Assembly: GCF_007747215.1 (NCBI RefSeq)
Contig: NZ_CP036273.1
Location: forward strand, 2,030,322 to 2,094,321
Length of the DNA: 64,000 nt
From: Urbifossiella limnaea
Lineage (GTDB): Bacteria > Planctomycetota > Planctomycetia > Gemmatales > Gemmataceae
Reading direction: 5' to 3'
The notes beneath the pieces are model-generated. The model did not search any database and was not told the DNA's origin. It saw nothing but the letters and a program-made list of their open reading frames with translations. Position numbers and translations under genes: made by a program. Shown piece by piece: positions 1 through 64,000 of this stretch; the stretch's first letter is position 1, and each line of letters opens with the position of its first letter.

Positions 1-969
1 GACGTTCCCGCCGATCTCCGTGCTGCTGCCGGCGCCGGCGTCGGTGGTCAGGAAGGCGAGCCGGGACAGGCCGCCGACCTCGGCGGCGAAGCGGGTCTGT
101 AGCGCCGCGTTCACCACGACGCTGACCGGACTCGCGGCGGTGGCCGCCGTGTCGAGCGTGCCGAGGAACGACACGCCGCCGGCCGACGACGAGAAGATGA
201 CCGTGCTCACCGGCACGGCGGAGGTGCCTCCGACACGGACGGGGTCGTTGTAGGTCTGCGTGTCGCGGGTCGTCACGTTCGCGGCGAACAGCGTGAACCC
301 CGCCGCGTCCGTCGTGAGCGTGGTGAGCCGAGCCGTGCCGCCGACCTGGCCGCCGAACTGCGTCGGCTTCGTCGCCGACCCCGCGTTCACCGTCAGGCTG
401 TACGCGTCGGCCGTGGCCCCGTTCACCGTCTGCGCGAACTCGACGCCGCCGGCCGCGCCCGCGTCCAGCGTCACGCCGGTGACGGTCGGCACGAGTGGGT
501 CGCCGACCGTCACGGGGGCACGGTACACCTGCCCGGAGTCGCCGGTCGTCGTCACGCCGGCCACCAGCGTCACGCCCGTCAGCGCGTTCTCGACGCCGAA
601 AGACAGCGCCCGCAGGTTGACGTTCAGCGTCGCCACCCGCACCGACTCGACGCCGTTGACGGAGATGGCGCCGGCGAGGTTGATCCCCGTCCCGCTGCCG
701 GCGTCATCGAAGGTCACGGACTGACTGCCGCCCCCGCCGCCGTCCACGACGACGAGCGCGGTCACGCCGGGGAACGCCGTCGCCGCCAGCCCGGTGCCGG
801 CCACCGACAGGTCGGCGCCCGTGCCCGTCCCGGTGACCGTGGCGGCGTCGCCGGCGGTGCCGAGGGTGACGGTCAGGGTGCCGGCGGTGAAGTCGGTGGT
901 GACGGTCGGGGTGACGCGGTCTTCGAGCGGTTCGACGCGGAACGGGCGGGCGAGCGGACGCGGGGGCAT
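1..969 (-). CDS. Repeat-rich surface protein, N-terminal part (runs off window)
   Basis: The minus-strand frame opens with ATG at 969 and stays open to the window edge (323 codons seen). It begins MPPRPLARPFRVEPLEDRVTP. The L-E-D-R motif within the first 25 residues is the N-terminal signature of many planctomycete secreted or surface proteins and replaces a normal signal peptide. The rest is Ala/Gly/Thr/Val-rich with imperfect repeats of about 75–80 residues. Each repeat holds a V-x-F near the start, an LxVNAG-like strand, a GGxxRL turn and an LTTDAxG-like end, which suggests stacked beta repeats as in large adhesin-like proteins. The function is unknown. The C-terminus lies outside the window, so full length cannot be judged. 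Confidence 0.75.
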   Translation of the reverse strand, partial: MPPRPLARPFRVEPLEDRVTPTVTTDFTAGTLTVTLGTAGDAATVTGTGTGADLSVAGTGLAATAFPGVTALVVVDGGGGGSQSVTFDDAGSGTGINLAGAISVNGVESVRVATLNVNLRALSFGVENALTGVTLVAGVTTTGDSGQVYRAPVTVGDPLVPTVTGVTLDAGAAGGVEFAQTVNGATADAYSLTVNAGSATKPTQFGGQVGGTARLTTLTTDAAGFTLFAANVTTRDTQTYNDPVRVGGTSAVPVSTVIFSSSAGGVSFLGTLDTAATAASPVSVVVNAALQTRFAAEVGGLSRLAFLTTDAGAGSSTEIGGNV

Positions 970-1202
970 GGCCAAATCCTTCGGATGTCCGGCGACGGGC
1001 GCCTACCAACTGTAGCCGGTCGGGGGCGACGGGCGGGCGAAAACCGGGACGGGGTCCGGCGCCGGCGGCGGTGCGACCCGCCCGGCCGGCAGCGCCGCGC
1101 GGGTGCGTGCCGGTGGGAGCGACCGGGCCGGCCGACACCATCCCGACGGCTCGGGAGGGCGTTCGGATTGGTGGGCTGAGGTGGGGGCCGGGCCGCGGCC
1201 GG

Positions 1203-2576
1203 TTAGAAGCTGACGTTCAAAAAACTCATGGCCTCCACGGCCCACGGCCGCGGGCCGACGACGGGCACGCTGACGCCGGCGTTCAGGGCCGTGCGGCCGA
1301 ACCGGAGCGTGAGGCCGCCGTTCACGTTCACCTGGTCGGGGAAGTACACCAGGCCGTTCGGGTCGCGCTGGTTGAACGGCGTCCGCAGGTGGACCTCGGC
1401 CCGCGGGATGACGCCGGTCAGGATGCCGGTCGGGTTCTGGTACGCGAAGTAGCCGACGCCCAGGCTCGCCCCGTACACGGTCGGGTCGCGCGAGTCGGTC
1501 GGCACGATCAGGTTCGTGATCCCCTGCACGTACCCGGCGTCAAACATCCGCACGAACCCGAGCCACGGCTGGAACAGCGTCGAGTGCGGGGCGGCCGAGC
1601 CGTCCAGGAGAATGACGTCGCCGCCTCCCCCGCCAGTCGGCGTGGTAACCACGAGGCCGGCCGACGCCAGGTTGCCGGTCTCCAGGTCGTTGTAGAAGGC
1701 GTACTTGAACAGCACGGACAGGTCGCCCACGGTCTGCGACGCGTACCCGACGGGCCCGTACTGCTGGATGTAGGGGAGTCGCATGCCGATCGAGGCGTCG
1801 CCGTCGAGGAGCGTGTACTCGAACCCGGCCATCTGCCGCTGCACGTCCGAGCCGCCGGTGTCGGGGTTCAGCGAGTAGCCGGCGTTCGAGTAGAACTGGT
1901 ACCCGAAGTACAGGCGGTCGGTCGGCCGCGGCGAGTCGTTGTCGGTGATCTGGATGCCGCTGTACCGCGACGCGGCCGGCAGCAGCACCTGCGCCGTCCG
2001 CGGCACGTAGACCGTGCCCGTGGTCTGTGTCGTTGCGATCACCGGGTCGAGTACGAACACCGGGTCCTGCACCACCACCGGTGTGGTGATGACGATCGGT
2101 TGGCCGGACCCCCCGGAGCCGCCCTCCTGGGAGATGACGATCGTCCGGTTGAAGCCGATCACCCGCGGCGTGGTGCCGACCTGCCGCTGCGTCGTGCCGA
2201 CGATCTGCTGCGTGAAACCGGTCGGCACCGTCACCGGGTCGTAGCCGACGACGACGGTCCGGCGGTAGAAGCCGCCGATGTTGTCGCCGTCGAAGTTCTC
2301 GTTGTACGACCGCGCCGCGAAGCCGCCGGCCTCGGTGAGGCGGCCGAACTCGGGGGGCAACAGGCGGTCGACCGGGCTCGGCGTCTTAGGGTCGGGCAGC
2401 TTGGGGTCGGGCAACTTGGGGTCGGGCTGTTTCGGCACGACCGGCGGCTGCTTCGGCTGCGCCTCCTGCTCGAACACGGAAATGAAGCTCGCCGGCAACC
2501 GGTCGAGCGGTTGCGCCTGGGCCGCGGCTGGCAGAAGCGAGAAGGCCAGCACCGCCGTCTTCATCCGCAACTGCAT
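1203..2576 (-). CDS. Secreted outer-membrane beta-barrel-like protein
   Basis: This 457-aa protein starts at ATG 2576, preceded on the minus strand by a GGGAGG-type ribosome site; a longer start at 2618 lacks one. The N-terminus (MQLRMKTAVLAFSLLPAAAQA) is a clear signal peptide. A short low-complexity linker follows (K-L-P-D-P repeats, seen as tandem DNA repeats near 2390–2435). The rest is rich in Tyr/Phe/Asn/Gly strands and ends in ...FLNVSF. A C-terminal Phe after alternating hydrophobic residues is typical of outer-membrane barrels. No enzymatic motif is visible. Related planctomycete proteins are annotated only as hypothetical, so an outer-membrane role is inferred from signal peptide, composition and C-terminus. 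Confidence 0.75.
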   Translation of the reverse strand: MQLRMKTAVLAFSLLPAAAQAQPLDRLPASFISVFEQEAQPKQPPVVPKQPDPKLPDPKLPDPKTPSPVDRLLPPEFGRLTEAGGFAARSYNENFDGDNIGGFYRRTVVVGYDPVTVPTGFTQQIVGTTQRQVGTTPRVIGFNRTIVISQEGGSGGSGQPIVITTPVVVQDPVFVLDPVIATTQTTGTVYVPRTAQVLLPAASRYSGIQITDNDSPRPTDRLYFGYQFYSNAGYSLNPDTGGSDVQRQMAGFEYTLLDGDASIGMRLPYIQQYGPVGYASQTVGDLSVLFKYAFYNDLETGNLASAGLVVTTPTGGGGGDVILLDGSAAPHSTLFQPWLGFVRMFDAGYVQGITNLIVPTDSRDPTVYGASLGVGYFAYQNPTGILTGVIPRAEVHLRTPFNQRDPNGLVYFPDQVNVNGGLTLRFGRTALNAGVSVPVVGPRPWAVEAMSFLNVSF

Positions 2577-2739
2577 CGCCACCCCTCCCGGCGGGTCAAT
2601 CCGGAACCGTCGCATCACCCTGCTGAATCGGCACGGACGGCCCGCTCGGTCGATCCGGCCCGGAGGGAGAATGAGCGTACTTCGCCTCGGGGGTGTTACA
2701 GGCGGTACAGCTTCACAACTACGTCGTAGGTGTGGTGAT

Positions 2740-2784
2740 CATTGTGTCCACGAGTCCCCCCCCAGGGGGTCCGTGCACACAATG
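2740..2784 (-). terminator. Hairpin between two minus-strand genes
   Basis: An interrupted inverted repeat is seen: CATTGTGT (2740–2747) pairs with ACACAATG (2777–2784), with inner CACG/CGTG and CCCCC/GGGGG pairs. It lies just after the stop of the cytochrome gene (2850) and before the barrel gene. No T-run follows in the minus direction, so it may be a Rho-dependent or RNA-stabilising hairpin. The rest of 2577–2849 shows nothing recognisable. Confidence 0.4.
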
Positions 2785-2849
2785 AGCTAGAAACACGAAA
2801 GAGTATCTGATCGAATCAAGGCGTCGTGCCGGAACTCGTGAGCGGGCCG

Positions 2850-4259
2850 CTACTTCTGAACTGTCACCGGCACGACACGGCGGATCAGCCGCGGCGGGTC
2901 GGCTTTTGCGTCCGCCGGCTCGAACAGGAACCGCGAGATCGGCTGCCGCCAGCGGTCCTCGCAGAGCGGGTTGTGGCGACTCCGTAGGACGGTCGGAGCT
3001 GGCACGTCGACGTCCGACGCGAACAGCACGAAGTAGTCCGTATTGGAATCTTCGTCGCCACTCGGGGTCACCGAAAACGGCGTACTCATCCGCGGGCCAA
3101 GGAGCGTCGCACCGGCGGTGATCGCGGTGCGCTCCAGCACCTGCACCTTCGTGTAGCCGTCGGACTGGACATGAAGCGCCAGCAACCGCAGCGGCCGTGT
3201 CGCGGTCACGCGGAGCTTGAACGGCTCGCGCGCCCTCACCTCCGCCCGCCGCGTCTGGAAGCCCTCGCCGACCACCACCTCGGCCTTGAACGCAGGGTCG
3301 TCGGCGTCGGCGCCGTACCACGACTCGGGCGGGCCGGCCGCAGGACCGCCGAAGAACCGCCCCGGCCGCGGGCCGCACGGCGGGTCGCCCGGCGTCAGCA
3401 ACTCCACCAACTTCCGCACGTCGGTCGTCAGCGGCGCAGTCGGGGCGAGCGCCGCGGCGAGCCAGTCGCCGCGGATCACCGGCACCTTGCGGACACCGGT
3501 CAGGCGGGTCAGGTTCTTGCCGAGGTCGCCGGTCCACGTCGCGTCGGCGACCGGGTACTCCAGCAGGATCACGTCGAACGCCGTGAGCGCGTGGGCGTTG
3601 TTGCGCGGGCCGCCGGCCTCGACCCGGTCGAACAGCTTGCCCTTGTCCCATCCGGCGTTGCGGAGGTCGAGGCGGAAGACGGTCGCGGCGGGGTCGGCGG
3701 GCACGAGCGGCACGTCCTTGCCGCTGGCCCGCTGGAGCGCGGCACGGAGCTTTTCCTCGGCGGCGCGCAGGTCCGGCGGCGCGGCACCGTCGCGGACGAG
3801 GTGCGCGAGCGACAGGTAGCGCAACGCCGGCTTGTCGGCGTCGTCCTTCGTCCGCCAGTCGGCGAACGCCGTGTCGGCGGCGTACCGGTCGTCGAACGTG
3901 TGCGGGTAGCCGGGGGCGCCGGCCGTGACCCACGCGGTTAGCGTCTTGATTTCCTCATTCGTCGGCCGCGGCCGGCCGCCGGGCGGCATCGACCCGTCGC
4001 GGAGCAGGTCGAGCAGCAGCGACTTCGGCGGGTCGGCGGGGTTGACGAGCGGGACGGGGTAGGCGGGGGCGGTGAGTTTCGGGTGGTCGAGGACGGACAC
4101 GTCGCCGCGGCGCGGCTTGTCGCCGTGGCAGGCGGCGCAGTGGCGCTTCAAGATGTCGCGGGCGCGGACGGCGAGGTCGCCGCGGTCGCGGGGCGACAGG
4201 TCGGGCGCGGCCGCGGCGGGCGCGGCGGCGACGAGAAGGACGGCGAGGGCAGTGCGCAT
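2850..4259 (-). CDS. Secreted c-type cytochrome (PSCyt-like) protein
   Basis: This 469-aa protein starts at ATG 4259 (MRTALAVLLVAAAPAAAA, signal peptide); the upstream ATG at 4304 has no better support. Around residues 35–45 is one CxxCH heme motif (C-A-A-C-H-G) in the context RARDILKRHCAACHG. Together with a later GSMPPGGRP segment (a Met axial-ligand region) this is the planctomycete cytochrome c (PSCyt1-like) domain. The remaining about 350 residues have no motif I can name. The protein probably acts outside the cytoplasm as an electron carrier or heme-bearing scaffold. It lies downstream of the caspase gene on the same strand, separated by a strong hairpin. Confidence 0.75.
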   Translation of the reverse strand: MRTALAVLLVAAAPAAAAPDLSPRDRGDLAVRARDILKRHCAACHGDKPRRGDVSVLDHPKLTAPAYPVPLVNPADPPKSLLLDLLRDGSMPPGGRPRPTNEEIKTLTAWVTAGAPGYPHTFDDRYAADTAFADWRTKDDADKPALRYLSLAHLVRDGAAPPDLRAAEEKLRAALQRASGKDVPLVPADPAATVFRLDLRNAGWDKGKLFDRVEAGGPRNNAHALTAFDVILLEYPVADATWTGDLGKNLTRLTGVRKVPVIRGDWLAAALAPTAPLTTDVRKLVELLTPGDPPCGPRPGRFFGGPAAGPPESWYGADADDPAFKAEVVVGEGFQTRRAEVRAREPFKLRVTATRPLRLLALHVQSDGYTKVQVLERTAITAGATLLGPRMSTPFSVTPSGDEDSNTDYFVLFASDVDVPAPTVLRSRHNPLCEDRWRQPISRFLFEPADAKADPPRLIRRVVPVTVQK

Positions 4260-4277
4260 GTCGGTGGCTCGGGGCGT

Positions 4278-4323
4278 CGCCGGTTGCGGCGTAGCGGGCA
4301 CCACCGCTACGCCGCAACCGGCG
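4278..4323. repeat. Perfect 19-bp inverted repeat with 8-nt loop
   Basis: CGCCGGTTGCGGCGTAGCG (4278–4296) is followed by 8 nt and then its exact reverse complement (4305–4323). It sits between the stop of the caspase gene (4339) and the start of the cytochrome gene (4259), both minus strand. No T-run follows it in the minus direction; the short A-run at 4324–4327 would be a U-run only for minus-strand RNA before the hairpin. It could be a terminator, an attenuator in the cytochrome leader, or a binding site. Confidence 0.6.
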
Positions 4324-4338
4324 AAAACAAGAAGCGAA

Positions 4339-7300
4339 TTACCGGCTCACCACCGCCGCCGACGGCGGCCGGCGTGGGAACGTGATCGGCTGTTGCGCGT
4401 CGTCGCGCTGCCCGGCCGCCCGCAGCAACACCGGCAACCGGCCCGACACGTACTCCACCAACTCGTCGCCGCCTAGCGCCCCGTCGGTGTCGGCGTCGGC
4501 GCGGCGGAAGCCGGGGCCGAGCGCGTCCAGCAGCGCCGCGGTGAACACGCCGCCGCCGACGCGCGGGTGCTCGTAGGAGAGCTGCCCCTGGTCGCAACTG
4601 CACACCACGAACGGGCCGTGCCCGTCCGGCACGCAGCGGCGCACGAGGTTCGCCGCCGCCGCCTCCCCCGAGTGGCAGGCGTCCAGGAGTACCACCTGTC
4701 GGCAGTTCACCTTCGCCAGCGCGGCGAACAGCTCCTCCGCGGCCAGCCCCGTCTTCTCGGCAGCGGCCCGCGCGTAGTCCGGGCCGCACAGCATGAACCG
4801 GCCGGCCCCCGTCACCACGCCGCGCGCCCGCTCACTGCCGCCGCCGGCCTTCGCGTCGGCGCCGAGCAGGTCGCCGTGGCCGGCGAAGAACACGACCATC
4901 AGGTCGTCCGGCTTCGCCGTCGCCGCGGCCTTGTCGATGGCGGCGAGCAGCTTCGCGCGGGTGGCGTCGGCGTCGAGGCGGAGGTCGATGCGGGCCTGCT
5001 TGAAGCAGCCGCCCTCGTAGCGGCGGAAGGCGTCGGCGATGCCGCGAGCGTCCTTGTCGGCGAAGATCAAGTCGCCGAGCGCCCGCGCCCCGCCGGCCGC
5101 CTTGCGGTTCCCGGAGTAGTCGTTGATGCCGACCGACACGGCCACGAGGTCCGTCGGCGGTGCGGGCCGCGGGTTCCGCACCACGCGCGAGTCTTCGGAG
5201 CGCCCGCCGAGCGCGTTGTACGTCACCACCGCGAGCCGGTTTTCGCCCGCCCGCAGCGCCGCCAGCGGCACGGTCACCGTCTCGTCGAACACGTCTTTGC
5301 CGCCGGCCGGCCACGACTTGTAGCGGTGGTCGTTCAGCCACAACTCGACGCGCTCCGGCACCAGGTCCACGTTCGACCCGCGCCGCCGCACCACGACGCC
5401 GGCCGTGACGCCCTGCGGCCCGGCCTCCGTCTCCGTCACGCCGATCCGCACCGGGGCCGGCTCGACCTGTGTAAACGACCGCGGCACCGGGTTCTCGCCG
5501 AGGGCGAGTTTCAGCGCCCCGGCCAGGTCGCGGGCGCCGAGCAGTTTCTCGATCACGTCCGGCCGGTGGAACTGCTTCTCGAACTGTTGCAGCGGGTAGA
5601 ACTCCGGCCGCACGCCGGGCGTGGGGGCGTTGACGTGCCAGCCGACGAGCCGGTCGCCGTGGGCGCTGGCGGTGTGGTAGTACGAGCCGTGCCACGACCA
5701 CGCCACCCACTCGGTGAGGCGGCCGCTGTCGTGGTAGCCGGCGAACCACTTCCACACGGGGCGCTGCCGCACCGTCGTGAGCGTCTCGCGCCGCGGCTGC
5801 CCCGGCTGTTGCAGCCCCAGGAAAAGTTCCGTGCCGGACACCGGGCTCGCCAGCGCCTTCATCGCATCGTCGGCGATGCCGGCTTCCTTCCGCCCCACGC
5901 GGCGCTCGTACAGCGGCCGCCCGCCGACGGCCAGGAAGTCGAGCCGGTCGCCGACGCGCAACCCGGCCTCCCACGCGGGCGAACCCGTGTCCACGGCGGT
6001 GACTGCCGGAACGCCTTCTCGTACCGCCACGACCGCACCGAGGTTGTTCCGCGAACCCCAGTCGGTGAGGCTCCACGCGGCGACGGTGTGGTCCGCCCCG
6101 CCGGTGACGAACCACGACCCGTCCGCGGCCGCGACCACCGACAGTACCTCGCCGGCGTGGCCGGTGTACAGTCGCGCGCGGACGGCTCCTTCGGGCCGCA
6201 GTTCGAACAGCGACGCGCCGTAGTAGTGGCCGACGATCACGCGAGTCGGCTTGCCGTCGCGCGCCGGTAGGAACGTGTAACACCTCGAGGCCTGGTCGCG
6301 GTTCCAGTCGAGCGTCAGGGGGTGCTTCACGTCCGGCATTCCGGGCCGAGACAGGACTGCGTGCCACAGGAAGCTGTCGACCGTGTCGGGCTCGACACGC
6401 CAGCCGTCGGCGCCGGTCAGGACACCGACCCAGTTCGTGTCGGCCCGGGTGGGGGCCAGGCGGTCGAGGTCGAACTTGGTCCAGTCGCCGGAGCCGCGGG
6501 CGTTGGGGTCGGTCGGTCGCGGCGTGCGGGCGGTTTGCACGCCGAGCACCTTGCCGTCAGCCGAAAGGTTCACGGCCCAGTTCCGCCGCCCGGCCCCGCG
6601 GACTGTGACCGCCGGTCCGCCGATCGGGGTGAACGTCACCTCGTCGGCGTCGCCGCCGGCGATGGCGAGTCGGCCGTCGGGGTGGAAGGCGAGCGCCTCG
6701 GCCGGGCCGGTGTACGGCAGGATGGCCGGCTTCGCGTCGCCGTTCGGCGGCGGGTCGTAGAGGTGGATGTCGTCGCGCCCCTCGAGGTAGAACCGCGGCT
6801 TCCCCTCCGCCGCGGGTAGCACCTCGGCTACGCCGACGGCCAGCCTGCTGGTTTTCGCGTCCCACGCGAGGCTGCGTGGCAGGCGGGCGGCCGGCAACTG
6901 ACGACGATGCTTCTGGGCGCCGTCGGCCGAGACGATCAGGACCTCGGGCATCCCCTCGGTCGCGGCGGCTAGCCACTTCCCGTCGGCGCTCCACGCCGCC
7001 CGGTAGACCGGCTGCCGCTGCCCGTCGTTGACGACGAACAGTTGCCTCGTCGTCGCTTTGCCGTCGGCCGTTTCGGAGAGCGGCCCCGCGAGGTCGGCGG
7101 CCCGCACCTCGCCGCTCTGGGCGACGGATTCGAGCGTGGCCGCGTCGGTGAAGCGGACCGCGCGTGGGATGTTCAGCTCGGTGAGGGTATCGTTAAGGAG
7201 TTTGCGTGGGTCGTGCCGGCCGGCCCACAGCGGCCGCGGCGACGGCGGGGCGTCCGGCTCGTGCTCCTTCAGCAGCGTCGGCTCCCACACCCACAGGCTG

Positions 7301-7797
7301 CCGTCGGCGGTGCCGAAGCCGACGCGCTTCCCGTCCGGCGCGAAGGCCACGGCCGTGACCGCGTTAAAGTTGTCGACGCCCGGCCGCGACTTCGGCCACG
7401 TCAGCCCGACCAGGTCGCCGGTCTCGCGGTCGATGACGGCGACGGTACTCGGCCGCATCCCCAGGCCGCCGACGGCGACCAGGTTGCCGTCCGGCGACAC
7501 GGCGATTGCCTTGATGCCGCCGCGCTGCTCGCGCCACGCCCGCCACCGCAGCACGCGGCCTTGGGCCGGGTCGGTGTCGAGCCCCTTCGCCGTCACCGGC
7601 CAGACGCGGACGACCTTGTCGTCGCCGGCGGCGAACAGGAACTTCCCCGCCTTGTCGAAGACGAGGGCGTCGCAGGTGCCGACGCGGCCGCCGGCCTCGA
7701 CGACGACCTCGGGCTCGTCGCGGCTGCGGCGGTCGGCCTGCTGGGCGGCCGCCGGTACTGCGAGGACCAGAGTGACGATCGCGGCGGCGCGAAACAT
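4339..7797 (-). CDS. Secreted WD40–PDZ-like–caspase (peptidase C14) protein
   Basis: This 1152-aa protein has a signal peptide (MFRAAAIVTLVLAVPAAAQ). Residues about 30–600 carry WD40-type repeats (for example GKFLFAAGDDKVVRVW and a later TGGADHTVAAWSL). Around 600–660 is a PDZ-like segment (GSPAWEAGLRVGDRL). The C-terminal about 300 residues are a caspase-fold peptidase. The first strand reads VAVSVGINDY, the catalytic His lies in FFAGHGD (His974) and the catalytic Cys in LLDACHSG (Cys1041), so both residues are intact. WD40–caspase fusions are common in planctomycetes and are thought to act as propeller-regulated proteases; substrates are unknown. The start at 7797 faces the kinase start at 7871 with only 73 bp between, a likely divergent promoter. 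Confidence in the domain call is high; the biological role is inferred. Confidence 0.92.
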   Translation of the reverse strand: MFRAAAIVTLVLAVPAAAQQADRRSRDEPEVVVEAGGRVGTCDALVFDKAGKFLFAAGDDKVVRVWPVTAKGLDTDPAQGRVLRWRAWREQRGGIKAIAVSPDGNLVAVGGLGMRPSTVAVIDRETGDLVGLTWPKSRPGVDNFNAVTAVAFAPDGKRVGFGTADGSLWVWEPTLLKEHEPDAPPSPRPLWAGRHDPRKLLNDTLTELNIPRAVRFTDAATLESVAQSGEVRAADLAGPLSETADGKATTRQLFVVNDGQRQPVYRAAWSADGKWLAAATEGMPEVLIVSADGAQKHRRQLPAARLPRSLAWDAKTSRLAVGVAEVLPAAEGKPRFYLEGRDDIHLYDPPPNGDAKPAILPYTGPAEALAFHPDGRLAIAGGDADEVTFTPIGGPAVTVRGAGRRNWAVNLSADGKVLGVQTARTPRPTDPNARGSGDWTKFDLDRLAPTRADTNWVGVLTGADGWRVEPDTVDSFLWHAVLSRPGMPDVKHPLTLDWNRDQASRCYTFLPARDGKPTRVIVGHYYGASLFELRPEGAVRARLYTGHAGEVLSVVAAADGSWFVTGGADHTVAAWSLTDWGSRNNLGAVVAVREGVPAVTAVDTGSPAWEAGLRVGDRLDFLAVGGRPLYERRVGRKEAGIADDAMKALASPVSGTELFLGLQQPGQPRRETLTTVRQRPVWKWFAGYHDSGRLTEWVAWSWHGSYYHTASAHGDRLVGWHVNAPTPGVRPEFYPLQQFEKQFHRPDVIEKLLGARDLAGALKLALGENPVPRSFTQVEPAPVRIGVTETEAGPQGVTAGVVVRRRGSNVDLVPERVELWLNDHRYKSWPAGGKDVFDETVTVPLAALRAGENRLAVVTYNALGGRSEDSRVVRNPRPAPPTDLVAVSVGINDYSGNRKAAGGARALGDLIFADKDARGIADAFRRYEGGCFKQARIDLRLDADATRAKLLAAIDKAAATAKPDDLMVVFFAGHGDLLGADAKAGGGSERARGVVTGAGRFMLCGPDYARAAAEKTGLAAEELFAALAKVNCRQVVLLDACHSGEAAAANLVRRCVPDGHGPFVVCSCDQGQLSYEHPRVGGGVFTAALLDALGPGFRRADADTDGALGGDELVEYVSGRLPVLLRAAGQRDDAQQPITFPRRPPSAAVVSR

Positions 7798-7870
7798 GGG
7801 GGCGCCCTCGTGGTGTGGGGTCAGGGTAGGCGGCGGGTGTTAGAATGGCCCCACCCCCGCGGACGCACCG
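7798..7870. promoter_or_regulatory. Divergent intergenic region, caspase / kinase
   Basis: Only 73 bp separate the divergent starts of the WD40–caspase and kinase–FGE genes, so promoters for both probably lie here or overlap the coding ends. I see no confident −35/−10 pair; this is a positional inference. Confidence 0.35.
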
Positions 7871-9679
7871 ATGAACCAGCCCGACCAGACGCAGGTCAAC
7901 ACCGGCGACCGCCCCCCGGTCGACGCCTCCGGCACGAACGCCGAAGCGACCCGCACCGCCGGCCAGGTCGGCCCGCCGCCGCCGGTGCCTGCGACCGAAG
8001 CCGACCGCACCGACGCCGTGGTGTCGGTCGCCCAGCAGTACGAGTTGGTGCGCCAGCTCGGCCGCGGCACGTTCGGCGAGGTGTGGCTGGCCCGCAAGAA
8101 CCCGAGCGGCATCGAGAAGGCTGTGAAGGTGCTGCACCAGCCGGCCGACCAGGACACGGCCAAGCGCGAGCTGAAGTCGCTGGAACTCATCAAGAACCTC
8201 CGCCACCCGTACCTGCTGGCCACCGAGGACTTCTGGGTCGGCGGGAACAAGCTGTACATCGTCACCGAACTGGCCGACGGCACGCTCCGCGGCCGGATGA
8301 AGGAGTGCATCGCCGAAGGGAGGCCGGGCATCCCGCTGGACGAGTTGTTGGTCTACCTCCACGAGTCGGCCGAGGGGCTCGACTACCTTCACCAGAAGCA
8401 GATTACCCACCGCGACGTGAAGCCGGACAACATCCTCGTGGTGAACCGGCACGCCAAGGTCGCCGACTTCGGACTGGTGCGGCACCAGGCGGCGGCGGTC
8501 GAGGCGGTCAGCTTCGCGGGCACGCCGGCGTTCATGGCCCCGGAAATCTGGCTCGGCGAGGGCGGCCCGGCCAGCGACCAGTACGCCCTCGCGGTCAGCT
8601 ACGTCGAGCTGCGGCAGGGGAAGACGCCGTTCGCGTTCGCCACCGACGGCGTGATGGCGGCCCACGTCGAGGGGAAGTTCGGCTTCGACGACCTGATCCC
8701 GGAGGCCGAGCGGGCGGTGCTGCGGAAGGCGATGGCCCGCAAGCCCGAGGACCGCTACCCGACGTGCGCCGCGTTCGCCGCCGCGCTCGCCGATTCGGAA
8801 GGGCGCGCGGTCGTGCGGTCCGACACGCCCGCGGGCAAGCCGCAGCCGAAGTGGCTGATTCCCGCCGCGGCAGCGGCCGTCGTGCTGCTGGGAGTGGGTG
8901 TCTACTTCGGATTCTTCGCGGAGAAGGGCGGCTCACGCGCCGGCGAGACGGCCACGCCCGCCGGGGCCGTCGCGGAGCCCGGGACGGAGCTGGTGACGTT
9001 CCTGGACGGGCGGCAAGCGCCGCAGTGGGTGACGCTGACTCGCGGCCCGGAGACGATGCGCTTCCGGCTGATCACGCCGACGGGCGGGCCGGGCACGCCG
9101 ATGCCGTTCTACCTCGCGGCGGCGAAGGTGTGGAACCAACTCCACCAGGAGGCGTGCAAGGCCGGTGGCGTGCCCGACCCGGACCGCGAGCAGCCCGGCG
9201 GCCCGGCGGCGCCGGTCGTCAACGTGACCGCGACCCAGGCCGCCGCCGTCGCCGCGGCGATGGGCGGCCGGCTGCCGACGCCGGACGAGTGGGACCACGC
9301 CGCCGGCTTCCACGACCGCGGCGGGCTGGCCGGCCCCCTGCGGGTCGGCGGCGCGGCGCGCGTCGGGCTGAAGGAGCCCGCCCCCGCCACCGGTCCCGAC
9401 GCCGACCGGTCCGCGAACGCGCTTGGCCTCCTCGACATGGGCGGCAACGGCCGCGAGTGGACCGCCGCCGTCCTGCCCGGCCGCGGACAGCCGCCGCTGC
9501 CCGTCGACGGCGCCGCGTTCGATCCGGAGGCGCGGGTGGTACTGCGCGGCCGGGCGTACTTCCTCCGCACGCCGCTGACGTTCGCCGACATGGAACTGGA
9601 GCGCGACGAGCCGCAGACGCAGTTCGCCCGCGAGAAGAGTGCGTACACCGGCTACCGCGTCGTGCTGCCGGTGCCGTGA
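7871..9679 (+). CDS. Membrane Ser/Thr protein kinase fused to FGE-sulfatase-like domain
   Basis: This 602-aa protein has a Hanks-type kinase domain at about residues 57–320. The Gly loop is LGRGTFGEV (64–69 region), followed by the AVKVL Lys, HRDVKPDN (His180–Asp182) and DFG at Asp199, all intact, so an active kinase is expected. A single membrane segment follows from about Trp328 (WLIPAAAAAVVLLGVGVYFG). The exported half (about 370–602) resembles formylglycine-generating enzyme/SUMF1 folds (GGRLPTPDEWDHAA, LGLLDMGGNGREWT, YTGYRVVLP). I do not see the usual active-site cysteine pair, so it is more likely a ligand-sensing FGE-like domain than an enzyme. It starts 73 bp from the divergent caspase gene and ends 68 bp before the VWA–UDG–ART gene, which suggests one signalling unit. 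Confidence 0.92.
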   Translation: MNQPDQTQVNTGDRPPVDASGTNAEATRTAGQVGPPPPVPATEADRTDAVVSVAQQYELVRQLGRGTFGEVWLARKNPSGIEKAVKVLHQPADQDTAKRELKSLELIKNLRHPYLLATEDFWVGGNKLYIVTELADGTLRGRMKECIAEGRPGIPLDELLVYLHESAEGLDYLHQKQITHRDVKPDNILVVNRHAKVADFGLVRHQAAAVEAVSFAGTPAFMAPEIWLGEGGPASDQYALAVSYVELRQGKTPFAFATDGVMAAHVEGKFGFDDLIPEAERAVLRKAMARKPEDRYPTCAAFAAALADSEGRAVVRSDTPAGKPQPKWLIPAAAAAVVLLGVGVYFGFFAEKGGSRAGETATPAGAVAEPGTELVTFLDGRQAPQWVTLTRGPETMRFRLITPTGGPGTPMPFYLAAAKVWNQLHQEACKAGGVPDPDREQPGGPAAPVVNVTATQAAAVAAAMGGRLPTPDEWDHAAGFHDRGGLAGPLRVGGAARVGLKEPAPATGPDADRSANALGLLDMGGNGREWTAAVLPGRGQPPLPVDGAAFDPEARVVLRGRAYFLRTPLTFADMELERDEPQTQFAREKSAYTGYRVVLPVP

Positions 9680-9747
9680 CAGTCGCTGCGCACCTTGCGA
9701 GTGTGCGTCCGCCCGGGGATACTCCCCCTCACCCCGGGGGGCCGCCG

Positions 9748-12700
9748 ATGACCACCATCCTGCAACCACACTTCGCCCTCAGCACGCATCTCGCGCCCGG
9801 CAAGACGCCCACCGCCGCCGACGTGCTCCTCACGTTCCGCGTCGAGCGCACGGGCGCTCTCGCCGGTCCCGGCCCGCGGCTGCCGCTGAACCTCGGCCTC
9901 GTCCTCGACCGGTCCGGCTCCATGGCCGGCAAGCCGCTCGACCAGGCCGTCGCCGCCGCCGGGATACTCCTCGACCAACTCGACGGGCGCGACACCCTCT
10001 CCGTCGTCGCGTTCGACCACACCGTCGACACGGTCGTGCCCCAGGAGCCGGTGGCCGACCGGGCTGCCGTGATGAAGCGGCTGAGGAAGGTCCGCCCCGG
10101 CGGCTCCACGAACCTGTTCGACGGGTGGGACGCCGGCTGCGGCCAGGTCGCCTGTTGCCGCGCCGACCATGCCGTCAACCGCGTACTGCTCCTCACCGAC
10201 GGCGCCGCGAACCACGGCGTCACCGACCCGGCGAAGGTTGCCGGACACGCGGCATGGTGGGCCGCCCGCGGCGTCTCCACCACCACGCTCGGCTTCGGCC
10301 GCGACTTCGAGGAAGACCTGCTGCTGAAGATGGCCGAGGCGTCGGGCGGCAACTTCTACTACATCGAGACGCCGGAGGACGCCTGCCAGGTGTTCCAGAT
10401 CGAGGGCGAGACGCTCACGTCCGTCGCCGTTCGGAACCTCGTACTCACGCTGACGCCCGCCGCCGGCAGCGGCGTCGTCGTGAAAGACGTGTTGAACCGC
10501 TACGCCACCCGGGAGACGCCCGGCGGCCTGGTGGTGAGCGCCGGCGACGTGTACGCCGCCGAGGACAAGATTCTCGGCGTGGCAATCGAGGTTCCGCCGC
10601 AGAGCCGTGGCCGGACGGCGGTTCCGCTCGTCGAGGTGAGCTACACCTGCGACCTGATTTCGCACGGCGGCCGAACGGTCCGCGCGGCGGGATCGTTCAC
10701 GGTCGCCGTGCCGGTGAGCACGGCCCCCGCGGTCCGCGACGTGGACGCGGTGCGACAGGCGGCCCGGCTCCGCGTCGCGGCGGCGAAAGAGGACGCGGTT
10801 CGCCACTACGACGCACTCCACACGAAGGACGCGGAGGCGGTGACGCGCGCCGCCGCGGACGGGCTCCGGCAGCAGCAGCTAGACGAGGAGTTCGACCTGG
10901 CCGAGGAGGCGGCGCAGCTCGACTACTACGCCGACCGCTTCGCCGCCGGCGGGCTCAGCGGCCCGGACCGCAAGACGCTCCGCGACCAGGCCTACCAGGG
11001 CCGCACCCGCGGCCGCGACGACCTCGCCGCCCGCGGCAGCGGCGGCGGCTCGGCGCACTCGCTTCCCACCACGGCCGAGGTCGGCAACGGCGTCGAGGTG
11101 CGCTGCGTGCGCGACGGCGGCAAGCTCCGCGTCGAGCCGGTCAGTGCGGGGTTCGAGCGCGAGTTCCGCGTCCTGTTCCCGCGCGCGGTTCGCGAGCCGG
11201 GCGTCCACTACGTCGTGGACGGGCTCGAGCTCTCTGCGAACGGCACGTTCTACAAGCCGTCCGGCGCGATCAAGCGACTGACAAAGCCGACCGCGGTCCA
11301 CAGCGCGGACCCGTCCGACCCGCTGAAGTTGACGGAACTGTTCGCCGGCGGCGGGGAGCCGTGGCTGCCGGTGCTCAAGCCGGTGATCGAGGTGCAGCCG
11401 CGGGCCGGCGAGTTCATCGGACCGAACCGCGACGCGGCGGTCGTGCCGATGCGCGAACTCACGTTCCAGGCGCTGAAGCCGAACCCGCCGGAGAAGTGGA
11501 AGGTGGTGGTGTTCGGGCAGAACCCGTACCCGCGGGCCGAGTCGGCCACCGGCATTGCCATGTTCGACAACACGTTCGCCGACTGGGCCGACAGCAAGTT
11601 CGGCAAGGTCACGTCGATCCGCTGCGTCATCAAGGCCGCGGTGATGTCGAAGCACGGGCTACCGAAGTCCACCGGCATCGCCGACATCCGCAAGCTGCTG
11701 GCGAAGGAGAAGGCCGTTCAGCCGCCCGAATGGTTTCAGGCGATGCTGACGCAGGGCGTGCTGCTGCTCAATGCGGCGCTCACCGCCAGCACCGAGAAGG
11801 GCGCCCCGGCCGACCCGCACGCGGCCTTCTGGCGGCCGGTCGTCGAGAAGCTCGTCGAGGAGATTCTGAAGGCGAAGCAGGCCAGCGCCGAGCCCGCGGA
11901 CAGGGGCGTCGTGTTCGGCTGGTGGGGCGCCCACGCCCGCAACCTTCGCTCGCTGGTCGAACGGCTTCAGCAGAAGTACCCGGGCGTGAGGGTGCGGCAC
12001 GTCGATCACTGCAACCCGGCCGCGCAGGGCGACGTCTTCTGCGACGGCGACCACTTCGGGAAGATCAACGCGGCCCTGCGCGGCGTCGGCGCCGGCGAGA
12101 TCGACTGGCTGCCGAGTGTGGGCTGGAACGCGGGCGCGAGCGACGCCGAGCGGATGGGTGCGTTCATCACGCAGACGCAGGAACTGCACAAGCTCTACCT
12201 GGAGCGGTTGCAAGAGGTCGCGGCCGAACTGGCGGCGCCGCTGCCGGCCATTGTCGGCGTGCTGGCGTCGCCACTGTTGGCGTTCCCCGACGCGGTCGGG
12301 CCGCTGGTCCCCGCGGTGCCGGGGCTCGACTTCTACCTGAAGCGCGCCCACCAGTACGGCCAACTCCAGGCCGCGCGGCCGGGCACCGACCTGAGCGCGG
12401 ACGAGATCGCCGCCGTGTACCTGTACACCACCGAGTCGTCGTTCCACCGCCGGCTCAACGCCGTGCTGCGCGACCCGGACCGCGACCACGCCAGGCCGTA
12501 CTTCGGCTACCTGCGGCTGCTGCTGACGGCGCTGCCGAGGCTGGCCGGGTACACCGGCAGCCTGTGGCGCGGCGTCGCGGCCGACCTGCGGCGGCAGTAC
12601 CCGAAGGGCGGCACGGTGACGTGGTGGGGCGTGTCGTCGTGTACGGCCAAGCGGTCGGTGGCGACGAGCTTCATGGGCGGCACCGGCAGGCGCACGCTGT

Positions 12701-12876
12701 TCGAGATCACACCGGCGCAGGCGGTCGGCATCCGCCGCTACTCGGCGTTCACCGGCGAGGACGAGTACGTGCTGTTGCCCGGGGCGCGGCTGGCCGTGAC
12801 GGACGTGACGTCGGAGCCCGGAGGGCTCGCGACGATCCGGCTGCGCGAGGAAGCGGGCGGGCGCGAGGTGTCGTGA
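9748..12876 (+). CDS. VWA – uracil-DNA-glycosylase-like – ADP-ribosyltransferase fusion protein
   Basis: This 1042-aa protein starts at ATG 9748; the frame is open far upstream but that part overlaps the kinase gene. Residues about 45–215 form a von Willebrand A domain with an intact MIDAS motif (DRSGSM, Asp54). About 440–510 is a small unnamed region. About 580–800 matches the family-1 uracil-DNA glycosylase fold: GQNPYP (590–595, usual GQDPYH), QGVLLLNAALT, FGWWGAHARN, and HCNPAA from His754 where HPSP is usual. The catalytic Asp is replaced by Asn, as in MUG/TDG enzymes. About 860–1035 is an arginine-type ADP-ribosyltransferase with the full R-S-E set: LWRGV (Arg941), GVSSCT (Ser963–964), GEDEYVLLP (Glu1004, Glu1006). 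The protein may recognise DNA through the UDG fold and modify a target by ADP-ribosylation; that is inference. No signal peptide is seen, so it is probably cytoplasmic. Its stop is 5 bp from a convergent gene. Confidence 0.88.
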   Translation: MTTILQPHFALSTHLAPGKTPTAADVLLTFRVERTGALAGPGPRLPLNLGLVLDRSGSMAGKPLDQAVAAAGILLDQLDGRDTLSVVAFDHTVDTVVPQEPVADRAAVMKRLRKVRPGGSTNLFDGWDAGCGQVACCRADHAVNRVLLLTDGAANHGVTDPAKVAGHAAWWAARGVSTTTLGFGRDFEEDLLLKMAEASGGNFYYIETPEDACQVFQIEGETLTSVAVRNLVLTLTPAAGSGVVVKDVLNRYATRETPGGLVVSAGDVYAAEDKILGVAIEVPPQSRGRTAVPLVEVSYTCDLISHGGRTVRAAGSFTVAVPVSTAPAVRDVDAVRQAARLRVAAAKEDAVRHYDALHTKDAEAVTRAAADGLRQQQLDEEFDLAEEAAQLDYYADRFAAGGLSGPDRKTLRDQAYQGRTRGRDDLAARGSGGGSAHSLPTTAEVGNGVEVRCVRDGGKLRVEPVSAGFEREFRVLFPRAVREPGVHYVVDGLELSANGTFYKPSGAIKRLTKPTAVHSADPSDPLKLTELFAGGGEPWLPVLKPVIEVQPRAGEFIGPNRDAAVVPMRELTFQALKPNPPEKWKVVVFGQNPYPRAESATGIAMFDNTFADWADSKFGKVTSIRCVIKAAVMSKHGLPKSTGIADIRKLLAKEKAVQPPEWFQAMLTQGVLLLNAALTASTEKGAPADPHAAFWRPVVEKLVEEILKAKQASAEPADRGVVFGWWGAHARNLRSLVERLQQKYPGVRVRHVDHCNPAAQGDVFCDGDHFGKINAALRGVGAGEIDWLPSVGWNAGASDAERMGAFITQTQELHKLYLERLQEVAAELAAPLPAIVGVLASPLLAFPDAVGPLVPAVPGLDFYLKRAHQYGQLQAARPGTDLSADEIAAVYLYTTESSFHRRLNAVLRDPDRDHARPYFGYLRLLLTALPRLAGYTGSLWRGVAADLRRQYPKGGTVTWWGVSSCTAKRSVATSFMGGTGRRTLFEITPAQAVGIRRYSAFTGEDEYVLLPGARLAVTDVTSEPGGLATIRLREEAGGREVS

Positions 12877-12881
12877 CAGGC

Positions 12882-14705
12882 TCACGGCACGAGGCGGCGG
12901 TGCCGGGCGGCTCGGTCGCGGTCGCCGCCGCGCTCCAGCAGGTCGACCAGTTCCGACCGCAGGCGCGGGTTCATGCTCCCGATCGACGCGGCGGTTTCGA
13001 ACAGCCGGAGTGCCTCGTCACGGCGGCCGCGGGCCAGCTCGCAGCGGGCCAGGTAGCTCCAGTCGGCGGACGTGCGCCGGATGCGCGTCAGCTCCCGGAA
13101 GTGGTCGGCGGCGGCGGCGTAGTCCCCGCGGCGGTAGGCGTCGTCGCCCAGGAGGAACAACGCGTCGGTGCGAGGCTCGGGGTCGAGTGCGGCGTCCTTC
13201 AGCGCCGCCTCGGCGTAGGCCCGGGCGTCGGGGAGGCCGAGTCGGAACCCCGTGACCGCCAGCGACGCCGCGACCTCCGAGTCGCGGGCGCCGGCGTCCC
13301 AGGCCTCGGCGAGCAGGTCACGGCCGCGGCGGGTCAGGTCGCGGGCCGCCGGGCCGATTTCGGTGTGAGCCCCGCCCTTCGTGTACGCGATGCCGAGGGC
13401 GCGCTTGCGGGCCGACTCGCCGAACCGAGACAGGTCGTGGAACGGCTCCAGCACCTCGCGGGCGCTCCCGCGCGGCGGCGGCGGGGGTGCGGCGTCCGTG
13501 TGGATCCCGACGCGGTGGTGACTGAACGCGACGTGCGGGATGTCCGTCCTCCCGGTCGGCATGTGGCAGTGGACGCAGCCGTTCTCGGGGTCGGCGGCGC
13601 GGCGGGCCGCGGGTGGGGACTTGCAGGCGGCTTCCGTGTGGCACGTCAGGCACACGCCGCGGAAGTGCGCCGCGCGCCCGGCCGCGTCCGGGAAGCCGTG
13701 CGGGTTGTGGCACGTCGCGCACGTCAGCGTGCCCGAGCGCTGGTAGCACTTGCTCTGGTGCATCTGCTCGACGTGGCCGGTGACCGTCATCCCGCGGTCG
13801 GGGTCGACGAGGCTGAAGACGACGTGGAAGTCTTCGAGCGGCAGCCCGGGCCGGTAGTCGGCGATGGTGCGGCCGGGGGGCGAGACGAACGTGTCGCCGG
13901 CCAGGTGGCACTGCTGGCAGACGGCCTCGGCGAGCGCCCGCGGCAGCCGGCGGGGGTTCACCACGGTGAGGTCGCCGGGGCCGTCGCGGGCCGGGTGCTC
14001 GCCGGGCGTGTCCTGCCAGTGGCTGACGTGAAGCTCCCCCGGCCCGTGACACCGCTCGCACCCGATCGCCGCCTCGACGACCCGGTACTTGTGGGTACTT
14101 CTGTCAAGCCGCTCGACGCGGCCCATGTGGCAGTAGACGCACAGCGGGCCGATCGGCCGCTCGAACCCGCGGTGGACGGGCTTGTCGTACCCCGGCGACA
14201 TGCCCCACCCCTGGCGGGACGCGTACCACGTCACCGGCGACTCGGCGAGGAACCCGTCGGCGTCGCAGGCGAACGTCTGGGCGTGGCGGCCGGAGCCGAG
14301 GGCGAAAGCCACCGGCAGGTCGGTGAGGACCGCGTCGGCGCGGGCCGGGTCGAGGAGGAACTCGCGGTGCCGGGGCGTGCCGTCGACTCGCCGTACCTCG
14401 AACCGGCGGCCGGAAGCCGCGTGCTCGAAGGTGCCGTCGGGCGCCCCGGGCGCGGCGGCCGGTGCCGCCGACCGGCTCATGCCGGTCTTTAGGTACGAGG
14501 CATGGTCCTTGTCGTGGCAGCCGACGCAGACGGCGGAGCCGACGTAGGCGACGCCGGGCCGAGTGTTGAGGTATGGGCTCGCGGCGGTCTCCGGCGCGGC
14601 GGGCTCGACCACCGGCCGTGGCCGAAGCCAAAGCCACCACAAGCCCGCGGCGACGACCGCGATCGCGGCGACGACTCCAGCAACCCGTACGAGCGAGGGG
14701 GGCAT
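12882..14705 (-). CDS. Seven-heme c-type cytochrome with C-terminal TPR-like repeats
   Basis: This 607-aa protein starts at ATG 14705; the longer 14777 start would run through the terminator. The N-terminal anchor (about residues 5–27, VAGVVAAIAVVAAGLWWLWL) suggests a membrane-attached periplasmic protein. Seven CxxCH motifs follow: CVGCH, CVYCH, CERCH, CQQCH, CATCH, CLTCH and CVHCH, the last in CVHCHMPTGRTDIPHVAFSHH with possible distal His ligands. The spacing resembles cytochrome c554-type multiheme proteins. The last about 150 residues are helical TPR-like units (FLLGDDAYRRGDYAAAADHF). Such proteins carry electrons in the periplasm; the partner is not encoded nearby. It is convergent with the VWA–UDG–ART gene. 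Confidence 0.9.
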   Translation of the reverse strand: MPPSLVRVAGVVAAIAVVAAGLWWLWLRPRPVVEPAAPETAASPYLNTRPGVAYVGSAVCVGCHDKDHASYLKTGMSRSAAPAAAPGAPDGTFEHAASGRRFEVRRVDGTPRHREFLLDPARADAVLTDLPVAFALGSGRHAQTFACDADGFLAESPVTWYASRQGWGMSPGYDKPVHRGFERPIGPLCVYCHMGRVERLDRSTHKYRVVEAAIGCERCHGPGELHVSHWQDTPGEHPARDGPGDLTVVNPRRLPRALAEAVCQQCHLAGDTFVSPPGRTIADYRPGLPLEDFHVVFSLVDPDRGMTVTGHVEQMHQSKCYQRSGTLTCATCHNPHGFPDAAGRAAHFRGVCLTCHTEAACKSPPAARRAADPENGCVHCHMPTGRTDIPHVAFSHHRVGIHTDAAPPPPPRGSAREVLEPFHDLSRFGESARKRALGIAYTKGGAHTEIGPAARDLTRRGRDLLAEAWDAGARDSEVAASLAVTGFRLGLPDARAYAEAALKDAALDPEPRTDALFLLGDDAYRRGDYAAAADHFRELTRIRRTSADWSYLARCELARGRRDEALRLFETAASIGSMNPRLRSELVDLLERGGDRDRAARHRRLVP

Positions 14706-14735
14706 GGGAGTTAGGATAGCCGCCGCGGGGGTAAC

Positions 14736-14759
14736 AAAAAACCCCCGCGGGCGCGGGGG
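14736..14759 (-). terminator. Intrinsic terminator (minus strand)
   Basis: On the minus strand an 8-bp stem CCCCCGCG/CGCGGGGG with a 2-nt loop is followed directly by six T. It lies just downstream of the tRNA-like fragment at 14760–14806 and upstream of the cytochrome start. Confidence 0.75.
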
Positions 14760-14806
14760 TGAGGAGTCGCTTCGCACGGATTCGACTCGGGGGTCAGGGT
14801 TTTGCG
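14760..14806 (-). other. Degenerate tRNA-Cys-like 3' fragment
   Basis: Read on the minus strand, the segment resembles a tRNA 3' half. A GGT-TCGCAAA-ACC anticodon-like hairpin puts GCA at the anticodon positions, and a TCGAATCC T-loop-like stretch follows, then the terminator. The T-stem no longer pairs and no 5' half is found upstream. It closely resembles the better-preserved fragment at 22747–22794, which is also followed by a terminator. I read it as a decayed tRNA-Cys relic or an old attachment site. Confidence 0.4.
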
Positions 14807-14874
14807 AACCGACCCCGAATTATCCCAATTCGTTCAAGCATCGGTGATTCCGTCGGCACGCGTGGACGCACCGG

Positions 14875-15111
14875 TTAGCGGCTGGCCAAGTGCTTGGCGG
14901 CCCACCGGGGCGGCATGTCGAGGGACTTCCCGGCGTGCCGGAGGAACAGCCAGAGTAGCGTTCCGGTCACGAGCGTGGCCGAGAGGAGGCCGCCCAGCCA
15001 GACCCAGCGGTCGCCGCCGGTCTGGGCGATGGGGATCGCCACGGTTGCCATTGCCAGGCCGAGGGACGCGACGGCGAGCACGACGATCAGGAGGACCTTC
15101 CAGGCGGACAT
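14875..15111 (-). CDS. Small two-helix membrane protein
   Basis: This 78-aa protein has two clear hydrophobic helices: VLLIVVLAVASLGLAMATVAI and, after a polar GGDRW turn, WLGGLLSATLVTGTLLWLFL. A basic tail follows (RHAGKSLDMPPRWAAKHL). No family is recognised. It is a stand-alone gene; no convincing ribosome site is visible upstream. Confidence 0.6.
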   Translation of the reverse strand: MSAWKVLLIVVLAVASLGLAMATVAIPIAQTGGDRWVWLGGLLSATLVTGTLLWLFLRHAGKSLDMPPRWAAKHLASR

Positions 15112-15235
15112 GGGGGGAGACCGTAGGGCCGAAGTGGGCGGCGGGAATTCGCCGCGTGCAACTACACCCTAACAGTTTCCAAAATTTTAAACCATGCCAA
15201 TCTTCGCCGGCCACGACATTTGGGGAAGGCAGCGG

Positions 15236-15613
15236 CTACTTCCGTCGGCCGGCCGTGCCCTTCTTGGTGTTGGCGATCGGCCCCCGGGAGGCCTGCGGCC
15301 CTTTGGCCCCGACGGCCGCGCCCTTCGGTGTCACCGTCAGGTTCCGGGACATGACCTTTCCCGCCAGGCTTGTGGTCGGCGGCGGCGGCAGCGCCGGGCT
15401 CGCGGCCGTCCGCTTCTCCGCAGCCGGTCGCACGAACCGGGGCAGCTTCGGGTGCTCCGCCGCAGCAGCAGGAGTAGGAGCCGGTGTCTCGGCCTCGGGC
15501 GCGGGGTCGACCGGCGGCACCGGCTCGGGACCGGCGACGGCGGCCGGTGCCTTCCGACTTCCGCCCCGGGGGCCCGCCTCGCGGTCCAACTTCTCACGCC
15601 GCGACAGATTCAT
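15236..15613 (-). CDS. Small basic, Pro/Ala-rich protein
   Basis: This 125-aa protein starts at ATG 15613, with a GAGG-type ribosome site upstream (ACCGAGGCGTTCA). The N-terminus is MNLSRREKLDREAGPRGG. A disordered Pro/Ala/Glu stretch follows, then a basic tail (SRGPIANTKKGTAGRRK). No domain is recognised. It could be a nucleic-acid-binding or ribosome-associated small protein, judging only from charge. A longer frame upstream exists but lacks a ribosome site. Confidence 0.5.
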   Translation of the reverse strand: MNLSRREKLDREAGPRGGSRKAPAAVAGPEPVPPVDPAPEAETPAPTPAAAAEHPKLPRFVRPAAEKRTAASPALPPPPTTSLAGKVMSRNLTVTPKGAAVGAKGPQASRGPIANTKKGTAGRRK

Positions 15614-15729
15614 TGAACGCCTCGGTGCTGGGCGAAGGGTACATACCACGAGTAGATAGCAGGATGCGGGGTGCGACGCCAGCCGTGAAGTACCGGCGAG
15701 GAGGTTGTCGTCGCGGCCGTCGCCTCGCG

Positions 15730-15864
15730 TCATAGCTTCAGCAGCAGGACGCACAGGGGAATCGCGAGTGCCCCTCCGAGCGCCAACCCGATCGAGCAGC
15801 CGACGAGGAACGAAGATTCGGCGGGTTCGGCCGGGCGTACGGGCGTGAAGACCGATGACGACAT
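15730..15864 (-). CDS. 44-aa single-pass membrane peptide
   Basis: The short frame reads MSSSVFTPVRPAEPAESS and then a hydrophobic helix (FLVGCSIGLALGGALAIPL) with a VLLLKL end. ATG is at 15864 and TGA at 15732–15730. The polar N-terminus plus one membrane helix is typical of real small proteins, but no homologous family is recognised and the ribosome site is weak (GGGTGGGTGGC). Confidence 0.5.
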   Translation of the reverse strand: MSSSVFTPVRPAEPAESSFLVGCSIGLALGGALAIPLCVLLLKL

Positions 15865-16025
15865 GCCACCCACCCGACGGAGGGACCGGACGCACGGGCG
15901 GTGCATCCTAGCACAGACCCGGCGCCCCAGGTGTCCGACGGCCGGTTCACCGATTCCTGACCCCGCGCCTCCCGGTTAGCCGATACTATTCGGTAAGCCC
16001 GGGCTTCCCCCGGCGAGGAGACGCG

Positions 16026-16271
16026 ATGAATACGTTCCGGCAGTCGCAGCGGTCCAACGCGTGGGTGGTGTACCAGGCGGCCGTCAAGGGGCATCCGACG
16101 GGGCCGAACGCCGTCTGCGACCAGGCCGCGTGGGAGGCCCTGGAGGCGTCGGCCCCGGGCCACAACCGGCTGATCCGCGCCGGCATCCCGAGCGAGGGCG
16201 AGGCCGAGCGGCTGGCCCGGGGCAACTCCGGCGACTCCGTCCCGCGCGGGACGCGCGCAACCGCGGCGTGA
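16026..16271 (+). CDS. Small hypothetical protein
   Basis: This 81-aa soluble protein starts at ATG 16026 with a strong ribosome site (GGCGAGGAGACGCG). It contains WVVYQAAVKGHP and a C-terminal disordered tail. No domain is recognised. It is the first of several short plus-strand genes running to 18.9 kb. Confidence 0.55.
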   Translation: MNTFRQSQRSNAWVVYQAAVKGHPTGPNAVCDQAAWEALEASAPGHNRLIRAGIPSEGEAERLARGNSGDSVPRGTRATAA

Positions 16272-16350
16272 CGGCGCCGGACGTGCATGGTGTGGAGCAG
16301 GGCCGCGCCGCGGACGAGCGGTCGCGGCCCCACACACCGGCGAGGGCGGC

Positions 16351-16728
16351 ATGGAACGGGTGAGCGACGGGTGGATCACAACCGGCTCGGTCGGCGGGCA
16401 TCAGACCGCGGTTACCACCTTCCTCCGCGCCCGCGGGATGCGGGTGACGGGCGAGCAGAGCGGGGAGGTTCATGCCCGCCACGAAGCCTGTTGGTTCGGC
16501 CCGGTGCTCGGGCGACTGGCGCCTCTACGGTGGCTCCCTTACCAGGCGGTCATCAAGCTCCAGCACCGCGAGAGGGGAGTCGGGGTCCGGGCCGAGTTCG
16601 AGGCCGCCGCCCCGCCCGACGGCCGGCGCGCGGCCGACTACCGGACTCTCTTCGCCCGCTGGATGGCCGAGCTCCGTCAGGTTCTCCCGGACACCGGCCC
16701 GGGCGTCTCGGCCGTGCCCCCCGCCTGA
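16351..16728 (+). CDS. Hypothetical protein
   Basis: This 125-aa protein has a GAGGG-type site before ATG 16351. The core segment (ACWFGPVLGRLAPLRWLPYQ, then AVIKLQHRE) suggests a small globular fold. No motif is recognised. An AT-rich stretch at 16768–16795, downstream of the gene, may hold the promoter of the next gene. Confidence 0.5.
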   Translation: MERVSDGWITTGSVGGHQTAVTTFLRARGMRVTGEQSGEVHARHEACWFGPVLGRLAPLRWLPYQAVIKLQHRERGVGVRAEFEAAAPPDGRRAADYRTLFARWMAELRQVLPDTGPGVSAVPPA

Positions 16729-16984
16729 CCGTCGAGTCGTCCCGCGCCCGCGCCCCGGCGGGCCGGATATTTTAACTTTTGCTCTAGTTTTCGCGCCAGT
16801 CCACGGGTAAGATTCTGGGGAGTGCTCTTCATTCCTGGTGCCAACCGCCTCCACCAGCAGTCCCTACTCCTGGACGTGGCCGACATCAAGTGTGCGGAGC
16901 GGGTGTTCTAACCCCCGCGAGAGCCGCCACTCCCGCCCACCGGACCCGTTCCGGGCGGCCGTGCCATTCCACACGAGTTCCACC

Positions 16985-17368
16985 ATGGCCGGGCGAACCC
17001 TGAGCCGCCGCGCCCTGCGCGACGAGCACGACCACGTCGAGGCCGACGCGAGCGACGACACGGTAGACGACGACGACACCTCGGCACCCGCCAAGAAGCC
17101 GCGCGCTCGTAAGACCGCGGCGAAGGCGGCCAAGGTGCCCAAGGTGCCGGCCAAGCCGCGGGTGCGGAAACGAACGGCCAAGGTTCCGCCGCGGATGGTC
17201 GCCCGGTGGGCGGTGTGCGACGGCGGGTTGAAGCGGGTCGCGGTGTTCGAGTACCGCGACCGGGTCGGGGCCGACGCCCGGCTCGCCGAGTACCGGGAGC
17301 GGAAGACCGGGACGTACTGTCTACAACTCGTCAAGGACCCCTACGAGCCGCCGGCGGCGGCCGTCTGA
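16985..17368 (+). CDS. Lys/Ala-rich, histone-H1-like small protein
   Basis: This 127-aa protein starts at ATG 16985. Residues about 10–35 are acidic (HDHVEADASDDTVDDDD). About 35–70 is a run of Lys/Arg/Ala/Pro (KKPRARKTAAKAAKVPKVP), like bacterial H1-type tails. The C-terminal about 60 residues form a compact domain (RWAVCDGGLKRVAVFEYRDR...TYCLQLVKDPYEPP). The composition suggests DNA or RNA binding; function is otherwise unknown. Confidence 0.7.
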   Translation: MAGRTLSRRALRDEHDHVEADASDDTVDDDDTSAPAKKPRARKTAAKAAKVPKVPAKPRVRKRTAKVPPRMVARWAVCDGGLKRVAVFEYRDRVGADARLAEYRERKTGTYCLQLVKDPYEPPAAAV

Positions 17369-17416
17369 CCACCCAACCCGCCCGATTCCGCCCTCCCTTT
17401 CGGGAAAGACAGTCCG

Positions 17417-17866
17417 ATGCGAATGAGTCAGGTCGGCGACCGGGTTTTGGTCCACTTCGTGAAGCGGTACGCGGACGGGGCGGTCCGATCCTCGCCGGAC
17501 GCGGCGCCGCTCGGCGTGACCGTCGGCACCCGCCACCCGCGGCTCCCCGGGCTCTGGGGCGAACTGGTCGGGCTGAAGGCCGGCGACACGGCGCGGTTCA
17601 CCGTCCCGGCCGACCGGGCGTTCGGCGCCACCGACCCCACCCGCGTCGTGTGCGTCTCGCGGACCCGGTTCGCGGCCGAAGCGACCCTCACCCCGGGCCG
17701 GCCGGCGCGAATGCGGCTGAGCGGCGGCCGGTCGCGGCGGGTGCGAGTGATCGAGGTCCGCGCCAAGGATGTGCTTGTGGATGCCAACCACCCGCGCTGC
17801 GGCCAGGCGCTCGACCTGGAGGTGCGACTCGTCGCCTTCGAAGCCTCGACCGCGCCCGCGAACTGA
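17417..17866 (+). CDS. SlyD-like FKBP-type peptidyl-prolyl isomerase
   Basis: This 149-aa protein follows FKBP/SlyD order: VGDRVLVHFVKRYADG, PLGVTVGT, GLWGELVGLKAGDTARFTVP, AFGATDP, and a terminal NHPRCGQALDLEVRLV matching the SlyD 'NHPLAGk.L.F.v.v' strand. SlyD proteins are cytoplasmic folding helpers that catalyse cis/trans prolyl isomerisation; the metal-binding His-rich tail of E. coli SlyD is absent. Either ATG 17417 or ATG 17423 could be the start. It is probably co-transcribed with the following histidine-kinase-like gene (43-bp gap). Confidence 0.8.
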   Translation: MRMSQVGDRVLVHFVKRYADGAVRSSPDAAPLGVTVGTRHPRLPGLWGELVGLKAGDTARFTVPADRAFGATDPTRVVCVSRTRFAAEATLTPGRPARMRLSGGRSRRVRVIEVRAKDVLVDANHPRCGQALDLEVRLVAFEASTAPAN

Positions 17867-17909
17867 GACGCGATCGGTCCGCCCGCACCCGCCGCCCGGA
17901 GGGCAGCCG

Positions 17910-18659
17910 ATGACCGACATTCCCACCGCGAAACCGGTCGCCGACACGGACCGGCTGCTGGCGTATGTCGCCGACCTGGAGTTGGAGGTGGACCGCCTCC
18001 GCCGCCAGAGCCGGTTCCTCGAACGGCAGGCGACGAAGTCGCTCGCCCACATCCTCTCGCTCTGTACTGGCCGGGACCTGGGCGTTCCGCATCCGACGCT
18101 CGGGGAGGTCGAGGCCACCGCCCGGGGGCTCGTCGAGGTGGTACAAGACCTTCACGACCCGCCCGGCTACCACCCGGCCCACGACCAGGTGGTGGCGATA
18201 GCCGTCCGCCCGGTCGCCGAGCAGGTGTTCCGGTGGCAGCAGCGGCTGACGGGCGCCCGCCGGGTGGAGCTGCGGCTGGAGTTGGAGCAGGACCACGTCG
18301 AGTGGTTCCCTGCCCGGTTCCGGCACATCCTCGGGAACCTGGTCGCCGACGCCCTCCGCCACCGCGACCCGGCAGCGGACCTGGGGTGGGTCGCGGTCGG
18401 GCTCCGGGCGACCCCGAAGGGGTACGAGTTGCGGGTGTCCGACAACGGGGTCGGGCCGCCGAGTGGGGTTGATCGGCGGGTACTCGACCTGTTCCACCGG
18501 CCCGCGAGTCGGCTGGGCGGCTTGGCCGCCGGCCTCGCCGTGGTCCGCCTGCTGGTCGAACAGAGCGGCGGGACGATGACCCCAACCCCTCGTGCCGGCC
18601 GCGGCACCGACTACCTCGTCACCCTGCCGCGCTACGACCTCCTCGACTACCTTGACTGA
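17910..18659 (+). CDS. Stand-alone histidine-kinase-type ATPase (HATPase_c) protein
   Basis: This 249-aa protein starts at ATG 17910 (site GGAGGGCAGCCG). Residues about 15–50 form a coiled coil (LELEVDRLRRQSRFLERQ). The second half is a HATPase_c domain: N box RFRHILGNLVADALRHRD, G1 VSDNGVGPP, G2 GGLAAGLAVVRLLVEQSGG, and a GRGTDYLVTLP strand. There is no transmembrane or PAS sensor and no evident phospho-His dimerisation motif. It may be a soluble kinase or a partner-regulated ATPase. No response regulator lies nearby. Confidence 0.8.
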   Translation: MTDIPTAKPVADTDRLLAYVADLELEVDRLRRQSRFLERQATKSLAHILSLCTGRDLGVPHPTLGEVEATARGLVEVVQDLHDPPGYHPAHDQVVAIAVRPVAEQVFRWQQRLTGARRVELRLELEQDHVEWFPARFRHILGNLVADALRHRDPAADLGWVAVGLRATPKGYELRVSDNGVGPPSGVDRRVLDLFHRPASRLGGLAAGLAVVRLLVEQSGGTMTPTPRAGRGTDYLVTLPRYDLLDYLD

Positions 18660-18691
18660 CCCCGCCCACACGCCCCAGATTCGGAGTACGT

Positions 18692-18955
18692 ATGTCGAAG
18701 CAACTCGCCGCCCTGGCGGAGATCGAGTCCTCTGGCGCGACGAACGCCGTCGGCCGGGCGGTACTGTCCGCCCTCGGCCGCCCGGCCGAGTTCCTCCGGG
18801 TAACTGCGACCCGGGTGACCGAAACCAGCCACCGGGTGAACGTGCTCGTTGGGGGCGACCCGACCAAGGCCCGGATCGCCCACAGCTTCTTCGTCACCAC
18901 CGACGCCGACGGGAAACTGACCGGGTCGGCCCCGCCGATCGTCCGCAGCTACTGA
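18692..18955 (+). CDS. Small hypothetical protein
   Basis: This 87-aa soluble protein starts at ATG 18692. It contains EFLRVTATRVTETSHRVNVL and AHSFFVTTDADGKL, an alpha/beta pattern without a recognised family. It is separated by 32 bp from the HATPase gene and probably sits in the same transcript. It ends 3 bp before a convergent gene. Confidence 0.6.
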   Translation: MSKQLAALAEIESSGATNAVGRAVLSALGRPAEFLRVTATRVTETSHRVNVLVGGDPTKARIAHSFFVTTDADGKLTGSAPPIVRSY

Positions 18956-18958
18956 CCG

Positions 18959-19330
18959 CTACCGCCGCTGCGGCCGCTCGCCGTCGGGCTTGAACGCCAG
19001 GACGTACGCCGACCAGTTCGGGCCGACGTACCGCGGCTCGATCAGGATGAACCCCGCCCGTGCGACCGCCCGGTCGGACGGGAACGAGCGGAACTGGTCG
19101 AGGTGCCCAGGGTCGCGGCCGATTGCGTCCCGGGCCGACACTCCGGACCCTTCCAGGTGGCCGGGCGGGTCGAGTGTCACCTCGCGGACGGCGAAGCCGG
19201 GAAAGCCGGGCTCCGCCGTAGGGTCGAGGTCGAGCAGAATGGTGATGGGAGTCGAGAACCGGCGGTCCACAACCAGGTAGCGTGTCCCGTCCTCGTCGGC
19301 GAGGCGGGCGGGTCGTTCGTTGCGCTTCAC
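18959..19330 (-). CDS. Hypothetical protein (GTG start)
   Basis: This 123-aa protein uses GTG at 19330, chosen because GGAGG sits 7 nt upstream. It reads KRNERPARLADEDGTRYLVVDRR and later ILLDLDPTAEPGFPGFAVREVTL. No family is recognised. It is followed in the minus direction only by the convergent 18692–18955 gene. It lies downstream of the minus-strand RRM gene (41-bp gap) and may share its transcript. Confidence 0.6.
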   Translation of the reverse strand: MKRNERPARLADEDGTRYLVVDRRFSTPITILLDLDPTAEPGFPGFAVREVTLDPPGHLEGSGVSARDAIGRDPGHLDQFRSFPSDRAVARAGFILIEPRYVGPNWSAYVLAFKPDGERPQRR

Positions 19331-19371
19331 GTGGTGCCTCCGTCGGTGTGTATGGTGCGGGGCGGGGTGGG

Positions 19372-19689
19372 TTAGTACCGCCGCCCGCCGCCGCCGCCGC
19401 CGCCACCATACCCGCCACGCCCGCCACCACCTCCGCGGTCTTCCTTCGGCCGGGCCTCGTTCACCGTCAGCGGCCGGCCGTCCACCACCACCGTGTTCAT
19501 CGCGGCGATCGCCGCCTGGGCTTCCTGGTCGGTCGTCATCTCGACGAAGCCGAACCCCTTCGACCGACCGGTGTCGCGGTCCATCACCACCTGGGCGAGC
19601 TGGACCGACCCGTGAGCGGAGAACAGCTCCCGCAGCTGGTCGTCCGTCACGCCCCAGCCCAGGTTGCCGACGTACAGGCGCTTTGCCAT
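19372..19689 (-). CDS. Glycine-rich RRM RNA-binding protein
   Basis: This 105-aa protein has one RRM fold at residues 1–80. RNP2 is RLYVGNL and RNP1 is KGFGFVEM, both canonical. A Gly-rich tail follows (RGGYGGGGGGGGRRY). Bacterial proteins of this type are small single-stranded RNA binders and are often cold-inducible. It is a paralogue of the 20534–20887 gene on the opposite strand and sits near a fatty-acid desaturase, which suggests a cold-response neighbourhood (inference). Confidence 0.92.
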   Translation of the reverse strand: MAKRLYVGNLGWGVTDDQLRELFSAHGSVQLAQVVMDRDTGRSKGFGFVEMTTDQEAQAAIAAMNTVVVDGRPLTVNEARPKEDRGGGGGRGGYGGGGGGGGRRY

Positions 19690-19975
19690 GACTGCTCCGG
19701 CGGCCGGTCCCGGCCGCTTTCGAGCGTGAGGAGCCCCCCGGGACCGGGGGGTACGTGCGAACCGGCCGGGAGCTCCGGCTGCGGCGGCGACGCCGGTCGA
19801 GCGTTCCTGGGGGCGGCGCCGGAAGAGACCGGGACGGCACCAAGAGGTGGCGGGACGGGAGAAGCAGTCGAGTTCGAGCGTCGGCCCGCGGGTCTGTCCC
19901 GCGGGTGCGGGTTGATGCTAACCGGGGCCGAGCGCCGGGGCGAGAGGATTCCGCGGAATAGTTCGGCCCTGCGCG

Positions 19976-20173
19976 TCAGAGCGGCGGCCACCCGCCGGCG
20001 AGCCCCTCGCGCTCGATGTCCTTGACCTCGGCCTCGGACACGCCGAACTGTCCGGCGACGGCGGCGCGCGACGCGGCCACGGTCATTCCGCCGTCCTGAG
20101 CCTCCACCACGGCCCGGAAGATGTCCTTGCGGGGGTCCGCGGCGGGAGCGTCGGTCGTCTCGTCGGCGGTCAT
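19976..20173 (-). CDS. Small conserved-looking planctomycete protein
   Basis: This 65-aa protein contains DPRKDIFRAVVEAQDGGMTV and FGVSEAEVKDIEREGLAGGWPPL. It resembles short hypothetical proteins I associate with Gemmata-like genomes; the EVKDIEREG part looks like a helix-turn-helix recognition region. The role is unknown. Confidence 0.6.
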   Translation of the reverse strand: MTADETTDAPAADPRKDIFRAVVEAQDGGMTVAASRAAVAGQFGVSEAEVKDIEREGLAGGWPPL

Positions 20174-20533
20174 GTGTTCGACTCCGGGCGGGTGCGGGCG
20201 AGCCGGCCGTCCGGCGGCTTTACTGTATCGGTCGAAGACGTGCGAGGCATGAAATCCGGATTCGGCTAGGTTCCGCGGTCCGGACCCGGTATAGTTTTAA
20301 TGTGGAGGGCCGACCGGCCCGTCCGACGACGAACCCGCAGCCTCTCAGCTGGCCCGTCTTGGTCGCGTAGCTCCGAGATCACCTCCCGAAGCCGCCCCCC
20401 GAGATCGTCCGACCGATGTGGCCGCCCGGCGCGGGCCGACGCCCCCGCCGCGTTCGCGCGTCCGCCCCGCCGACCGTCGGCGGGGCGCCGTATCTCGTAG
20501 CGCGGCCGGACCTCCGGCCGCAGAAGGTGTTTC
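20174..20533 (+). promoter_or_regulatory. Intergenic leader upstream of RRM gene
   Basis: About 360 bp without a supported gene separate divergent small genes. TATAGT at 20290–20295 could be a −10 element for the RRM gene, leaving a leader of about 240 nt, as is common for cold-inducible RNA-binding genes. No −35 is clear and no leader structure was proven; this is weak evidence. Confidence 0.25.
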
Positions 20534-20887
20534 GTGAGCAAGAAGCTGTACGTGGGGAACCTGGCCTTCGGCACTACCTCGGACGACCTGCTGGAGCTGT
20601 TCGGCCGGTACGGCCAGGTGTCGAGCGCCCAGATCGTGACCGACCGGGAGACCGGGCGGAGCCGCGGGTTCGCGTTCGTCGAGATGACGAACGGCGGGGA
20701 CGAGGCGATTCAGGCGACCAACATGGCCGAGTTCCAGGGCCGCAACCTGACGGTGAACGAGGCCAAGCCCCGTGAGGACCGGCCGCGGTCCGGCGGGTCG
20801 GGCGGCGGCGGCGGGTACGGCGGCAGCCGCGGCGGGTCGGGCGGCGGCGGCGGGTACGGCGGCAGCAGCGGCGGCCGGCGGTACTAA
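20534..20887 (+). CDS. Glycine-rich RRM RNA-binding protein
   Basis: This 117-aa protein uses GTG at 20534, with AGAAGG upstream. The RRM holds RNP2 (KLYVGNL) and RNP1 (RGFAFVEM). The tail contains two near-identical Gly-rich units (SGGSGGGGGYGGSRG / SGGGGGYGGSSG), visible as a DNA tandem repeat near 20797–20876. It probably binds RNA as a chaperone. A perfect hairpin follows the gene, with the desaturase gene beyond it. Confidence 0.92.
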   Translation: MSKKLYVGNLAFGTTSDDLLELFGRYGQVSSAQIVTDRETGRSRGFAFVEMTNGGDEAIQATNMAEFQGRNLTVNEAKPREDRPRSGGSGGGGGYGGSRGGSGGGGGYGGSSGGRRY

Positions 20888-20914
20888 CCCGGCACCGGAA
20901 AAACGTTGTAAGCT

Positions 20915-20948
20915 AGAAAGCCCGGGGACCGCAATCCCCGGGCTTTCT
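20915..20948 (+). terminator. Perfect 14-bp hairpin after RRM gene
   Basis: AGAAAGCCCGGGGA (20915–20928), loop CCGCAA, then TCCCCGGGCTTTCT (20935–20948). It lies between the RRM gene and the desaturase start at 20989. No T-run follows, so it may act as a partial terminator, a processing site or an mRNA stabiliser. Confidence 0.55.
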
Positions 20949-20988
20949 GCCACTTGCCCCGCACCACCTTCACCACACGGACCGCTGC

Positions 20989-21915
20989 ATGTCCTGCTCC
21001 CCTGGCCAGTCGGACCTCGACGCGCCCGCTGCGGAAATCTCGAAGCCACTCTCGAAGGCCGCCCGACTGGCGACCCTGGCCACGGTCGTCGTCCCGCTCG
21101 TCGGGTTCGCCGCCGCCGTCGTCTCGACCTGGGGGTGGGGGTTCGGTTGGGTCGAACTCGGGCTGCTGGTCGGGATGTACGTGCTCACCGGGCTGGGCAT
21201 CACCGTCGGGTTCCACCGCCTGCTGACGCACCGGAGCTTCGAGACCACCCCGGCCGTCCGGTTCGTCCTGGCGGCCCTCGGGTCGATGGCGGCGCAGGGG
21301 CCGGCGCTGCGGTGGGCGGCGTTCCACCGCCGGCACCACCAGCACAGCGACACGCGCGACGACCCCCACACCCCGCACGGCCACGGCGGCGGGATATGGG
21401 GCGTGGTGCGCGGGTTCTGGCACGCCCACCTCGGGTGGGCCTTCCGGTCGGACGCGGCCGGGCTGGACCGGTACGTCGCGGACCTGCGGCGGCTCGCCTC
21501 GGTGCGGGTGGTGAGCGCCCTGTTCCCCCTGTGGGTCGCGCTCGGAATGCTCATCCCGGCGGCGCTGGGCGGCGTGCTGACCGGGACGTGGACGGGGGCC
21601 CTGCTGGGCTTCCTGTGGGGCGGGCTGGCCCGGGCGTTCCTGGTCCACCACGTCACCTGGAGCGTGAATTCGGTGTGCCACCTGTGGGGGACGCAGCCGT
21701 ACCCGGACAAGGACCACAGCCGCAACAACCTGTTGTTCGGGGTGCTGGCGCTGGGCGAGGGGTGGCACAACAACCACCACGCCTTCCCGACCTCGGCCCG
21801 TCACGGCTTCCGGTGGTGGCAGGTGGACGCGAGCTACTACGCCATCCGGCTGCTGGAGACGGTGGGGCTGGCGTGGAAGGTGCGGGTGCCCGCCGTGTGC
21901 ACGGCAGCGGATTGA
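20989..21915 (+). CDS. Membrane fatty-acid desaturase (delta-9 type)
   Basis: This 308-aa protein has all three histidine boxes of acyl-CoA/acyl-lipid desaturases: HRLLTH, HRRHHQHSD and HNNHHAF. Hydrophobic pairs (VVVPLVGFAAAVV, LGLLVGMYVLTG, VSALFPLWVALGMLIP) place it in the inner membrane. It introduces a double bond into acyl chains using a diiron centre and O2, and so tunes membrane fluidity. It lies 101 bp after an RRM gene, separated by a hairpin, which fits cold adaptation. No dedicated electron donor is encoded nearby. Confidence 0.93.
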   Translation: MSCSPGQSDLDAPAAEISKPLSKAARLATLATVVVPLVGFAAAVVSTWGWGFGWVELGLLVGMYVLTGLGITVGFHRLLTHRSFETTPAVRFVLAALGSMAAQGPALRWAAFHRRHHQHSDTRDDPHTPHGHGGGIWGVVRGFWHAHLGWAFRSDAAGLDRYVADLRRLASVRVVSALFPLWVALGMLIPAALGGVLTGTWTGALLGFLWGGLARAFLVHHVTWSVNSVCHLWGTQPYPDKDHSRNNLLFGVLALGEGWHNNHHAFPTSARHGFRWWQVDASYYAIRLLETVGLAWKVRVPAVCTAAD

Positions 21916-22297
21916 CGGCGCAGGCCCGTCCGTGACTGGCGGGCAGTGACGGTTGCTCGGGAGCTCGGCCGGGGTAAGGCTCGGCAGCCCCCCGCTCGAC
22001 CAACTGGCCGGAACAGTCTCCGATGGCGCCCGCCATAACGACCTATTCTCCGACCTCCTCCCGGTCCGAGACCGCAGGCTTTTCGCCGACCACCGGCTCG
22101 ACCGCCCGCTCGAACCCGAACCCGAACCCGATCCCGCCGCGACCGACACTCTGACCGCACTCGGTTAGCTGTGGGCGAAGGAAGGCGGCCGGCTCGACAA
22201 GTACCCGAACGAAGCGGGCTCGAATACCTCTCATCCGGCCCGTGCTCGGTGCTCTCGGGTGCGAGTTCCGGTATCAAGGTCGCGCTCGGATGCGGGA

Positions 22298-22574
22298 TCC
22301 GATTACGCCCCGTTCCTGAACGACGACGACTTCGGCGCGGCGTTGGCGGACGTGACGGCAGGCCTCACGTCCGCCAACTCGAGCGCGGGGGGGGGCCGTC
22401 TACGACCCGCTCAGCGAGGACGGCCGCGGGTTCCTCAAGCCCGCGGCGAAGCGGGCCGCGTGGGTGCGGCACGCCGAAGTTACGGCCGGACTCGGTTGCA
22501 TGCCCTCGGTGCAGTGGCAGCGAACCTCCTCGGCGAGACCGTGCTGGGCTGCGAACCCGCCGCCCTCCGGATGA
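22298..22574 (+). pseudogene. Frameshifted gene remnant at a 9-G tract
   Basis: One frame reads DYAPFLNDDDFGAALADVTAGL up to a run of nine G (22387–22395). Coding-like sequence then resumes in another frame (VYDPLSEDGRGFLKPAAKRA) and ends at TGA 22572–22574. The two parts look like one former protein broken by an indel in the homopolymer. No family is recognised. The rest of 21916–22680 holds no supported gene. Confidence 0.35.
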
Positions 22575-22682
22575 GCAGAACCAACGACGGGAGCAGTAAC
22601 GGGAGCGGTAGGAATCGGCAGCGGGGGGGGTCTCAGGCTGAACGGTGAAACCGACGGTTGGGAAGGCGACAAGGCGGACACG

Positions 22683-22706
22683 AAAAAACCCCTGCGGGTG
22701 CAGGGG
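22683..22706 (-). terminator. Intrinsic terminator (minus strand)
   Basis: On the minus strand the stem CCCCTGC/GCAGGGG with a 4-nt loop is followed by six T. It lies about 40 nt downstream of the tRNA-Cys 3' fragment at 22747–22794. Confidence 0.75.
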
Positions 22707-23000
22707 TTTGCGAGCGATCGGGTTCAATCGGGGGTTCCTGAGAAAGAGGCCTCGCCCGGATTCGAACCGGGGAATGACGGTTTTGCAAACCGTGACCGCG
22801 CCGACGCTAACGCCGTCCTTGTATGCCTTTCCGCGACCGCTCCCCATCCCGGAGCAGCACCGGGAGCAGCAGCCCACGCCGATCCGGCCCTCGCCGCCGT
22901 GGTCGCCGCATGGCCGACCCTCCCCGAGCCGCTCCGCCGGGCCGTGCTGGCGCTGGTCGGCGCTGCCGACTCTGCGGCCGGCGGGAAGGGTGGTGACTGA
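22698..23000 (+). pseudogene. ORF remnant overlapping antisense tRNA fragment
   Basis: The frame from GTG 22698 translates the antisense of the tRNA fragment (PGFEPGNDGFANR) and then a more protein-like end (ALAAVVAAWPTLPEPLRRAVLALVGAA). That C-terminal pattern resembles the tails of planctomycete integrase-associated ORFs, as I recall them. No good start follows the tRNA part. I read it as a C-terminal remnant; its stop (23000) nearly touches the next gene's GTG (23003). Confidence 0.35.
22747..22794 (-). other. tRNA-Cys(GCA) 3' fragment, possible attachment site
   Basis: On the minus strand the segment holds a perfect anticodon arm (ACGGT–TTGCAAA–ACCGT, anticodon GCA), a 5-nt variable loop, a perfect T arm (CCCGG–TTCGAAT–CCGGG) and a 7-nt acceptor 3' strand (CGAGGCC). 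The upstream sequence has no D arm and no pairing acceptor 5' strand (GGCCTCG), so no complete tRNA is encoded. This looks like the 3' portion of tRNA-Cys left at the edge of an integrated element. Confidence 0.6.
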
Positions 23001-23002
23001 CC

Positions 23003-23395
23003 GTGGCACACCGTGGCAGACAGAACGCCGACGACCTCCTGGCCGCCGCCCTGGCCGCCGGGAAGACCGCCCGGGAGGCCGCGACCTCCGCCGGTGTGGC
23101 CGAGCGGACTGTCTTCCGCCGGCTGGCCGACGACCCGTTCCGCCGCCGGGTGTCCGAACTCCGGGCCGCGATGCTCGGCGCCGCCGCCGCCGGCCGGCTG
23201 GCGGACACGATGACCAGCGCCGCCGACTTGCTCCGGGGGCTGCTGGCGGACCCCGACCCGGACGTGCGGCACCGGGCCGCGGTGAAGGTGATCGAGCTCG
23301 GGGCGAAGCTGGGCGAGCTGACCGACCTCGAGCGGCGGATTGCCGGGTTGGAGGCCGCCACCGACTCACAGAAGGGGGTGACCGATGGGCCGTGA
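23003..23395 (+). CDS. Helix-turn-helix protein, small-terminase/transposase-like
   Basis: This 130-aa protein uses GTG 23003. Residues about 8–45 form an HTH (DDLLAAALAAGKTAREAATSAGVAERTVFRRLAD). The rest is a helical/coiled region (DLLRGLLADPDPDVRHRAAVKVIELG, then a coiled coil). Similar small HTH proteins occur next to integrases and phage-like genes in planctomycetes. It is probably DNA-binding. It overlaps the next gene by 11 bp, so the two are translationally coupled. Confidence 0.65.
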   Translation: MAHRGRQNADDLLAAALAAGKTAREAATSAGVAERTVFRRLADDPFRRRVSELRAAMLGAAAAGRLADTMTSAADLLRGLLADPDPDVRHRAAVKVIELGAKLGELTDLERRIAGLEAATDSQKGVTDGP

Positions 23396-23687
23396 CTTGC
23401 GGGGCCGGTTGCGCCGGGTCGAGGTGAGGGCGGCGCTGCAGGCTGGCGCCGACATGCCACTGGTGGTGGAAGTCCTGCCGGCGGGGATGGACGGGCTGAC
23501 CGATACCCGCGAGCTGTCGCCCGGTGTTCACCGGCTCGGGGCGGGTGCGACGCGCACCTACGTCTACCACCCTGCGAGTGGCCCCGACCCCGCTGTGCTG
23601 GACGATCTCCGCCGCCGGTTCCCGACCGCGCTGCAGATCGTGCTCGGCCCCGAACACGTCCCGCCGCCCGCCGACGTGCCAACCTGA
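23385..23687 (+). CDS. Small hypothetical protein
   Basis: This 100-aa protein starts inside the end of the HTH gene (ATG 23385). It contains MPLVVEVLPAGMDGLTDTRE and RTYVYHPASGPDPAVLDDLR. No known domain is recognised. The overlap with the HTH gene implies co-translation and a shared role in the same accessory unit. Confidence 0.6.
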   Translation: MGRDLRGRLRRVEVRAALQAGADMPLVVEVLPAGMDGLTDTRELSPGVHRLGAGATRTYVYHPASGPDPAVLDDLRRRFPTALQIVLGPEHVPPPADVPT

Positions 23688-24128
23688 CGGAGCCCCGCCG
23701 ACGGGCCTTACTGGCCTTCCTCGACCGTGGTGTACGACGGGGACGACCCCGTCCCGGCGATCCTGACCCGGTTCGATCCGCCCCGCGGTCCTGCGCCTGC
23801 TCGTCATCATCAGCCGCCCAGATGCGGTGCCACCGCCAGAGCTTCCCTGAGTCAGCCTGGCTGGGGATTCGTTGGGACGAGGTCCGACCCCTGGCGCCGG
23901 CGCCACCCCACCCCTGGCACCGGCGCCACCCCCGCCCAGTCTTATTCTCTGTCTTATCCCCATTACCCACTTCCCGGTCGCTCGGCGGCCGCACCTCTTG
24001 CACCCGTTCGCCACCCACCGCGGGCGAGGGTCAGACGCCAAACGGCCAACCTCGACGACGTGACTGACCATCCGGGGGATGGCGGCAGGGGTCGCGGGGC
24101 GGTAGACTCCGGGCCGGGAGGTGCCCCC
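23688..24128. other. Gene-free stretch with short tandem repeat
   Basis: No supported gene is found. Two near-copies of a CCCCTGGCGCCGGCGCCACC-like unit lie at about 23888–23930, and pyrimidine-rich sequence follows. Minus-strand frames here look like shadows or remnants. Confidence 0.4.
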
Positions 24129-24605
24129 GTGTCCGACCTCGACGCCCTCGTCGCGGCCGCCCTCGGCCGGCCCGGGGACGAGACGCCCCGGCTCGTCCTG
24201 GCCGACTGGCTCGACGACCACGACCACCCCGACCGGGCGCTCGTCCTCCGGCTGCCCGGGTGGTGGGCCGTCGTCCCGACTGTCGTCGCCCGCGGGTTGT
24301 ACCGCTACCCGACCACCCCACGCGCCCGCTACCTGGTCTGGCAGCCCGACGCCGTCCGCCGCCCGGAGTTGCTCCCGCACGCGCGTGACCCGGCCTGCGT
24401 CGTCGCCACGGTCCGCCGCGGCGCTGCCCGCCGGGCCGGGGTCGTCTGCCACTGCGGGGCGGCGGGCGGGATGCTGGAGTTCACCGGCGGGGCGTGGCAC
24501 TGTACCGCCGTCTGCCCGCCCTCCGAGGATTGCCGCGCCGTGTGGGAGGCCGATCGCCGGGCGTACCTCGCGGCGGCCGCCGACCGGCTGCTGCCGGGCG
24601 TGTGA
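24129..24605 (+). CDS. TIGR02996 repeat-companion domain protein
   Basis: This 158-aa protein uses GTG 24129, with GGGAGG 7 nt upstream. The N-terminal motif (DETPRLVLADWLDDHDHPDRA) is the TIGR02996 domain, which is expanded in Gemmata and relatives. The rest has several Cys (VVCHCGAAGG, WHCTAVCPPSEDC) that could bind a metal. The function of the family is unknown. Its presence strongly supports a Gemmata-like host. Confidence 0.75.
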   Translation: MSDLDALVAAALGRPGDETPRLVLADWLDDHDHPDRALVLRLPGWWAVVPTVVARGLYRYPTTPRARYLVWQPDAVRRPELLPHARDPACVVATVRRGAARRAGVVCHCGAAGGMLEFTGGAWHCTAVCPPSEDCRAVWEADRRAYLAAAADRLLPGV

Positions 24606-24670
24606 CCCCCCGCGGCCGCCCCGGCGGGCGGGATGGCCCCGATCCACCACCCCCGCGAGGGCCGCCTGTC

Positions 24671-24886
24671 GTGTTCCGGTGCTGGTGCTGCGAGGTTCGC
24701 ATTGGACACTCCCTCGACCCGTGCGACTGCGCGGCCGAGTACTGCGGGCCGTGTGGCCGGTGCGAGGAGCACTGCCGCTGCGACCCCGCCCCCGACGTCG
24801 TCTGGGCCGCCCCCTCCGACCCGTCCGGCACACTACCACAGTCGCCGGCTCTGCCGCCGCGGTCGCCGGCAACGGGCGGATTCTGA
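24671..24886 (+). CDS. Cys-rich zinc-binding-like small protein
   Basis: This 71-aa frame begins at GTG 24671 (GAGGG upstream). Ten or so cysteines and a His appear in the first 40 residues as paired knuckles: CWCC, CDC, CGPCGRC and HCRC. This pattern suggests two zinc sites. The tail is disordered. It sits directly before the integron integrase gene. A similar small Cys-rich family exists in planctomycetes, as far as I recall; the role is unknown. Confidence 0.5.
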   Translation: MFRCWCCEVRIGHSLDPCDCAAEYCGPCGRCEEHCRCDPAPDVVWAAPSDPSGTLPQSPALPPRSPATGGF

Positions 24887-24945
24887 TTGCCTCGCCCATC
24901 GCGGGCGCGGGATAATCGCCCGGCCATCCCCGCGGAGAATCCGCC

Positions 24946-26373
24946 GTGACCGACACTCGATCCCGTGTCCTCATCGCCGGCTCCCGTACCTTCGCCGACT
25001 ACCCTCTGCTGTGCGCCACCCTCGACCGGCTCCTGGCCGGCCGCGGGCCGGTGGCGGTCGTGTCCGGCGGGGCCGGCGGGGCCGACCGGCTCGGCGAGCG
25101 GTACGCGGCCGCCCGCGGGCTGGCGGTCGAGCGGTACGTGCCCGACTGGGATGCCCACGGCCGGGCGGCCGGCCCGATCCGCAACCGCGAGATGGTCGCC
25201 GGGTGCGCCCTGGCCGTGTTCTTCTGGGACGGGCAGAGCCCGGGCACCGCCGACGCCATCGCCCGGGCGCGCAAGGCGGGGGTGCCGGTCGAGGTCGTGC
25301 GGTACGCCGACCCCGCCCCGCCCCCGGGTACGCCGGCCCCGCCCGCGCGGGCAGTCCCCCAGGCCACCCCGGTCGCGCCCCCGGCCCCGCCGACCGGCGG
25401 CCCGCCACCGCCCCCGGCGCCGCGGCTGCTGGACCGGGTGCGGGACGCCCTCCGGGTGCGGCACTACGCGATCCGCACCGAGCGGGCGTACACCGACTGG
25501 GTCCGCCGGTTCGTCCTGTACCACGACAAGCGCCACCCCGACGGCATGGGGGCGGCCGAGGTGACCGCCTTCTTGACCCACCTGGCGGTCGAGGGGGAAG
25601 TCAGTGCGAGCACCCAGAACCAGGCGTTCAGCGCGCTGCTGTTCCTGTACCGGCACGTCCTCGGGGCCGAGCCGGGGAAGATCGCCGGGGTCGTCCGGGC
25701 CGCCCGCCGGCGGGCCGAGCCGGTCGTCCTGACCCGGCCGGAGGTGACCGCCGTCCTCCGGAAGATGCCGGACCCGTACCGGCTGATGTGCGAGTTGATG
25801 TTCGGGAGCGGGCTGCGGCTTATGGAGGTCCTCCGGCTACGGGTCAAGGACATCGACCTGGACCGGGCCGAGATCACAGTCCGGATGGGGAAGGGCGGGA
25901 AGGACCGGCGGACCGTGCTGGCGGAGGCCGTCCGGCCGCGGATGCTGCTCCAGCTGGACGAGGTGCGGCGGGTCCACGAGCTCGACCTGGCGGCCGGGCG
26001 GGGGCGGGTGTGGCTGCCGGAGGCGCTGGCGCGGAAGCTACCGGGGGCGGCGGCCGAGTACAAGTGGCAGTGGGTGTTCCCGTCGGGTAGACTGTCGATC
26101 GACCCGCGAAGCGGGGAGGAGCGGCGGCACCACGCGCACGAGTCGAGCCTGTCGCGGGCGGTGACCGGGGCGGTGGCGGCGGCGGGGCTGTCGAAGCGGG
26201 CGACGAGTCACGCGTTCAGGCACAGCTTCGCCACCCACCTGTTGGAGGCGAAGTACGACATTCGAGTCATTCAGGAGTTGTTGGGCCACGCGAACGTGGA
26301 GACGACGATGATCTACACGCACGTGCTGAACAAGGGGGGGCGGGGGGTGCAGAGTCCGCTGGACGCGGAGTAG
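24946..26373 (+). CDS. intI: SLOG (DUF2493)–integron integrase fusion
   Basis: This 475-aa protein has residues 1–120 matching DUF2493/YspA-type SLOG domains (RVLIAGSRTFADY, VVSGGAGGADRLGERYA, GPIRNREMV). A Pro/Ala linker spans about 122–162. Residues about 163–475 form a tyrosine recombinase of the IntI type. It has Arg291 (SGLRLMEV), His422/Arg425 (HAFRHSFATHLLE), His448 (LLGHANVETTM) and nucleophile Tyr457 (IYTHV). The IntI-specific extra segment is also present (GRVWLPEALARK, then YKWQWVFPS and DPRSGEERRHH). IntI enzymes insert and excise gene cassettes at attI/attC sites. Here the gene points toward the cassettes, the 'inverted' arrangement known from planctomycetes and Treponema. SLOG domains bind nucleotide-derived ligands, so the fusion could make cassette shuffling ligand-dependent; that part is inferred. 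Confidence 0.92.
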   Translation: MTDTRSRVLIAGSRTFADYPLLCATLDRLLAGRGPVAVVSGGAGGADRLGERYAAARGLAVERYVPDWDAHGRAAGPIRNREMVAGCALAVFFWDGQSPGTADAIARARKAGVPVEVVRYADPAPPPGTPAPPARAVPQATPVAPPAPPTGGPPPPPAPRLLDRVRDALRVRHYAIRTERAYTDWVRRFVLYHDKRHPDGMGAAEVTAFLTHLAVEGEVSASTQNQAFSALLFLYRHVLGAEPGKIAGVVRAARRRAEPVVLTRPEVTAVLRKMPDPYRLMCELMFGSGLRLMEVLRLRVKDIDLDRAEITVRMGKGGKDRRTVLAEAVRPRMLLQLDEVRRVHELDLAAGRGRVWLPEALARKLPGAAAEYKWQWVFPSGRLSIDPRSGEERRHHAHESSLSRAVTGAVAAAGLSKRATSHAFRHSFATHLLEAKYDIRVIQELLGHANVETTMIYTHVLNKGGRGVQSPLDAE

Positions 26374-26527
26374 GCCTTCGCAAGGTGCGTTAGCAGGATA
26401 GATTGCAAAGCTGTTCGGATCGAAGTTCGGCGGAAGTGGTTTGTGGCGGAGCTGTTACCGCCGCCGGATCCCCGTCGGTGGCGAAATGTGATAGATTGCA
26501 AAGCCGCAAATCACGCACTGGTTCGGC
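26374..26527 (+). promoter_or_regulatory. attI region and likely cassette promoter region
   Basis: This is the stretch between the integrase stop and the first cassette boundary GTTCGGC (26521–26527). It holds further GTTCGG boxes at 26413–26418 and near 26425, and a 15-bp direct repeat. The cassette promoter should lie here; I cannot fix its −35/−10. Confidence 0.6.
26397..26504 (+). repeat. 15-bp direct repeat in attI region
   Basis: GATAGATTGCAAAGC occurs at 26397–26411 and again at 26490–26504, 93 bp apart. The repeats could be accessory integrase-binding repeats (like DR1/DR2 of attI1), duplicated promoter elements, or regulator operators. Confidence 0.6.
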
Positions 26528-26545
26528 GACGGAGGCGTCTTAGCG

Positions 26546-26962
26546 GTGGCATTCCCCGAACTCGATGATTTCCCGGAGCGGCACCCCGGCCCCTACGAGT
26601 GCCAGATGGGCGGGATCATCACAGACTTGCTGCGGGTGTTCGTCGGCAGGGTGCCGGACGCCGAGAGCCACGCCCGCGTCGCCGAGTTGGCCGCCACGCC
26701 GGCGCGGTGGTCGGCCGGGCACGCGGTGTTCGACGAGATCCGCCGCCGGCTGCTGGCGGCGATGAAGGCCAAGGATGTGCCGCGGGAATGCCAGCACCAC
26801 TTCGAGGAGTCGTGCTGCCAGGCCCTGTACAACGCCACCGCCCCTGCCGACCCGTTCGACCCCGGCTCGGCGTTCTTCGTGGCCCCGCAGGCGCTCGGGC
26901 TGGCGCGAGCGGTCGGGGTTCCCGCCGCGGAGGTCGTGGCGGTGCTGGCCCCAGAGCCGTAG
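26546..26962 (+). CDS. Integron cassette 1 protein, unknown
   Basis: This 138-aa protein uses GTG 26546, 19 nt after the cassette boundary. It is soluble and helical (GGIITDLLRVFVGRVPDAESHARV, AVFDEIRRRLLAAMKAK), with a His/Cys cluster (CQHHFEESCCQALYN) that might bind metal. No family is recognised, which is usual for integron cassettes. Its TAG stop lies 3 nt before attC1. Confidence 0.7.
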   Translation: MAFPELDDFPERHPGPYECQMGGIITDLLRVFVGRVPDAESHARVAELAATPARWSAGHAVFDEIRRRLLAAMKAKDVPRECQHHFEESCCQALYNATAPADPFDPGSAFFVAPQALGLARAVGVPAAEVVAVLAPEP

Positions 26963-26965
26963 CCG

Positions 26966-27074
26966 GCCGAACCCCACGCTGCAGCAGACCGCCAGCTCAA
27001 TCGCGCTTTTCAGCGGCATGGGTGGGCCGGCCCGTGGTACGATTCCCGGGCGGCTGCTGAGCTTTCTGTTCGGC
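26966..27074 (+). repeat. attC site 1
   Basis: R'' GCCGAAC (26966–26972) and R' GTTCGGC (27068–27074) enclose 95 bp. The inner arms CGCTGCAGCAGACCGCC and GGCGGCTGCTGAGC pair with unpaired extra bases, as expected for the folded single strand that IntI recognises. It is nearly identical at its left end to attC2. Confidence 0.85.
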
Positions 27075-27093
27075 GGCGGAGGGCTTACGAAGG

Positions 27094-27588
27094 GTGAGCG
27101 TCAAAGTCCTCGCGCTCGACTTGGAGCGCACCCTGATCGACAACGCCCTCAGCGGTCGCCCACGCCCCGGCCTGTCCGAGTTCCGGTGGGAGACTCCGTC
27201 CGTCACCGCCGACACCGTGAGCCGACCCTTCGAGTACGTGGTACTGGACACCCCCGGGCTGGCCCGTGCCGCTGACCCCGAAGCGTTCGCCGAGTACTTC
27301 CCCCGGGCCGCAGACGGCGTGGTCGAGTTCACCAACCTCGGCGGGGATGCGGTTCTGATCGCCCCGTCCCCGGTTGCCGACCGCTCCGCCTACGGGCACC
27401 TCGGGGCTTTCGTGCGGCATGCCCCGGAGACGCAGCGGGACGCCCTGTGGCGGGCCGTCGGAGAGGCGATGGCCCGGCGGATCGGGGCCAAGCCGGTGTG
27501 GCTCAGTACCGCCGGGGCCGGGGTGCCGTGGCTGCACGTGCGGCTGGACGACCGGCCCAAGTACTACGGGTTCGCCCCTTATCGTTAG
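27094..27588 (+). CDS. Cassette 2: HAD-like N-terminus joined to DUF6940-like protein
   Basis: This 164-aa protein uses GTG 27094. The first about 30 residues (VKVLALDLERTLIDNAL...RPRPGL) match the opening of HAD-type hydrolases, including the aspartate-rich LDLE strand. The rest of the HAD fold is missing. From about residue 45 on, the sequence (SPVADRSAYGHLGAFVRHAP, KPVWLSTAGAGVPWLHVRLD, RPKYYGFAPYR) resembles proteins annotated DUF6940. The protein therefore looks like a chimera made by cassette recombination; the HAD part is too short for catalysis. The stop is 6 nt before attC2. Confidence 0.75.
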   Translation: MSVKVLALDLERTLIDNALSGRPRPGLSEFRWETPSVTADTVSRPFEYVVLDTPGLARAADPEAFAEYFPRAADGVVEFTNLGGDAVLIAPSPVADRSAYGHLGAFVRHAPETQRDALWRAVGEAMARRIGAKPVWLSTAGAGVPWLHVRLDDRPKYYGFAPYR

Positions 27589-27594
27589 CAGGCG

Positions 27595-27702
27595 GCCGAA
27601 CCCCACGCTGCAGCAGACCGCCGGCTCATTCGCGCTTTTCGCTGGCTCGCGGCGCCCGGTTCTGATCTGCTACCCGGGCGGCTGCTGAGCTTGTTGTTCG
27701 GC
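27595..27702 (+). repeat. attC site 2
   Basis: R'' GCCGAAC (27595–27601) and R' GTTCGGC (27696–27702), with the same inner arms as attC1 (CGCTGCAGCAGACCGCC / GGCGGCTGCTGAGC). Length is 108 bp. Confidence 0.85.
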
Positions 27703-27716
27703 GGCGGAGGCACTCG

Positions 27717-28187
27717 GTGGTCGAAGCGTCGGTGACGCAGCTGCGGGAACTCGCCCTCGCCATCCCACGGCCCGGCTGCGAATGGGAGGACCGGCCGCGG
27801 TTCGACTCGCCCACCGCGCCCGAGATCGTCGCCGCATTTGAGCGGGCCGCCGGGTTCCCGCTGCCGGCCGACTTCCGTGCGTTCCTGGCCTCGACCGGCG
27901 GCGTGGTGGGCATGTCCGTCCACAACGGCTACTGGTTGGGCAGCGTTGATCGCCTGTCGCTTTCGGACTTCCCACAATCGGCCGGCGGAGAGTCGGTCGC
28001 CCCGGTCGGCACCGACGGCGGCGGCAATGCCTTCCTGTTGTCGGCCAGCGGCCGGGTCTGGCGGTGGGATCACGAGACGGGTAGTGTGTCGCAGGTGGCT
28101 ACGACGTTCGCAGGCTTCCTGGAGCGGGTTGTCGCCGACTGGGCGGCCTACGTCGCCGACACGCCGGGGTGGCGGTTCCTGGTTTAG
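27717..28187 (+). CDS. Cassette 3: SMI1/KNR4-family protein
   Basis: This 156-aa protein uses GTG 27717. It follows the SMI1/KNR4 (SUKH) order: an N-terminal helix (APEIVAAFERAAGFPLPADFRAFLASTGGV), then GYWLGSVDRLSLSDFPQ, GGNAFLLSASGRVWRWDHE, and a final helix (FAGFLERVVADWAAYV). In bacteria SUKH proteins are frequent immunity proteins against nuclease toxins and are common integron cargo. No toxin gene sits beside it. The stop is 8 nt before attC3. Confidence 0.82.
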   Translation: MVEASVTQLRELALAIPRPGCEWEDRPRFDSPTAPEIVAAFERAAGFPLPADFRAFLASTGGVVGMSVHNGYWLGSVDRLSLSDFPQSAGGESVAPVGTDGGGNAFLLSASGRVWRWDHETGSVSQVATTFAGFLERVVADWAAYVADTPGWRFLV

Positions 28188-28195
28188 CCCCAAAC

Positions 28196-28290
28196 GCCGA
28201 ACCCTACGCTGCAGCTGACCCGGCCCGCCTTTTCTGCCTGTGACACCGAGCTGTCACGGGCGGGCCGGGCAGCTGAGCTTTTCGTTCGGC
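28196..28290 (+). repeat. attC site 3
   Basis: R'' GCCGAAC (28196–28202) and R' GTTCGGC (28284–28290), length 95 bp. The inner arms (GCAGCTGACCCGGCCCGCC against GGCGGGCCGGGCAGCTGAGC) give a long stem, capped by a second small hairpin (TGTGACA...TGTCACG). Confidence 0.85.
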
Positions 28291-28317
28291 GAGGTCGATC
28301 CACGGAAGCGAGTCCCA

Positions 28318-28743
28318 ATGAGGTGGAGCGGCGGGGTCTCTGAGGGGAAACCGGCGACGGAACTCTATCTGGCGGCGCCACCCGGAATAGCCGCTTCGGG
28401 GTCCGGGCCGCCGGTCCCAGTCTGGGCCTTACTCGACACCGATGCGCCCACCACTCGGGTCAGGGCGGCGCTCCTGATCCAGGCAGGCGGGGAGCCCCTC
28501 GGCGGCTCCCCGCCGCTGTACCGTGTGCGTATTTGCTTTGTCGATTGGTTCTACGCCCGGCGGTACGGCGGCCCCGGCGTCCACTTCCTCGACCGGGTTG
28601 TGGCGGCGGATCAGGACCTCGCCGGGCCGGAGATGACCCTCGGCCGGGACATCCTCTCGGAAGGGTCACTGACCGTGGACAGCCAAACCCGAGGGTTCCG
28701 ACTGGAACTCCTGACAGACAATGAAGCGGCGGGCGGTGGGTGA
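28318..28743 (+). CDS. Cassette 4: retropepsin-like protein with altered DTG motif
   Basis: This 141-aa protein starts at ATG 28318 (GGAAG upstream), 28 nt after attC3. It contains VPVWALLDTDAPTTRV and, later, MTLGRDILSEGSLTVDSQTR. The order (ALLDTGA... then LGRD.L) is that of retroviral-type aspartic proteases. The glycine of DTG is replaced (DTD), so catalysis is uncertain. A binding or inactive protease-fold role is possible. The family assignment is by motif only. Confidence 0.6.
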   Translation: MRWSGGVSEGKPATELYLAAPPGIAASGSGPPVPVWALLDTDAPTTRVRAALLIQAGGEPLGGSPPLYRVRICFVDWFYARRYGGPGVHFLDRVVAADQDLAGPEMTLGRDILSEGSLTVDSQTRGFRLELLTDNEAAGGG

Positions 28744-28768
28744 TGGTACGCTGTGGAGCGGGTGCCGC

Positions 28769-28824
28769 GCCGAACCAGACGTTTCACATTAGCTGACCCT
28801 CTCGTCGAGCTTCAACTGTTGCAC
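28769..28824 (+). repeat. attC site 4, degenerate
   Basis: R'' GCCGAAC (28769–28775) is intact. Inner arms AGCTGAC and GTCGAGCTT still pair around CCTCTC, and AGCTGACCC matches attC3. The right box is poor (GTTGCAC, 28818–28824). It probably marks the decayed end of the array. Confidence 0.5.
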
Positions 28825-28967
28825 CGGGCGATCGCGACATCCGTAGCGTTTACTGCTGCGGAGTTCGAGAGTTGCGCCACCGCGTGAGGCGTGTGCTTCA
28901 TGCGGGCAACAGTCGGGGTTCGTCGGCATCCTGGCCGGAATTCGTCCCTGGTGTGGGGAGGGATTCC

Positions 28968-30836
28968 GTGTCTCGACAGAAGATCGTCATCTACTGCCGG
29001 TACTCGTCCGACATGCAGCGGGCCGACAGCTGCGCCGACCAGGAGCGGGCCGTCCGGGCCGTCCTCATGCGGCACGGATACGCCGCGGACGACATCATTG
29101 TCATCAAAGACGAGGCCGAGTCTGGGACCAAGACGGCGCGCGAGGGCTTCCAGCTGCTCCGCGCGATGATCGCCCGCGGGGAGGTCGCCGCCGTCGCGGT
29201 CGACGACCAGTCCCGGCTCGCCCGGGACAACAACTCTTTCGCGTTCATCCAGGACCTGGTGTTCGCCGGCGGGCGGTTCCTCAGCACCGGGGAGGGGATC
29301 GACACGGACGTCTCCGGGTGGGAGCTTAAGGTGCAGGTCCTCCAGCTCCACCACGGGCAGACCGTCCGCGACCTCCAACACCGGGTCCGCCGCGGCCAGG
29401 AGGGGCGGGTCCGGGCCGACGGCAGCGCCGGCGACTTCCCGTACGGGTACGAGTCCTTCTACCTCGACCCGGACTGGGCCGCGCAGCTCGCCCGCCGCGG
29501 CCCCAAGCCCAAGAAGGGGGTCCGGGTGTGCGAGGTCGAGGCGGGGTGGGTGCTGCAGGTGTTCGCGTGGTTCGTCGCGGGGTACTCGATCGGGTGGATC
29601 GCGCGGGAGCTGACCCGCCTCGGGGTGCCCAAGGGCGGCCGGGCGACGACCCCCGGGTGGCACCCCCAACAGGTCCACCGGATCCTCACCAACGCCAAGT
29701 ACGTCGGCCACTGGGTGTGGGGCATGACAACGACCGTCCGCGACTCCGGGGGCCGTAAGAAGCAGGCGGCCGTGCCCCGCGGGCAGGAGGTGACGCGGGA
29801 CCGGCCCGACCTGCGAATCGTCGAGCAGGGCGTGTGGGACCGGGCCGCCACCCGGCTCGCTGAACTGGGCGCGACGTTCGGGACGAAGGACGGGCAGAAG
29901 CGGCGCGGCCCGAAGCCCAACCCGGCGGACATCTACCCGCGGTCGCCGCTCGGCGGGATCCTCACGTGCGGGGCGTGCGGCGCCAAGCTGTGGCTGCACC
30001 ACAGCAACGCCCGCCGGTACTACGCCTGCCCGGGGGCGAAGAAGGGGCTGTGCGGGATGACCACGCAGGTGCCGGCCGACCGGGCGGAGGGGGCGCTGAC
30101 CGCGTACCTCCTCGACCTCCTCCGCGGCTGGCCGGACTGGATGGGGGTACTCTTCCGGCTGACGTGCGACGCCGTCCGGGCGGCCGCCGACCGGGTGCCT
30201 GCGGAGCGGGAGCGGGACGCCCGGCGGGCCGACGACCTCGACCGTCAGATCCGCAACCTGGTGGACGCGCTGGCGGCCGGCGGGTTGAGCAGCCCGGCGG
30301 TCGCCGCCCGCCTCCGGGAGGCCGAGGGGGAGAAGGCCGAGGTCGAGCGCCGGCTGGCCGGGTACGCGGCGGTCGGCTCGGCCGCTGTCGCCCTGCCCGA
30401 CGAGGCGTGGGTGGCGGCGCGGCTCGGGGAGTGGGCCGCCCGCGCGGCGTCGGCGGCCGGCCCGGAATCGCTCCTCCGACTCGCGCTGGCGTCGGCGGCC
30501 GCCGAACCGGTGATCGCCGCCGGCAAGAAGCGCGGGTTCGTCCGGTTGCGGGTCCGGGTCAACGCCTGGGGCGCCCTGGCCGCCGCCGCGGGGGATTCCC
30601 TCCCCGCGACGGTACGGCACGCGCCGGCGGCGCCCGCGGACCCCGGCCCGGAGTTCAGCCTCGACCTGGGCGAGCCGACGGCGATGGACCGCTGGGCGCC
30701 GGCGATCGCCGAGTGGCGCGCGGCTGGGGTGACCTGGGAGGAGATTGTCCGGCGCACGGGCATGGATCTGAACCGCGTCTTCGTCGCCTGGAAGAGGTAC
30801 ACCGGCGCGTCCGGGGACGGCCCGCAGGCGGCGTGA
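28968..30836 (+). CDS. Large serine recombinase (resolvase/invertase type)
   Basis: This 622-aa protein uses GTG 28968, with GGGGAGGG just upstream. The N-terminal catalytic domain has the serine in IYCRYSSDMQ, later DQSRLARD and the Arg-rich signature. A recombinase domain (HPQQVHRILTNAKYVGHWVWG) follows, then a zinc ribbon (LTCGACGAKLWLHH...YACPGAKKGLCG) and a coiled-coil region. Near the C-terminus is an HTH-like segment (WRAAGVTWEEIVRRTGMDLNRV). Such enzymes integrate, excise or invert DNA. It lies directly after the integron array and could have brought in this end. An intrinsic terminator follows. Confidence 0.9.
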   Translation: MSRQKIVIYCRYSSDMQRADSCADQERAVRAVLMRHGYAADDIIVIKDEAESGTKTAREGFQLLRAMIARGEVAAVAVDDQSRLARDNNSFAFIQDLVFAGGRFLSTGEGIDTDVSGWELKVQVLQLHHGQTVRDLQHRVRRGQEGRVRADGSAGDFPYGYESFYLDPDWAAQLARRGPKPKKGVRVCEVEAGWVLQVFAWFVAGYSIGWIARELTRLGVPKGGRATTPGWHPQQVHRILTNAKYVGHWVWGMTTTVRDSGGRKKQAAVPRGQEVTRDRPDLRIVEQGVWDRAATRLAELGATFGTKDGQKRRGPKPNPADIYPRSPLGGILTCGACGAKLWLHHSNARRYYACPGAKKGLCGMTTQVPADRAEGALTAYLLDLLRGWPDWMGVLFRLTCDAVRAAADRVPAERERDARRADDLDRQIRNLVDALAAGGLSSPAVAARLREAEGEKAEVERRLAGYAAVGSAAVALPDEAWVAARLGEWAARAASAAGPESLLRLALASAAAEPVIAAGKKRGFVRLRVRVNAWGALAAAAGDSLPATVRHAPAAPADPGPEFSLDLGEPTAMDRWAPAIAEWRAAGVTWEEIVRRTGMDLNRVFVAWKRYTGASGDGPQAA

Positions 30837-30860
30837 GTTCGACCGACTGATGATCGGCTT

Positions 30861-30896
30861 CGAGGCCCGGCAAGGTTGCCGGGCCTCGTCGTTTTT
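30861..30896 (+). terminator. Intrinsic terminator after serine recombinase
   Basis: Stem CGAGGCCCGGCAA (30861–30873), 2-nt loop, TTGCCGGGCCTCG (30876–30888), then TCG and five T (30892–30896). A textbook rho-independent terminator in the plus direction. Confidence 0.85.
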
Positions 30897-30930
30897 CGTC
30901 CCGCCAGATTCCCGACACGAGGAGGAGATC

Positions 30931-31119
30931 ATGCCGAACTGGTGGTTGATCTGGGCCGAGCGGATTGCCCGCGTCCTCGCCGAGGCGTGGCTGCGGTCGC
31001 GGCACGCCGGTGGTACCGGGCCGGCCGCGCCGGCCGACCCGGACGCGAACCTCGACCCGGGTGCTCCGGTGGCGGAGGCGCCATTCAACGACCCGGCGCC
31101 GCCGGGGGTGCTCCCGTGA
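30931..31119 (+). CDS. Small amphipathic/hydrophobic-N-terminus protein
   Basis: This 62-aa protein starts at ATG 30931 with GAGGAGGAG upstream. The first about 23 residues (MPNWWLIWAERIARVLAEAW) form an aromatic amphipathic helix. The rest is Pro/Ala-rich and disordered. The stop overlaps the GTG start of the exonuclease gene (GTGA), so translation is coupled. The function is unknown. Confidence 0.6.
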   Translation: MPNWWLIWAERIARVLAEAWLRSRHAGGTGPAAPADPDANLDPGAPVAEAPFNDPAPPGVLP

Positions 31120-31886
31120 CGCGCCTCCGACACCTCACCCTCGACCGGCCGCTGGCCGTGATCGACCTGGAGAGCACCGGCACCGACCCCGCGACCGACC
31201 GCGTCGTCGAAGTCGCTGTCCTGACGGTCGCCCCGGACGGCACCGATGAACTGTTCGCGACGCGGGTAAACCCGGGCCGCCCGATCCCGGCCGCCGCGTC
31301 CGCGGTCCACGGCATCGGCGACGCCGACGTGCGGGACGCCCCGGCGTTCGCGGCGCTGGCCCCGGTCCTGGCCCGGCGGCTCGCCGAGTCCGACCTGGCC
31401 GGGTTCGGCATTGCGGGGTTCGACCTGCCGCTCCTGGTGAACGAGTTCGCCCGGGCCGGGGTAGCGTTCTCCCTCGCCGGGCGGGCCATCCTGGACGCCC
31501 TGGCAGTGTACCGCCGGCACGAGGCCCGCACCCTGTCGGCGGCGGTCGCGTTCTACCTCGGTCGGGACCACGCGGACGCCCACGCCGCCGGCGCCGACGC
31601 GGTCGCGGCCGCCGCCGTACTCGACGCCCAGGTGGCCCGGTACGGGTTGCCGGCGGCGCCGGCCGACCTACACGCCGTGCTCGTCGAGGTGGACGTGGCC
31701 GGCAAGTTCCGGCGCGGCCCGGGCGGGGCGGTGGTATTCGCCTTCGGCAAGCACGCCGGGCGGCCGCTGGCCGACGTGGCCCGCACCGACGCGGACTACC
31801 TGGGGTGGATGCTCACCCGTCCATTCCTGGTCGATGCCCACGACCTGGTGCGGGCCGCGCTCGCCGCCGTCCACGGGCGGCGCTAA
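31116..31886 (+). CDS. DnaQ-like 3'-5' exonuclease (DEDDh)
   Basis: This 256-aa protein uses GTG 31116, overlapping the upstream stop. Exo I is AVIDLESTGTDPATDRVVE, Exo II GFGIAGFDLPLLVNEF, and Exo III HAAGADAVAAAAVL (with the catalytic His of DEDDh). The C-terminal segment (FAFGKHAGRPLADVARTDADYLGWML) matches the small 'GKH-G.pl..v...YL.W' domain often found after such exonucleases. It degrades DNA or RNA 3' ends. It leads the MoxR–VWA gene run and is probably part of it. Confidence 0.85.
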   Translation: MTRLRHLTLDRPLAVIDLESTGTDPATDRVVEVAVLTVAPDGTDELFATRVNPGRPIPAAASAVHGIGDADVRDAPAFAALAPVLARRLAESDLAGFGIAGFDLPLLVNEFARAGVAFSLAGRAILDALAVYRRHEARTLSAAVAFYLGRDHADAHAAGADAVAAAAVLDAQVARYGLPAAPADLHAVLVEVDVAGKFRRGPGGAVVFAFGKHAGRPLADVARTDADYLGWMLTRPFLVDAHDLVRAALAAVHGRR

Positions 31887-31974
31887 AGATCGATCACCAT
31901 TGCGTCATAATAACAGAGAGGCCGGTTAGCCCGGCTCCCGCCCCGCCACATCCACGACTGATCGGGAATTCGCC

Positions 31975-33111
31975 ATGAACGTGTTCCGCCCCCCACCACC
32001 ACCCGACCCCGCTCGCGACAAGTTCGCTCTGGCCCGCAAGGAGTTGTCGGCCGCCCTGATCGAACGCGACGAGGAAATCGACCTCGCCCTCACCGCCCTG
32101 CTCGCCAACGAGCACGTCCTGCTGGTCGGCCCGCCCGGGTGCGGCAAGAGTTTGCTGCTCGACAGTCTCCTGTCTTGGACCGGCGGGAGCAAGTTCTCGA
32201 TCCTGCTGACCAAGTTCACCACCCCCGAGGAGGTGTTCGGGCCGGTCAGCCTGGCCGGCCTGAAGGAGGACCGGTACGTCCGAGTCACGGCCGGCCGGCT
32301 GCCGGAGGCCGACTTCGCGTTCGTCGATGAGGTGTGGAAGGCCTCCAGCGCGGTCCTCAACACGCTCCTCAAGATCCTCAACGAGCGGACCTACGACGCC
32401 GGCGACGGGGTCGCCCGCCGGGTGCCGCTCCGGCTGTGCGTCGCGGCCTCGAACGAGTGGCCGAGCCCGGACACCGGCAAAGAGTTGTCCGCCCTGCTGG
32501 ACCGGTTCGTCCTCCGCGCCACGGTCTCCCCGATCCGCTCGCAGGCCGGCCGGCAGCGGCTCCTGTGGACCCGCGACCATGCCCCCAAACTCACCACCGC
32601 GGTGACCCCGGCCGAGGTCGACCAGGCCCGGCGGCGGGCGCAGAGCCTGCCGTGGTCGGCCGAGGCGAAGGAGGCACTGGAAGTGATCCTGAAGGAGCTG
32701 GCGAAGGAGGGAGTGCGGCCGGGCGACCGGCGGCAGTTCAAGACGGTCGGCGTGGTACAGGCGTTCGCCTACCTGTGCGGCGCCGACGAGGTGCAGCCCG
32801 AGCACCTGGAGGTCGCCCGGCACACCCTCTGGGACGACCCGCAGGAGCAGCCGCAGGCGGCCGCCCGGGTGATCGCCAAGATCGCCAACCCGGTCGGGAT
32901 GCGGGTCACGCAGTTGCTGCTCGAGGTCGAGGAGGTGCTGGCCGCGGCCGAGGTGCGGAACCTGGCCGACGCCGCCCGGGCCGCGGCCAAGCTCGCGGAG
33001 GTCGACCGGCAGCTCGCCGGGCTCACGGGGAACGGCCGGGTCGCGGCGGGCCGGGCGTACGTGAAGGACCAGCTCCGCCAGCTCAAGCTCGCCTCGATCG
33101 AGGCCGTCTGA
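31975..33111 (+). CDS. MoxR/RavA-like AAA+ ATPase
   Basis: This 378-aa protein has Walker A GPPGCGKS (from Gly52) and Walker B FAFVDEVWK near residue 115. It also has the MoxR-type insert with FTTPEEVFGPVSL and NERTYDAGDG, a sensor-1 Asn (CVAASNEWPSP) and an Arg-finger region (LLDRFVLRATV). A C-terminal coiled-coil part follows (VEEVLAAAEVRNLADAARAAAKLAEV). This order matches RavA. MoxR ATPases work with VWA proteins as chaperone-like remodellers; the VWA partner is the next gene. CATAAT at 31906–31911 may be part of a promoter. Confidence 0.92.
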   Translation: MNVFRPPPPPDPARDKFALARKELSAALIERDEEIDLALTALLANEHVLLVGPPGCGKSLLLDSLLSWTGGSKFSILLTKFTTPEEVFGPVSLAGLKEDRYVRVTAGRLPEADFAFVDEVWKASSAVLNTLLKILNERTYDAGDGVARRVPLRLCVAASNEWPSPDTGKELSALLDRFVLRATVSPIRSQAGRQRLLWTRDHAPKLTTAVTPAEVDQARRRAQSLPWSAEAKEALEVILKELAKEGVRPGDRRQFKTVGVVQAFAYLCGADEVQPEHLEVARHTLWDDPQEQPQAAARVIAKIANPVGMRVTQLLLEVEEVLAAAEVRNLADAARAAAKLAEVDRQLAGLTGNGRVAAGRAYVKDQLRQLKLASIEAV

Positions 33112-33159
33112 CCCCGTCCCGGCCCGTCAACACCCCACCGCATCGAACCCGACGGCCGT

Positions 33160-33199
33160 CCGCGACCCGGTGCGCGCGGCCGCGCGCACCGGGTCGCGG
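33160..33199. repeat. Perfect 40-bp palindrome between MoxR and VWA genes
   Basis: The two 20-nt halves, 33160–33179 and 33180–33199, are exact reverse complements with no loop (left half CCGCGACCCGGTGCGCGCGG). It lies in the 124-bp gap between the ATPase and VWA genes. It could be an operator, a strong RNA hairpin that sets expression ratio, or a small palindromic repeat insertion. Confidence 0.8.
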
Positions 33200-33235
33200 G
33201 CGGCCGCAGTCCCACACCCACGACCCGAGGAGGAC

Positions 33236-34624
33236 ATGGACCCGAACGACCTGCTGAAGTTGCTCGACCTGGACGGCAAGCCGCCCGCCGCGCCGGCGGT
33301 GTCCGGGGTGGTGATCGCACCCGCGGCCGGCCCGACTCCGATGGCCGACGCCGGCCCGACGGCGCTGGAGGTCGACGCCTGGGGGCTGCGCCGCGGGCGC
33401 GACCTGGTCGCCGAGAGCCCCCGGCTCCGGGACGCGGGCACCGGCGAACACGCTGCCGCCGACTTCTTCTGCGCGGGATTCGACCCCGACCCCCGGCTCC
33501 GGGAGTCGTGCGCCGACCCGCGCCGGCACCGCTACCTCGCCCAACTCCTGGACACCCCGGAGTACCGCGCCCTGCACGCGGCCACTCACCTCGACGACAC
33601 CGCCGCCGGGATCGCCGCGGCCCACTTCGCCGAGCAGTTCGCCGCACTCGAACGGGAGGCGGCGGCCGGGGCGGCGCCGGGGGCGGGGGACGGGCTGGCG
33701 GTGGAGATGGCCACCCTGCGGGCCGTGGGCCGGGCCGTCGCGGCGGCCGGGACGGAGGTCACGGAGCTACACGAGGCGGCGGGCGCGCTCGGGATGGGGC
33801 CGGGGATGCCGGGCGCGAACAACCCGGCGGCTGTGGCCGCGCTGTTCCGGCAGGTGCGGGGCGACCCCGCCCTACGGCGGATCTGCGACCTCGCCGGTCG
33901 GTTCCGGCGGGTCGCGCAGAGCAAGCAGCGTATGAAGGCGACCCACGGGCTGGACGACGTGGTCGGGGTCGAGCCGGGCGGGGACGTCGGTCGGCTGCTG
34001 CCGTCCGAGCTGGTGCGGCTCATGGTCCCCGAGCTGGAGCTCGACACCCTCCGGCGGATCGTCGAGCGTCAGGCCCTGTGCCGGGAGCACCACGCGGTCG
34101 AGCCGGCCGGGAAGGGGCCGGTCGTCGTGTGCCTCGACGAGTCCGGCTCCATGTCCGGGGAGAAGATCCACACCGCCAAGGCGCTGGCGCTCGCCCTGGC
34201 GTGGGTGGCCCGGAGCCAGCGGCGGTGGTGCGCGCTGGTGGCGTATTCCGGGGACAGCGGCGAGCGGCTCCTGCCGCTGCCGCCCGGCCGGTGGGACGAG
34301 GCGCGGCTCCTGGACTGGCTCGCCGCGTTCATCGGTCGCGGGTCCGAGATCGACATCCCCGTGCGGGAGTTGCCCCGGATGGTCGCCGACCTGAAGGCCC
34401 CGCCGGGGGTGACCGACGTGGTGTTCGTCACGGACGCGAAGTGCCGCCTCCCGGCCGACGTGCGGGAGGCGTTTCTCGCCTGGAAGCAGTCGGCCCGCGT
34501 GCGGCTCGTCACGCTGGTGATCGAGAACGCGCCCGGCGACCTCGCCGGCGTCTGCGACGAGGTCCACGTCGTCCGCTCCCTCGGCCCGGACGGCGACGCC
34601 GTCGGCCGGGTGCTCTCGCTGTAA
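33236..34624 (+). CDS. ViaA-like VWA-domain protein
   Basis: This 462-aa protein starts at ATG 33236 with GAGGAGGAC upstream. The N-terminal two-thirds are helical (PRRHRYLAQLLDTPEYRALH, LYRQV-like segments, ICDLAGRFRRVAQSKQRM). The C-terminal VWA domain has a MIDAS motif, CLDESGSMSG (Asp301–Ser305), a WVARSQRRWCALVAYSG strand and a later VVFVTDAKCRLP. This is the ViaA/CoxE layout. It pairs with the upstream MoxR/RavA-like ATPase. The MIDAS residues are intact, so metal-dependent binding to a target is expected. Confidence 0.9.
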   Translation: MDPNDLLKLLDLDGKPPAAPAVSGVVIAPAAGPTPMADAGPTALEVDAWGLRRGRDLVAESPRLRDAGTGEHAAADFFCAGFDPDPRLRESCADPRRHRYLAQLLDTPEYRALHAATHLDDTAAGIAAAHFAEQFAALEREAAAGAAPGAGDGLAVEMATLRAVGRAVAAAGTEVTELHEAAGALGMGPGMPGANNPAAVAALFRQVRGDPALRRICDLAGRFRRVAQSKQRMKATHGLDDVVGVEPGGDVGRLLPSELVRLMVPELELDTLRRIVERQALCREHHAVEPAGKGPVVVCLDESGSMSGEKIHTAKALALALAWVARSQRRWCALVAYSGDSGERLLPLPPGRWDEARLLDWLAAFIGRGSEIDIPVRELPRMVADLKAPPGVTDVVFVTDAKCRLPADVREAFLAWKQSARVRLVTLVIENAPGDLAGVCDEVHVVRSLGPDGDAVGRVLSL

Positions 34625-34778
34625 CCCGTCGCCCGGCCGCCGCACCACCACGACCCGCGAGCGGACACGGCGTCCGGCCCCGGCGTGACGTGGTCTCTGC
34701 CGGTTCCGACGCGCCCGTCCCGGCCGCGCGCTGGGGAGGGTCGCTGCACTCCCGTTTCCCACCCACCGGAGGTGTCCC

Positions 34779-35642
34779 ATGCCCGCGACCGCCGCGGCCC
34801 CGTTCCCACTCCCCATCGGCACCACGCTGCTCGGCGAGGTGATCTCGTGGACATGCTCGGGGGTGACCGTCACCCACCCGACCCTGCTCGCCGCCCTCAA
34901 GGACGCCGGCCTCGACGAGAACGTCGCCCGCGAGCTGGCCCCGAAGCACGCCTTCACCCGGGCGTGCAAGAAGCTCTGCGACCGCCGCATCATCCGCCAG
35001 GTCGGCGAGGACGAGGCGAGCGTCCGGTTCCAGTTCACGGCCGAGAGCCGGGACGGGGACCGGTTCGAGTACGCCCTCGAAACCATGCTCACCCTGGACA
35101 AGAGGACCGGGTCGGTGACCTGCGACCTGCCCGGCCTGGCGACGCTCGCCCAGGAGGAGCTCGACCGCGCGACCGACGCCCGGACGGGAAGTGACGTGAC
35201 CAAGGTGATCCAGAAGCTGTTCGAGCGCCACGCGGACCTGTTCCCGGTGCGCCCGCAGGGCGGCGTGTACTTCGTCCCGGACCGCCACGGCGCGTTCGTC
35301 GACAAGGTGCAGGTCATGCTCGGCCGGCTGAACGGCCAGATCCTCCGGTTCCCCGTCCCGCGCGGCCTCCCCGAGGGGGATCGCTCGGTGAAGGAGTCGG
35401 TCGCCGCCGGTCTCGCCGCCCTGGTGGACGAGCACCGCAAGGCGGTGGCGGCGTTCGGCATCGACACCCGGGAGGACACGCTCAAGCGGGCGGCCGACAA
35501 GATCCGCCAGACCCGGCTGAAGGTCGAGGCGTACGCCGAACTGCTGAGCGAGGAGAAGGGGCGGCTCGACCGGGAGCTGGCCTCCGCCCGGGACGAGTTG
35601 CGGCACAAGGTCGACCAGCTCGCCGCCACCGCCGTCGCCTGA
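34779..35642 (+). CDS. MoxR–VWA-associated helical protein, unknown (DUF6744-like?)
   Basis: This 287-aa protein starts at ATG 34779. The N-terminal half is a mixed fold with VARELAPKHAFTRACKKLCDRRIIRQVGED, resembling a winged helix. The centre holds GGVYFVPDRHGAFVDKVQVML. The C-terminus is a long coiled coil (ADKIRQTRLKVEAYAELLSEEK). I associate this pattern with proteins labelled DUF6744 in planctomycetes, but that is not certain. Its fixed place after the VWA gene suggests it is the third component or substrate of the MoxR–VWA pair. Confidence 0.75.
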   Translation: MPATAAAPFPLPIGTTLLGEVISWTCSGVTVTHPTLLAALKDAGLDENVARELAPKHAFTRACKKLCDRRIIRQVGEDEASVRFQFTAESRDGDRFEYALETMLTLDKRTGSVTCDLPGLATLAQEELDRATDARTGSDVTKVIQKLFERHADLFPVRPQGGVYFVPDRHGAFVDKVQVMLGRLNGQILRFPVPRGLPEGDRSVKESVAAGLAALVDEHRKAVAAFGIDTREDTLKRAADKIRQTRLKVEAYAELLSEEKGRLDRELASARDELRHKVDQLAATAVA

Positions 35643-35663
35643 GCCCACCAACGGGAGGACGCT

Positions 35664-35960
35664 GTGCTCTTGCCCACGATCCCGCCGGGCGACCTGGCCC
35701 GGCACCTATGGTTCGCCACCACGCCGGCCCTGTGGCCGGCGTGGCCGTTCCTGCCCGTCATCCGCCACGGCCGCGGGGCGATCGACCTCGGTCTGATGTT
35801 CGACGCCCGCGGGGCGTGCGGGCTGACCGGATACTCCGCGACTGTGTTCCTGACCAACGTGTTCGCCCTCCCGCGAACTCTCGACCAATTCCTCGCCCTC
35901 CCGAAGGAGGTGTTCGACGACGGCGAGGAGATGCTGGCGGGTGGATGGCGGGTGGACTGA
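35664..35960 (+). CDS. Small hypothetical protein
   Basis: This 98-aa protein uses GTG 35664, with GGGAGGA upstream and 21 bp after the previous stop. Hydrophobic and aromatic segments (HLWFATTPALWPAWPFLPVI) are followed by AIDLGLMFDARGACGL. It ends LPKEVFDDGEEMLAGGWRVD. No family is known. The short spacing supports an operon. Confidence 0.6.
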   Translation: MLLPTIPPGDLARHLWFATTPALWPAWPFLPVIRHGRGAIDLGLMFDARGACGLTGYSATVFLTNVFALPRTLDQFLALPKEVFDDGEEMLAGGWRVD

Positions 35961-35989
35961 ATCGACTCCCCGAAATGGAGGTGACCGCC

Positions 35990-37357
35990 GTGATCGTGAT
36001 TTCGCGCGGGCTGGCCCGGTCGGTCCGGGCGTTGGCCCGCAAGTGCATCTCGGGCCGGCCCCGCGGCCCGGCCCCGCCGGTCGTGTTCGAGAGCCGGGCC
36101 GGCACGCTGACCGCGTGCGTGCGGACGGCCGACGCGATCCTCGTCCACGCCACCCCGACGCGGGGCGGCGATGGGGTGCTCGTCGTCCCGATGGCGGTCC
36201 TCGACGCCGTTGAGGGGGCCGGCGACGACCCGGTCGAACTGGCGGCGGCGGGGGCGATCCGGGGCGAGGCCCGGTGGATCGACCGAGGCGGCCCCCGCAC
36301 CCACCTGTTCGAGGCCGTCCTCCCCGGGACGAAGCACCGCCCGCCCGACCCGCCGGGCGAGTGGCACCCCGCGCCGTCGGAATTGCTCGCCGCCCTCGAC
36401 GAGTGCGGCCGAACCACCGCGCGGGAGCCCTGCCGGTACGCACTGACCCGCGTCCAGGTCCGGGGGATGGCCGGGCAGGTGGTTGGCACGGACGGCCGCA
36501 CCGCTCTCATCTGGGACGGGCTGGCTCTGCCGTTCACGCCCGACGTACTCGTGCCTGCCGTCCCGGTGTTCGGGTGCCGCGAGCTGACCCGCGAGGCGGC
36601 CGTGCGGGTCGGCCGCACCCCGACCGAGATGGTGGTGGCGGCCGGGTCGTGGCGTGTCCACCTGCCGGTCGATACCGACGGCCGCTTCCCCGACCTCGCC
36701 TCGGTGATGCCCCGGGCCGCCGGGACCGTGGCCGGGATCGACGACCGGGACGCGGCCGAGTTGCTGGCCGCGCTGCCGGGCCTGCTCGGGGCCGACGCCG
36801 AGCACCACCCGGTCACCCTCGACCTGGCCGGCGGGGTAGTCGTGCGGGCGCGGGACGGGGCGACCGGCGAGGTGCACGAGGTCCGGATGCTCCGGTCCCC
36901 CGCGACCGGCCCGCCGGTGCGGGTCGCGGTGAACCGGCGGGTGCTGGCCCGCGCCCTGGCGCTCGGGTGCGTCACCGTCCGGGTATCCACCCCCGACCGG
37001 CCGGTGGCGTTCGAGGGCCGGAACAAGACCCTCGTCGTCGCCGCCCTCGACCCGGACCTCGCCGTCGCACCCGAGACCACCGCCGCTGCCACCCCCCACC
37101 CCCAACTCCCCGAGAGGAGGACTACCGTGCGACACGAGACGAACGAACACCCGCCCGCCCCGCCGGACCCGCCGGCCGCCGACCCGCCCGACCTGCTCAC
37201 CGCCGCCGAGGAGCTCCGGGCGGCCGTCGCGGACACCCTGGTCAAGGCCGGAAGGCTGGTCGCCGCGGTCAAGGCCGGCCGGCGGCACCAGAAGGTACTC
37301 AGCCAGGTGTGGTCGAACCTGAAGGCCCTCAACCTCGGGCCGGGGGGTGGGCCGTGA
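35990..37357 (+). CDS. DNA sliding-clamp (DnaN)-like protein with fused C-terminal extension
   Basis: This 455-aa protein uses GTG 35990, because GGAGGTGA lies 5 nt upstream; ATG 35975 is inside that site. Residues about 130–370 show the two-domain repeat pattern of bacterial beta clamps: YALTRVQVRGMAGQVVGTDGRTALIW, FGCRELTREAAVRVGRTPTEMVV, WRVHLPVDTDGRFPDL, then HPVTLDLAGGVVVRARDG, VRVAVNRRVLARALALG and PVAFEGRNKTLVVAAL. It is too divergent and too oddly placed to be the housekeeping clamp. The last 76 residues form a separate helical module with its own internal start. A clamp-like ring factor in a MoxR–VWA operon is unusual. Confidence 0.75.
   Translation: MIVISRGLARSVRALARKCISGRPRGPAPPVVFESRAGTLTACVRTADAILVHATPTRGGDGVLVVPMAVLDAVEGAGDDPVELAAAGAIRGEARWIDRGGPRTHLFEAVLPGTKHRPPDPPGEWHPAPSELLAALDECGRTTAREPCRYALTRVQVRGMAGQVVGTDGRTALIWDGLALPFTPDVLVPAVPVFGCRELTREAAVRVGRTPTEMVVAAGSWRVHLPVDTDGRFPDLASVMPRAAGTVAGIDDRDAAELLAALPGLLGADAEHHPVTLDLAGGVVVRARDGATGEVHEVRMLRSPATGPPVRVAVNRRVLARALALGCVTVRVSTPDRPVAFEGRNKTLVVAALDPDLAVAPETTAAATPHPQLPERRTTVRHETNEHPPAPPDPPAADPPDLLTAAEELRAAVADTLVKAGRLVAAVKAGRRHQKVLSQVWSNLKALNLGPGGGP
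37115..37357 (+). CDS. Internal start: 76-aa helical protein in frame with the clamp gene
   Basis: GAGAGGAGG at 37112–37120 lies 6 nt before GTG 37127, in the same frame as the clamp. The product would start MRHETNEHPPAPPDPP and contain LLTAAEELRAAVADTLVKAG and VLSQVWSNLKALNLGPGG. I recall similar stand-alone small proteins beside clamp-like genes in related bacteria. The sequence therefore predicts both a fusion and a free small protein from one frame. The true coding part is 37127–37357; the listed start includes the ribosome site. Confidence 0.55.
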   Translation, partial: RRTTVRHETNEHPPAPPDPPAADPPDLLTAAEELRAAVADTLVKAGRLVAAVKAGRRHQKVLSQVWSNLKALNLGPGGGP

Positions 37358-37899
37358 CGACCCTCGTCCGCCGCCAGCTCGCAGACCTGGCTGCGTTCGT
37401 TGCCAACCTCAAGGAGCGGGTACGGGTGGCGGTGGCCGGGGAGTTGTCCCGGGCCGTCGGCGACGCCGTCCGCGAGGTCGTCGGGGCGGTCGTCGCCAGG
37501 CGAGTGCTCGCCCCACCTCGGTCGGCACCGCGAGGTCCGTGGGCCGACCGCGACGAGCGCGCCGACGGCTGGGGCCGGCCCCGCGACCCGTGGGCCGACG
37601 ACCGCGACGACGACTACGACCCCGACCGCGGGGAAGTCGATGACCGCGCCGCCGGGCCGCCGCCGGGCGCCCTGGTGACGGTGGCCGTCGCCGCCGGGGC
37701 GGCGGTCGCGCGGTGGTGGGCGGGGCGGGCCGGCGGGGGCGTCCTCGCCGCCGCCGGGGTCGGCCTCGGAGTCGGCCTCGTCGGGCTGCTGGGCGGCTCG
37801 CTCGCGCGGACCGCCGTCGCCGTCCTCGCCGCCGCCGCCGACGTGCTGGCCGCGACCGACGCCCTCGGAGCCGGGGCCGCCCGGCTCGGCCGCCTCTGA
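37354..37899 (+). CDS. Membrane protein, unknown
   Basis: This 181-aa protein uses GTG 37354, overlapping the clamp stop (GTGA). The N-terminal helix (LADLAAFVANLKERVRVAVAGEL) is followed by an Asp/Arg-rich low-complexity part (DRDERADG, DDRDDDYDPDRGEVDD). The C-terminal half has two hydrophobic segments (ALVTVAVAAGAAVARWW; GVLAAAGVGLGVGLVGLLGG). It is probably a membrane anchor or partner within the operon. No family is recognised. Confidence 0.7.
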   Translation: MTTLVRRQLADLAAFVANLKERVRVAVAGELSRAVGDAVREVVGAVVARRVLAPPRSAPRGPWADRDERADGWGRPRDPWADDRDDDYDPDRGEVDDRAAGPPPGALVTVAVAAGAAVARWWAGRAGGGVLAAAGVGLGVGLVGLLGGSLARTAVAVLAAAADVLAATDALGAGAARLGRL

Positions 37900-38033
37900 C
37901 CACCCGCCCCGCCCGCGACGCGACGCCCGCTCGTACCAGCCCCGGGGCCTAGGCCCGCGGGTCGCAGCCGGGGCGCGCCCGCGCGCGGCCGGGGCCACAC
38001 ACGACCATCCCCACCATCCACACGGAGACGACC

Positions 38034-38618
38034 ATGACCGCGACCGCGACCACGAACGGCCGACCCCGGAAGCAACTCAGCGACCAGCTGGACCGGATGG
38101 ACACGATCATCGACGCCCTGGCCGAGGCGCTGCCCGAGGCGGTGGCCGACGCCACCCGCGAGGGCGCCCGGCAGGCCGTCCGGGACGTCGTCCTCGAAGT
38201 GCTCGCCAACCCCGACCTGCGGGCGATGATCGCCGGCCTCGCCCCGGCCACCCCGCCCGCGGCCCACGCCGCCAACGCCGCCCCTCCCCCCGCGCCCGGC
38301 CCGAACCCCCCGAACGTGTGGACCCGGCTGAAGGCCCGGCTCCGGGCCGCGCGGGATGTCGCCGCCGACCGGTGCCGGGCCGCGGCGGCGTCCGTCACGG
38401 CCACCTTCCGCGCCCTGGCGCTGGTGATGCCCGTCAAGAAGATCCTGGCCGTGGGGGCCGGGGTTGGGGTGGCGATCGGCGCCCTCGCCTACCTGTGCCC
38501 GCACTCCGCCAGCGCCGTGATCTCCGGGGCGTGCGGGGCGGCGGCCGCGGTCGCCGCCCAGGTCGGCCACTGGGTCCGCCGCTCGACCGGGTTGTTCGGG
38601 TTCGGCGGCACCGGCTGA
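38034..38618 (+). CDS. Membrane-associated hypothetical protein
   Basis: This 194-aa protein starts at ATG 38034 (GAGACG upstream). Residues about 15–70 form a helical/coiled part (SDQLDRMDTIIDALAEALPE, ARQAVRDVVLEVLANPDL). A Pro/Ala linker follows, then a basic helix and two hydrophobic segments near the C-terminus (KILAVGAGVGVAIGALAYL; AVISGACGAAAAVAAQV). No known domain is recognised. The 37900–38033 gap contains only GC-rich sequence, including a GGGCCTAGGCCC palindrome. Confidence 0.65.
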   Translation: MTATATTNGRPRKQLSDQLDRMDTIIDALAEALPEAVADATREGARQAVRDVVLEVLANPDLRAMIAGLAPATPPAAHAANAAPPPAPGPNPPNVWTRLKARLRAARDVAADRCRAAAASVTATFRALALVMPVKKILAVGAGVGVAIGALAYLCPHSASAVISGACGAAAAVAAQVGHWVRRSTGLFGFGGTG

Positions 38619-38678
38619 CCGCCGGCAGCGGGCTAGGGACGCGGAACACCGCGTCGATTGAGAGGAGCCGGCCGGTCG

Positions 38679-38698
38679 CGCGTTCCCGCGGGAACGCG
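38679..38698. repeat. 20-bp perfect palindrome
   Basis: CGCGTTCCCGCGGGAACGCG, a loopless palindrome, lies in the gap between two small operon genes. It resembles an operator for a dimeric regulator, or a short mRNA hairpin. Confidence 0.6.
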
Positions 38699-38789
38699 TC
38701 AGCCCGTGCGGCCCTTCTCACGCGGTGTCGGACGACCGATTCCCCACCCCGCTGCCCTCCTCACACCCACGAACCCTGGGAGCAACACC

Positions 38790-38849
38790 GTGCCCATCCT
38801 GTTCGCGCTCCTGTTCTTCATCCTGGCGGCCGGCTATCTGGCCGGCTGA
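38790..38849 (+). CDS. 19-aa membrane peptide
   Basis: The GTG 38790 frame reads MPILFALLFFILAAGYLAG and then TGA, with GGGAG upstream (CCTGGGAGCAACACC). It is a single hydrophobic helix like known tiny membrane regulators. It lies 28 bp before the next membrane protein gene. It is short, so it could be chance. Confidence 0.4.
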   Translation: MPILFALLFFILAAGYLAG

Positions 38850-38877
38850 CCGCACGCCGATCCGAAAGGAACCTGCC

Positions 38878-39216
38878 ATGGTCTACCTGCTCGCGCTGCT
38901 GATCTTCGTCGCGCTGTCGGCGGCGTGCTGGTTCGCGTCGGTCGCCTGCTACCGGGGGACCGTCGCCGGGTCCGACTCGACCGTCGCCCCGGGTTACCCC
39001 GCGACCGCCGCCACCGCGATCGGCGTCGCGGCCCTGACCTCGTTCGTGCAATTTCCGTTCGGCTACCTGGCCGGGCTGGTGGCGTGGGGCGCCGCCGCGT
39101 TCGGCAGCCTCGGCCTGAGTGCCGGCCGGGCCGCAATCCTGTTCCTCTACCTGGCGGCGAGTTCCTTCGTCGCCCGGCTGGTCGTCCTCGGCGTGATGGA
39201 CCTGCTCGGGAACTGA
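38878..39216 (+). CDS. Small three-helix membrane protein
   Basis: This 112-aa protein starts at ATG 38878 (AAAGGA upstream). Three hydrophobic segments are seen: VYLLALLIFVALSAACWFAS, ATAIGVAALTSFVQFPFGYL and ILFLYLAASSFVARLVVLGV. No family is recognised. It is in the same run as the preceding genes. Confidence 0.65.
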   Translation: MVYLLALLIFVALSAACWFASVACYRGTVAGSDSTVAPGYPATAATAIGVAALTSFVQFPFGYLAGLVAWGAAAFGSLGLSAGRAAILFLYLAASSFVARLVVLGVMDLLGN

Positions 39217-39259
39217 CCGCGCGCCGGTCGAAGCCGCCACTCCGTCGGAGGGATAAGGG

Positions 39260-39454
39260 ATGGCGAAGTCCGTCGTCATCGACGAGTTGCACGTGACCGT
39301 CCGCGTCCCCGCGGGCCTGCCCGACGAGTACGCCGAGGCGGTCCGCGACGCGCTGGCCGGGACCGCGTTCATGGACCGGCTCCGGCAAGCCGTCCGGGCC
39401 GCCGTCCGGGCGTTCCCGGAACTGGCCGCCGTCCGGTTCTCGTTGACCCGCTGA
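39260..39454 (+). CDS. Small soluble hypothetical protein
   Basis: This 64-aa protein starts at ATG 39260, 43 bp after the previous stop, with GGAGGGATAAGG upstream. It contains SVVIDELHVTVRVPAGLPDEYAEAVRDAL and RQAVRAAVRAFPEL. It looks like a compact beta–alpha fold. It is the last gene before the operon terminator. Confidence 0.6.
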   Translation: MAKSVVIDELHVTVRVPAGLPDEYAEAVRDALAGTAFMDRLRQAVRAAVRAFPELAAVRFSLTR

Positions 39455-39549
39455 TCGGTTCATCCGGCTCGGCCGGTGTCATCGTATCGTCCGGCTCCGT
39501 CTCACCCCCGTCTCGTACGGGCGCGTGGGGCGGGGGACGGACCATCGGT

Positions 39550-39581
39550 CGCGGGCACGCCCGTCGGCCCGCGGACTTTTT
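39550..39581 (+). terminator. Intrinsic terminator of the MoxR–VWA operon
   Basis: CGCGGGC (39550–39556) pairs with GCCCGCG (39567–39573), followed by GAC and five T (39577–39581). It ends the plus-strand run and lies just before the group II intron. Confidence 0.7.
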
Positions 39582-40221
39582 CTTAGGGGTCATCGCGACG
39601 TGAAGTCGCATTCGTGGAGTGTGATCGACGATCCCGAAAGGAGGTGATGAGCGGATCGCGACGGATCAACCGACCCGGTGTCGGGGTCGGTCCCCAGCCC
39701 GCTCGGCGGCCCTGGCAACGGGGCGGTCGAGAGCGCGGGCGAGACGCCCAAGGGGAGTACCAGTCGGAGGGAAACCACAGGCCAGGGGAAGACGGGACGG
39801 GTGAACGCGAGTGAATCCTCGTCGAGGCTTCGTCAAAGGAAACACCGGCAACCGACTGAGCCGGTGACCGGGGCACGGGGGGGGACCGATCCCGCCCCAC
39901 GGCCTTCGCGGCTGATAGGGCGAAGGCGGCGACACCGCCGCCCCCGGAGTACAGAGGACACCCACCCCCGTCGGGTCTCTCGAATGCGGAACACGGTAAC
40001 CCCGATGCGGTCTGCGGCGGTCGCAGCCAGCCGACGGCAACGAAGGCTTGAGCCCGCAGCGGGGACGGGATGCCCTCGGAAGCGAATGCCGGCAGCCGAA
40101 AGGCGCGGGGAACTCATAACCCGCCGGATAGGTCCGCTGACCGACCCGAAAGGGTGCTGACGGAGGGCTGGTCGATCGCCCGAAGGACGTTGTGACGGTT
40201 CCTCACCGGAGGGCAAGTTAG

Positions 40222-40812
40222 ATGGGCGACCACGGTCGTTCAAACGGACCGACGGGGCCAACCGACTGGAACGCCATCGACTGGCGGCGGGCCAACCGGG
40301 TGGTTCGGAACCTGAGACAGCGGATCTTCCGGGCCGCGCGGGAGAACGACCTGAAGAAGGTCCGTTCCCTTCAGAAGTTGATGCTGCGGAGCTGGTCGAA
40401 CGTCGTCCTCGGCGTGAGGCGGGCGACGCAGCAGAACCGCGGCAGGAACACGCCCGGCGTGGACAAGGTTCTCGTCAAAACCCCCACCGCTCGGGGGAAG
40501 CTGGTGGAGACGATGACCGGCCAGCAAGTCTGGCGGGCCAGGCCGGTGCGACGGGTGTACATTCCCAAGGCCAACGGCAAGCTCCGACCCCTCGGGATTC
40601 CGACCATTCTGGACCGCTGCCGGCAGGCGGTGGTCAAGAACGCGCTGGAGCCCGAGTGGGAGGCCCGGTTCGAGGGATCGAGCTACGGCTTCCGCCCGGG
40701 TCGCGGGTGCCACGATGCCATGGCACGGATCTACCAACTCGCCAAGGGGACGTGTACCCGGCGGTGGGTGGTTGACGCCGACATCAAGGGGGCGTTCGAC
40801 CTAGCATCTTGA
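40222..40812 (+). pseudogene. ltrA: Group II intron reverse transcriptase/maturase, N-terminal piece
   Basis: The piece encodes RT motifs 0–2: LRQRIFRAARENDLKKVRSLQKL, GRNTPGVDKVLV, VRRVYIPKANGKLRPLGIPT, GSSYGFRPGRGCHDA and WVVDADIKGAFD. It then runs into the inserted element and stops at 40812. Joined at the 8-bp repeat CGTTCGAC to the distal piece, it would restore a 561-aa protein (GAFD|NIGHEPL). The enzyme is inactive while split. Confidence 0.9.
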
Positions 40813-40819
40813 TGCCCTC

Positions 40820-42865
40820 CTAAAAACGAACGGTGTTGACGAGGCCCTGCTGGAGTCGTCGCAATACTCGCAGCGTATCGGGCTTCGCGGGGAACAGGTA
40901 CAACCGGGTTTTCGCATCACGTGTGATCGTAATCGTCCCCTTATGAATGCGATCGTATAGCCAGTGCTTCTCGACTTTCAATTCCTTCGCCAACTGGGGA
41001 ACGGTCCATTTGCCGCGGATGTGACGTGGGTGCGATTGCCGCTTCTCGACCAGGATGCGGTGCTTCAGGCGGATCGTCTTGACCGTGCTCGGTAACACGC
41101 GGTCATGTCGTGGTGACCGGAAGCCGTCGCGAGTCAGTGACAGTGCGATGTCATCGTCCGACTGGCCGCTCTTCGCCGCGGCCAGGATTCGCTCCTTCAT
41201 CTCGGCGAAGTTCGTCATGGTCTTCAGCGTGCCGGTCGTGACGGGAAGTTCCGTGGACGTCGTTTCACCACCTCGCCAGACGATTCGACAATGCACGCGG
41301 TCGGCAGCCAGGCGGTGCAGCACGACCTTGTCGATGAGGCAGCGAAGCAAGGCCTTCTGCTGCTCGCGCGTGAAGCGGCCGTCACGCCACCACTGCGGCA
41401 AGCTCGTTCCCGCCGCGATCAAGGCTTGTCGTGTGGCGTCGTCGAGGGGAACGATCTCCGACGGTGGATTCGCGAGGCGGGCCTGCTCCTCCTCGGCGGC
41501 GCGGAGTTCCCGCAGCGCGGCCTCCCATCGCTTCTCCAGTTCCCCGGCAACCAGGCGATTGTCCGGATCGGACTTGTGAAACTGCCGTTCGGCCAGGCTC
41601 GCGTGGTAGCGAAGTCGCTCCAGTTGTTGCTCGCGGGCCTTGCGGACATCGTCGGAGGCACGACGGAACTCGCCGTGAACGCGGTCGTAAAGGTCGAGTT
41701 CCGCCGGTGCCAGGGCGGCGAAGAACTGCTCGATGACGTAAGCGTCGAGTGGCTTCGCGGGCAGGTACTGGCAGACCGGTTCGCCGTGCTGCTGGCGGAT
41801 GTGATTGCAGATGTAAGTCGGCCGGCTCTTGTACTGCACGACCATCTTGTGCCCGCATTCGCCGCAGTACGTGATCCCGTGCAGCAGGGCCTGTCCGCGG
41901 CGCGGGGCTCCGCGCGTCTGGTTGCGCTGATACTCGCTGTGGTTGTCGCGGATCATTCCGGCGATTCTCTCCAAGGTAGTCCAGTCGATGTAGGCCGGAT
42001 GGTGGTCGCGAATGAGAACGCGCCACTGCTCGACGGGCAGTGGCTTCTGCACGGCCGGCCGACCCGGCGTGGTCCGGACCGAGCGCGTGCGGCCGTAGGC
42101 GAAGGCACCTGCGTACGCGGGATTGCGAAGGATCGCGCCGACGCTTCTGATGGTCGCCCGCCGCCAGGCGACGTCGCCGAAGCGATCGCGGCGCGGCAGC
42201 GGCAACGTCTCGGCGTTCAGATGCCTCATCACCTTCGCCAGCGATTTCAGCCTCAGGAACGACGCGAACACCAGTTCGATCCGCGACTGTACCTCGCGAT
42301 CGGGGTGCTTCACAACACGGCCCAATTCGTCGCGCACCAATCCCACCGGGAGAATGAGAGCCAGTTCGCCGCGGCGGGCCTTGTTGATCAGCCCGGCGGT
42401 GAGTCGAGCCTTGATGGTATGAAGTTCCAGTTCCGAGATCTGGCCTTTCAGCCCGAGCAACAGGCGGCCGTTGATCGAGGACGGATCGTAGATGCCGTCG
42501 CGGTCGCCGATGAGGCAGCGTCGGAAGCCGCAGAGGTCGAGGAGTTGATACCAGTCGGAACAGTTTCGGGACAGTCGGGTGACGTCGTAGGAGAAGATGA
42601 TGCCGACCTGGCCGAGGGTGACGCGTGTGACCAGGTCCTGGAAGCCGCGCCTTCCTTCGGCCGTACTGCCGCTCTGGCCCAGGTCCGCATCAATGAGATG
42701 CACGGACTCCGCCGGCCAGCCGCACTCGACGGCGCGCTGCCGCAGCGCGTACTGGAGGCGAAGGCTCTCCTGGTTGGTCAGCGTCTGATGCGGGCTCGAC
42801 TGGCGGACGTAAATCAGGGCCTGTCGGTCCAGGTGGTCGGGCGTGATCAATTCGGACACTGGCAT
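40820..42865 (-). CDS. Large serine recombinase of an IS-like element
   Basis: This 681-aa protein starts at ATG 42865. The catalytic region has the serine in ALIYVRQSSPHQ, later GQSGSTAEGRRGFQDL, IFSYDVTRLSRNCSDW and the ARLTAGLINKARRGEL segment. The recombinase domain ends in RNPAYAGAFAYGRTRS. A zinc ribbon follows (GITYCGECGHKM...YICNHIRQQHGEPVCQYL), then long helices. The last about 100 residues include an HTH (GKWTVPQLAKELKVEKHWLYDRIHKG). It is probably the enzyme that moves the element. It differs from the recombinase at 28968 and shares only family features. Confidence 0.9.
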   Translation of the reverse strand: MPVSELITPDHLDRQALIYVRQSSPHQTLTNQESLRLQYALRQRAVECGWPAESVHLIDADLGQSGSTAEGRRGFQDLVTRVTLGQVGIIFSYDVTRLSRNCSDWYQLLDLCGFRRCLIGDRDGIYDPSSINGRLLLGLKGQISELELHTIKARLTAGLINKARRGELALILPVGLVRDELGRVVKHPDREVQSRIELVFASFLRLKSLAKVMRHLNAETLPLPRRDRFGDVAWRRATIRSVGAILRNPAYAGAFAYGRTRSVRTTPGRPAVQKPLPVEQWRVLIRDHHPAYIDWTTLERIAGMIRDNHSEYQRNQTRGAPRRGQALLHGITYCGECGHKMVVQYKSRPTYICNHIRQQHGEPVCQYLPAKPLDAYVIEQFFAALAPAELDLYDRVHGEFRRASDDVRKAREQQLERLRYHASLAERQFHKSDPDNRLVAGELEKRWEAALRELRAAEEEQARLANPPSEIVPLDDATRQALIAAGTSLPQWWRDGRFTREQQKALLRCLIDKVVLHRLAADRVHCRIVWRGGETTSTELPVTTGTLKTMTNFAEMKERILAAAKSGQSDDDIALSLTRDGFRSPRHDRVLPSTVKTIRLKHRILVEKRQSHPRHIRGKWTVPQLAKELKVEKHWLYDRIHKGTITITRDAKTRLYLFPAKPDTLRVLRRLQQGLVNTVRF

Positions 42866-42992
42866 GGAGAACCTCCGTGTAAATGGCGGCGAGGTCGGCG
42901 AGGATTTCGTTCCTCAGCGACGGCGCGAGCCGCGTCCAGACGGTCGAGGTTGGGACCCGGGATTCGAGGGGCGAGGCGACGTTTGGGGACAT
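42690..42992 (-). CDS. Short accessory ORF of the element
   Basis: The frame from ATG 42992 reads MSPNVASPLESRVPTSTVWT and RLAPSLRNEILADLAAIYTEVL, which looks coding. Its distal half overlaps the recombinase start region (to 42690) and is Arg/Pro-rich, so the end may be a frame shadow. Similar short ORFs precede recombinases in related elements. Confidence 0.4.
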   Translation of the reverse strand: MSPNVASPLESRVPTSTVWTRLAPSLRNEILADLAAIYTEVLHASVRIDHARPPGPTGPDLRPPVEPASDADQPGEPSPPVRAAAARRRVRLAGGVRASH

Positions 42993-43228
42993 GTCGAGGA
43001 TCCTTCCGCGACGAGGTCGAGGAATGCCCGGATCGCCGTGTGCGTCCACTTGGTCCGCGGCGAGGGCGTCGTGAAGGATGACAGGTCCGTGGCGGGGATG
43101 GGCAGTCGAAGTCGAATCGCATCGCGATAGGCGACCATCACGTATCCCACATCACGCGGCTGCCGGCTAACAGAGATGACCTGGAACGTCCGACCGTGCA
43201 GCGGATGCATCGGATCGGTGACCGTCAC
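42914..43228 (-). CDS. DUF5372-like small accessory protein of the element
   Basis: This 104-aa protein uses GTG 43228. It contains VTDPMHPLHGRTFQVISVSRQ and YVMVAYRDAIRLRLPIPATDL. This matches the small proteins (DUF5372-type) that accompany serine recombinases in bacterial IS-like elements. Its role is unknown, possibly an accessory to transposition. The stop overlaps the short ORF that follows. Confidence 0.6.
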   Translation of the reverse strand: MTVTDPMHPLHGRTFQVISVSRQPRDVGYVMVAYRDAIRLRLPIPATDLSSFTTPSPRTKWTHTAIRAFLDLVAEGSSTCPQTSPRPSNPGSQPRPSGRGSRRR

Positions 43229-43290
43229 CTGCTCGGGAAGCGCACGAGGTGGGTTGTGGAATGGGGTATCAACATCACAGCTCGTTCGAC

Positions 43291-44397
43291 AACATCGGCC
43301 ACGAGCCGCTGATGCGGGCCGTCGGCCGGTTCCCGGCACGGGAACTGGTCCGGCAATGGCTCAAGGCGGGGTACGTGGAGCTGGGGCAGTTGCACGCGAC
43401 GGACGCGGGCACGCCTCAGGGTGGGGTCATCAGCCCGCTGCTGGCCAACATCGCCTTCCACGGCATGGAACGGGCGCTGGGGGTCGCGTACGCGGCCAAC
43501 GGCGAACTGAAGCCGAAGTCCCCGGCTCTCGTTCGGTACGCGGACGACTTCGTGGTGTTCTGCCACACCCGGGAGGAGGCACGGTCGTGCCTGGAGAAGC
43601 TGCGGAGCTGGCTGGGCGAGCGGAGCCTTCAACTCTCCGAGGAGAAGACCAAGCTCGTCCACCTGCCCGACGGGTTCGACTTCCTGGGGTTCACGGTCCG
43701 ACACCGCGCGGTCCCGTCCAGCCCGTCCGGCTGGCGGCTGCACATCCGTCCGAGTCGGGGGTCGGTGCGGCGGGTCATCGACCGGCTGCGCGAGGTCTGG
43801 CGGCGGTTCCTCGGAGCCCCCGTCGGCGGCGTGGTCCGGGCGCTGAACCCGCTCATCCGGGGGTGGGCGAACTACTTCCGTGCCCAGTGCGCGGGCAAGA
43901 CGTTCGCCAAGCTGGAGAAGTGGATGTACGACCGGGAGGTGCGGTACGCCAAGCGACGCCACCCGACGAAGTCCCGCTCCTGGCTGGTGCGGAAGTACTG
44001 GGGAGTGCCGGTCCACGGGAAGAAGGACCGATGGGTGTTCGGCGACAAGTCCACCGGGGCTTACCGCCTCCGATTCAGCTGGTTCCGTCAGAAGCATCAC
44101 ATCCCGGTCAAGGGGACGGCCTCACCGGACGACGCACGTCTGAGGGCGTACTGGGCGGACCGCCGGAAGTGCGCCGCCAGTGACCTCGGTCGTCTGGACC
44201 AGAAGCTCGCCCTGCGACAACGCTGGATCTGCCCCATCTGTGGTGACGACCTGCTCAACGGGGAGGAGCTGCACCGCCACCACCGACGGCCCAGGAAGGA
44301 CGGCGGCGAGGACGCCCCGGAGAACCTGGAGTTGCTGCACCTGTACTGCCATCAACAAGTCCATCTCCGGGATCTGAAGTCCCACGCCGGTACGTGA
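43291..44397 (+). pseudogene. ltrA: Group II intron reverse transcriptase/maturase, C-terminal piece
   Basis: The piece holds the RT catalytic core and later domains. TPQGGVISPLLANIAFHGME (motif 4) and VRYADDFVVFCHT (YADD, motif 5) are intact. A maturase X domain follows (GVVRALNPLIRGWANYFRA, FAKLEKWMYDREVRYAKRRHP). It ends in an HNH endonuclease (CPICGDDLLNGEELHRHHRRP...NLELLHLYCHQQVH). It is split from the N-terminal piece by the 2.5-kb element; otherwise undamaged. Confidence 0.9.
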
Positions 44398-44404
44398 TCG
44401 GCAC

Positions 44405-44478
44405 GAGCCGTGTGCGGTGAAAATCGCACGCACGGTTCCAAGAGGGGGCGGTCACCGCAAGGTGGCCGCCCCACTCGG
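44405..44478 (+). ncRNA. Group II intron domains V and VI
   Basis: Domain V is 44405–44438: GAGCCGTGTGCGGTGAAA and, after AT, CGCACGCACGGTTC, with the AGC-type catalytic start and GAAA loop. Domain VI is a 12-bp stem (44445–44456 with 44461–44472) closed by a GCAA loop, with an A just 3' of it (44473) near the expected branch site. The RNA core looks intact. Confidence 0.9.
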
Positions 44479-44506
44479 CGGAACCGGGCCGATACCGGGG
44501 CCGCGG

Positions 44507-45139
44507 TCACCCCCCGGTCGGGGCCGGAAAGAACGCCAGGTACGTCCCGTCCGCCGGCCGCCGAGCGTCCACCTCCCGGAGAATCTCGGCCGCCAGGTCG
44601 GCGTACGTCCGGTCCGGCCGGTGGTACGCCCCGACCGCCAGGGCCAACCCGCGGAGCCGGTTCACCTCCTTAACCGCCGCCGCCGCTTCCGCGAACTCGG
44701 CCCGCAGCTGTCGGACCTTCCGGGTCTTCCCGAACCGCGGGTCGGCCGCCGCCGCGAGTCGCCCCCGCAGCCCCTCGAACAGCTGGGCTGCTGTCGCCCC
44801 CGGCCGATCTCCAACCGCCCCGGCGTGGCCGGCCTGGCGGTACAGCTCGGCCATCGCTTCCAGGGTCAACCCGTGTTCCGCGGTCGCCGGGATCAGGAAC
44901 CGGGCCGGGTCGGCCCCGACCGTCCGCCCGAACACGGCGGCCGCGTGCCGGGCGACCGCCCCGGCCGCGGCCCGGAGGACGCCGGCCGCCTGGTCGGGCT
45001 GGGCCAGCCGGAGGTGGCAAGCCGCCTCCCCGAGGGCGGCGGTGGTCAGGTGGCGGGCGATCATCCACGGGTACGTCGGCCCGATGGGCGTGGGCGCCGC
45101 CAGGTTCCCCGCGAGCTGTTCGGAATAGGATGCCGTCAT
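44507..45139 (-). CDS. Helical hypothetical protein
   Basis: This 210-aa protein starts at ATG 45139. It is all-helical and Ala-rich: TYPWMIARHLTTAALGEAACHL, LRAAAGAVARHAAAVFGR, HGLTLEAMAELYRQAGHAG and RQLRAEFAEAAAAVKEVNRLRG. The pattern resembles TPR-like repeats but no family is named. It faces the intron's 3' end. Its start overlaps a truncated IS66-like fragment on the other strand. Confidence 0.6.
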   Translation of the reverse strand: MTASYSEQLAGNLAAPTPIGPTYPWMIARHLTTAALGEAACHLRLAQPDQAAGVLRAAAGAVARHAAAVFGRTVGADPARFLIPATAEHGLTLEAMAELYRQAGHAGAVGDRPGATAAQLFEGLRGRLAAAADPRFGKTRKVRQLRAEFAEAAAAVKEVNRLRGLALAVGAYHRPDRTYADLAAEILREVDARRPADGTYLAFFPAPTGG

Positions 45140-45197
45140 GGACGAGCCCGCGTGTCCCGGCTGCCGGGAACTCCGCCGTCGCGTCGCCGCTCTGTAA
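45138..45197 (+). pseudogene. IS66-type transposase N-terminal stub
   Basis: The frame MDEPACPGCRELRRRVAAL ends at TAA 45195–45197. The CPGCRE...RRVAAL start is typical of planctomycete IS66-family transposases, which continue with a coiled coil; here it is cut off at the border of another remnant. Confidence 0.45.
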
Positions 45198-45204
45198 GCG
45201 TCCA

Positions 45205-45480
45205 CTGAATGGGTGTGGGTGTGCGTTGAGTTTGGGCGAGGCGAGTTGGGAACTCAGTGGCCAGCGGGGAGGTGCTGTTTGGCCCAGGCGTCGGGTAATA
45301 GATGCGTCACGTCGGCCGGTCTGGCGGCCAGTTGCGTCATCCCGCAGGGCCAACAGGAATACCGCCACCACCGCCAGCAGGCCGACCCCCGGTTCCAGCC
45401 GCTCTCGGGTCGTCAATTGCAACCGCTCCACCCCCATCCCGGTCTTCCTCGCAGAGTGGTACCGCCCTGGCCGCCGAACA
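45205..45480 (-). pseudogene. IS4-type transposase C-terminal remnant
   Basis: The minus frame reads RYHSARKTGMGVERLQLTTRERLEP and GLLAVVAVFLLALRD. This matches the end of IS4-family transposases (EYHK..KTGC.vE..Ql). It then degrades. No terminal repeats were identified. The rest of 45480–45631, just before the sigma gene, shows no gene. Confidence 0.5.
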
Positions 45481-45631
45481 ACATACTCCGGAGCTTTTTG
45501 CTGCGGGATTTGGTGGAGTTCGGCTAAGTCAATGTGTGGGGAGTGCGGGACGCTGTTTCACCATGGCCACGTCCGAGACGCCGACTTGAATTTAAGTGGT
45601 TTCTGAGAAACGGTTTGCGAGATGGTTGTGT

Positions 45632-46150
45632 ATGGATGTATCTGCCGAGTTCGTTGCACAGATCACCCGCTCCCAGCGGCAGTTGCACTCGTTCATTTTG
45701 TCGATGGTGTGGAACCCGGCCGAAGCGGACGACGTGCTCCAGGAGACGAACCTGGTGCTCTGGGAGAAGGCGGCGGAGTTCGACACCGACCGGCCGTTCC
45801 TGCCGTGGGCGATCCGGTTCGCACAGTTGCAGGCCCTGGCTTGGCTCAAGCGCCGCCGGCGGCAGCAACGGGTGGTGTTTGACGACGACCTGACACGGCT
45901 CCTCGCGGACGAGGCCGCGCGCGAGGAGGTGGTGTTCGAGGAGCGACGGCAGGCCCTCGCGGCGTGCCTTCAGAAACTCCCGTCCGACCAGCGTGACCTC
46001 ATCGCCCGCCGGTACGAACCTGCCGGGTCCGTGAACGCCATGGCCGAGGTCGTCGGGACGACCCCCAAAGCGGTCTCGGACCGGCTGCGGCGAATCCGCC
46101 ACGCCCTGTTGCAGTGCATCCGCCGGCAACTCGGGGAGGCCACCGCGTGA
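45632..46150 (+). CDS. ECF sigma factor, Rhodopirellula/Verrucomicrobium type
   Basis: This 172-aa protein starts at ATG 45632. Region 2 is LHSFILSMVWNPAEADDVLQETNLVLWEKAAEF, with the DVLQET core. A linker follows, then region 4 (LQKLPSDQRDLIARRYEPAGSVNAMAEVVGTTPKAVSDRLRRI). This subgroup (TIGR02989-like) is typical of planctomycetes and is normally paired with a FecR-type anti-sigma protein. That is the next gene here, overlapping by 4 bp (GTGA). It likely directs transcription of the secreted-protein genes downstream (inference). Confidence 0.92.
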   Translation: MDVSAEFVAQITRSQRQLHSFILSMVWNPAEADDVLQETNLVLWEKAAEFDTDRPFLPWAIRFAQLQALAWLKRRRRQQRVVFDDDLTRLLADEAAREEVVFEERRQALAACLQKLPSDQRDLIARRYEPAGSVNAMAEVVGTTPKAVSDRLRRIRHALLQCIRRQLGEATA

Positions 46151-47733
46151 CGACCGCCGCCGACCTCGAAGGCCTCTTCAACCGCCTGGCCGACGGCCTC
46201 GCGTCGGAAGACGACGAGCAGCGGCTCGGCGCGGTACTGCGCTCCGGCCCCGCGTCGCGGCGCGCGTACCGGGAGTTCATGGCGCTGCACTCGGCCCTCC
46301 ATTGGGACTACGTCGCCGCCGCGCTGCCGGAACCGACGGCGCCCCCGAGCCTGTCCCATCCGCCCCCGGGCCGCCCCCCGCGGGCCACGTGGCTCGTGGC
46401 GTTCGGGGCGGGGGTGCTGCTGGCGACCGCGGCGGCCGTGATCCTCGTTCTGTTGCGGCCCGCGCCGCCCTCCACCGAGCGAACGGGGTCCGAGCAATCG
46501 ACCGCGCCAGCCACGCCGGACGCCCCCAGGGCTGACGCGGTCGCGGCGCTGCTCGTGGACGGCGTGGGGTCGGAGTTCGCCCCGGGTCGCGGGCCCAACG
46601 GCGTCCGGTTCGGCCCCGGCGATTACGAACTGGTCAAGGGGGTCATCCACCTCCGCTTCGCACAGGGGGCCGACATGGTCCTCGCCGCGCCGGCCCGGAT
46701 CGAGGTGACCGACGCGCAGCACACCCGGCTGGTGAGCGGCAAGGTCCGGGTGGTGGCGCCGCCGACCGCGAAGGGGTTCACCGTCGCGACACGGGCCGCG
46801 GACTACGTCGACCTCGGGACCGAGTTCGGCCTGCGGGTCGATGCCGCCAGCGGGGCCAGCGACCTGTACGTTTTCGACGGGCAGGTGAACGTCACCGACC
46901 CCCAGTCGGGCGCGGTCCTCCCGGTCACGGGGGGCAAGTCCTCCCGGGCGATCGATGGGCGGTCCGCACCCGCGCCACCGTTCCGTGAGGGCGACTTCCC
47001 CACCCCCGGGTCGATCGGGCTGAAGCGGTGGGAGGAGTACGAGCGGCAGACGCGCGCGGACCGGACGCTGCTCGCCTTCTACCCCTTCCGCCGCCAGCCG
47101 GACGAGTCCGTGTTGGTGAACGCCGTGGAGGGCGGCGGGATGGCCGACGGCCGGATCGCCGGCGCGCGGTGGACGACCGGCCGGTGGCCCGGGAAGGACG
47201 CACTGCTGTTCGACCGCGACACCGACTTCGCCCAGGTGGCGATCCCCGGCGAGCACCAGGAGCTGACGATCGCCACCTGGGTGAAGGTGGAGCGGATCGA
47301 CTTCGTCCTCAACGCGATCCTGAACTCCGACGGGGCCGAGCCGGGCGGCGTCCACTTGCAGCTGAACCGGCAGGGGTTCGTCCGCGGCGGGGTCATCGTC
47401 GAGGGGCCGTTCCAGGACACGTTGGTGGGCAAGTCGGTCCCGCTCGGAAGCTGGGTCCACGTCGCCTCGGTGATCTCCGCGCGGGCGCGTTCTCAGCAGA
47501 TCTACGTGAACGGTGCCCTGGCCCGCGAGCGCCGCTGGCAGAGCGGCGTGCCGCTGAAGCCGGGGCAGTGCCGGGTCGGCAACTGGCTGCCCGACCCGAC
47601 GGACAAGTTCCGCATCCGCGCGCTGCGCGGCCAGATCGACGAACTAGCGGTCTGGGGGCGGGTTCTCTCGGCCGAGGAGGTCGGGCGCCTCGTGGAGGCC
47701 GGCCGCCCCGGGTTGCTGTGGAGCAAGGAGTAG
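46147..47733 (+). CDS. FecR–LamG membrane protein (putative anti-sigma factor)
   Basis: This 528-aa protein uses GTG 46147, overlapping the sigma stop. The N-terminal cytoplasmic about 70 residues (LFNRLADGLASEDDEQRLGAVLRSGPASRRAYREFMALHSAL) are an anti-sigma-like zinc-free helical region. One membrane helix spans about 86–106 (WLVAFGAGVLLATAAAVILVLL). The FecR domain follows (FAQGADMVLAAPARIEV, VATRAADYVDLGTEFGL, GQVNVTDPQSG). The C-terminal half is a LamG/concanavalin-like domain (LTIATWVKVERIDFVLNAIL, LGSWVHVASVIS, GQIDELAVWGRVLSAEE). The outer part probably senses a glycan or polymer and controls the sigma factor. Confidence 0.9.
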   Translation: MTTAADLEGLFNRLADGLASEDDEQRLGAVLRSGPASRRAYREFMALHSALHWDYVAAALPEPTAPPSLSHPPPGRPPRATWLVAFGAGVLLATAAAVILVLLRPAPPSTERTGSEQSTAPATPDAPRADAVAALLVDGVGSEFAPGRGPNGVRFGPGDYELVKGVIHLRFAQGADMVLAAPARIEVTDAQHTRLVSGKVRVVAPPTAKGFTVATRAADYVDLGTEFGLRVDAASGASDLYVFDGQVNVTDPQSGAVLPVTGGKSSRAIDGRSAPAPPFREGDFPTPGSIGLKRWEEYERQTRADRTLLAFYPFRRQPDESVLVNAVEGGGMADGRIAGARWTTGRWPGKDALLFDRDTDFAQVAIPGEHQELTIATWVKVERIDFVLNAILNSDGAEPGGVHLQLNRQGFVRGGVIVEGPFQDTLVGKSVPLGSWVHVASVISARARSQQIYVNGALARERRWQSGVPLKPGQCRVGNWLPDPTDKFRIRALRGQIDELAVWGRVLSAEEVGRLVEAGRPGLLWSKE

Positions 47734-47806
47734 CGAGCGAGATTCACCGCCGGACGACCGCCGACGATCACACCCACCTACGCTCTTTTCGGTCGGAGAC
47801 GCGCCG

Positions 47807-49186
47807 ATGAACGTCTACTCCTGTGCCGGACCGGTTTCCCGGCGCTCCTTCCTCACCGTCGGGACGCTCGGCGTCGCCGGGCTCAGCCTAGGCGATGTCC
47901 TGCGCCTCCGCGCCGCCGCGGGGAAGTCTGCCGCTCCGGACACGTCGGTCATCTTCGTGTGGCTGGCCGGCGGGCCGCCCCACCTCGACATGTACGACAT
48001 GAAGCCGGACTCGCCCGAGGAGTACCGCGGGCCGTTCAAGCCGATCGGGACGAACGTGCCCGGGCTCGACGTGTGCGAGCTAATGCCGCTCCACGCCCGC
48101 TGCGCCGACAAGTACACCCTGGTCCGCAGCATCGCGCACACGTTCAACGACCACGGCGGCGGGTCCAAGCGGGTGATGACCGGGCGCGTCCCCACCACGC
48201 CGACCGAGACCGTGAACGACTCCCCCGCGGTCTGCACGGTGGTCGCCAAGATGCGGGAGAGCCTCAACCTGGGGCTCCCCAACTGCGTGTCCGCGGTCGA
48301 CGGCGGCCGGGGCGGGGTGGACACGTACGCCCAGGGGGCGGCCTGGCTCGGCCACGGGTACTCACCGTTCATCGTGGACGGCGACCCGAGCAAGCCGACC
48401 TTCCAGGTGAAGAACGTCGGCGTGAGCCAGGAGATGGCCCTCCGGCTGGACGACCGGTTCACCCTCCTCCGCGGGATCGAGGGCGTGCGGCGGGAGGCCG
48501 ATACGAACCCCGCCCTGCGGACGATGGGCGGCCACTACGCGCGGGCGCTCGACATGCTCACCAGCCCGCAGGCCCGGGCCGCGTTCGACCTGGCGCGGGA
48601 GCCGGCCGCGGTCCGCGAGCGGTACGGGATGAACGCCTGGGGCCAGCGGGCGCTGATGGCCCGCCGGCTGGTCGAGGCCGGGTGCAGTTTCGTGACCGTG
48701 GTGCTGGAGAACCCGCACCTCAACGGGTGCTTCTACAACTGGGACACGCACGCCGTCAACCACGACAACTTCATCGACATGCGGCTGCGGTTGCCGCTGT
48801 ACGACAAGGTCGTCACGGCCCTCGTCGAGGACCTCCACGCCCGCGGGCTGACGAAGAAGGTGCTGCTGGTGGTGACCGGCGAGTTCGGCCGGTCGCCCCG
48901 GATCAGCAAGGCCGACGGCGGGGCCAAGGGGATGCGGTACGGCCGCGAACACTGGCCGCAGTCGATGTCGGTCCTCGTCGCCGGCGGCGGCCTGAAAATG
49001 GGGCAGGTGGTCGGCTCGACCGACAAACTCGGCACCCACCCGCACGAGAACCGGCTGGCGCCCGAAGACCTGTGGGCGACCGTCTACAAGCACCTGGACA
49101 TAGACGCGCACACCTTCATCTACGACCAGCAGCGGCGGCCGGTCCCGATCCTGCCGGCCGGCCAGCCGATCCGCGAACTGCTGTGA
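47807..49186 (+). CDS. DUF1501 secreted protein (Tat signal)
   Basis: This 459-aa protein starts at ATG 47807. A twin-arginine signal is seen (SRRSFLTVGTLGVAGLSL). The DUF1501 hallmarks follow: FVWLAGGPPHLDMYDMKPD, ELMPLHARCADKYTLVRS, ALMARRLVEAGCSFVTVVL, VLLVVTGEFGRSPRI and HWPQSMSVLVAGGGLKMGQVVGSTD. The fold is related to alkaline-phosphatase/sulfatase enzymes, with metal-binding Asp/His. The catalytic function of the family is not established. It lies 73 bp after the FecR–LamG gene, probably within the sigma regulon. Confidence 0.92.
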   Translation: MNVYSCAGPVSRRSFLTVGTLGVAGLSLGDVLRLRAAAGKSAAPDTSVIFVWLAGGPPHLDMYDMKPDSPEEYRGPFKPIGTNVPGLDVCELMPLHARCADKYTLVRSIAHTFNDHGGGSKRVMTGRVPTTPTETVNDSPAVCTVVAKMRESLNLGLPNCVSAVDGGRGGVDTYAQGAAWLGHGYSPFIVDGDPSKPTFQVKNVGVSQEMALRLDDRFTLLRGIEGVRREADTNPALRTMGGHYARALDMLTSPQARAAFDLAREPAAVRERYGMNAWGQRALMARRLVEAGCSFVTVVLENPHLNGCFYNWDTHAVNHDNFIDMRLRLPLYDKVVTALVEDLHARGLTKKVLLVVTGEFGRSPRISKADGGAKGMRYGREHWPQSMSVLVAGGGLKMGQVVGSTDKLGTHPHENRLAPEDLWATVYKHLDIDAHTFIYDQQRRPVPILPAGQPIRELL

Positions 49187-49298
49187 CCCCCCACCCCCGC
49201 CCGCCGGGCCGGCGCACCCCGGCCCGCGGCCCCGCCTCAACACCGCGAGTCGGCCGCCCCCCGCAACCGCGCCCCCCACCCCCACCGGCTGGACAGCC

Positions 49299-50643
49299 AT
49301 GACTCGAACCGATTCTGCCGCTGCCCGTCTGCACCGCCGCGAACTCCTGGGCGCGGGCGCCGCGTCGGTCTGCGGGCTAGCCCTGACCGACTTCCTGCGG
49401 GCCGACGCACGGGCCGCGCTCGACTCCGCGTACCGCAAGCGGTCGGTCGTCAACGTCTGGCTGGCCGGCGGCGCGTCACACCTCGACACGTTCGACCTGA
49501 AGCCGGACGCCCCCGCGGAGTTCCGGGGGGAGTTCCGGCCGATCGCGACGCGGGTGCCGGGCCTGCGGGTGTGCGAGCACATGCCCCGGATCGCCGAGCG
49601 GATGGACCGCATGGCCCTGATCCGCTCCCTCACCGGGACGGTCGATTCGCACGACGGCGCGATGTGCGCCACCGGATACCCGCCGGGAAGCCTGAGGAAC
49701 ATCGGCGGGCGGCCGAACATCGGGTCGGTCGTGGCCAAACTCCAGGGTCCGACCAACGGCAGCGTGCCCACCGCGGTCGCAATGATCTCGGGGTACAACC
49801 CCAGCGAGCAGGCCTACTTCCGCTCGGCCGGGCACCTCGGGTCGACCTACGACTGCTACACCCCGGACAGCGAGGGGGGGTGAGCCAATCTGACCGCCCG
49901 GAACGTGACTCCGGACCGCCTCCGCCTCCTGTCGGAACTCGACCCGGGTCGCGCCGACCTCGACCCCCGCGGCGCCATGGAGGCGATGGACGTGTACAAC
50001 CGGCGGGCGGTCGAGTTTTTGACCTCGCGGCAGTTCGCGCAGGCGCTCGACATCAGCGCCGAGCCGCTGAAGGTGCGGGACCGGTACGGCATCGGGTTCG
50101 GCAAGAGCCCGAAATCCAAGAACACGCTCGGGCTCCAGAACGCCCGGTTCCTGATGGCCCGGCGGCTGATCGAGTGCGGCGCCCGCTGCGTGAACGTGAC
50201 CTGGGAAGAGGAGGGCGCGCCGGTGGGACACCCACCAGGACAACTTCAACGCCCTCCGGCACGAACTCCTCCCGTCCTTCGACATCGGCCTCACCGCGTT
50301 GTTCGACGACCTCGAGGCCCGCGGCATGCTCGACGACGTCCTCGTGCTGGTGTGGGGCGAGTTCGGCCGCACCCCGCGGATCAACGACAAGGCCGGGCGG
50401 GACCACTACGCCCCGGCGGCGTCCGCCCTCCTGTTCGGCGGCGGCCTGCGGGTGGGTCAGGTCATCGGCAGCACCACCAAGAACGGGGAGCGGCCCAAGG
50501 ACCGCCCGATCCACTACCAGCAACTGCTCGCGACCCTGTACCGGCACCTCGGGATCGACCCGGCGGTTGCCACCATCACCGACCCCAACAACCGGCCGCA
50601 ATACCTCCTCGACGAGATGGACCCGATCCGCGAACTGCTGTGA
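49299..50643 (+). pseudogene. DUF1501 gene with an in-frame stop and a frameshift
   Basis: ATG 49299 opens a DUF1501 protein (LHRRELLGAGAASVCGLAL, VNVWLAGGASHLDTFDLKPD). TGA at 49881–49883, after seven G, interrupts it. The same frame continues directly (ANLTARNVTPDRLRLLSEL...LMARRLIECGARCVNVTW). A shift of one base near 50205–50225 moves the rest (WDTHQDNFNALRHELLPSFD, VLVWGEFGRTPRI, MDPIRELL) to the next frame, ending at 50643. All parts together cover a full-length family member. Two lesions suggest a pseudogene, though assembly errors at G-rich runs are possible. Confidence 0.85.
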
Positions 50644-50803
50644 CCCCCACCCCCGCCCCGCGCGGGCATGGGAACAGGGGCCGGCGGCGGGCGGCGGCCG
50701 TCTCGTGCCCGAGGTCGTCGCCCACCCGGACCCGGCCGCGCCGCCCCGTCTCGGTTCGACCGGCCGGCGGGCTGTCGCGGCGGAGCCCCATCGGAGAGTT
50801 GAG

Positions 50804-53800
50804 ATGCGGAACGTGCTCGGCACTGTGTTCTGCCTGGCCATGTTCGGCACCGCGGCCGTGCGCGCCGGGGAGGGACCGGCCGCCAACACGCCCGACGAGG
50901 CCCGGCGGCTGGCGCAGGACAAGAGCGGCCGGCTCATCCTCGATCACCTGACCGCGCTCTCCCCCGAAGCGGCAAAGGAGTTGGCCCGCCACGATGGGTG
51001 GCTGTCGCTGAACGGCCTCATGTCGCTCTCCCACGAGACGGCGGAGGCGCTGGCCGCGCAGAAGGGCCAGTTGCACCTCGACGGGCTGACGGCACTGTCG
51101 CCGGAGGCCGCCCGCGCACTGGCCCGACACAACGGTGAACTGTCGCTCAACGGGTTGACCTCGCTCTCGGACGACCTGGCCGCCCCGCTGGCGAAGCACA
51201 CGGGCGGTCGGCTGTACCTCAAGGGGGTGAAGTCGCTCTCGACGGAGGTGGGCAAGGCACTGGCGCAGCGGAAGGGGGGCGGGCCGTCGAACCAGGTCCG
51301 CCTCGACGGGGTGCAGGCGCTGACGGTCGAGGCGGCCGCGGCGCTGGCGGAGATGCACGGTCACAACTGGGACGGCAGGCTTCCCGCCATGACGACCGTC
51401 CCCGACGACGTGGCCCGGGCGCTGGCGAAACGGCAGGGCGGGCTTTCCCTCGAAGGGCTGACGTCGCTCTCGGAGGAGGCCGCGAAGGCACTGCAAGGAC
51501 GGCTGGCCGGCAACCTGCCGCGGTTGACTTCGCTCACGGTTGAGTCGGCCAAAGCGATTGCTGGACCGGTTCCGGGGCAGTTCCATCGCACGCTCGTTCT
51601 CGATGGCCTCACCGCGCTGCCCGACGACATCGCCCTGGCGATCGGTGGCAAAGACAGCCGTGGCAACTTGCACCTCAACGGCCTGACCACGCTGACTCCC
51701 GTCGCGGCGAAGGCCGTCTGCCAGCGCGAGGGCGACCTGTACCTCGACGGCCTCACCACGATCCCCGACGACACGCTCAAGGCGATTACCGAGCACACGT
51801 CTCCTGGCTACGCGAGGCCGGTCGTCTTCCTCCGGGGGCTGACGACGCTGTCCGGCGACGGGGCCGCGGTGCTGGCGGCGTGGCCGAAGTGGAGCGGCGA
51901 ACTGCCGGCCCTGACGGCGCTCTCCGGGACGACGGCCGCAGCCCTGGCCTCGTCGCGGAAGTGGGACGGCAAGCTCCCCGCCGTGAAGGCGCTCTCGGCC
52001 GACGCCGCACGGGCGCTCGCCCGCCGCCGGGGTGACCTCTCGCTGGACGGCCTCGCCGACGTGTCCGACGAGGCCGCGGTGGCGCTCGCCGAGCACCACG
52101 GCGGGACACTCTCGCTAAACGGGCTCAAGACCCTTTCCGACACTGCCGCCGCGGCACTGGGTCGGCACGATGGGCGGTTGTCCCTCGCCGGGCTGGCGGC
52201 CCTGTCCGACGCCGCGGCCGGTGCCCTCGCCAGGCACCCGGGCGACTGGTTGATCCTCGACGGCCTGACCACTCTAACCGACCCGGCGGCGAAGGCGCTG
52301 GCGCAACACCCTGGGGTGGTTTCGCTCGACGGGTTGACGGCGCTGGACCCCGAGACGCTGGCGACCCTGAGAGCCGGTCGCAGGGTCCGTCTCCCCGAGA
52401 AGTTCCGCACCGCGGTGGTTCACCAGCCGGCGACGGCCGACGCGAAGACGGTTCGCGCCTTCCTCGAAACGCATTGCGCGGGTTGTCACGACGGGCGATT
52501 GAAATCGGGCGAGTTCACGCTGGCCGCACTCGACCGGGACGACGTGGCCGGCCGCGTCGCGTACGCCTCGATCCTGGAACGGCTCCGCGCCGGCGACATG
52601 CCCCCGCCGCTGACGAAGGACCGCCCGGACGCGGCCGCGGCGGCCGGAGTGATGAGGTGGGTCGAGGCGCGGCTCGACACCCCGTTGCCGGGCAAGCCCG
52701 CCTACTACCCGGTGCGGGAGAAGCCCATCGACGGGAACCGGCTGCCGAACGCCATCCTGTTCGGCGGCCCGCGGGGGCCGAGCGTGCCGCCGCCGCCGCG
52801 GCTGTGGCGCCTCTCGCCGGCGGCCTACACCCGGTGGCTCGGGGAGTTTAACGCGAACGGCCTCCAGCAGCCGTTCGGCGTGATCCCGGACGCCGGCTTC
52901 CGGGACTTCGCCTCCCTGTACGCCCCCGACGAGGGGGCCACCGGGCTCCTCCTGTCGAACGCCGAGCAGGTGGTGGCCGCGCAGGTCCGTGCCCACCAGC
53001 TGGTGAACGTCAACGACCACCCGGCGGCGGCGAAGGAGGCCCTCTGGCCGACCGAGGCCCGCCTCAAGGCCGCGACCGCCGCCGAGCGCGCGTCACTCAA
53101 GTCCGGCGTGCGGGTGCGGCAGGGCAACGGGACGTTCGCCCCGCTCCTCCACCCGCACGTGCGGGCCAACAAGGAGGAGCTGGAGAAGGCCGTCCGGCAG
53201 CAGTACCAGACGGCCATTGCCCGACAGCCGGGCGAGAAGGAACTCGCCAGCGTGCTAGCCCTGTACGACGAGATCGCCCGCGACGGCGACTTCGCGCTGG
53301 CCGGGCGGACGATCCTCATGGCCCCGATGCTGACCCCCGAAGCCATCCTCCGGTTCGAGGTCGGCGGGGGCGCCGAGGTCCGCCCGGGCGTCCGCATGCT
53401 GTCGCCGCGCGAGACCGCTTTCGCGCTGAGCCTGGCGCTGTCGAGCCGGCGCGATCCCGGCCTGCTCACGGCCGCGGCGCAGGGCCGGCTGACCACCCGG
53501 GAGGAGGTCGCCGAGGCCGTTCGCCGCATCCTCGACGACCCGAAGATTGACAAGTCGCTGGTGCTGTGGTTCTTCCGCGAGTTCTTCGACTACTACCGCG
53601 CCCCCGAGGTGTTCAAGGACCCGCTGCCCGACTACCTGCACCGCCGCGGCATCGGGTACAACCCGCAGAGCTACGTCGCCGACACCGACTTCGCGATCCT
53701 GAACATCCTGGCCCACGACCGGGATGTGCTGAAGGAGTTGCTCACCACGACGGCCTCGTTCCACAGCCACGAGTTGTTCCGCCCGGACGGCTCGATCTTC

Positions 53801-54505
53801 CGCCACCTGCCGCCGGTCGCGGGCGAGAACCGGCGCGACCCCCGGCCCGACCGCGTCGGCATCCTGATGCAGCCGAGCTGGCTGGTGGCGTGGTCCACGA
53901 ACTTCCACAACGACATCGTCCGCCGCGGCCGCTGGGTGCGCGAGCGGCTCCTCGGCGGGCGGGTACCCGACCTGCCGGTCAACGCCGCGGCGATGATCCC
54001 CGACGACCCGCACCGCACGTTGCGGCAGCGGCAGATGGCGACGCGCGAGCCTCAGTGCTGGAAGTGCCACTACCGGATGGACGACCTCGGGTTGCCGTTC
54101 GAGAACGCCACCCACTACGGGTTCCCCCGCCGCGCCGAGGAGGTGCTCGACCTCGAGGCGGTGCCGCGGGGCAACGACACGAGAGCCAAGATCTGCCGCG
54201 ACGCCCCGCTCGACACCACCGGGTTCATCGCGTTCAGCGGCGACCCCCGGCTCGACGGCCCCGTCAAGGACGCCCCCGAGATGCTCCGCCGCCTGGCACA
54301 GTCGGGCCGCGTGCGGCAGATCTTCATCCGCCACGCCTTCCGCTTCTTCCTCGGCCGCAACGAGACCCCGGGCGACGCCCCCACCCTGCAAGAGGCGGAG
54401 AAGGCCTATCTCGACGGCGGCGGCAGCTTCAAGGCACTCCTCGTGTCGCTCCTGGCGTCGGAATCCTTTCTGTACCGCACCGTGCCGCCCGGGGAGACGA
54501 AATGA
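50804..54505 (+). CDS. LRR-like repeat – cytochrome c – DUF1592/1588/1585 protein
   Basis: This 1233-aa protein starts at ATG 50804 with a signal peptide (VLGTVFCLAMFGTAAVRAG). Residues about 40–520 are roughly 18 repeats of about 23–25 residues, of the form LxLDGLTALSPEAAKALARHxG, a leucine-rich-repeat-like solenoid. A PSCyt1-type heme motif follows at Cys558 (CAGCHDGRLKSGEF) with a GDMPPPLTKDRP segment. The C-terminal about 600 residues match the planctomycete DUF1592 (PMLTPEAILRFEV, SPRETAFALSLALSSRRDP), DUF1588 (RGRWVRERLLGGRVPDLP, CWKCHYRMDDLGLPFENA with a second CxxCH) and DUF1585 (RRLAQSGRVRQIFIRHAFR) series. It is probably a periplasmic heme protein that binds a polymer through the solenoid. 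It usually pairs with a DUF1501/1552 partner, several of which lie nearby. Confidence 0.9.
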   Translation: MRNVLGTVFCLAMFGTAAVRAGEGPAANTPDEARRLAQDKSGRLILDHLTALSPEAAKELARHDGWLSLNGLMSLSHETAEALAAQKGQLHLDGLTALSPEAARALARHNGELSLNGLTSLSDDLAAPLAKHTGGRLYLKGVKSLSTEVGKALAQRKGGGPSNQVRLDGVQALTVEAAAALAEMHGHNWDGRLPAMTTVPDDVARALAKRQGGLSLEGLTSLSEEAAKALQGRLAGNLPRLTSLTVESAKAIAGPVPGQFHRTLVLDGLTALPDDIALAIGGKDSRGNLHLNGLTTLTPVAAKAVCQREGDLYLDGLTTIPDDTLKAITEHTSPGYARPVVFLRGLTTLSGDGAAVLAAWPKWSGELPALTALSGTTAAALASSRKWDGKLPAVKALSADAARALARRRGDLSLDGLADVSDEAAVALAEHHGGTLSLNGLKTLSDTAAAALGRHDGRLSLAGLAALSDAAAGALARHPGDWLILDGLTTLTDPAAKALAQHPGVVSLDGLTALDPETLATLRAGRRVRLPEKFRTAVVHQPATADAKTVRAFLETHCAGCHDGRLKSGEFTLAALDRDDVAGRVAYASILERLRAGDMPPPLTKDRPDAAAAAGVMRWVEARLDTPLPGKPAYYPVREKPIDGNRLPNAILFGGPRGPSVPPPPRLWRLSPAAYTRWLGEFNANGLQQPFGVIPDAGFRDFASLYAPDEGATGLLLSNAEQVVAAQVRAHQLVNVNDHPAAAKEALWPTEARLKAATAAERASLKSGVRVRQGNGTFAPLLHPHVRANKEELEKAVRQQYQTAIARQPGEKELASVLALYDEIARDGDFALAGRTILMAPMLTPEAILRFEVGGGAEVRPGVRMLSPRETAFALSLALSSRRDPGLLTAAAQGRLTTREEVAEAVRRILDDPKIDKSLVLWFFREFFDYYRAPEVFKDPLPDYLHRRGIGYNPQSYVADTDFAILNILAHDRDVLKELLTTTASFHSHELFRPDGSIFRHLPPVAGENRRDPRPDRVGILMQPSWLVAWSTNFHNDIVRRGRWVRERLLGGRVPDLPVNAAAMIPDDPHRTLRQRQMATREPQCWKCHYRMDDLGLPFENATHYGFPRRAEEVLDLEAVPRGNDTRAKICRDAPLDTTGFIAFSGDPRLDGPVKDAPEMLRRLAQSGRVRQIFIRHAFRFFLGRNETPGDAPTLQEAEKAYLDGGGSFKALLVSLLASESFLYRTVPPGETK

Positions 54506-54637
54506 CCCCCCGCAACGGACCTTCACCCCCGACCCGCCGGCCGCGCACGCCCGCGGCCACCGGATCGCCGACACGCCGGGTCGTCGGCGTTGTCGGGCCG
54601 GCCGCTCGGGCCAACCTCCGGGCTCAAGAGAATCGCC

Positions 54638-57280
54638 ATGCCGAACACCCTGCCGCCGTGCGTTTGTGCTTTCGCTCTGCTACTTGCGACGGTCCCGGGG
54701 GCGACAGGCCAGCCGGCGAGCGGGGACGCGTCCGCCGCCCGGGAGGCGACAACCGGCATCGGCATGAAGCTCGTCTACATCCGGCCGGGCAAGTTCATCA
54801 TGGGCTCACCGCCGGGCGAACCGGGCCGGGAAGCACAAGAGGTGCAACACGAGGTCGAACTCACGAAGGGGTTCTACCTCGGAACGTGTGAAGTCACGGT
54901 CGGTCAGTTCAGGCAGTTCGTCACGGAGACGAAGTACCAGACCGACGGCGAGCGCGACGGCAGGGGTGCGTACGGCATCAACGAGGCCGGCAAGATCGAA
55001 CAGATGCAGCCGACGTTCACCTGGAAAAGTCCAGGCTTCGAGCAGGCCGACGATCACCCCGTTGTAAACGTCTCGTGGAACGATGCCAGGGCGTTCTGCC
55101 GGTGGCTGAGCCAGAAAGAGAAGAAGGCGTACCGCCTGCCGACCGAGGCGGAGTGGGAATATGCGTGCCGCGCCGGCACCAGAACGGCGTACACCCACGG
55201 CGACGACCCCGAAGGCCTCGTCGGTGTCGGCAACGGTGCCGACACCGCCGCGCGAGCCAGGTATCCGGGGTGGAGCATTGGGATCAAGGCAAATGACGGC
55301 CACGTCTTCACGGCACCCGTGGGCCGGTTCCAGCCGAACGCGTACGGCCTCTCCGACATGCACGGCAACGTGTGGGAATGGTGCGAGGACTGGTACGAGC
55401 CCAACAGTTATCCGAAAGAGAAGCAAGTCGATCCCACCGGGCCGGCGACGGGCAAAGCCAAGGTGCAACGCGGCGGCGGCTGGTCGAGCGACGCGAAGCG
55501 CCTGCGTTCCGCGGCTCGTGTCGGCCGGGATGCTTCCGCCTATCGCGGATGTTATCTCGGTTTCCGCGTCGTTCTTGAACAGGAGAGTGGAACGCAGAGC
55601 CAGGAGCCCGAAAGCCCCAAGAAACTGCCGGCCGGCCTGCGGGTGATGAGCGGCGGACACAGTTGGTCGACCGAAAACTCCGCGCCGTTGTGTCAGGCGG
55701 CTGGCATCACCGGGCATCTGAAACTCAACAAGCAGGGCCTCCATAGCGGTCGCATCGAGGACCTGACCCCGCTGCTCGAAAAGGGCGAAATCGACGTGTA
55801 CGTCTGGCAGCACAATTCGACGGGACCTGATTTCCCCAAGTTCCTGCCGACCCTCGTGGACCTCGGCCCCAAGCACAACCCCAACTTCCGCGTCATCATG
55901 CAGATGCCGTGGCTGACGAATGATGGGCGAAAAGACGTCAAGTCGCCCGAGGAATACGAAAAGACTGACCTCGCCGAATACCAAACCGAGTTGGAAAAGT
56001 CCCGCAAACAGCAGGAAGCCTACATCGACGAAGTCAATGCCAAGGCTGGCAAGCGCGTCGTGTTCCTGGTGCCTCTCGGGGATGGCATGCTGGAAGTGCG
56101 AAAGTTGATCGTGGCTGGGAAGTTCCCAGGCATCACGAAAGTCAATTTCCGAGAAACGCCTGGCGATCGCGGGTCTCTGCTGCAAGGCGACATCATGCCG
56201 CACCAGGGCCTCCTTGGCATGCGACTGGGAACCTACATGCACTTTGCGGCCCTGTATCGGATGTCGCCGGAAGGGCTCAAGTTCCCGGGTAAGGAAGGTG
56301 ACGGCTTGACCGACGCGCAGCGGGAGGTCCTCCAGAAGCTCGCGTGGGACATGGTCTCGAAGTACCCGTACGCCGGCATCGCGAAGTTCGACGCGCCCAA
56401 CCCGATCGTTGACGCGAAGTCGAGGTTCGGCCTCGACGTCAAGACCGACCGACTGATCATGACCCACGCCGACAAACCGCTGGGCGAGTACGTCTGGGCC
56501 GATCAGAGGATTCTTCGCCCCTACTTCGCGAACCTCCACGGACCGGGCGGCACGAAGGTCACCCGCAACCACCCGCCGGTGCCCGGAACCGACGCCGCCG
56601 ATCACGACACGATGCATCCCGGCCTCTGGCTTGGGTTCGGGGACATCAGCGGCGTGGACTTTTGGCGGAACCGCGGCCGGGTCCGGCAGGTCAAGTTCCT
56701 GGCGCCGCCCACGACCGCCGACGAGCGCATCACCTTCGCCACGGAATCCGACCTGCTGAACCCCGACGGCAAACGGATGGGCGGGATGGTCAACCGCTAC
56801 ACCATCGCCCGGCGACCGGCGGGGTGGCGGCTGGTGTGGGACGCGACGTTCACCGCGACCGAGCAAGACCTCGTCTTCGGCGACCAGGAGGAGATGGGCT
56901 TCGGCGCCCGCGTCGCCAGCGAGTGCACCGAGAAGACCGGCGGGGCGGTGGTGAACAGTCACGGCGCGAAGACCGCCAAGGCGACGTGGGGCAAGCCGGC
57001 GGCGTGGTGCGACTACTCGGGCACGAAGGGCAGTCGGCGGGTGGGGGTCACGCTGATGCCCGGGCCGAAGAACTTCCGCGAGTCGTGGTGGCACAACCGC
57101 GACTACGGCGTGTTCGTGGCCAACCCGTTCGGCCGGGCCGCCATGGGACAGGGGGCCAGGAGCGCGGTCACGGTGAAGAAGGGTGAGTCGCTTCGGCTCG
57201 TCTTCGGTGCGGTGCTGCACGACGGCACAGACTACGACCCGGCGAACGAGTACCAGCACTTTCTGGAAGCGGTGAGATGA
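54638..57280 (+). CDS. Secreted FGE-like – PmoA/DUF6807 multidomain protein
   Basis: This 880-aa protein starts at ATG 54638 (AAGAGA upstream) with a signal peptide (MPNTLPPCVCAFALLLATVPGA). Residues about 30–310 are a formylglycine-generating-enzyme-type (SUMF1) domain: FIMGSPPGEPGREAQEVQHEV, EVTVGQFRQFV, HPVVNVSWNDARAFCRWLS, RLPTEAEWEYACRAGT, GLSDMHGNVWEWCEDWY and GFRVVLE. A central about 270 residues resemble a SGNH-like or unknown secreted region (MSGGHSWSTENSAPLCQAAG). The C-terminal about 250 match PmoA/DUF6807 (KPLGEYVWADQRILRPYFANL, HDTMHPGLWLGFGDISGVDFWR). FGE-type domains in planctomycetes often sit in sulfatase or binding proteins. Enzyme activity is not assured. Confidence 0.88.
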   Translation: MPNTLPPCVCAFALLLATVPGATGQPASGDASAAREATTGIGMKLVYIRPGKFIMGSPPGEPGREAQEVQHEVELTKGFYLGTCEVTVGQFRQFVTETKYQTDGERDGRGAYGINEAGKIEQMQPTFTWKSPGFEQADDHPVVNVSWNDARAFCRWLSQKEKKAYRLPTEAEWEYACRAGTRTAYTHGDDPEGLVGVGNGADTAARARYPGWSIGIKANDGHVFTAPVGRFQPNAYGLSDMHGNVWEWCEDWYEPNSYPKEKQVDPTGPATGKAKVQRGGGWSSDAKRLRSAARVGRDASAYRGCYLGFRVVLEQESGTQSQEPESPKKLPAGLRVMSGGHSWSTENSAPLCQAAGITGHLKLNKQGLHSGRIEDLTPLLEKGEIDVYVWQHNSTGPDFPKFLPTLVDLGPKHNPNFRVIMQMPWLTNDGRKDVKSPEEYEKTDLAEYQTELEKSRKQQEAYIDEVNAKAGKRVVFLVPLGDGMLEVRKLIVAGKFPGITKVNFRETPGDRGSLLQGDIMPHQGLLGMRLGTYMHFAALYRMSPEGLKFPGKEGDGLTDAQREVLQKLAWDMVSKYPYAGIAKFDAPNPIVDAKSRFGLDVKTDRLIMTHADKPLGEYVWADQRILRPYFANLHGPGGTKVTRNHPPVPGTDAADHDTMHPGLWLGFGDISGVDFWRNRGRVRQVKFLAPPTTADERITFATESDLLNPDGKRMGGMVNRYTIARRPAGWRLVWDATFTATEQDLVFGDQEEMGFGARVASECTEKTGGAVVNSHGAKTAKATWGKPAAWCDYSGTKGSRRVGVTLMPGPKNFRESWWHNRDYGVFVANPFGRAAMGQGARSAVTVKKGESLRLVFGAVLHDGTDYDPANEYQHFLEAVR

Positions 57281-57480
57281 GCGATTCGGCAGGGGCGTCG
57301 CGGCGGCGGAACGTCCGGGCGCGAGTGTGTCAGCCGGGGGGCCGAGGTTTTTCGCACGGGATTGCTGGCGATTCGGCTAACTCACAGAACGGGCCGGACG
57401 GGGTGGAGCGGTGCGCGGGTCGGGAATGGCGCCGAGAGCCCCGACCGAGGTCGCGACGCAACCCGCTGCGGGGTAAGAAC

Positions 57481-59103
57481 ATGATCGCGTTCCGACTCCT
57501 CCTGGCCGTCCTCGCCCTCTCGGCGCTCCCGCGCCCGGCGGGGGCCGACGAGCGGTTGCGCGACACGATCGACCGGGAGATCAAGGCGGGCTGGGCGAGA
57601 GAAAAGATTCCCGCACCAGGTCGGTCGTCGGACGCGGTGTTCCTGCGGCGCGTGTACCTCGACCTCGTGGGCATGATCCCCACCTACGAGGAGGCGACCG
57701 CATTCCTCAAGGACCCCGACCCGAACCGGCGCGAACGGCTCATCGACACGTTGCTCGCCGATCCGCGGTTCGCCCGGCAGCAGTCCCACGCCTGGGACCT
57801 GGGGATGCTGGGCCGCACCGCCAGGCCGGTGGACGGGACCGTCGGCCACCGGACCCGGGAGCGGTTCCGCCGGTGGCTCGCAAAGCAGTTCGAGGCGAAC
57901 GAACCCTGCGACCGCATCGCCGCGAAAGTCCTCCGGGCGGAGGAAGACGGCTCGCAGTTGTACTACGCGGTGAACAACAACACCGACGAGATGGTCACGG
58001 CGGTCTCCCGCTTCTTCCTCGCCACGCAGATCCAGTGCGCCAGGTGCCACGACCACCCGTTCGAGCCGTGGACGCAGAAGGACTACCACGGGATGGCGGG
58101 GTTCTTCGTGCGCACCCTGGTCGTGGAAGTCCCGGGGAAGCCCGAGGTGACGAATCAGACGGGGAAGGAGTACCGCGTCGGCGAGCGGGCCGTCGGCGAG
58201 GCCCTGTTCACCGCCGACGAGATTGACCCGAAGACCAAAAAGAAGCTGTCCGTCCCCGTTCGGCCCAGGTTCCTCAACGGGGCGGCAGTGACCGAGCCGG
58301 AGTCGCCGAAGGACTACGTCGAGCCGAAGCTCAAGGCGGGGGAGTTGCCGCCGAAGCCGCCCTTCTCGCGGCGCGAGAAGTTCATCGAGTGGATGACAGC
58401 CCGGGACAACCCCTACTTCGCCAGGGCGGCGGTCAACCGCGTCTGGGCGCAGTTCATGGGGCGCGGCTTCGTCCACCCCGTGGACGACTTCAACTCGCAG
58501 AACCCGCCGAGCAACCCCGACCTGCTGAAGGCCGTGGAGGCGGCGTTCGTCGCACGCGGGTTCGACCTGAGGTGGCTCGTCCGGGAGGTCGTCGCCAGCG
58601 CGGCGTACCAGGCGTCGGACCTCGGCCCGGTCACCGACGCCATGCCGCGGCACTACGAGCGGGCCCGGATCCGCCCCCTGACCGTCGAGGAGTTGACGGC
58701 CTCGCTCCACATCGCGACGGGGCTCGGCCCCGAATCGGCCTTGAAGGCCGAGCCGAGCTCCCAGATGCTGCAGTACCTGGGGCAGCCCACCGACGGCCAG
58801 GGGCGATTCCAGGGGAGCCTGTCGGAACACCTGTTCCTCCACAACGGCGACCAGTTCCGCAGCCTCTGCCGGCCCAACAAGGGTAACCTGCCCGACCGGT
58901 TGCTGGCCGGACCCGAGGGGTGGGACGCGAAGGTCGAGCGGATGTTCCTGTCGGCGCTGAGCCGGCCGCCGACCGGCGAGGAGAAGCAGCGGTTCGTGAG
59001 CTACCTGACCGTGGACGCGACGGACCCGAGACAACTGGCGCAGCGCGTGGAAGAGGCGATGTGGGTGCTGGTGTCGTGCTCCGAGTTCCGATTCAACCGG
59101 TAG
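57481..59103 (+). CDS. DUF1549/DUF1553 secreted protein
   Basis: This 540-aa protein starts at ATG 57481 with a signal peptide (MIAFRLLLAVLALSALPRPAGA). An upstream ATG at 57277 overlaps the previous stop, but its product is not signal-like. DUF1549 covers about 25–240 (LRRVYLDLVGMIPTYEEATAFL, RRERLIDTLLADPRFARQ, QIQCARCHDHPFEPWTQKDYHG). The CxxCH motif there (CARCH) may bind heme. DUF1553 covers about 280–530 (RREKFIEWMTARDNPYFARA, NRVWAQFMGRGFVHPVDDF, LVREVVASAAYQASD). Such proteins are normally followed by a DUF1501 gene, as here. Confidence 0.92.
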   Translation: MIAFRLLLAVLALSALPRPAGADERLRDTIDREIKAGWAREKIPAPGRSSDAVFLRRVYLDLVGMIPTYEEATAFLKDPDPNRRERLIDTLLADPRFARQQSHAWDLGMLGRTARPVDGTVGHRTRERFRRWLAKQFEANEPCDRIAAKVLRAEEDGSQLYYAVNNNTDEMVTAVSRFFLATQIQCARCHDHPFEPWTQKDYHGMAGFFVRTLVVEVPGKPEVTNQTGKEYRVGERAVGEALFTADEIDPKTKKKLSVPVRPRFLNGAAVTEPESPKDYVEPKLKAGELPPKPPFSRREKFIEWMTARDNPYFARAAVNRVWAQFMGRGFVHPVDDFNSQNPPSNPDLLKAVEAAFVARGFDLRWLVREVVASAAYQASDLGPVTDAMPRHYERARIRPLTVEELTASLHIATGLGPESALKAEPSSQMLQYLGQPTDGQGRFQGSLSEHLFLHNGDQFRSLCRPNKGNLPDRLLAGPEGWDAKVERMFLSALSRPPTGEEKQRFVSYLTVDATDPRQLAQRVEEAMWVLVSCSEFRFNR

Positions 59104-59309
59104 TGGGGCGGGGGCGAACAGCCGAACGGGGTCGGGCCGGCGCCGGCAACCCGGGTCGGCGCTGGCGGCCGGGGTGGCCGAAGTGGTCGGGCAAAGCCGC
59201 GCCGGGCGGCACGCGACGGGCGAGGCAGCTACGCGTGATGCGGCGCGCGGATCGAACCGCGCCGACGATCGCGCCGCGGGGACGTGACGCAAACCAACGG
59301 GGGGTCGGC

Positions 59310-60719
59310 ATGTTGACGATTCACGACCGGGGCTTCGCACGCGACTGCCGGGGGGCGAGCCGGCGCGAGTTCCTGCGCGTCGGCGGCCTCGGGCTGGGCC
59401 TGTCCGGCCTCACGCTCCCGGGCCTGCTGGCCGCCCGGGCCCGGGCCGGGGAGAGCGGCGGCGCGCCGAAGAAGGCGGTGGTGCTGCTGTTCCTGCAGGG
59501 CGGGCCGTCGCAACTCGAGACCTGGGACCCCAAGCCCGAGGCCCCGAAGGAGTACCGCACCCACACCGACTGCATCGTGACGGCCCACCCGGGGGTCCGG
59601 TTCTGCCGCTACTTCCCCAGGCTGGCCGCGATGGCGAGGGACTTCACCGTTGTGCGCAACTTCGCCTCCGGCAACGGCGGGCACACCTACGAGGCCGTCA
59701 CCACCGGCGGCAACGCGACCAAGGGGTCGCTCAGCGCGGCCTCCGCCTACCTGGGCGGCGCCGTCGCTCCCTCCGGCCTGCCGGGCAACATGCTCGTCCT
59801 CCCCGAGGCGGTGCAGGAGGGGTTGAAGTTGGGGAGCAACTTCGAGACCGGCGCCCTCCCCACACTCACCCAGACCGGGTCGCTCGGGTCGCAGTACGAG
59901 GCGTTCAGCCCCGCCGGCGGGTCGAAGCTCAAGCAGGCGATGACCCTCACCCTGCCGCGCGAGCGGTTCGACGACCGCCGGCAACTCCTCGCCGGGTTCG
60001 ACACCCTCCGCCGCGACATCGACCGCGGCGGCGCCCTGGGACGCGCCGACGAGTACCAGCAGCGGGCGTTCGACATCATCTCGCGCGGCATCACCGAGGT
60101 GTTCGACCTGGGCAAGGAAGACCCCCGGACGCTGGCGATGTACGACACCGCCGGCCTCTTCCGGCTTGAGGACGCCACCCGCTGGTACGACATGAAGCGG
60201 GCGTCGAATCTGCTGGGCAAGCAGATGCTCCTGGCCCGCCGGCTGTGCGAGGCCGGGTGCGGGTTCGTCACCGTGTCGGACTGCGGCTGGGACATGCACG
60301 CGAACAACAACAGCCCCAAGAACATGGAGGGGCTCAAGTGGCTGGCCCCGCAGGTGGACCACGCCGTCGCCGCGTTCCTCGAGGACGTCAAGCAGCGCGG
60401 CTTGTCCGAGAAGATCCTGCTGGTCGTCACCGGCGAGATGGGGCGGTCGCCGCGGCTCAACGGCAACGGCGGCCGCGACCACCACGGCGAGCTGACCCCG
60501 CTGCTGATCGCCGGCGGCGGGCTGAAGATGGGGCAGGTCGTCGGCCGGTCCGACGCCCTCGGCGGGCGGCCGGCCTCCCACGGCTACAGGCCGGCGCACC
60601 TGTTCGCCACCGTCATGAACTTCCTCCTCGACGTGCCGCAACTCCGACTCCGTACCGACCTCAACCGCGACCTGATGACCGCAATCGACAGAGCGAACGT
60701 GATCCGCGAGTTGTTTTGA
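59310..60719 (+). CDS. DUF1501 secreted protein (Tat signal)
   Basis: This 469-aa protein starts at ATG 59310. Tat signal SRREFLRVGGLGLGLSGLTL; family motifs VVLLFLQGGPSQLETWDPKPE, MLLARRLCEAGCGFVTVSDCGWDMH, ILLVVTGEMGRSPRLNGNGG, DHHGELTPLLIAGGGLKMGQVVG and ANVIRELF. It lies about 200 bp after the DUF1549/1553 gene. That order (DUF1549/1553 then DUF1501) is the standard planctomycete pair. Confidence 0.93.
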   Translation: MLTIHDRGFARDCRGASRREFLRVGGLGLGLSGLTLPGLLAARARAGESGGAPKKAVVLLFLQGGPSQLETWDPKPEAPKEYRTHTDCIVTAHPGVRFCRYFPRLAAMARDFTVVRNFASGNGGHTYEAVTTGGNATKGSLSAASAYLGGAVAPSGLPGNMLVLPEAVQEGLKLGSNFETGALPTLTQTGSLGSQYEAFSPAGGSKLKQAMTLTLPRERFDDRRQLLAGFDTLRRDIDRGGALGRADEYQQRAFDIISRGITEVFDLGKEDPRTLAMYDTAGLFRLEDATRWYDMKRASNLLGKQMLLARRLCEAGCGFVTVSDCGWDMHANNNSPKNMEGLKWLAPQVDHAVAAFLEDVKQRGLSEKILLVVTGEMGRSPRLNGNGGRDHHGELTPLLIAGGGLKMGQVVGRSDALGGRPASHGYRPAHLFATVMNFLLDVPQLRLRTDLNRDLMTAIDRANVIRELF

Positions 60720-60849
60720 GCCGGGCGTGACGGTCGCGTCGCTCCCGGATCCGCCGGCCGACGACAACACCCGTCCGCCCTCGCCCGGTCGTTTCGGGTA
60801 AGATCGACCGGCCGCGAGGGGAGCCGCCATCAGGAGATAGGGAAGGACG

Positions 60850-61971
60850 ATGAACAAGTACCTCACGTGCCTGGCCGTCGCACTGGCTGCTGGGTTCCCC
60901 GGAGAGGCGACGCCCCAGACGCCCGACCCCGCGGCGGAGGCGGCGGCGAGAAAGCTCTTCGACACCCGGGTGATCGGAGCCGAGTTGAAGTTGCAGGGCG
61001 AGTACGTCGGCAACGACCGCGAGGCGCGTGTCGGTGTCCAGGTGGTCGCACGGGGCGACAAATCCTTCCACGCGCTGGTCCTGGAAGGGGGCCTGCCCGG
61101 CGACGGCTGGGACGGCGGCCGCTACGGCCTGTTGGAAAGCGGCCCCCTGTCTAACGGGAAGGTGGAACTCCGCTCCCCGGGCGATGACGGGGCGGGCGCG
61201 GTGCTCGACGAGAGCGGGCTGGCCCTGAAGCGCGGCGGCCGGACGGTCCTGCTGAAGCGGGTGGACCGGAAGAGCCCGACCCTGGGGAAGCAACCTCCGG
61301 CCGGTGCCGTCGTTCTCTTCGGGGGAGCGAACCCGAACGTGGACGCGTTCGAGGAACGGAAGGACATCGAGGGGCTCAGCGCGCCGCTGATGTTCGAGGG
61401 GAACCTGCTGGCGGGGGCGGTCACGAAGCAGAAGTTCCGAGACTACACCTTACACGTCGAGTTCATGACCGGCTGGGAGCCGCAAAACATCCCGTGGCGG
61501 CGGGCGGATGCCGGGGTCTACATGCTCGCCCGGTATGAGGTGGCGATCGGGGATAGTTTCGGGTTCGATTTCGACCTGTCCGGGGCCACCAGCCCGACCC
61601 GGCCGCCGTTGATCGGCGGGACGGGCAAGGGATCGAAGTTCCCGCCCGCGAAGGGTGCCGCCGCGCCGCGGGTCTGCGGCAGCGTGTTCACCTACCCGAG
61701 CAAGGTGCCGAACGCGTGCCTCCCGCCACTGGTCTGGCAGACCCTCGACATCGACTTCACGGCGCCGCGGTTCGACGCCGGCGGGAAGAGGACAGCGAAG
61801 GCGGTGATCTCGGTGAAGTTGAACGGGCAGCAGACGGTGGACCGGTTGGAAGTGAACAGCCCGACGCCGCACGGGTTCAAGGGTCCGGAGGCCGCGGACG
61901 GGCCAATTTGGTTCGAAGCCTTCGGCCGCCGCGTGCTGTACCGGAACATCTGGGTGGTGGAACAGCCCTGA
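60850..61971 (+). CDS. DUF1080 (3-keto-disaccharide hydrolase-like) secreted protein
   Basis: This 373-aa protein starts at ATG 60850 with a signal peptide (YLTCLAVALAAGFPGEATPQ). The second half (about 150–370) has the DUF1080/PF06439 concanavalin-like fold: GAVTKQKFRDYTLHVEFMTGW, ADAGVYMLARYEVAIGDSFG, LPPLVWQTLDIDFTAPRFDAGGKR and PIWFEAFGRRVLYRNIWV. Members bind or hydrolyse glucoside-type sugars. It fits a polysaccharide-use role for the neighbourhood; substrate is unknown. Confidence 0.88.
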   Translation: MNKYLTCLAVALAAGFPGEATPQTPDPAAEAAARKLFDTRVIGAELKLQGEYVGNDREARVGVQVVARGDKSFHALVLEGGLPGDGWDGGRYGLLESGPLSNGKVELRSPGDDGAGAVLDESGLALKRGGRTVLLKRVDRKSPTLGKQPPAGAVVLFGGANPNVDAFEERKDIEGLSAPLMFEGNLLAGAVTKQKFRDYTLHVEFMTGWEPQNIPWRRADAGVYMLARYEVAIGDSFGFDFDLSGATSPTRPPLIGGTGKGSKFPPAKGAAAPRVCGSVFTYPSKVPNACLPPLVWQTLDIDFTAPRFDAGGKRTAKAVISVKLNGQQTVDRLEVNSPTPHGFKGPEAADGPIWFEAFGRRVLYRNIWVVEQP

Positions 61972-62137
61972 GCGCGGACCGGCCCACCCGGCCGTCGCGA
62001 CCCGACCGCGACCGCGACCCGGGTGCGGCGACCGACAGCGAGACGGTGATCGGCGAGTTGTTCGGATGTCTGATTGCGGCCCGCCGCGGGGTTCACTTGT
62101 TGGGTGCCACAACCGACCGTACGGGGATATCCGTCCC

Positions 62138-63544
62138 ATGCACGAAGCGTACCTGCTCGAGGCGGTCCGCGACCGAGTTCGCGGCTCGCGGCGGGACTGG
62201 CTGCGGCTGACCGCGGCCGGGTTCGGGTCGTACATCCTCGCCGGCGGGCGGCGGGGGAGCCCGGTCCGCGGCGGGCCGCCCGCCGGCCGCGGACCGCGCG
62301 CGAAGAGCAGCATCCTGCTGTTCATGACCGGCGGCCCCGCCCAGCACGAGACCTTCGACCCGAAGCCCGACGCGCCGTCGAACGTGCGCGGCGAGTTCGG
62401 GGCCATCGACACCTCGGTGCCGGGGGTCCGGGTCTCGGAACTGATGCCGCACATGGCCCGGCAGGCGCACCGGTACGCGATCCTGCGGGGGACGTACCAC
62501 CGGGAGAACGGCCACGGGCCGGCGACCCACTGGAGCCTGACGGGCCGGGTCGCGGTGCCGCGGCCCCGCACCGGCAGCGAGCCGTCGCCGGCGCGGATCG
62601 ACCCGCCCTGCGTCGGCGGGGTGGTGCGGCAACTGAAGGGGGACCGGAACGGGCTGCCGGGGGCCGTCCAACTCCCCGCCCGGATCGGCGACCAGAACAC
62701 CTTCCAGTGGGCCGGTCAGCACGCCGGGTACCTCGGCGAGCGGTACGACCCGCTGATGCTCATCGACGAGACGTGGGTCCCCGGCGAACTCCCCCCTACC
62801 TTCCGCCCCAACCCGGCGGTGGGCGAGGACCGGCTGCGGACGCGGTCGCACCTGCTGCAGGAGTTGGAGGGGGCCCAGAAGGCGGTCACCGGGCCGCCGG
62901 TCGACTCCCTCCATCTCCACCGCGAGCGGGCCCTCAGCGTGCTCGACTCGACCACCGCCTGGGAGGCGTTCCTCCTCAAGAACGAGCGGCCCGAGTCGAT
63001 CGCCCGCTACGGCGACACTCGGTTCGGGCGGAGTTGCCTGATCGCGCGGCGGCTGGTGGAGGCCGGCGTCGGGCACGTGACCGTGACGTGGTACCCCGAC
63101 CCGCCCACGAAGTTCAACTCGGAGGCCAACTTCGACACCCACAGCAAGCACTTCACCAAGATGAAGAACTTGCTCATGCCGCCGGTGGACCGCGCGTTCG
63201 CGGCGCTGCTCGACGACCTGGCCGAGCGCGGGCTGCTGGACGAGACGCTGGTCGCCTGGACCGGCGAGTTCGGCCGCACCCCGAAGATCAACGGCGGGGC
63301 CGGGCGGGATCACTGGGGGAACGTGTTCAGCACCGTCCTCGCCGGCGGCGGGGTCCGCGGCGGGCAGGTCCTGGGCTCGTCGGACGGGCTGGGGGCGGAG
63401 CCGAAGAACAACCCCGTCCACGTGTCCCGGTTCGTGGCCACAATGCTCCGCGCCCACGGCTGGGACGACGGGACGCCGGTCTACTCGGCCGACCGCCGCC
63501 CGCAGTTCTTCATGCCGGGCAAGCCGCTCGACGAGCTGTTCTAG
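62138..63544 (+). CDS. DUF1501 secreted protein (Tat-like signal)
   Basis: This 468-aa protein starts at ATG 62138; the frame extends upstream to 62066 without better support. Signal SRRDWLRLTAAGFGSYILAG; motifs ILLFMTGGPAQHETFDPKPD, LRGTYHRENGHGPATHWSL, LIARRLVEAGVGHVTVTWY, LDETLVAWTGEFGRTPKING, HWGNVFSTVLAGGGVRGGQVLG and MPGKPLDELF. It is the fourth DUF1501 gene in this window and differs from the others at the N-terminus. Confidence 0.92.
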   Translation: MHEAYLLEAVRDRVRGSRRDWLRLTAAGFGSYILAGGRRGSPVRGGPPAGRGPRAKSSILLFMTGGPAQHETFDPKPDAPSNVRGEFGAIDTSVPGVRVSELMPHMARQAHRYAILRGTYHRENGHGPATHWSLTGRVAVPRPRTGSEPSPARIDPPCVGGVVRQLKGDRNGLPGAVQLPARIGDQNTFQWAGQHAGYLGERYDPLMLIDETWVPGELPPTFRPNPAVGEDRLRTRSHLLQELEGAQKAVTGPPVDSLHLHRERALSVLDSTTAWEAFLLKNERPESIARYGDTRFGRSCLIARRLVEAGVGHVTVTWYPDPPTKFNSEANFDTHSKHFTKMKNLLMPPVDRAFAALLDDLAERGLLDETLVAWTGEFGRTPKINGGAGRDHWGNVFSTVLAGGGVRGGQVLGSSDGLGAEPKNNPVHVSRFVATMLRAHGWDDGTPVYSADRRPQFFMPGKPLDELF

Positions 63545-63642
63545 ACCGCCCGCCGGCGGGGGTCGGGGCCCTCCCCGCAGTGAGACGATACGCCACGACG
63601 CGGGTCGTTCCGCCACCGGACCACCCCAGCGGAGGAGACGAA

Positions 63643-64000
63643 ATGAGCACCCGCCCGCACCCGCTTCGCGTGGTCACGCCCGACCGACTGGACCGGCGGA
63701 CGGCGCTCGCGGGCGTGGCCCTCGGGGCCGGGGCGGTCGTGCTCCAGCCGTTCTTGCAGCGGCTCGCGGCCGAGGAGGCCGGACAGCCGCCGCCGAAGCG
63801 GTTCATCTTCGTCATGGAAAGCAACGGCCTTTACCCGTACCATGTGCAACCGAAAGGCGTCGAGAGGGGCAAGGGCGACCGGGTGATCGACCTGCCGCTG
63901 GCGGACCTGGAACTCCCCGAGGCCATCGCCCCGCTCGAACCGTTCAAGAGCCGGCTCGGGATCATTCAGAACCTGTCGCACAAGATCTCCGGCGGCGGCG
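63643..64000 (+). CDS. DUF1552 protein, N-terminal part (runs off window)
   Basis: ATG 63643 follows a strong site (GGAGGAGACGAA). About 119 codons are seen. The protein begins MSTRPHPLRVVTPDRLDRRT with a Tat-like RR, a hydrophobic stretch (ALAGVALGAGAVVLQPFLQ), then RFIFVMESNGLYPYHVQPKG and ALEPFKSRLGIIQNLSHKIS-like sequence. This is the DUF1552 opening. These proteins usually accompany the DUF1592/1588/1585 heme proteins. Confidence 0.88.
   Translation, partial: MSTRPHPLRVVTPDRLDRRTALAGVALGAGAVVLQPFLQRLAAEEAGQPPPKRFIFVMESNGLYPYHVQPKGVERGKGDRVIDLPLADLELPEAIAPLEPFKSRLGIIQNLSHKISGGG

What the first reader, a model, noticed from the sequence alone, without database searches (positions are those of the whole stretch)
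4339..12876. Caspase, kinase–FGE and VWA–UDG–ART genes as one candidate conflict/signalling system
A WD40–caspase gene is divergent by 73 bp from a kinase–FGE gene, which is followed after 68 bp by the VWA–UDG–ART gene. Sensor folds (WD40, FGE, PDZ), a switch (kinase) and effectors (caspase, ART) are what regulated conflict or suicide systems use. The caspase has a signal peptide, so compartment differs from the ART and a two-sided system is possible.
Basis: inference. Interest (0 to 1): 0.82.

Follow-up and report, generated by a model that had tools for sequence, protein, structure and literature searches.

The report
Caspase–kinase pair with borrowed UDG–ART gene
The cluster is an old planctomycete pair (an exported caspase-like protease beside a membrane kinase) to which a gene was recently added that carries a DNA-glycosylase-like/ADP-ribosyltransferase module, known here from soil actinobacteria, where that module almost always sits next to its probable off-switch (a macro-domain protein) and often behind a DNA-damage promoter.

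Summary
The three genes are real, with the spacings stated. They are not one ancient system. (1) The WD40–PDZ–caspase / kinase–TM–FGE divergent pair is an old Gemmataceae unit: tight in 9 of 27 genomes whose caspase neighbourhood I inspected, ECF-separated in 2. (2) The VWA–X–UDG–ART gene is a late neighbour: of 95 Gemmataceae genomes only the window's and one congener have the fusion, both times next to the pair; it has its own conserved promoter-like block. (3) Its UDG–ART half belongs to a widespread, mainly actinobacterial family that stands alone. In 79 of 80 such loci a macro-domain gene is immediately adjacent (the miss is a contig end); no other neighbour recurs in more than 8. Seven loci fuse macro–UDG–ART in one frame. 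A RecA-NDp (DNA-damage) promoter motif lies in 34 of 65 divergent intergenic regions and before 14 of 14 co-directional pairs (2 of 3250 control windows). In the window's one-contig genome no macro domain was found; the ART is fused to VWA instead. Most likely: a DNA-guided mono-ADP-ribosylation writer/eraser module, re-wired in Gemmata. A phage-conflict role is untested. I found no report of it in the searched papers.

The parts
1203..2564 (-). outer-membrane-type gene, old neighbour of the caspase
   Evidence: homologues 48-52% identical beside PSCyt1/caspase in G020, G013, G012, G010, G009, G011; no Pfam match
2850..4259 (-). PSCyt1/cytochrome-c-like gene downstream of the caspase, old neighbour
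   Evidence: Pfam PSCyt1 E 9e-4, below cut-off; conserved order
4339..7797 (-). exported WD40-PDZ-caspase, 1152 aa
   Evidence: relatives in 36 of 95 Gemmataceae genomes at E<=1e-30
4516..5142 (-). Peptidase_C14 domain with AGHG / DACHSG dyad
5911..6003 (-). PDZ_6 match
6064..7695 (-). WD40 region
7837..7851 (+). block GTGTTAGAATGGCCC conserved upstream of the kinase gene in window and G089 (promoter-like)
7871..9679 (+). protein kinase-TM-FGE, 602 aa
8039..8755 (+). kinase domain, motifs intact
8852..8920 (+). probable transmembrane helix
   Evidence: Kyte-Doolittle maximum 2.16 at residue 332
9119..9664 (+). FGE-sulfatase-like domain, probably extracytoplasmic
   Evidence: topology inferred
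9695..9723 (+). promoter-like TTGCGA-N17-GATACT upstream of the VWA-UDG-ART gene; same geometry in G089
   Evidence: the sigma-70 scan found no site at its threshold
9748..12876 (+). VWA-X-UDG-ART gene, 1042 aa
9892..10380 (+). VWA domain (DRSGSM, TDG)
11053..11295 (+). domain X, otherwise only in G089 and in a WGR-domain protein of G033
11335..12117 (+). family-1-type UDG domain, catalytic Asp replaced by Asn (GQNPYP); limits approximate
12379..12849 (+). ART domain, R-S-ExE residues kept

Best explanation
Two units stand side by side. Unit 1 is an old envelope-stress or surveillance pair: a transmembrane kinase that senses with a periplasmic FGE-like domain, and an exported WD40-PDZ caspase transcribed divergently with PSCyt1 and OMP-type genes. 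Unit 2 is a UDG-ART writer of ADP-ribose. In actinobacteria it is paired with, or fused to, a macro-domain protein (probable eraser or reader) and is probably induced by DNA damage. The UDG domain (catalytic Asp replaced by Asn, other pocket motifs kept) most likely brings the ART to uracil-containing, abasic or otherwise altered DNA; the ART then mono-ADP-ribosylates a protein there or the DNA itself. In the window's lineage the UDG-ART was fused behind a VWA-X part, no macro is found, and the gene landed beside the caspase-kinase pair; VWA binding, and perhaps kinase phosphorylation, would replace the macro as control. Shown: gene content, adjacency, promoter motifs, conserved residues. Inferred: all activities, the DNA targeting, the control by VWA and kinase.
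For: Macro gene adjacent in 79 of the 80 best loci (80 kept of 186 relatives); next recurrent neighbour family in 8 of 80; 65 divergent, 14 co-directional, 7 of these 14 in one frame without a stop, plus an annotated single CDS on a Streptomyces plasmid. Both standalone Gemmataceae copies (G011, G017) also have the macro gene divergent beside them with different flanks. RecA-NDp motif: 34 of 65 and 14 of 14 against 2 of 3250 random windows. GQNPYP in 84 of 85 sequences, the 85th being a fragment without that region whose other piece has it. ART fold: Foldseek Vis 2e-9, Tre1, ART2.2, HopU1. Fusion with VWA only in G000 and G089 of 95. No PF01661 match in the one-contig own genome. Caspase-kinase pair conservation.
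Against: No activity is known. PF01129-type ARTs usually modify arginine in proteins (recalled), so DNA as target is a guess. The macro gene also occurs in Gemmataceae without UDG-ART (strong matches, E<=4e-55, in 11 genomes, of which only G011 and G017 have UDG-ART), so it has other roles. No RecA-NDp motif within 3 mismatches in the Gemmataceae intergenic regions. The UDG half of the AlphaFold model and the macro model are poor (mean pLDDT 58.9 and 55). The own genome has four ADP_ribosyl_GH (ARH) genes, so it is not without possible erasers. The 80 loci are related actinobacteria, not independent.
Confidence: 0.5

Rival explanations
1. UDG-ART/macro is a toxin-antitoxin or abortive-infection module that works like DarTG: ART poisons the cell or phage DNA, macro neutralises; the VWA fusion is a version with the lock built in.
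For: ART-macro adjacency 79 of 80 and fusion in 7; changing flanks, no other recurrent neighbour; presence on records listed as plasmids; patchy presence in Planctomycetota.
Against: ART is PF01129, not a DarT family; a fusion of toxin and antidote in one chain is unusual (inference); a DNA-damage promoter on the macro side suggests repair; no PADLOC match; no full-length relative in phages or viral contigs.
Confidence: 0.27
2. The three genes are one regulated conflict system: kinase-FGE senses, caspase and ART are two-compartment effectors.
For: Same order and orientation in a congener with 72/75/80% identity while the right flank differs.
Against: Only 2 of 95 genomes; the pair without the gene in 7 further tight cases; UDG-ART without the pair in actinobacteria; separate promoter-like blocks and a hairpin between kinase and third gene in G089. 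The left flank in G089 is cut by the contig end.
Confidence: 0.13
3. The UDG domain is an active glycosylase with Asn in place of Asp (as recalled for SMUG/MUG-type enzymes); the protein is a repair enzyme and ART marks the resulting abasic site.
For: LLLN and HxNP motifs in 85 of 85 sequences; PDB relative 5x3g has GQDPYPRPESA, the nearest motif context.
Against: The Asp-to-Asn change is fixed in the family and the own genome holds three other UDG-superfamily genes.
Confidence: 0.1

Closest known systems
DarTG
   Same: ADP-ribosyltransferase gene beside a macro-domain gene; nucleic-acid link likely
   Different: different ART family (PF01129, not DarT); extra UDG domain; usually divergent, with a DNA-damage-type promoter; no macro in the window's genome
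SCO6735, DNA-damage-inducible macrodomain of Streptomyces (PMC5087735, PMC9411070: passages read)
   Same: Streptomyces macrodomain with a RecA-NDp promoter, reported to act on thymidine-linked ADP-ribose
   Different: the passages name a permease gene, not an ART, as its upstream neighbour; the macro protein here matched only yeast protein 1njr among PDB sequences at E<=0.01
Family-1 uracil-DNA glycosylase
   Same: profile match and most motif residues
   Different: catalytic Asp replaced by Asn in the whole family; fused to ART
Vis / Tre1 / ART2.2 / HopU1 type mono-ART
   Same: R-S-ExE residues and fold
   Different: no secretion signal seen here; tied to UDG, macro or VWA
Brig1 anti-phage glycosylase (PMC11078745: passages read)
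   Same: glycosylase-superfamily protein; a precedent for a glycosylase in defence
   Different: closest to family 4 in that paper; homology here is to family 1, and there is an ART
MoxR-vWA and caspase conflict systems (PMC7159879, PMC8195603: passages read)
   Same: vWA fused to an effector; caspase effectors
   Different: no MoxR gene in this cluster; the texts hold no 'UDG' or 'uracil', and 'glycosylase' occurs once, for a rare effector of another system
ECF sigma factors predicted to be regulated by phosphorylation (PMC8999054: passages read)
   Same: deeper relatives of the pair carry an ECF gene beside kinase or caspase
   Different: no ECF gene was called in the window's cluster

Membership tests
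DarTG toxin-antitoxin | ART of the DarT family | tested here: not met
   Pfam gives PF01129 ART in 26 of 26 members scanned, no DarT family
DarTG toxin-antitoxin | adjacent macro-domain antitoxin gene | tested here: inconclusive
   met in 79 of 80 actinobacterial loci; not met in the window's genome
DarTG toxin-antitoxin | toxicity neutralised by the macro protein | not testable with these tools
   needs expression experiments
Family-1 UDG | profile match to ung models | tested here: met
   NF003592 E 9e-19 for the window protein, though below the curated cut-off; PDB profile E 5e-15
Family-1 UDG | catalytic Asp of GQDPY (motif recalled) | tested here: not met
   GQNPYP in 84 of 85, GQDPYP in 0; the other row's second piece has GQNPYP
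Family-1 UDG | uracil excision | not testable with these tools
   biochemistry needed
R-S-E mono-ART (PF01129) | Arg, Ser and ExE catalytic residues (recalled) | tested here: met
   [LV]WRG 84, WWGVSSCT 83, ExE 84 of 85; G159 is cut by a contig end, L157 differs at the Ser motif
RecA-NDp (PafBC-type) DNA-damage promoter (consensus recalled) | consensus site upstream | tested here: inconclusive
   met for actinobacterial loci: 34 of 65 and 14 of 14 vs 2 of 3250; not met for window, G089, G011 and G017: none within 3 mismatches
Prokaryotic caspase (C14) | His-Cys dyad in a profile match | tested here: met
   E 3e-12, over cut-off; AGHG, DACHSG
MoxR-vWA conflict systems | MoxR ATPase in the same cluster | tested here: not met
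   none of the six genes at 1203-14777 scanned is a MoxR; a bpMoxR gene lies at 31975-33111, far away
One conserved three-gene system | neighbourhood conserved in relatives | tested here: inconclusive
   2 of 95 genomes have all three together

The most novel reading that the evidence does not exclude
UDG-ART/macro is a bacterial counterpart of PARP signalling: a damage-induced writer that finds uracil or abasic DNA with a glycosylase fold that binds without (or hardly) cutting, and deposits ADP-ribose there, with a dedicated macro reader/eraser; in Gemmata the eraser was replaced by a VWA switch and the module coupled to a kinase-caspase envelope pathway.
Probability: 0.25. Interest if true: 0.87.

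Novelty: new variant of a known kind. Interest (0 to 1): 0.68.

Why it matters
ART-macro pairs are known, but a DNA-glycosylase fold welded to a mono-ART, almost always beside its macro partner and commonly behind a DNA-damage promoter motif in antibiotic-producing actinobacteria, would make DNA-directed ADP-ribosylation in bacteria directly testable in tractable Streptomyces. The Gemmata fusion shows the same module changing its control part.

Tried and rejected
Phage origin: tblastn of the UDG-ART in 50,697 phage records gave 1 partial hit (ART part, 31%), viral contigs none. Phage copies of the macro: 20 records, at most 36% identity, none from an actinobacterial phage in the listing, so no counter-defence argument. 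Sigma-70 scan of the window: no site at its threshold. Macro structure model too poor to search. LexA-like sites in the intergenic regions: 2 of 65 against 1.6 by chance. Tree: the VWA-fused pair (support 100) and the G011/G017 pair (98) are each a clade beside the actinobacterial rows, but root and order are unresolved and one long branch disturbs it, so direction of transfer is not shown; 43 of the 80 actinobacterial rows were used. My gene caller, trained on this GC-rich genome, failed in GC-poorer relatives, so (tblastn) is used for counts. Paper searches that listed no report of a UDG-ART fusion or of its macro pair: (listings seen), with passages of papers; the library lacks most subscription papers, including a 2015 chapter on ART history.

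Full report
Observation. The three genes, their coordinates and the gaps of 73 and 68 bp are as described, and third-position GC shows all three are coding. Domains were confirmed by Pfam, and the UDG by NCBIfam and PDB profiles. Catalytic motifs of caspase, kinase and VWA are intact. The kinase has a probable membrane helix between kinase and FGE; the caspase starts with a signal-peptide-like stretch; the third protein has no signal peptide (inference from sequence). Hence FGE and caspase probably face the periplasm, and kinase and ART the cytoplasm.

The old unit. In 95 Gemmataceae genomes the caspase has relatives in 36 (E<=1e-30). I inspected the caspase neighbourhood in 27 of these 36 (the window plus 26 fetched). 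A tight divergent caspase/kinase-FGE pair is present in 9 of 27 (G000, G089, G020, G013, G012, G010, G009, G018, G011); in 2 (G094, G038) an ECF sigma gene lies between; in the other 16 the two are apart or a contig end hides the answer. In 6 of the 9 (G020, G013, G012, G010, G009, G011) homologues of the window's PSCyt1 (2850-4259) and OMP-type (1203-2564) genes follow the caspase in the same order as in the window; G089 and G018 are cut by contig ends. Deeper relatives carry an ECF gene beside the caspase (G003, G005, G045, G047, G002) or beside the kinase (G092, G088, G023, G019, G016, G035). The caspase-kinase link is therefore older than the third gene.

The late neighbour. The complete VWA-X-UDG-ART protein was found only in G000 and G089 of 95 genomes, both times beside the pair in the same orientation. 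The right flank differs between the two, and the left flank of G089 is beyond its contig. The VWA part alone (35-43% identity) recurs as standalone genes in other Gemmataceae. Domain X (436-516) recurs only in a WGR-domain protein of G033. The kinase and third-gene starts each have their own short block conserved between the two species, and G089 has a long hairpin (-62.7 kcal/mol) between kinase and third gene. This points to separate transcription, though it does not exclude a joint function.

Where the UDG-ART comes from. UDG-ART alone occurs in G011 (whole gene) and G017 (frame-broken), 64% and 60% identical to the window's. In GTDB contigs 186 stretches encode relatives; the best 80 kept are all titled as actinobacteria, 68-75% identical to the G011 protein and near full length. 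In Planctomycetota at large the family is rare: of 392 genomes drawn, the window's and one other (G159, cut by a contig end, no macro in the roughly 9 kb held upstream) match over most of the length held; four further genomes match only weakly over part of the UDG.

The macro partner. A macro-domain gene lies 1-522 bp from UDG-ART in 79 of 80 loci; the miss (L147) begins 4 bases before the gene match. Clustering the genes called within about six places found no other family in more than 8 of 80 loci. Orientation is divergent in 65 and co-directional in 14. Seven of the 14 read through in one frame, and a Streptomyces plasmid has the same fusion annotated as one CDS. Both standalone Gemmataceae copies have it too, in different surroundings. 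The macro gene is also found without UDG-ART in Gemmataceae: of the 11 genomes with a strong match (E<=4e-55) only G011 and G017 also have UDG-ART. The window's one-contig genome has no PF01661 match at all, G089 has two elsewhere, and neither has the partner type at 1e-8. The own genome does have four ADP_ribosyl_GH genes and three other UDG-superfamily genes.

Regulation. The recalled RecA-NDp consensus was found within 3 mismatches in 34 of 65 divergent intergenic regions, each time on the macro-facing strand and in 10 also on the strand facing UDG-ART, and upstream of the macro in 14 of 14 co-directional loci; random windows of the same loci gave 2 of 3250. At 4 mismatches: 49 of 65 against 42 of 3250. 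Relatedness of the loci is not controlled. The Gemmataceae intergenic regions have no site within 3 mismatches. Lalic et al. (PMC5087735) and Hlousek-Kasun et al. (PMC9411070), passages read, describe such a promoter before another macrodomain gene, SCO6735.

Residues and fold. GQNPYP stands where family-1 enzymes have GQDPY in every sequence that covers it; LLLN and HxNP are in 85 of 85; ART R, S and ExE motifs are in 84, 83 and 84 of 85, the misses being a contig-cut row (G159) and, for the Ser motif, also L157. The ART part of the model is fair and matches Vis, Tre1, XopAI, ExoS, ART2.2 and HopU1; the UDG part is poor and only weakly finds vaccinia UDG (E 0.012).

Judgement. The finding is real as anatomy and half right as interpretation. 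What deserves attention is not the trio but the UDG-ART/macro module it reveals and its VWA-fused, macro-less form here. Mechanism beyond adjacency, promoter motif and residues is inference.

Noticed in passing
window 24946-44397: Integrase with a YAcAr SLOG domain, two large serine recombinases, a bpMoxR-VWA_2 gene pair (31975-34624), DUF6744 and a group II intron RT-HNH: looks like one or more integrated elements carrying a MoxR-vWA pair.
   Followed up: partly
L024 7938-9437: Planctomycete protein with WGR domain, PQQ-type propeller and domain X, the only other place where domain X was found; WGR is recalled as a PARP-associated DNA-binding domain.
   Followed up: partly
L027 5689-5790: Long near-perfect inverted repeat between kinase-FGE and VWA-UDG-ART genes in G089, absent from the window.
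   Followed up: partly
L025 11069-12800: UDG-ART gene of G017 is split by a frame break while its macro partner ORF is open.
   Followed up: no
window 54764-57280: FGE-sulfatase-DUF6807 fusion gene.
   Followed up: no
L096 7159-7833: Macro partner matches phage family phrog_2613 (E 2e-40); tblastn finds 20 phage records at 31-36% identity, several annotated as tail or Appr-1-p proteins.
   Followed up: partly

Follow-up and report, generated by a model that had tools for sequence, protein, structure and literature searches.

ADP-ribosylation that is guided by a DNA sensor is well known in eukaryotes, and in bacteria it is known from a few conflict modules, DarTG and similar ones. In PARP1/2, a DNA-binding sensor (zinc fingers/WGR) is fused to an ADP-ribose writer of the H-Y-E type, and PARG or macrodomain erasers act as partners. 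In DarT/DarG, an ADP-ribosyltransferase (ART) writer with a link to nucleic acid is paired with a macrodomain. The arginine ARTs of the R-S-E type, such as Vis, Tre1, HopU1 and ART2.2, are secreted or found at the cell surface. On the side of the uracil-DNA glycosylases (UDG), the family-1 enzymes (UNG) are recognized by a motif A, GQDPY, which holds the catalytic Asp, and by a motif B, HPSPLS, which holds an intercalating Leu. One member of the superfamily, UdgX, has been diverted from repair and binds uracil-DNA covalently; it carries GEQPG and a KRRIH loop (PMC10359453).

We describe here proteins that join a UDG-like domain to an R-S-E ART in one chain (UDG-ART), accompanied either by a macrodomain or by a VWA domain and a module that we term X. 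Pfam, NCBIfam and PADLOC name neither combination, and searches of the openly accessible literature turned up no paper on a UDG-ART fusion. The parts are known, and their combination is without description in the family libraries and the literature searched. The protein at the centre of this work is encoded in a window, meaning the whole stretch of 64,000 nucleotides from Urbifossiella limnaea that was analysed, and its features are the following:

7871-9679, plus strand: upstream neighbour, Ser/Thr kinase with a C-terminal FGE-sulfatase (C-type-lectin-fold) domain, 68 bases from its stop to the ATG of the next gene
9748-12876, plus strand: coding sequence of the VWA-X-UDG-ART protein, 1042 aa, ATG at 9748, stop at 12876; full-length homologues L018/L098 and L028/L099 at 57% identity
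9892-10380, plus strand: VWA domain, aa 49-211 (Pfam PF00092, 2.8e-14), with the DxSxS metal-site motif DRSGS (aa 54-58) at 9907-9921
11092-11280, plus strand: module X, about 63 aa, no Pfam name; C-terminal also in WGR/beta-propeller proteins and a reverse transcriptase of other genomes
11326-12117, plus strand: UDG-like domain, aa 527-790 (NCBIfam ung models to 1e-19; PDB phmmer 4e-16; profile search 8e-15)
11515-11532, plus strand: UDG motif A, GQNPYP, aa 590-595, with Asn592 for the catalytic Asp, invariant in 80/80 orthologues
11761-11784, plus strand: LLLNAALT, in which Asn675 aligns with the uracil-binding Asn of UNG
12007-12027, plus strand: UDG motif B region, HCNPAAQ, in which His754 aligns with the His of UNG HPSPLS; H.NPAA in 80/80
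12238-12873, plus strand: R-S-E ART domain with an N-terminal helical lobe, aa 831-1042 (PF01129, 1.3e-9; model against ART2.2/Tre1, Z 17.5)
12568-12570, plus strand: ART Arg941 (LWRG), 80/80
12634-12639, plus strand: ART Ser963-Ser964 (WGVSSCT), 80/80
12757-12765, plus strand: ART ExE motif, E1004-D1005-E1006, E.E in 79/80

The gene and its start can be considered real, since two independent homologues (L018 and L028) begin at the equivalent ATG region, their N-termini coinciding with the ATG at 9748, and align through the stop. From the N- to the C-terminus, the chain is made of the VWA domain followed by a helical tail, of module X (about aa 449-511), of the UDG-like domain and of the ART. 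A sequence-only reading of this DNA had proposed that a VWA, a UDG-like and an R-S-E ART domain lie in one chain, and this is confirmed by Pfam, NCBIfam, phmmer and the fold match of the ART. The architecture that it took for three-part has, however, a fourth conserved module, X, between VWA and UDG. Neither is this order unique to the genome, a uniqueness that the sequence-only reading had named among its refuting conditions: two other lineages have the whole of it, their proteins being 57% identical over about 1030 residues, and such full-length homologues rule out chance or a frame artefact. The UDG assignment of the window protein is based on sequence, and that of the ART on sequence and fold (Z 17.5).

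When genome contigs were scanned, 291 matches to the pattern and 198 confirmed relatives came out, so that at least 198 exist; the 80 loci that were fetched are 61-67% identical over roughly the last 500 residues. Nearly all of these loci are from Actinobacteria (Streptomyces, Nonomuraea, Micromonospora, Catellatospora, Nocardia and others), in which the typical form has about 530-600 residues and lacks the VWA domain.

The ART of the window protein scores 38.1 bits with PF01129, for a cut-off of 22.3 (E 1.3e-9). An AlphaFold2 model of the UDG-ART half, built from 60 aligned family members, reaches a pLDDT of mostly 80-93 over this domain, which matches known ARTs with Z from 12.8 to 17.5 (rat ART2.2 and bacterial Tre1 at 17.5, HopU1 at 16.2, Vis at 13.0). 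All the catalytic residues of an R-S-E ART had been read from the sequence at the outset, and they are indeed in place (R941, S963/S964 and E1004-D-E1006); LWRG and WGVSSCT are found in all 80 orthologues and ExE in 79 of them. There is no PARP-type H-Y-E catalytic domain, and the match to PF01129 and Vis/Tre1 sets the domain apart from DarT-type ARTs. The ExE motif predicts that arginine would be the acceptor of ADP-ribose. The fold and the R, S, ExE set are thus shared with Vis, Tre1, HopU1 and ART2.2; what differs from these secreted or cell-surface enzymes is the fusion to a UDG domain, either with VWA-X or beside a macrodomain.

The UDG domain goes uncalled in a Pfam search of the window protein, and PF03167 is reached merely at 0.04-0.13 in its homologues. 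Significant sequence homology to the uracil-DNA glycosylase superfamily is nevertheless present across the domain, with NCBIfam ung-type/uracil-DNA-glycosylase models (to 1e-19), with the solved structures in a phmmer search (4e-16 to UDG 3tr7 and 1e-11 to 5x3g) and in a family profile search (8e-15). The UDG part of the AlphaFold2 model is of low confidence (pLDDT about 30-75), and two structure searches gave only ARTs, and no UDG, among the 50 fold matches listed. In the alignment of the domain with 5x3g (FGQDPYPRPESAIGYAF / FGQNPYPRAESATGIAM), the motif A stretch is close (GQDPYPRPESA in 5x3g and GQNPYPRAESA here), the context PYPR.ESA.G being common to both. We take 5x3g to be the Bradyrhizobium enzyme BdiUNG, a broad-specificity UDG. 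The broad-specificity BdiUNG class is mentioned in PMC8307549.

Of the uracil pocket of UNG, the Gln, Tyr, Asn and His stay (Gln591, Tyr594, Asn675 and His754 in the window protein), while the catalytic Asp, the stacking Phe and the intercalating Leu are gone. In all 80 orthologues, GQNPYP stands in place of the family-1 motif A, H.NPAA in place of motif B, with the His retained and an Ala instead of the Leu, the Asn of LLxN is kept, and a Met occupies the site of the stacking Phe. The Asp-to-Asn change that had been noticed in the window alone is therefore a fixed trait of the family, GQNPYP being universal among these orthologues, and one that was fixed early. A kept pocket with a lost Asp, Phe and Leu is the pattern that would be expected where recognition is retained and excision abandoned. 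Since none of the 80 orthologues varies in the pocket residues and none has the catalytic Asp, the best-supported reading is a UDG domain that directs the ART to a nucleic-acid base. This was one half of the initial proposal; the other half was an anti-phage or regulatory effector, and the searches described below gave no support to an anti-phage one.

The same residues can also be read as those of a working, SMUG-like glycosylase that would excise uracil or a damaged pyrimidine, the ART then modifying the abasic product, the DNA or the bound repair proteins. This would agree with the invariance of the pocket Asn and His, and with the presence, among the closest solved kin, of 5x3g, presumably of broad specificity. 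Furthermore, an Asn in motif A is compatible with activity: SMUG (GMNPG/HPSPRN) has one, as does Mug/TDG (GINPG), and both are active (PMC10359453). The family, however, retains a Tyr where SMUG and TDG have a Gly, which argues for a UNG-like pocket, in which the Asp matters; a Met replaces the stacking Phe in 80/80; and a diverged paralogue drops pocket residues and retains its ART. A true glycosylase activity of the domain is possible by analogy, and we consider this account as a whole rather improbable.

The paralogue in question (L113:1953-3971, plus strand) lies in the myxobacterial genome of L028. It has GQSPYP, an Asp replaces its uracil-pocket Asn, and its R-S-E set is intact. Because the pocket Asn is lost there and the R-S-E set retained, the predicted ART activity would be the most strictly kept part of UDG-ART. 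The degenerate pocket of this copy and the loss of the catalytic Asp in all members are also what one would see if the UDG domain were a mere scaffold without base recognition, in a general arginine mono-ADP-ribosyltransferase controlled by its VWA or macrodomain partners. But a scaffold would need none of the Gln, Tyr, Asn and His that are invariant in the 80 orthologues, and we hold this last account to be very unlikely.

Compared with UNG and the BdiUNG-type 5x3g, the UDG-ART domain is thus alike in its sequence homology and in its pocket Asn and His, and unlike in the Asn for Asp, the Met at the stacking Phe, the Ala for the intercalating Leu and the ART fusion. The U. limnaea genome also has three other UDG-superfamily genes, of which one is a canonical UNG (GQDPYP/HPSPLS), so that ordinary uracil repair is independent of the VWA-X-UDG-ART protein. 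With UdgX, UDG-ART shares the diversion from repair of a UDG-superfamily member, but neither the GEQPG nor the KRRIH loop of UdgX is found in it. A planctomycete UDG (L087:1507-2421, minus strand), with GQDPYLQVEQATG and HPNAAP, has the catalytic Asp and no ART, and resembles the 5x3g/UDG-ART type; it may be kin to the form from which the UDG domain descends.

The N-terminal half distinguishes the window protein from the actinobacterial forms. Both the VWA profile and the DxSxS metal-site motif are present, and the part made of the VWA domain and the helical tail matches VWA proteins that stand alone and are about 420-490 residues long. The N-terminus, inspected by eye, has no apparent secretion signal, and the adhesion role first attributed to the domain finds no echo in these matches. 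The VWA-X-UDG-ART order was also found in two MAGs, L018 (delta-proteobacterial) and L028 (Myxococcaceae), and in a maximum-likelihood tree the three proteins form a clade with a support of 99/96, the window row being flagged as a long branch. Another planctomycete UDG-ART (L114), which has no VWA and is cut by the contig end, falls outside of this clade.

As for module X, Pfam gave no match to it in any of the host proteins scanned. WGR-beta-propeller proteins of Nonomuraea and Micromonospora carry X at their C-terminus, as do a reverse transcriptase of the planctomycete G065 and, in the L028 genome, a beta-propeller protein; the hosts are L110:5107-6519 (minus), L112:2797-4218 (minus), L111:8353-9702 (plus) and L115:2440-4140 (minus). 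Across one actinobacterial order, sampled with 250 genomes, X is present in 19 of the 25 genomes with UDG-ART and in 70 of the 225 without, a co-occurrence above expectation (Fisher p 2.5e-5, ignoring genome size and kinship) that we treat as a lead only.

In Actinobacteria, the partner of UDG-ART is a macrodomain. A macrodomain gene (Pfam Macro, 1e-10 to 1e-12, for instance 8e-12) adjoins UDG-ART in 78 of the 80 loci: 59 are divergent, with a median of 260 bases from the macrodomain start to the UDG-domain start, 7 are on the same strand, just upstream of UDG-ART, and 12 are fused in frame. The two loci without it are the VWA-fused L018 and L028. When all the ORFs around the 80 loci were clustered, the macrodomain was the sole strongly recurrent neighbour, the other true neighbour families recurring in at most 7 loci each. 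Single-chain Macro-UDG-ART fusions were seen in L061, L043, L060, L062, L069, L074, L075, L077, L078, L079, L080, L082 and L123:5161-7566; these proteins of Streptomyces and its kin are annotated merely as 'ADP-ribosyltransferase domain-containing protein', and one is a single 801-aa protein in RefSeq. Fusion and adjacency together make it nearly certain that the macrodomain and UDG-ART act in a shared pathway. The partner was compared with the known S. coelicolor hydrolase SCO6735, and this identity was rejected: the only PDB match is DR_2288 (0.0034), and the partner appears to be a macrodomain of a different type.

Macrodomains usually do not cleave arginine-ADP-ribose, which is cleaved by the ARH/DraG family. 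The pairing of an ExE arginine ART with a macrodomain is for this reason a poor fit, and either the ART modifies something other than arginine, or the macrodomain serves to read the mark or works on a different product. Neither the window nor the U. limnaea genome contains a macrodomain gene; this genome has four ADP-ribosyl-hydrolase (DraG-type) genes, elsewhere from the locus.

A writer adjoining or fused to a macrodomain brings DarTG to mind, and UDG-ART could be a toxin-antitoxin or anti-phage module of that kind, in which a toxic UDG-ART effector would be triggered by foreign or damaged DNA and held by the macrodomain as antitoxin, the VWA form being otherwise controlled. Its distribution is indeed patchy, with about 25 of the 250 genomes of the actinobacterial order, 1 of 149 in a phylum sample (the genome at the centre of that sample) and 2 of 392 Planctomycetota, as would be expected of an accessory trait that spreads horizontally. 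Copies also occur on four actinomycete records of a plasmid collection, two of them chromosome-sized, and a kinase-FGE gene and a WD40-caspase gene adjoin in the window. Split or fragmentary copies, in the actinobacterial genomes G631, G726, G671 and G691, suggest recent loss. However, no PADLOC model matches UDG-ART, the kinase matches being generic kinases, so that it is not a catalogued defence system; the viral contigs and phage records searched contain only plain UDGs and no UDG-ART, which led us to reject a phage or viral origin; and no mobile or defence neighbour is conserved other than the macrodomain gene, the only recurrent one in Actinobacteria. This gene is mostly divergent and not co-transcribed, it is absent near the VWA-clade loci, and ExE predicts arginine, not a base, as target. 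UDG-ART and DarT/DarG have in common the writer-macrodomain pair, which is seen in 78 of the 80 loci and not in the window, and the presumed nucleic-acid link, here through the UDG domain; they differ in the R-S-ExE type of the ART and in the usually divergent or N-terminally fused macrodomain. We regard a DarTG-like role as unlikely, to the same degree as the glycosylase one.

Around the gene itself, the kinase-FGE gene is a possible operon partner. The gene directly upstream of the planctomycete L114 UDG-ART also has an FGE-sulfatase domain, a weak link that is made of two cases in a phylum where FGE genes are common. No variable or template repeat was found around the upstream FGE domain, and the idea that a diversity-generating retroelement acts on it was discarded. 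Two further genes lie on the minus strand: 4339-7797, which diverges from the kinase-FGE gene and encodes a WD40-PDZ-caspase (Peptidase_C14) protein, and 12882-14777, which converges on the VWA-X-UDG-ART gene and encodes a cytochrome-like multihaem protein containing TPR repeats and CXXCH pairs.

We propose, with a confidence that is evenly balanced, that UDG-ART is a protein for nucleic-acid-guided (base-guided) ADP-ribosylation, with the UDG domain as reader, the ART as writer and, in Actinobacteria, the macrodomain as eraser or reader. The UDG domain would dock on uracil, a related base or an abasic site, in DNA or RNA, with an excision that would be weak at most, and this docking would place the R-S-E ART, at the C-terminus, close to what it modifies, probably arginines either of proteins bound to the same nucleic acid or of UDG-ART itself. 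The adjoining or fused macrodomain would bind or remove the ADP-ribose, and so reverse or restrain the signal. In the clade of the window protein, VWA and X are fused in place of the macrodomain, and they would probably tether or gate the enzyme through metal-dependent partner binding. The biological role may be that of lesion or damage signalling, or that of a stress or defence effector.

A broader and more tentative view, which we find doubtful but worth stating, is that of a bacterial counterpart of PARP signalling made from unrelated parts, with a UDG-derived base sensor, an arginine-type ART and a dedicated macrodomain eraser, in a lesion- or base-directed system that would be patchy in Actinobacteria and would have a VWA-X regulator in Planctomycetes and Myxococcota. 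The likeness to PARP1/2 and its erasers is one of working only, through the DNA-binding sensor fused to a writer and the macrodomain partner; the sensor here is a UDG and not zinc fingers/WGR, the catalytic set is R-S-E and not H-Y-E, and no family membership is claimed.

According to the authors of the SCO6735 study (PMC5087735), the main enzymes that ADP-ribosylate proteins in Streptomyces had still to be discovered, and UDG-ART is a candidate for being one of them. The VWA form has the same UDG-ART core, under what would be a different control. If the proposed reading is true, UDG-ART and its macrodomain would give bacteria a base-specific ADP-ribosylation signal, one that is directly testable since UDG-ART is found in cultured Streptomyces, Micromonospora and Nonomuraea.
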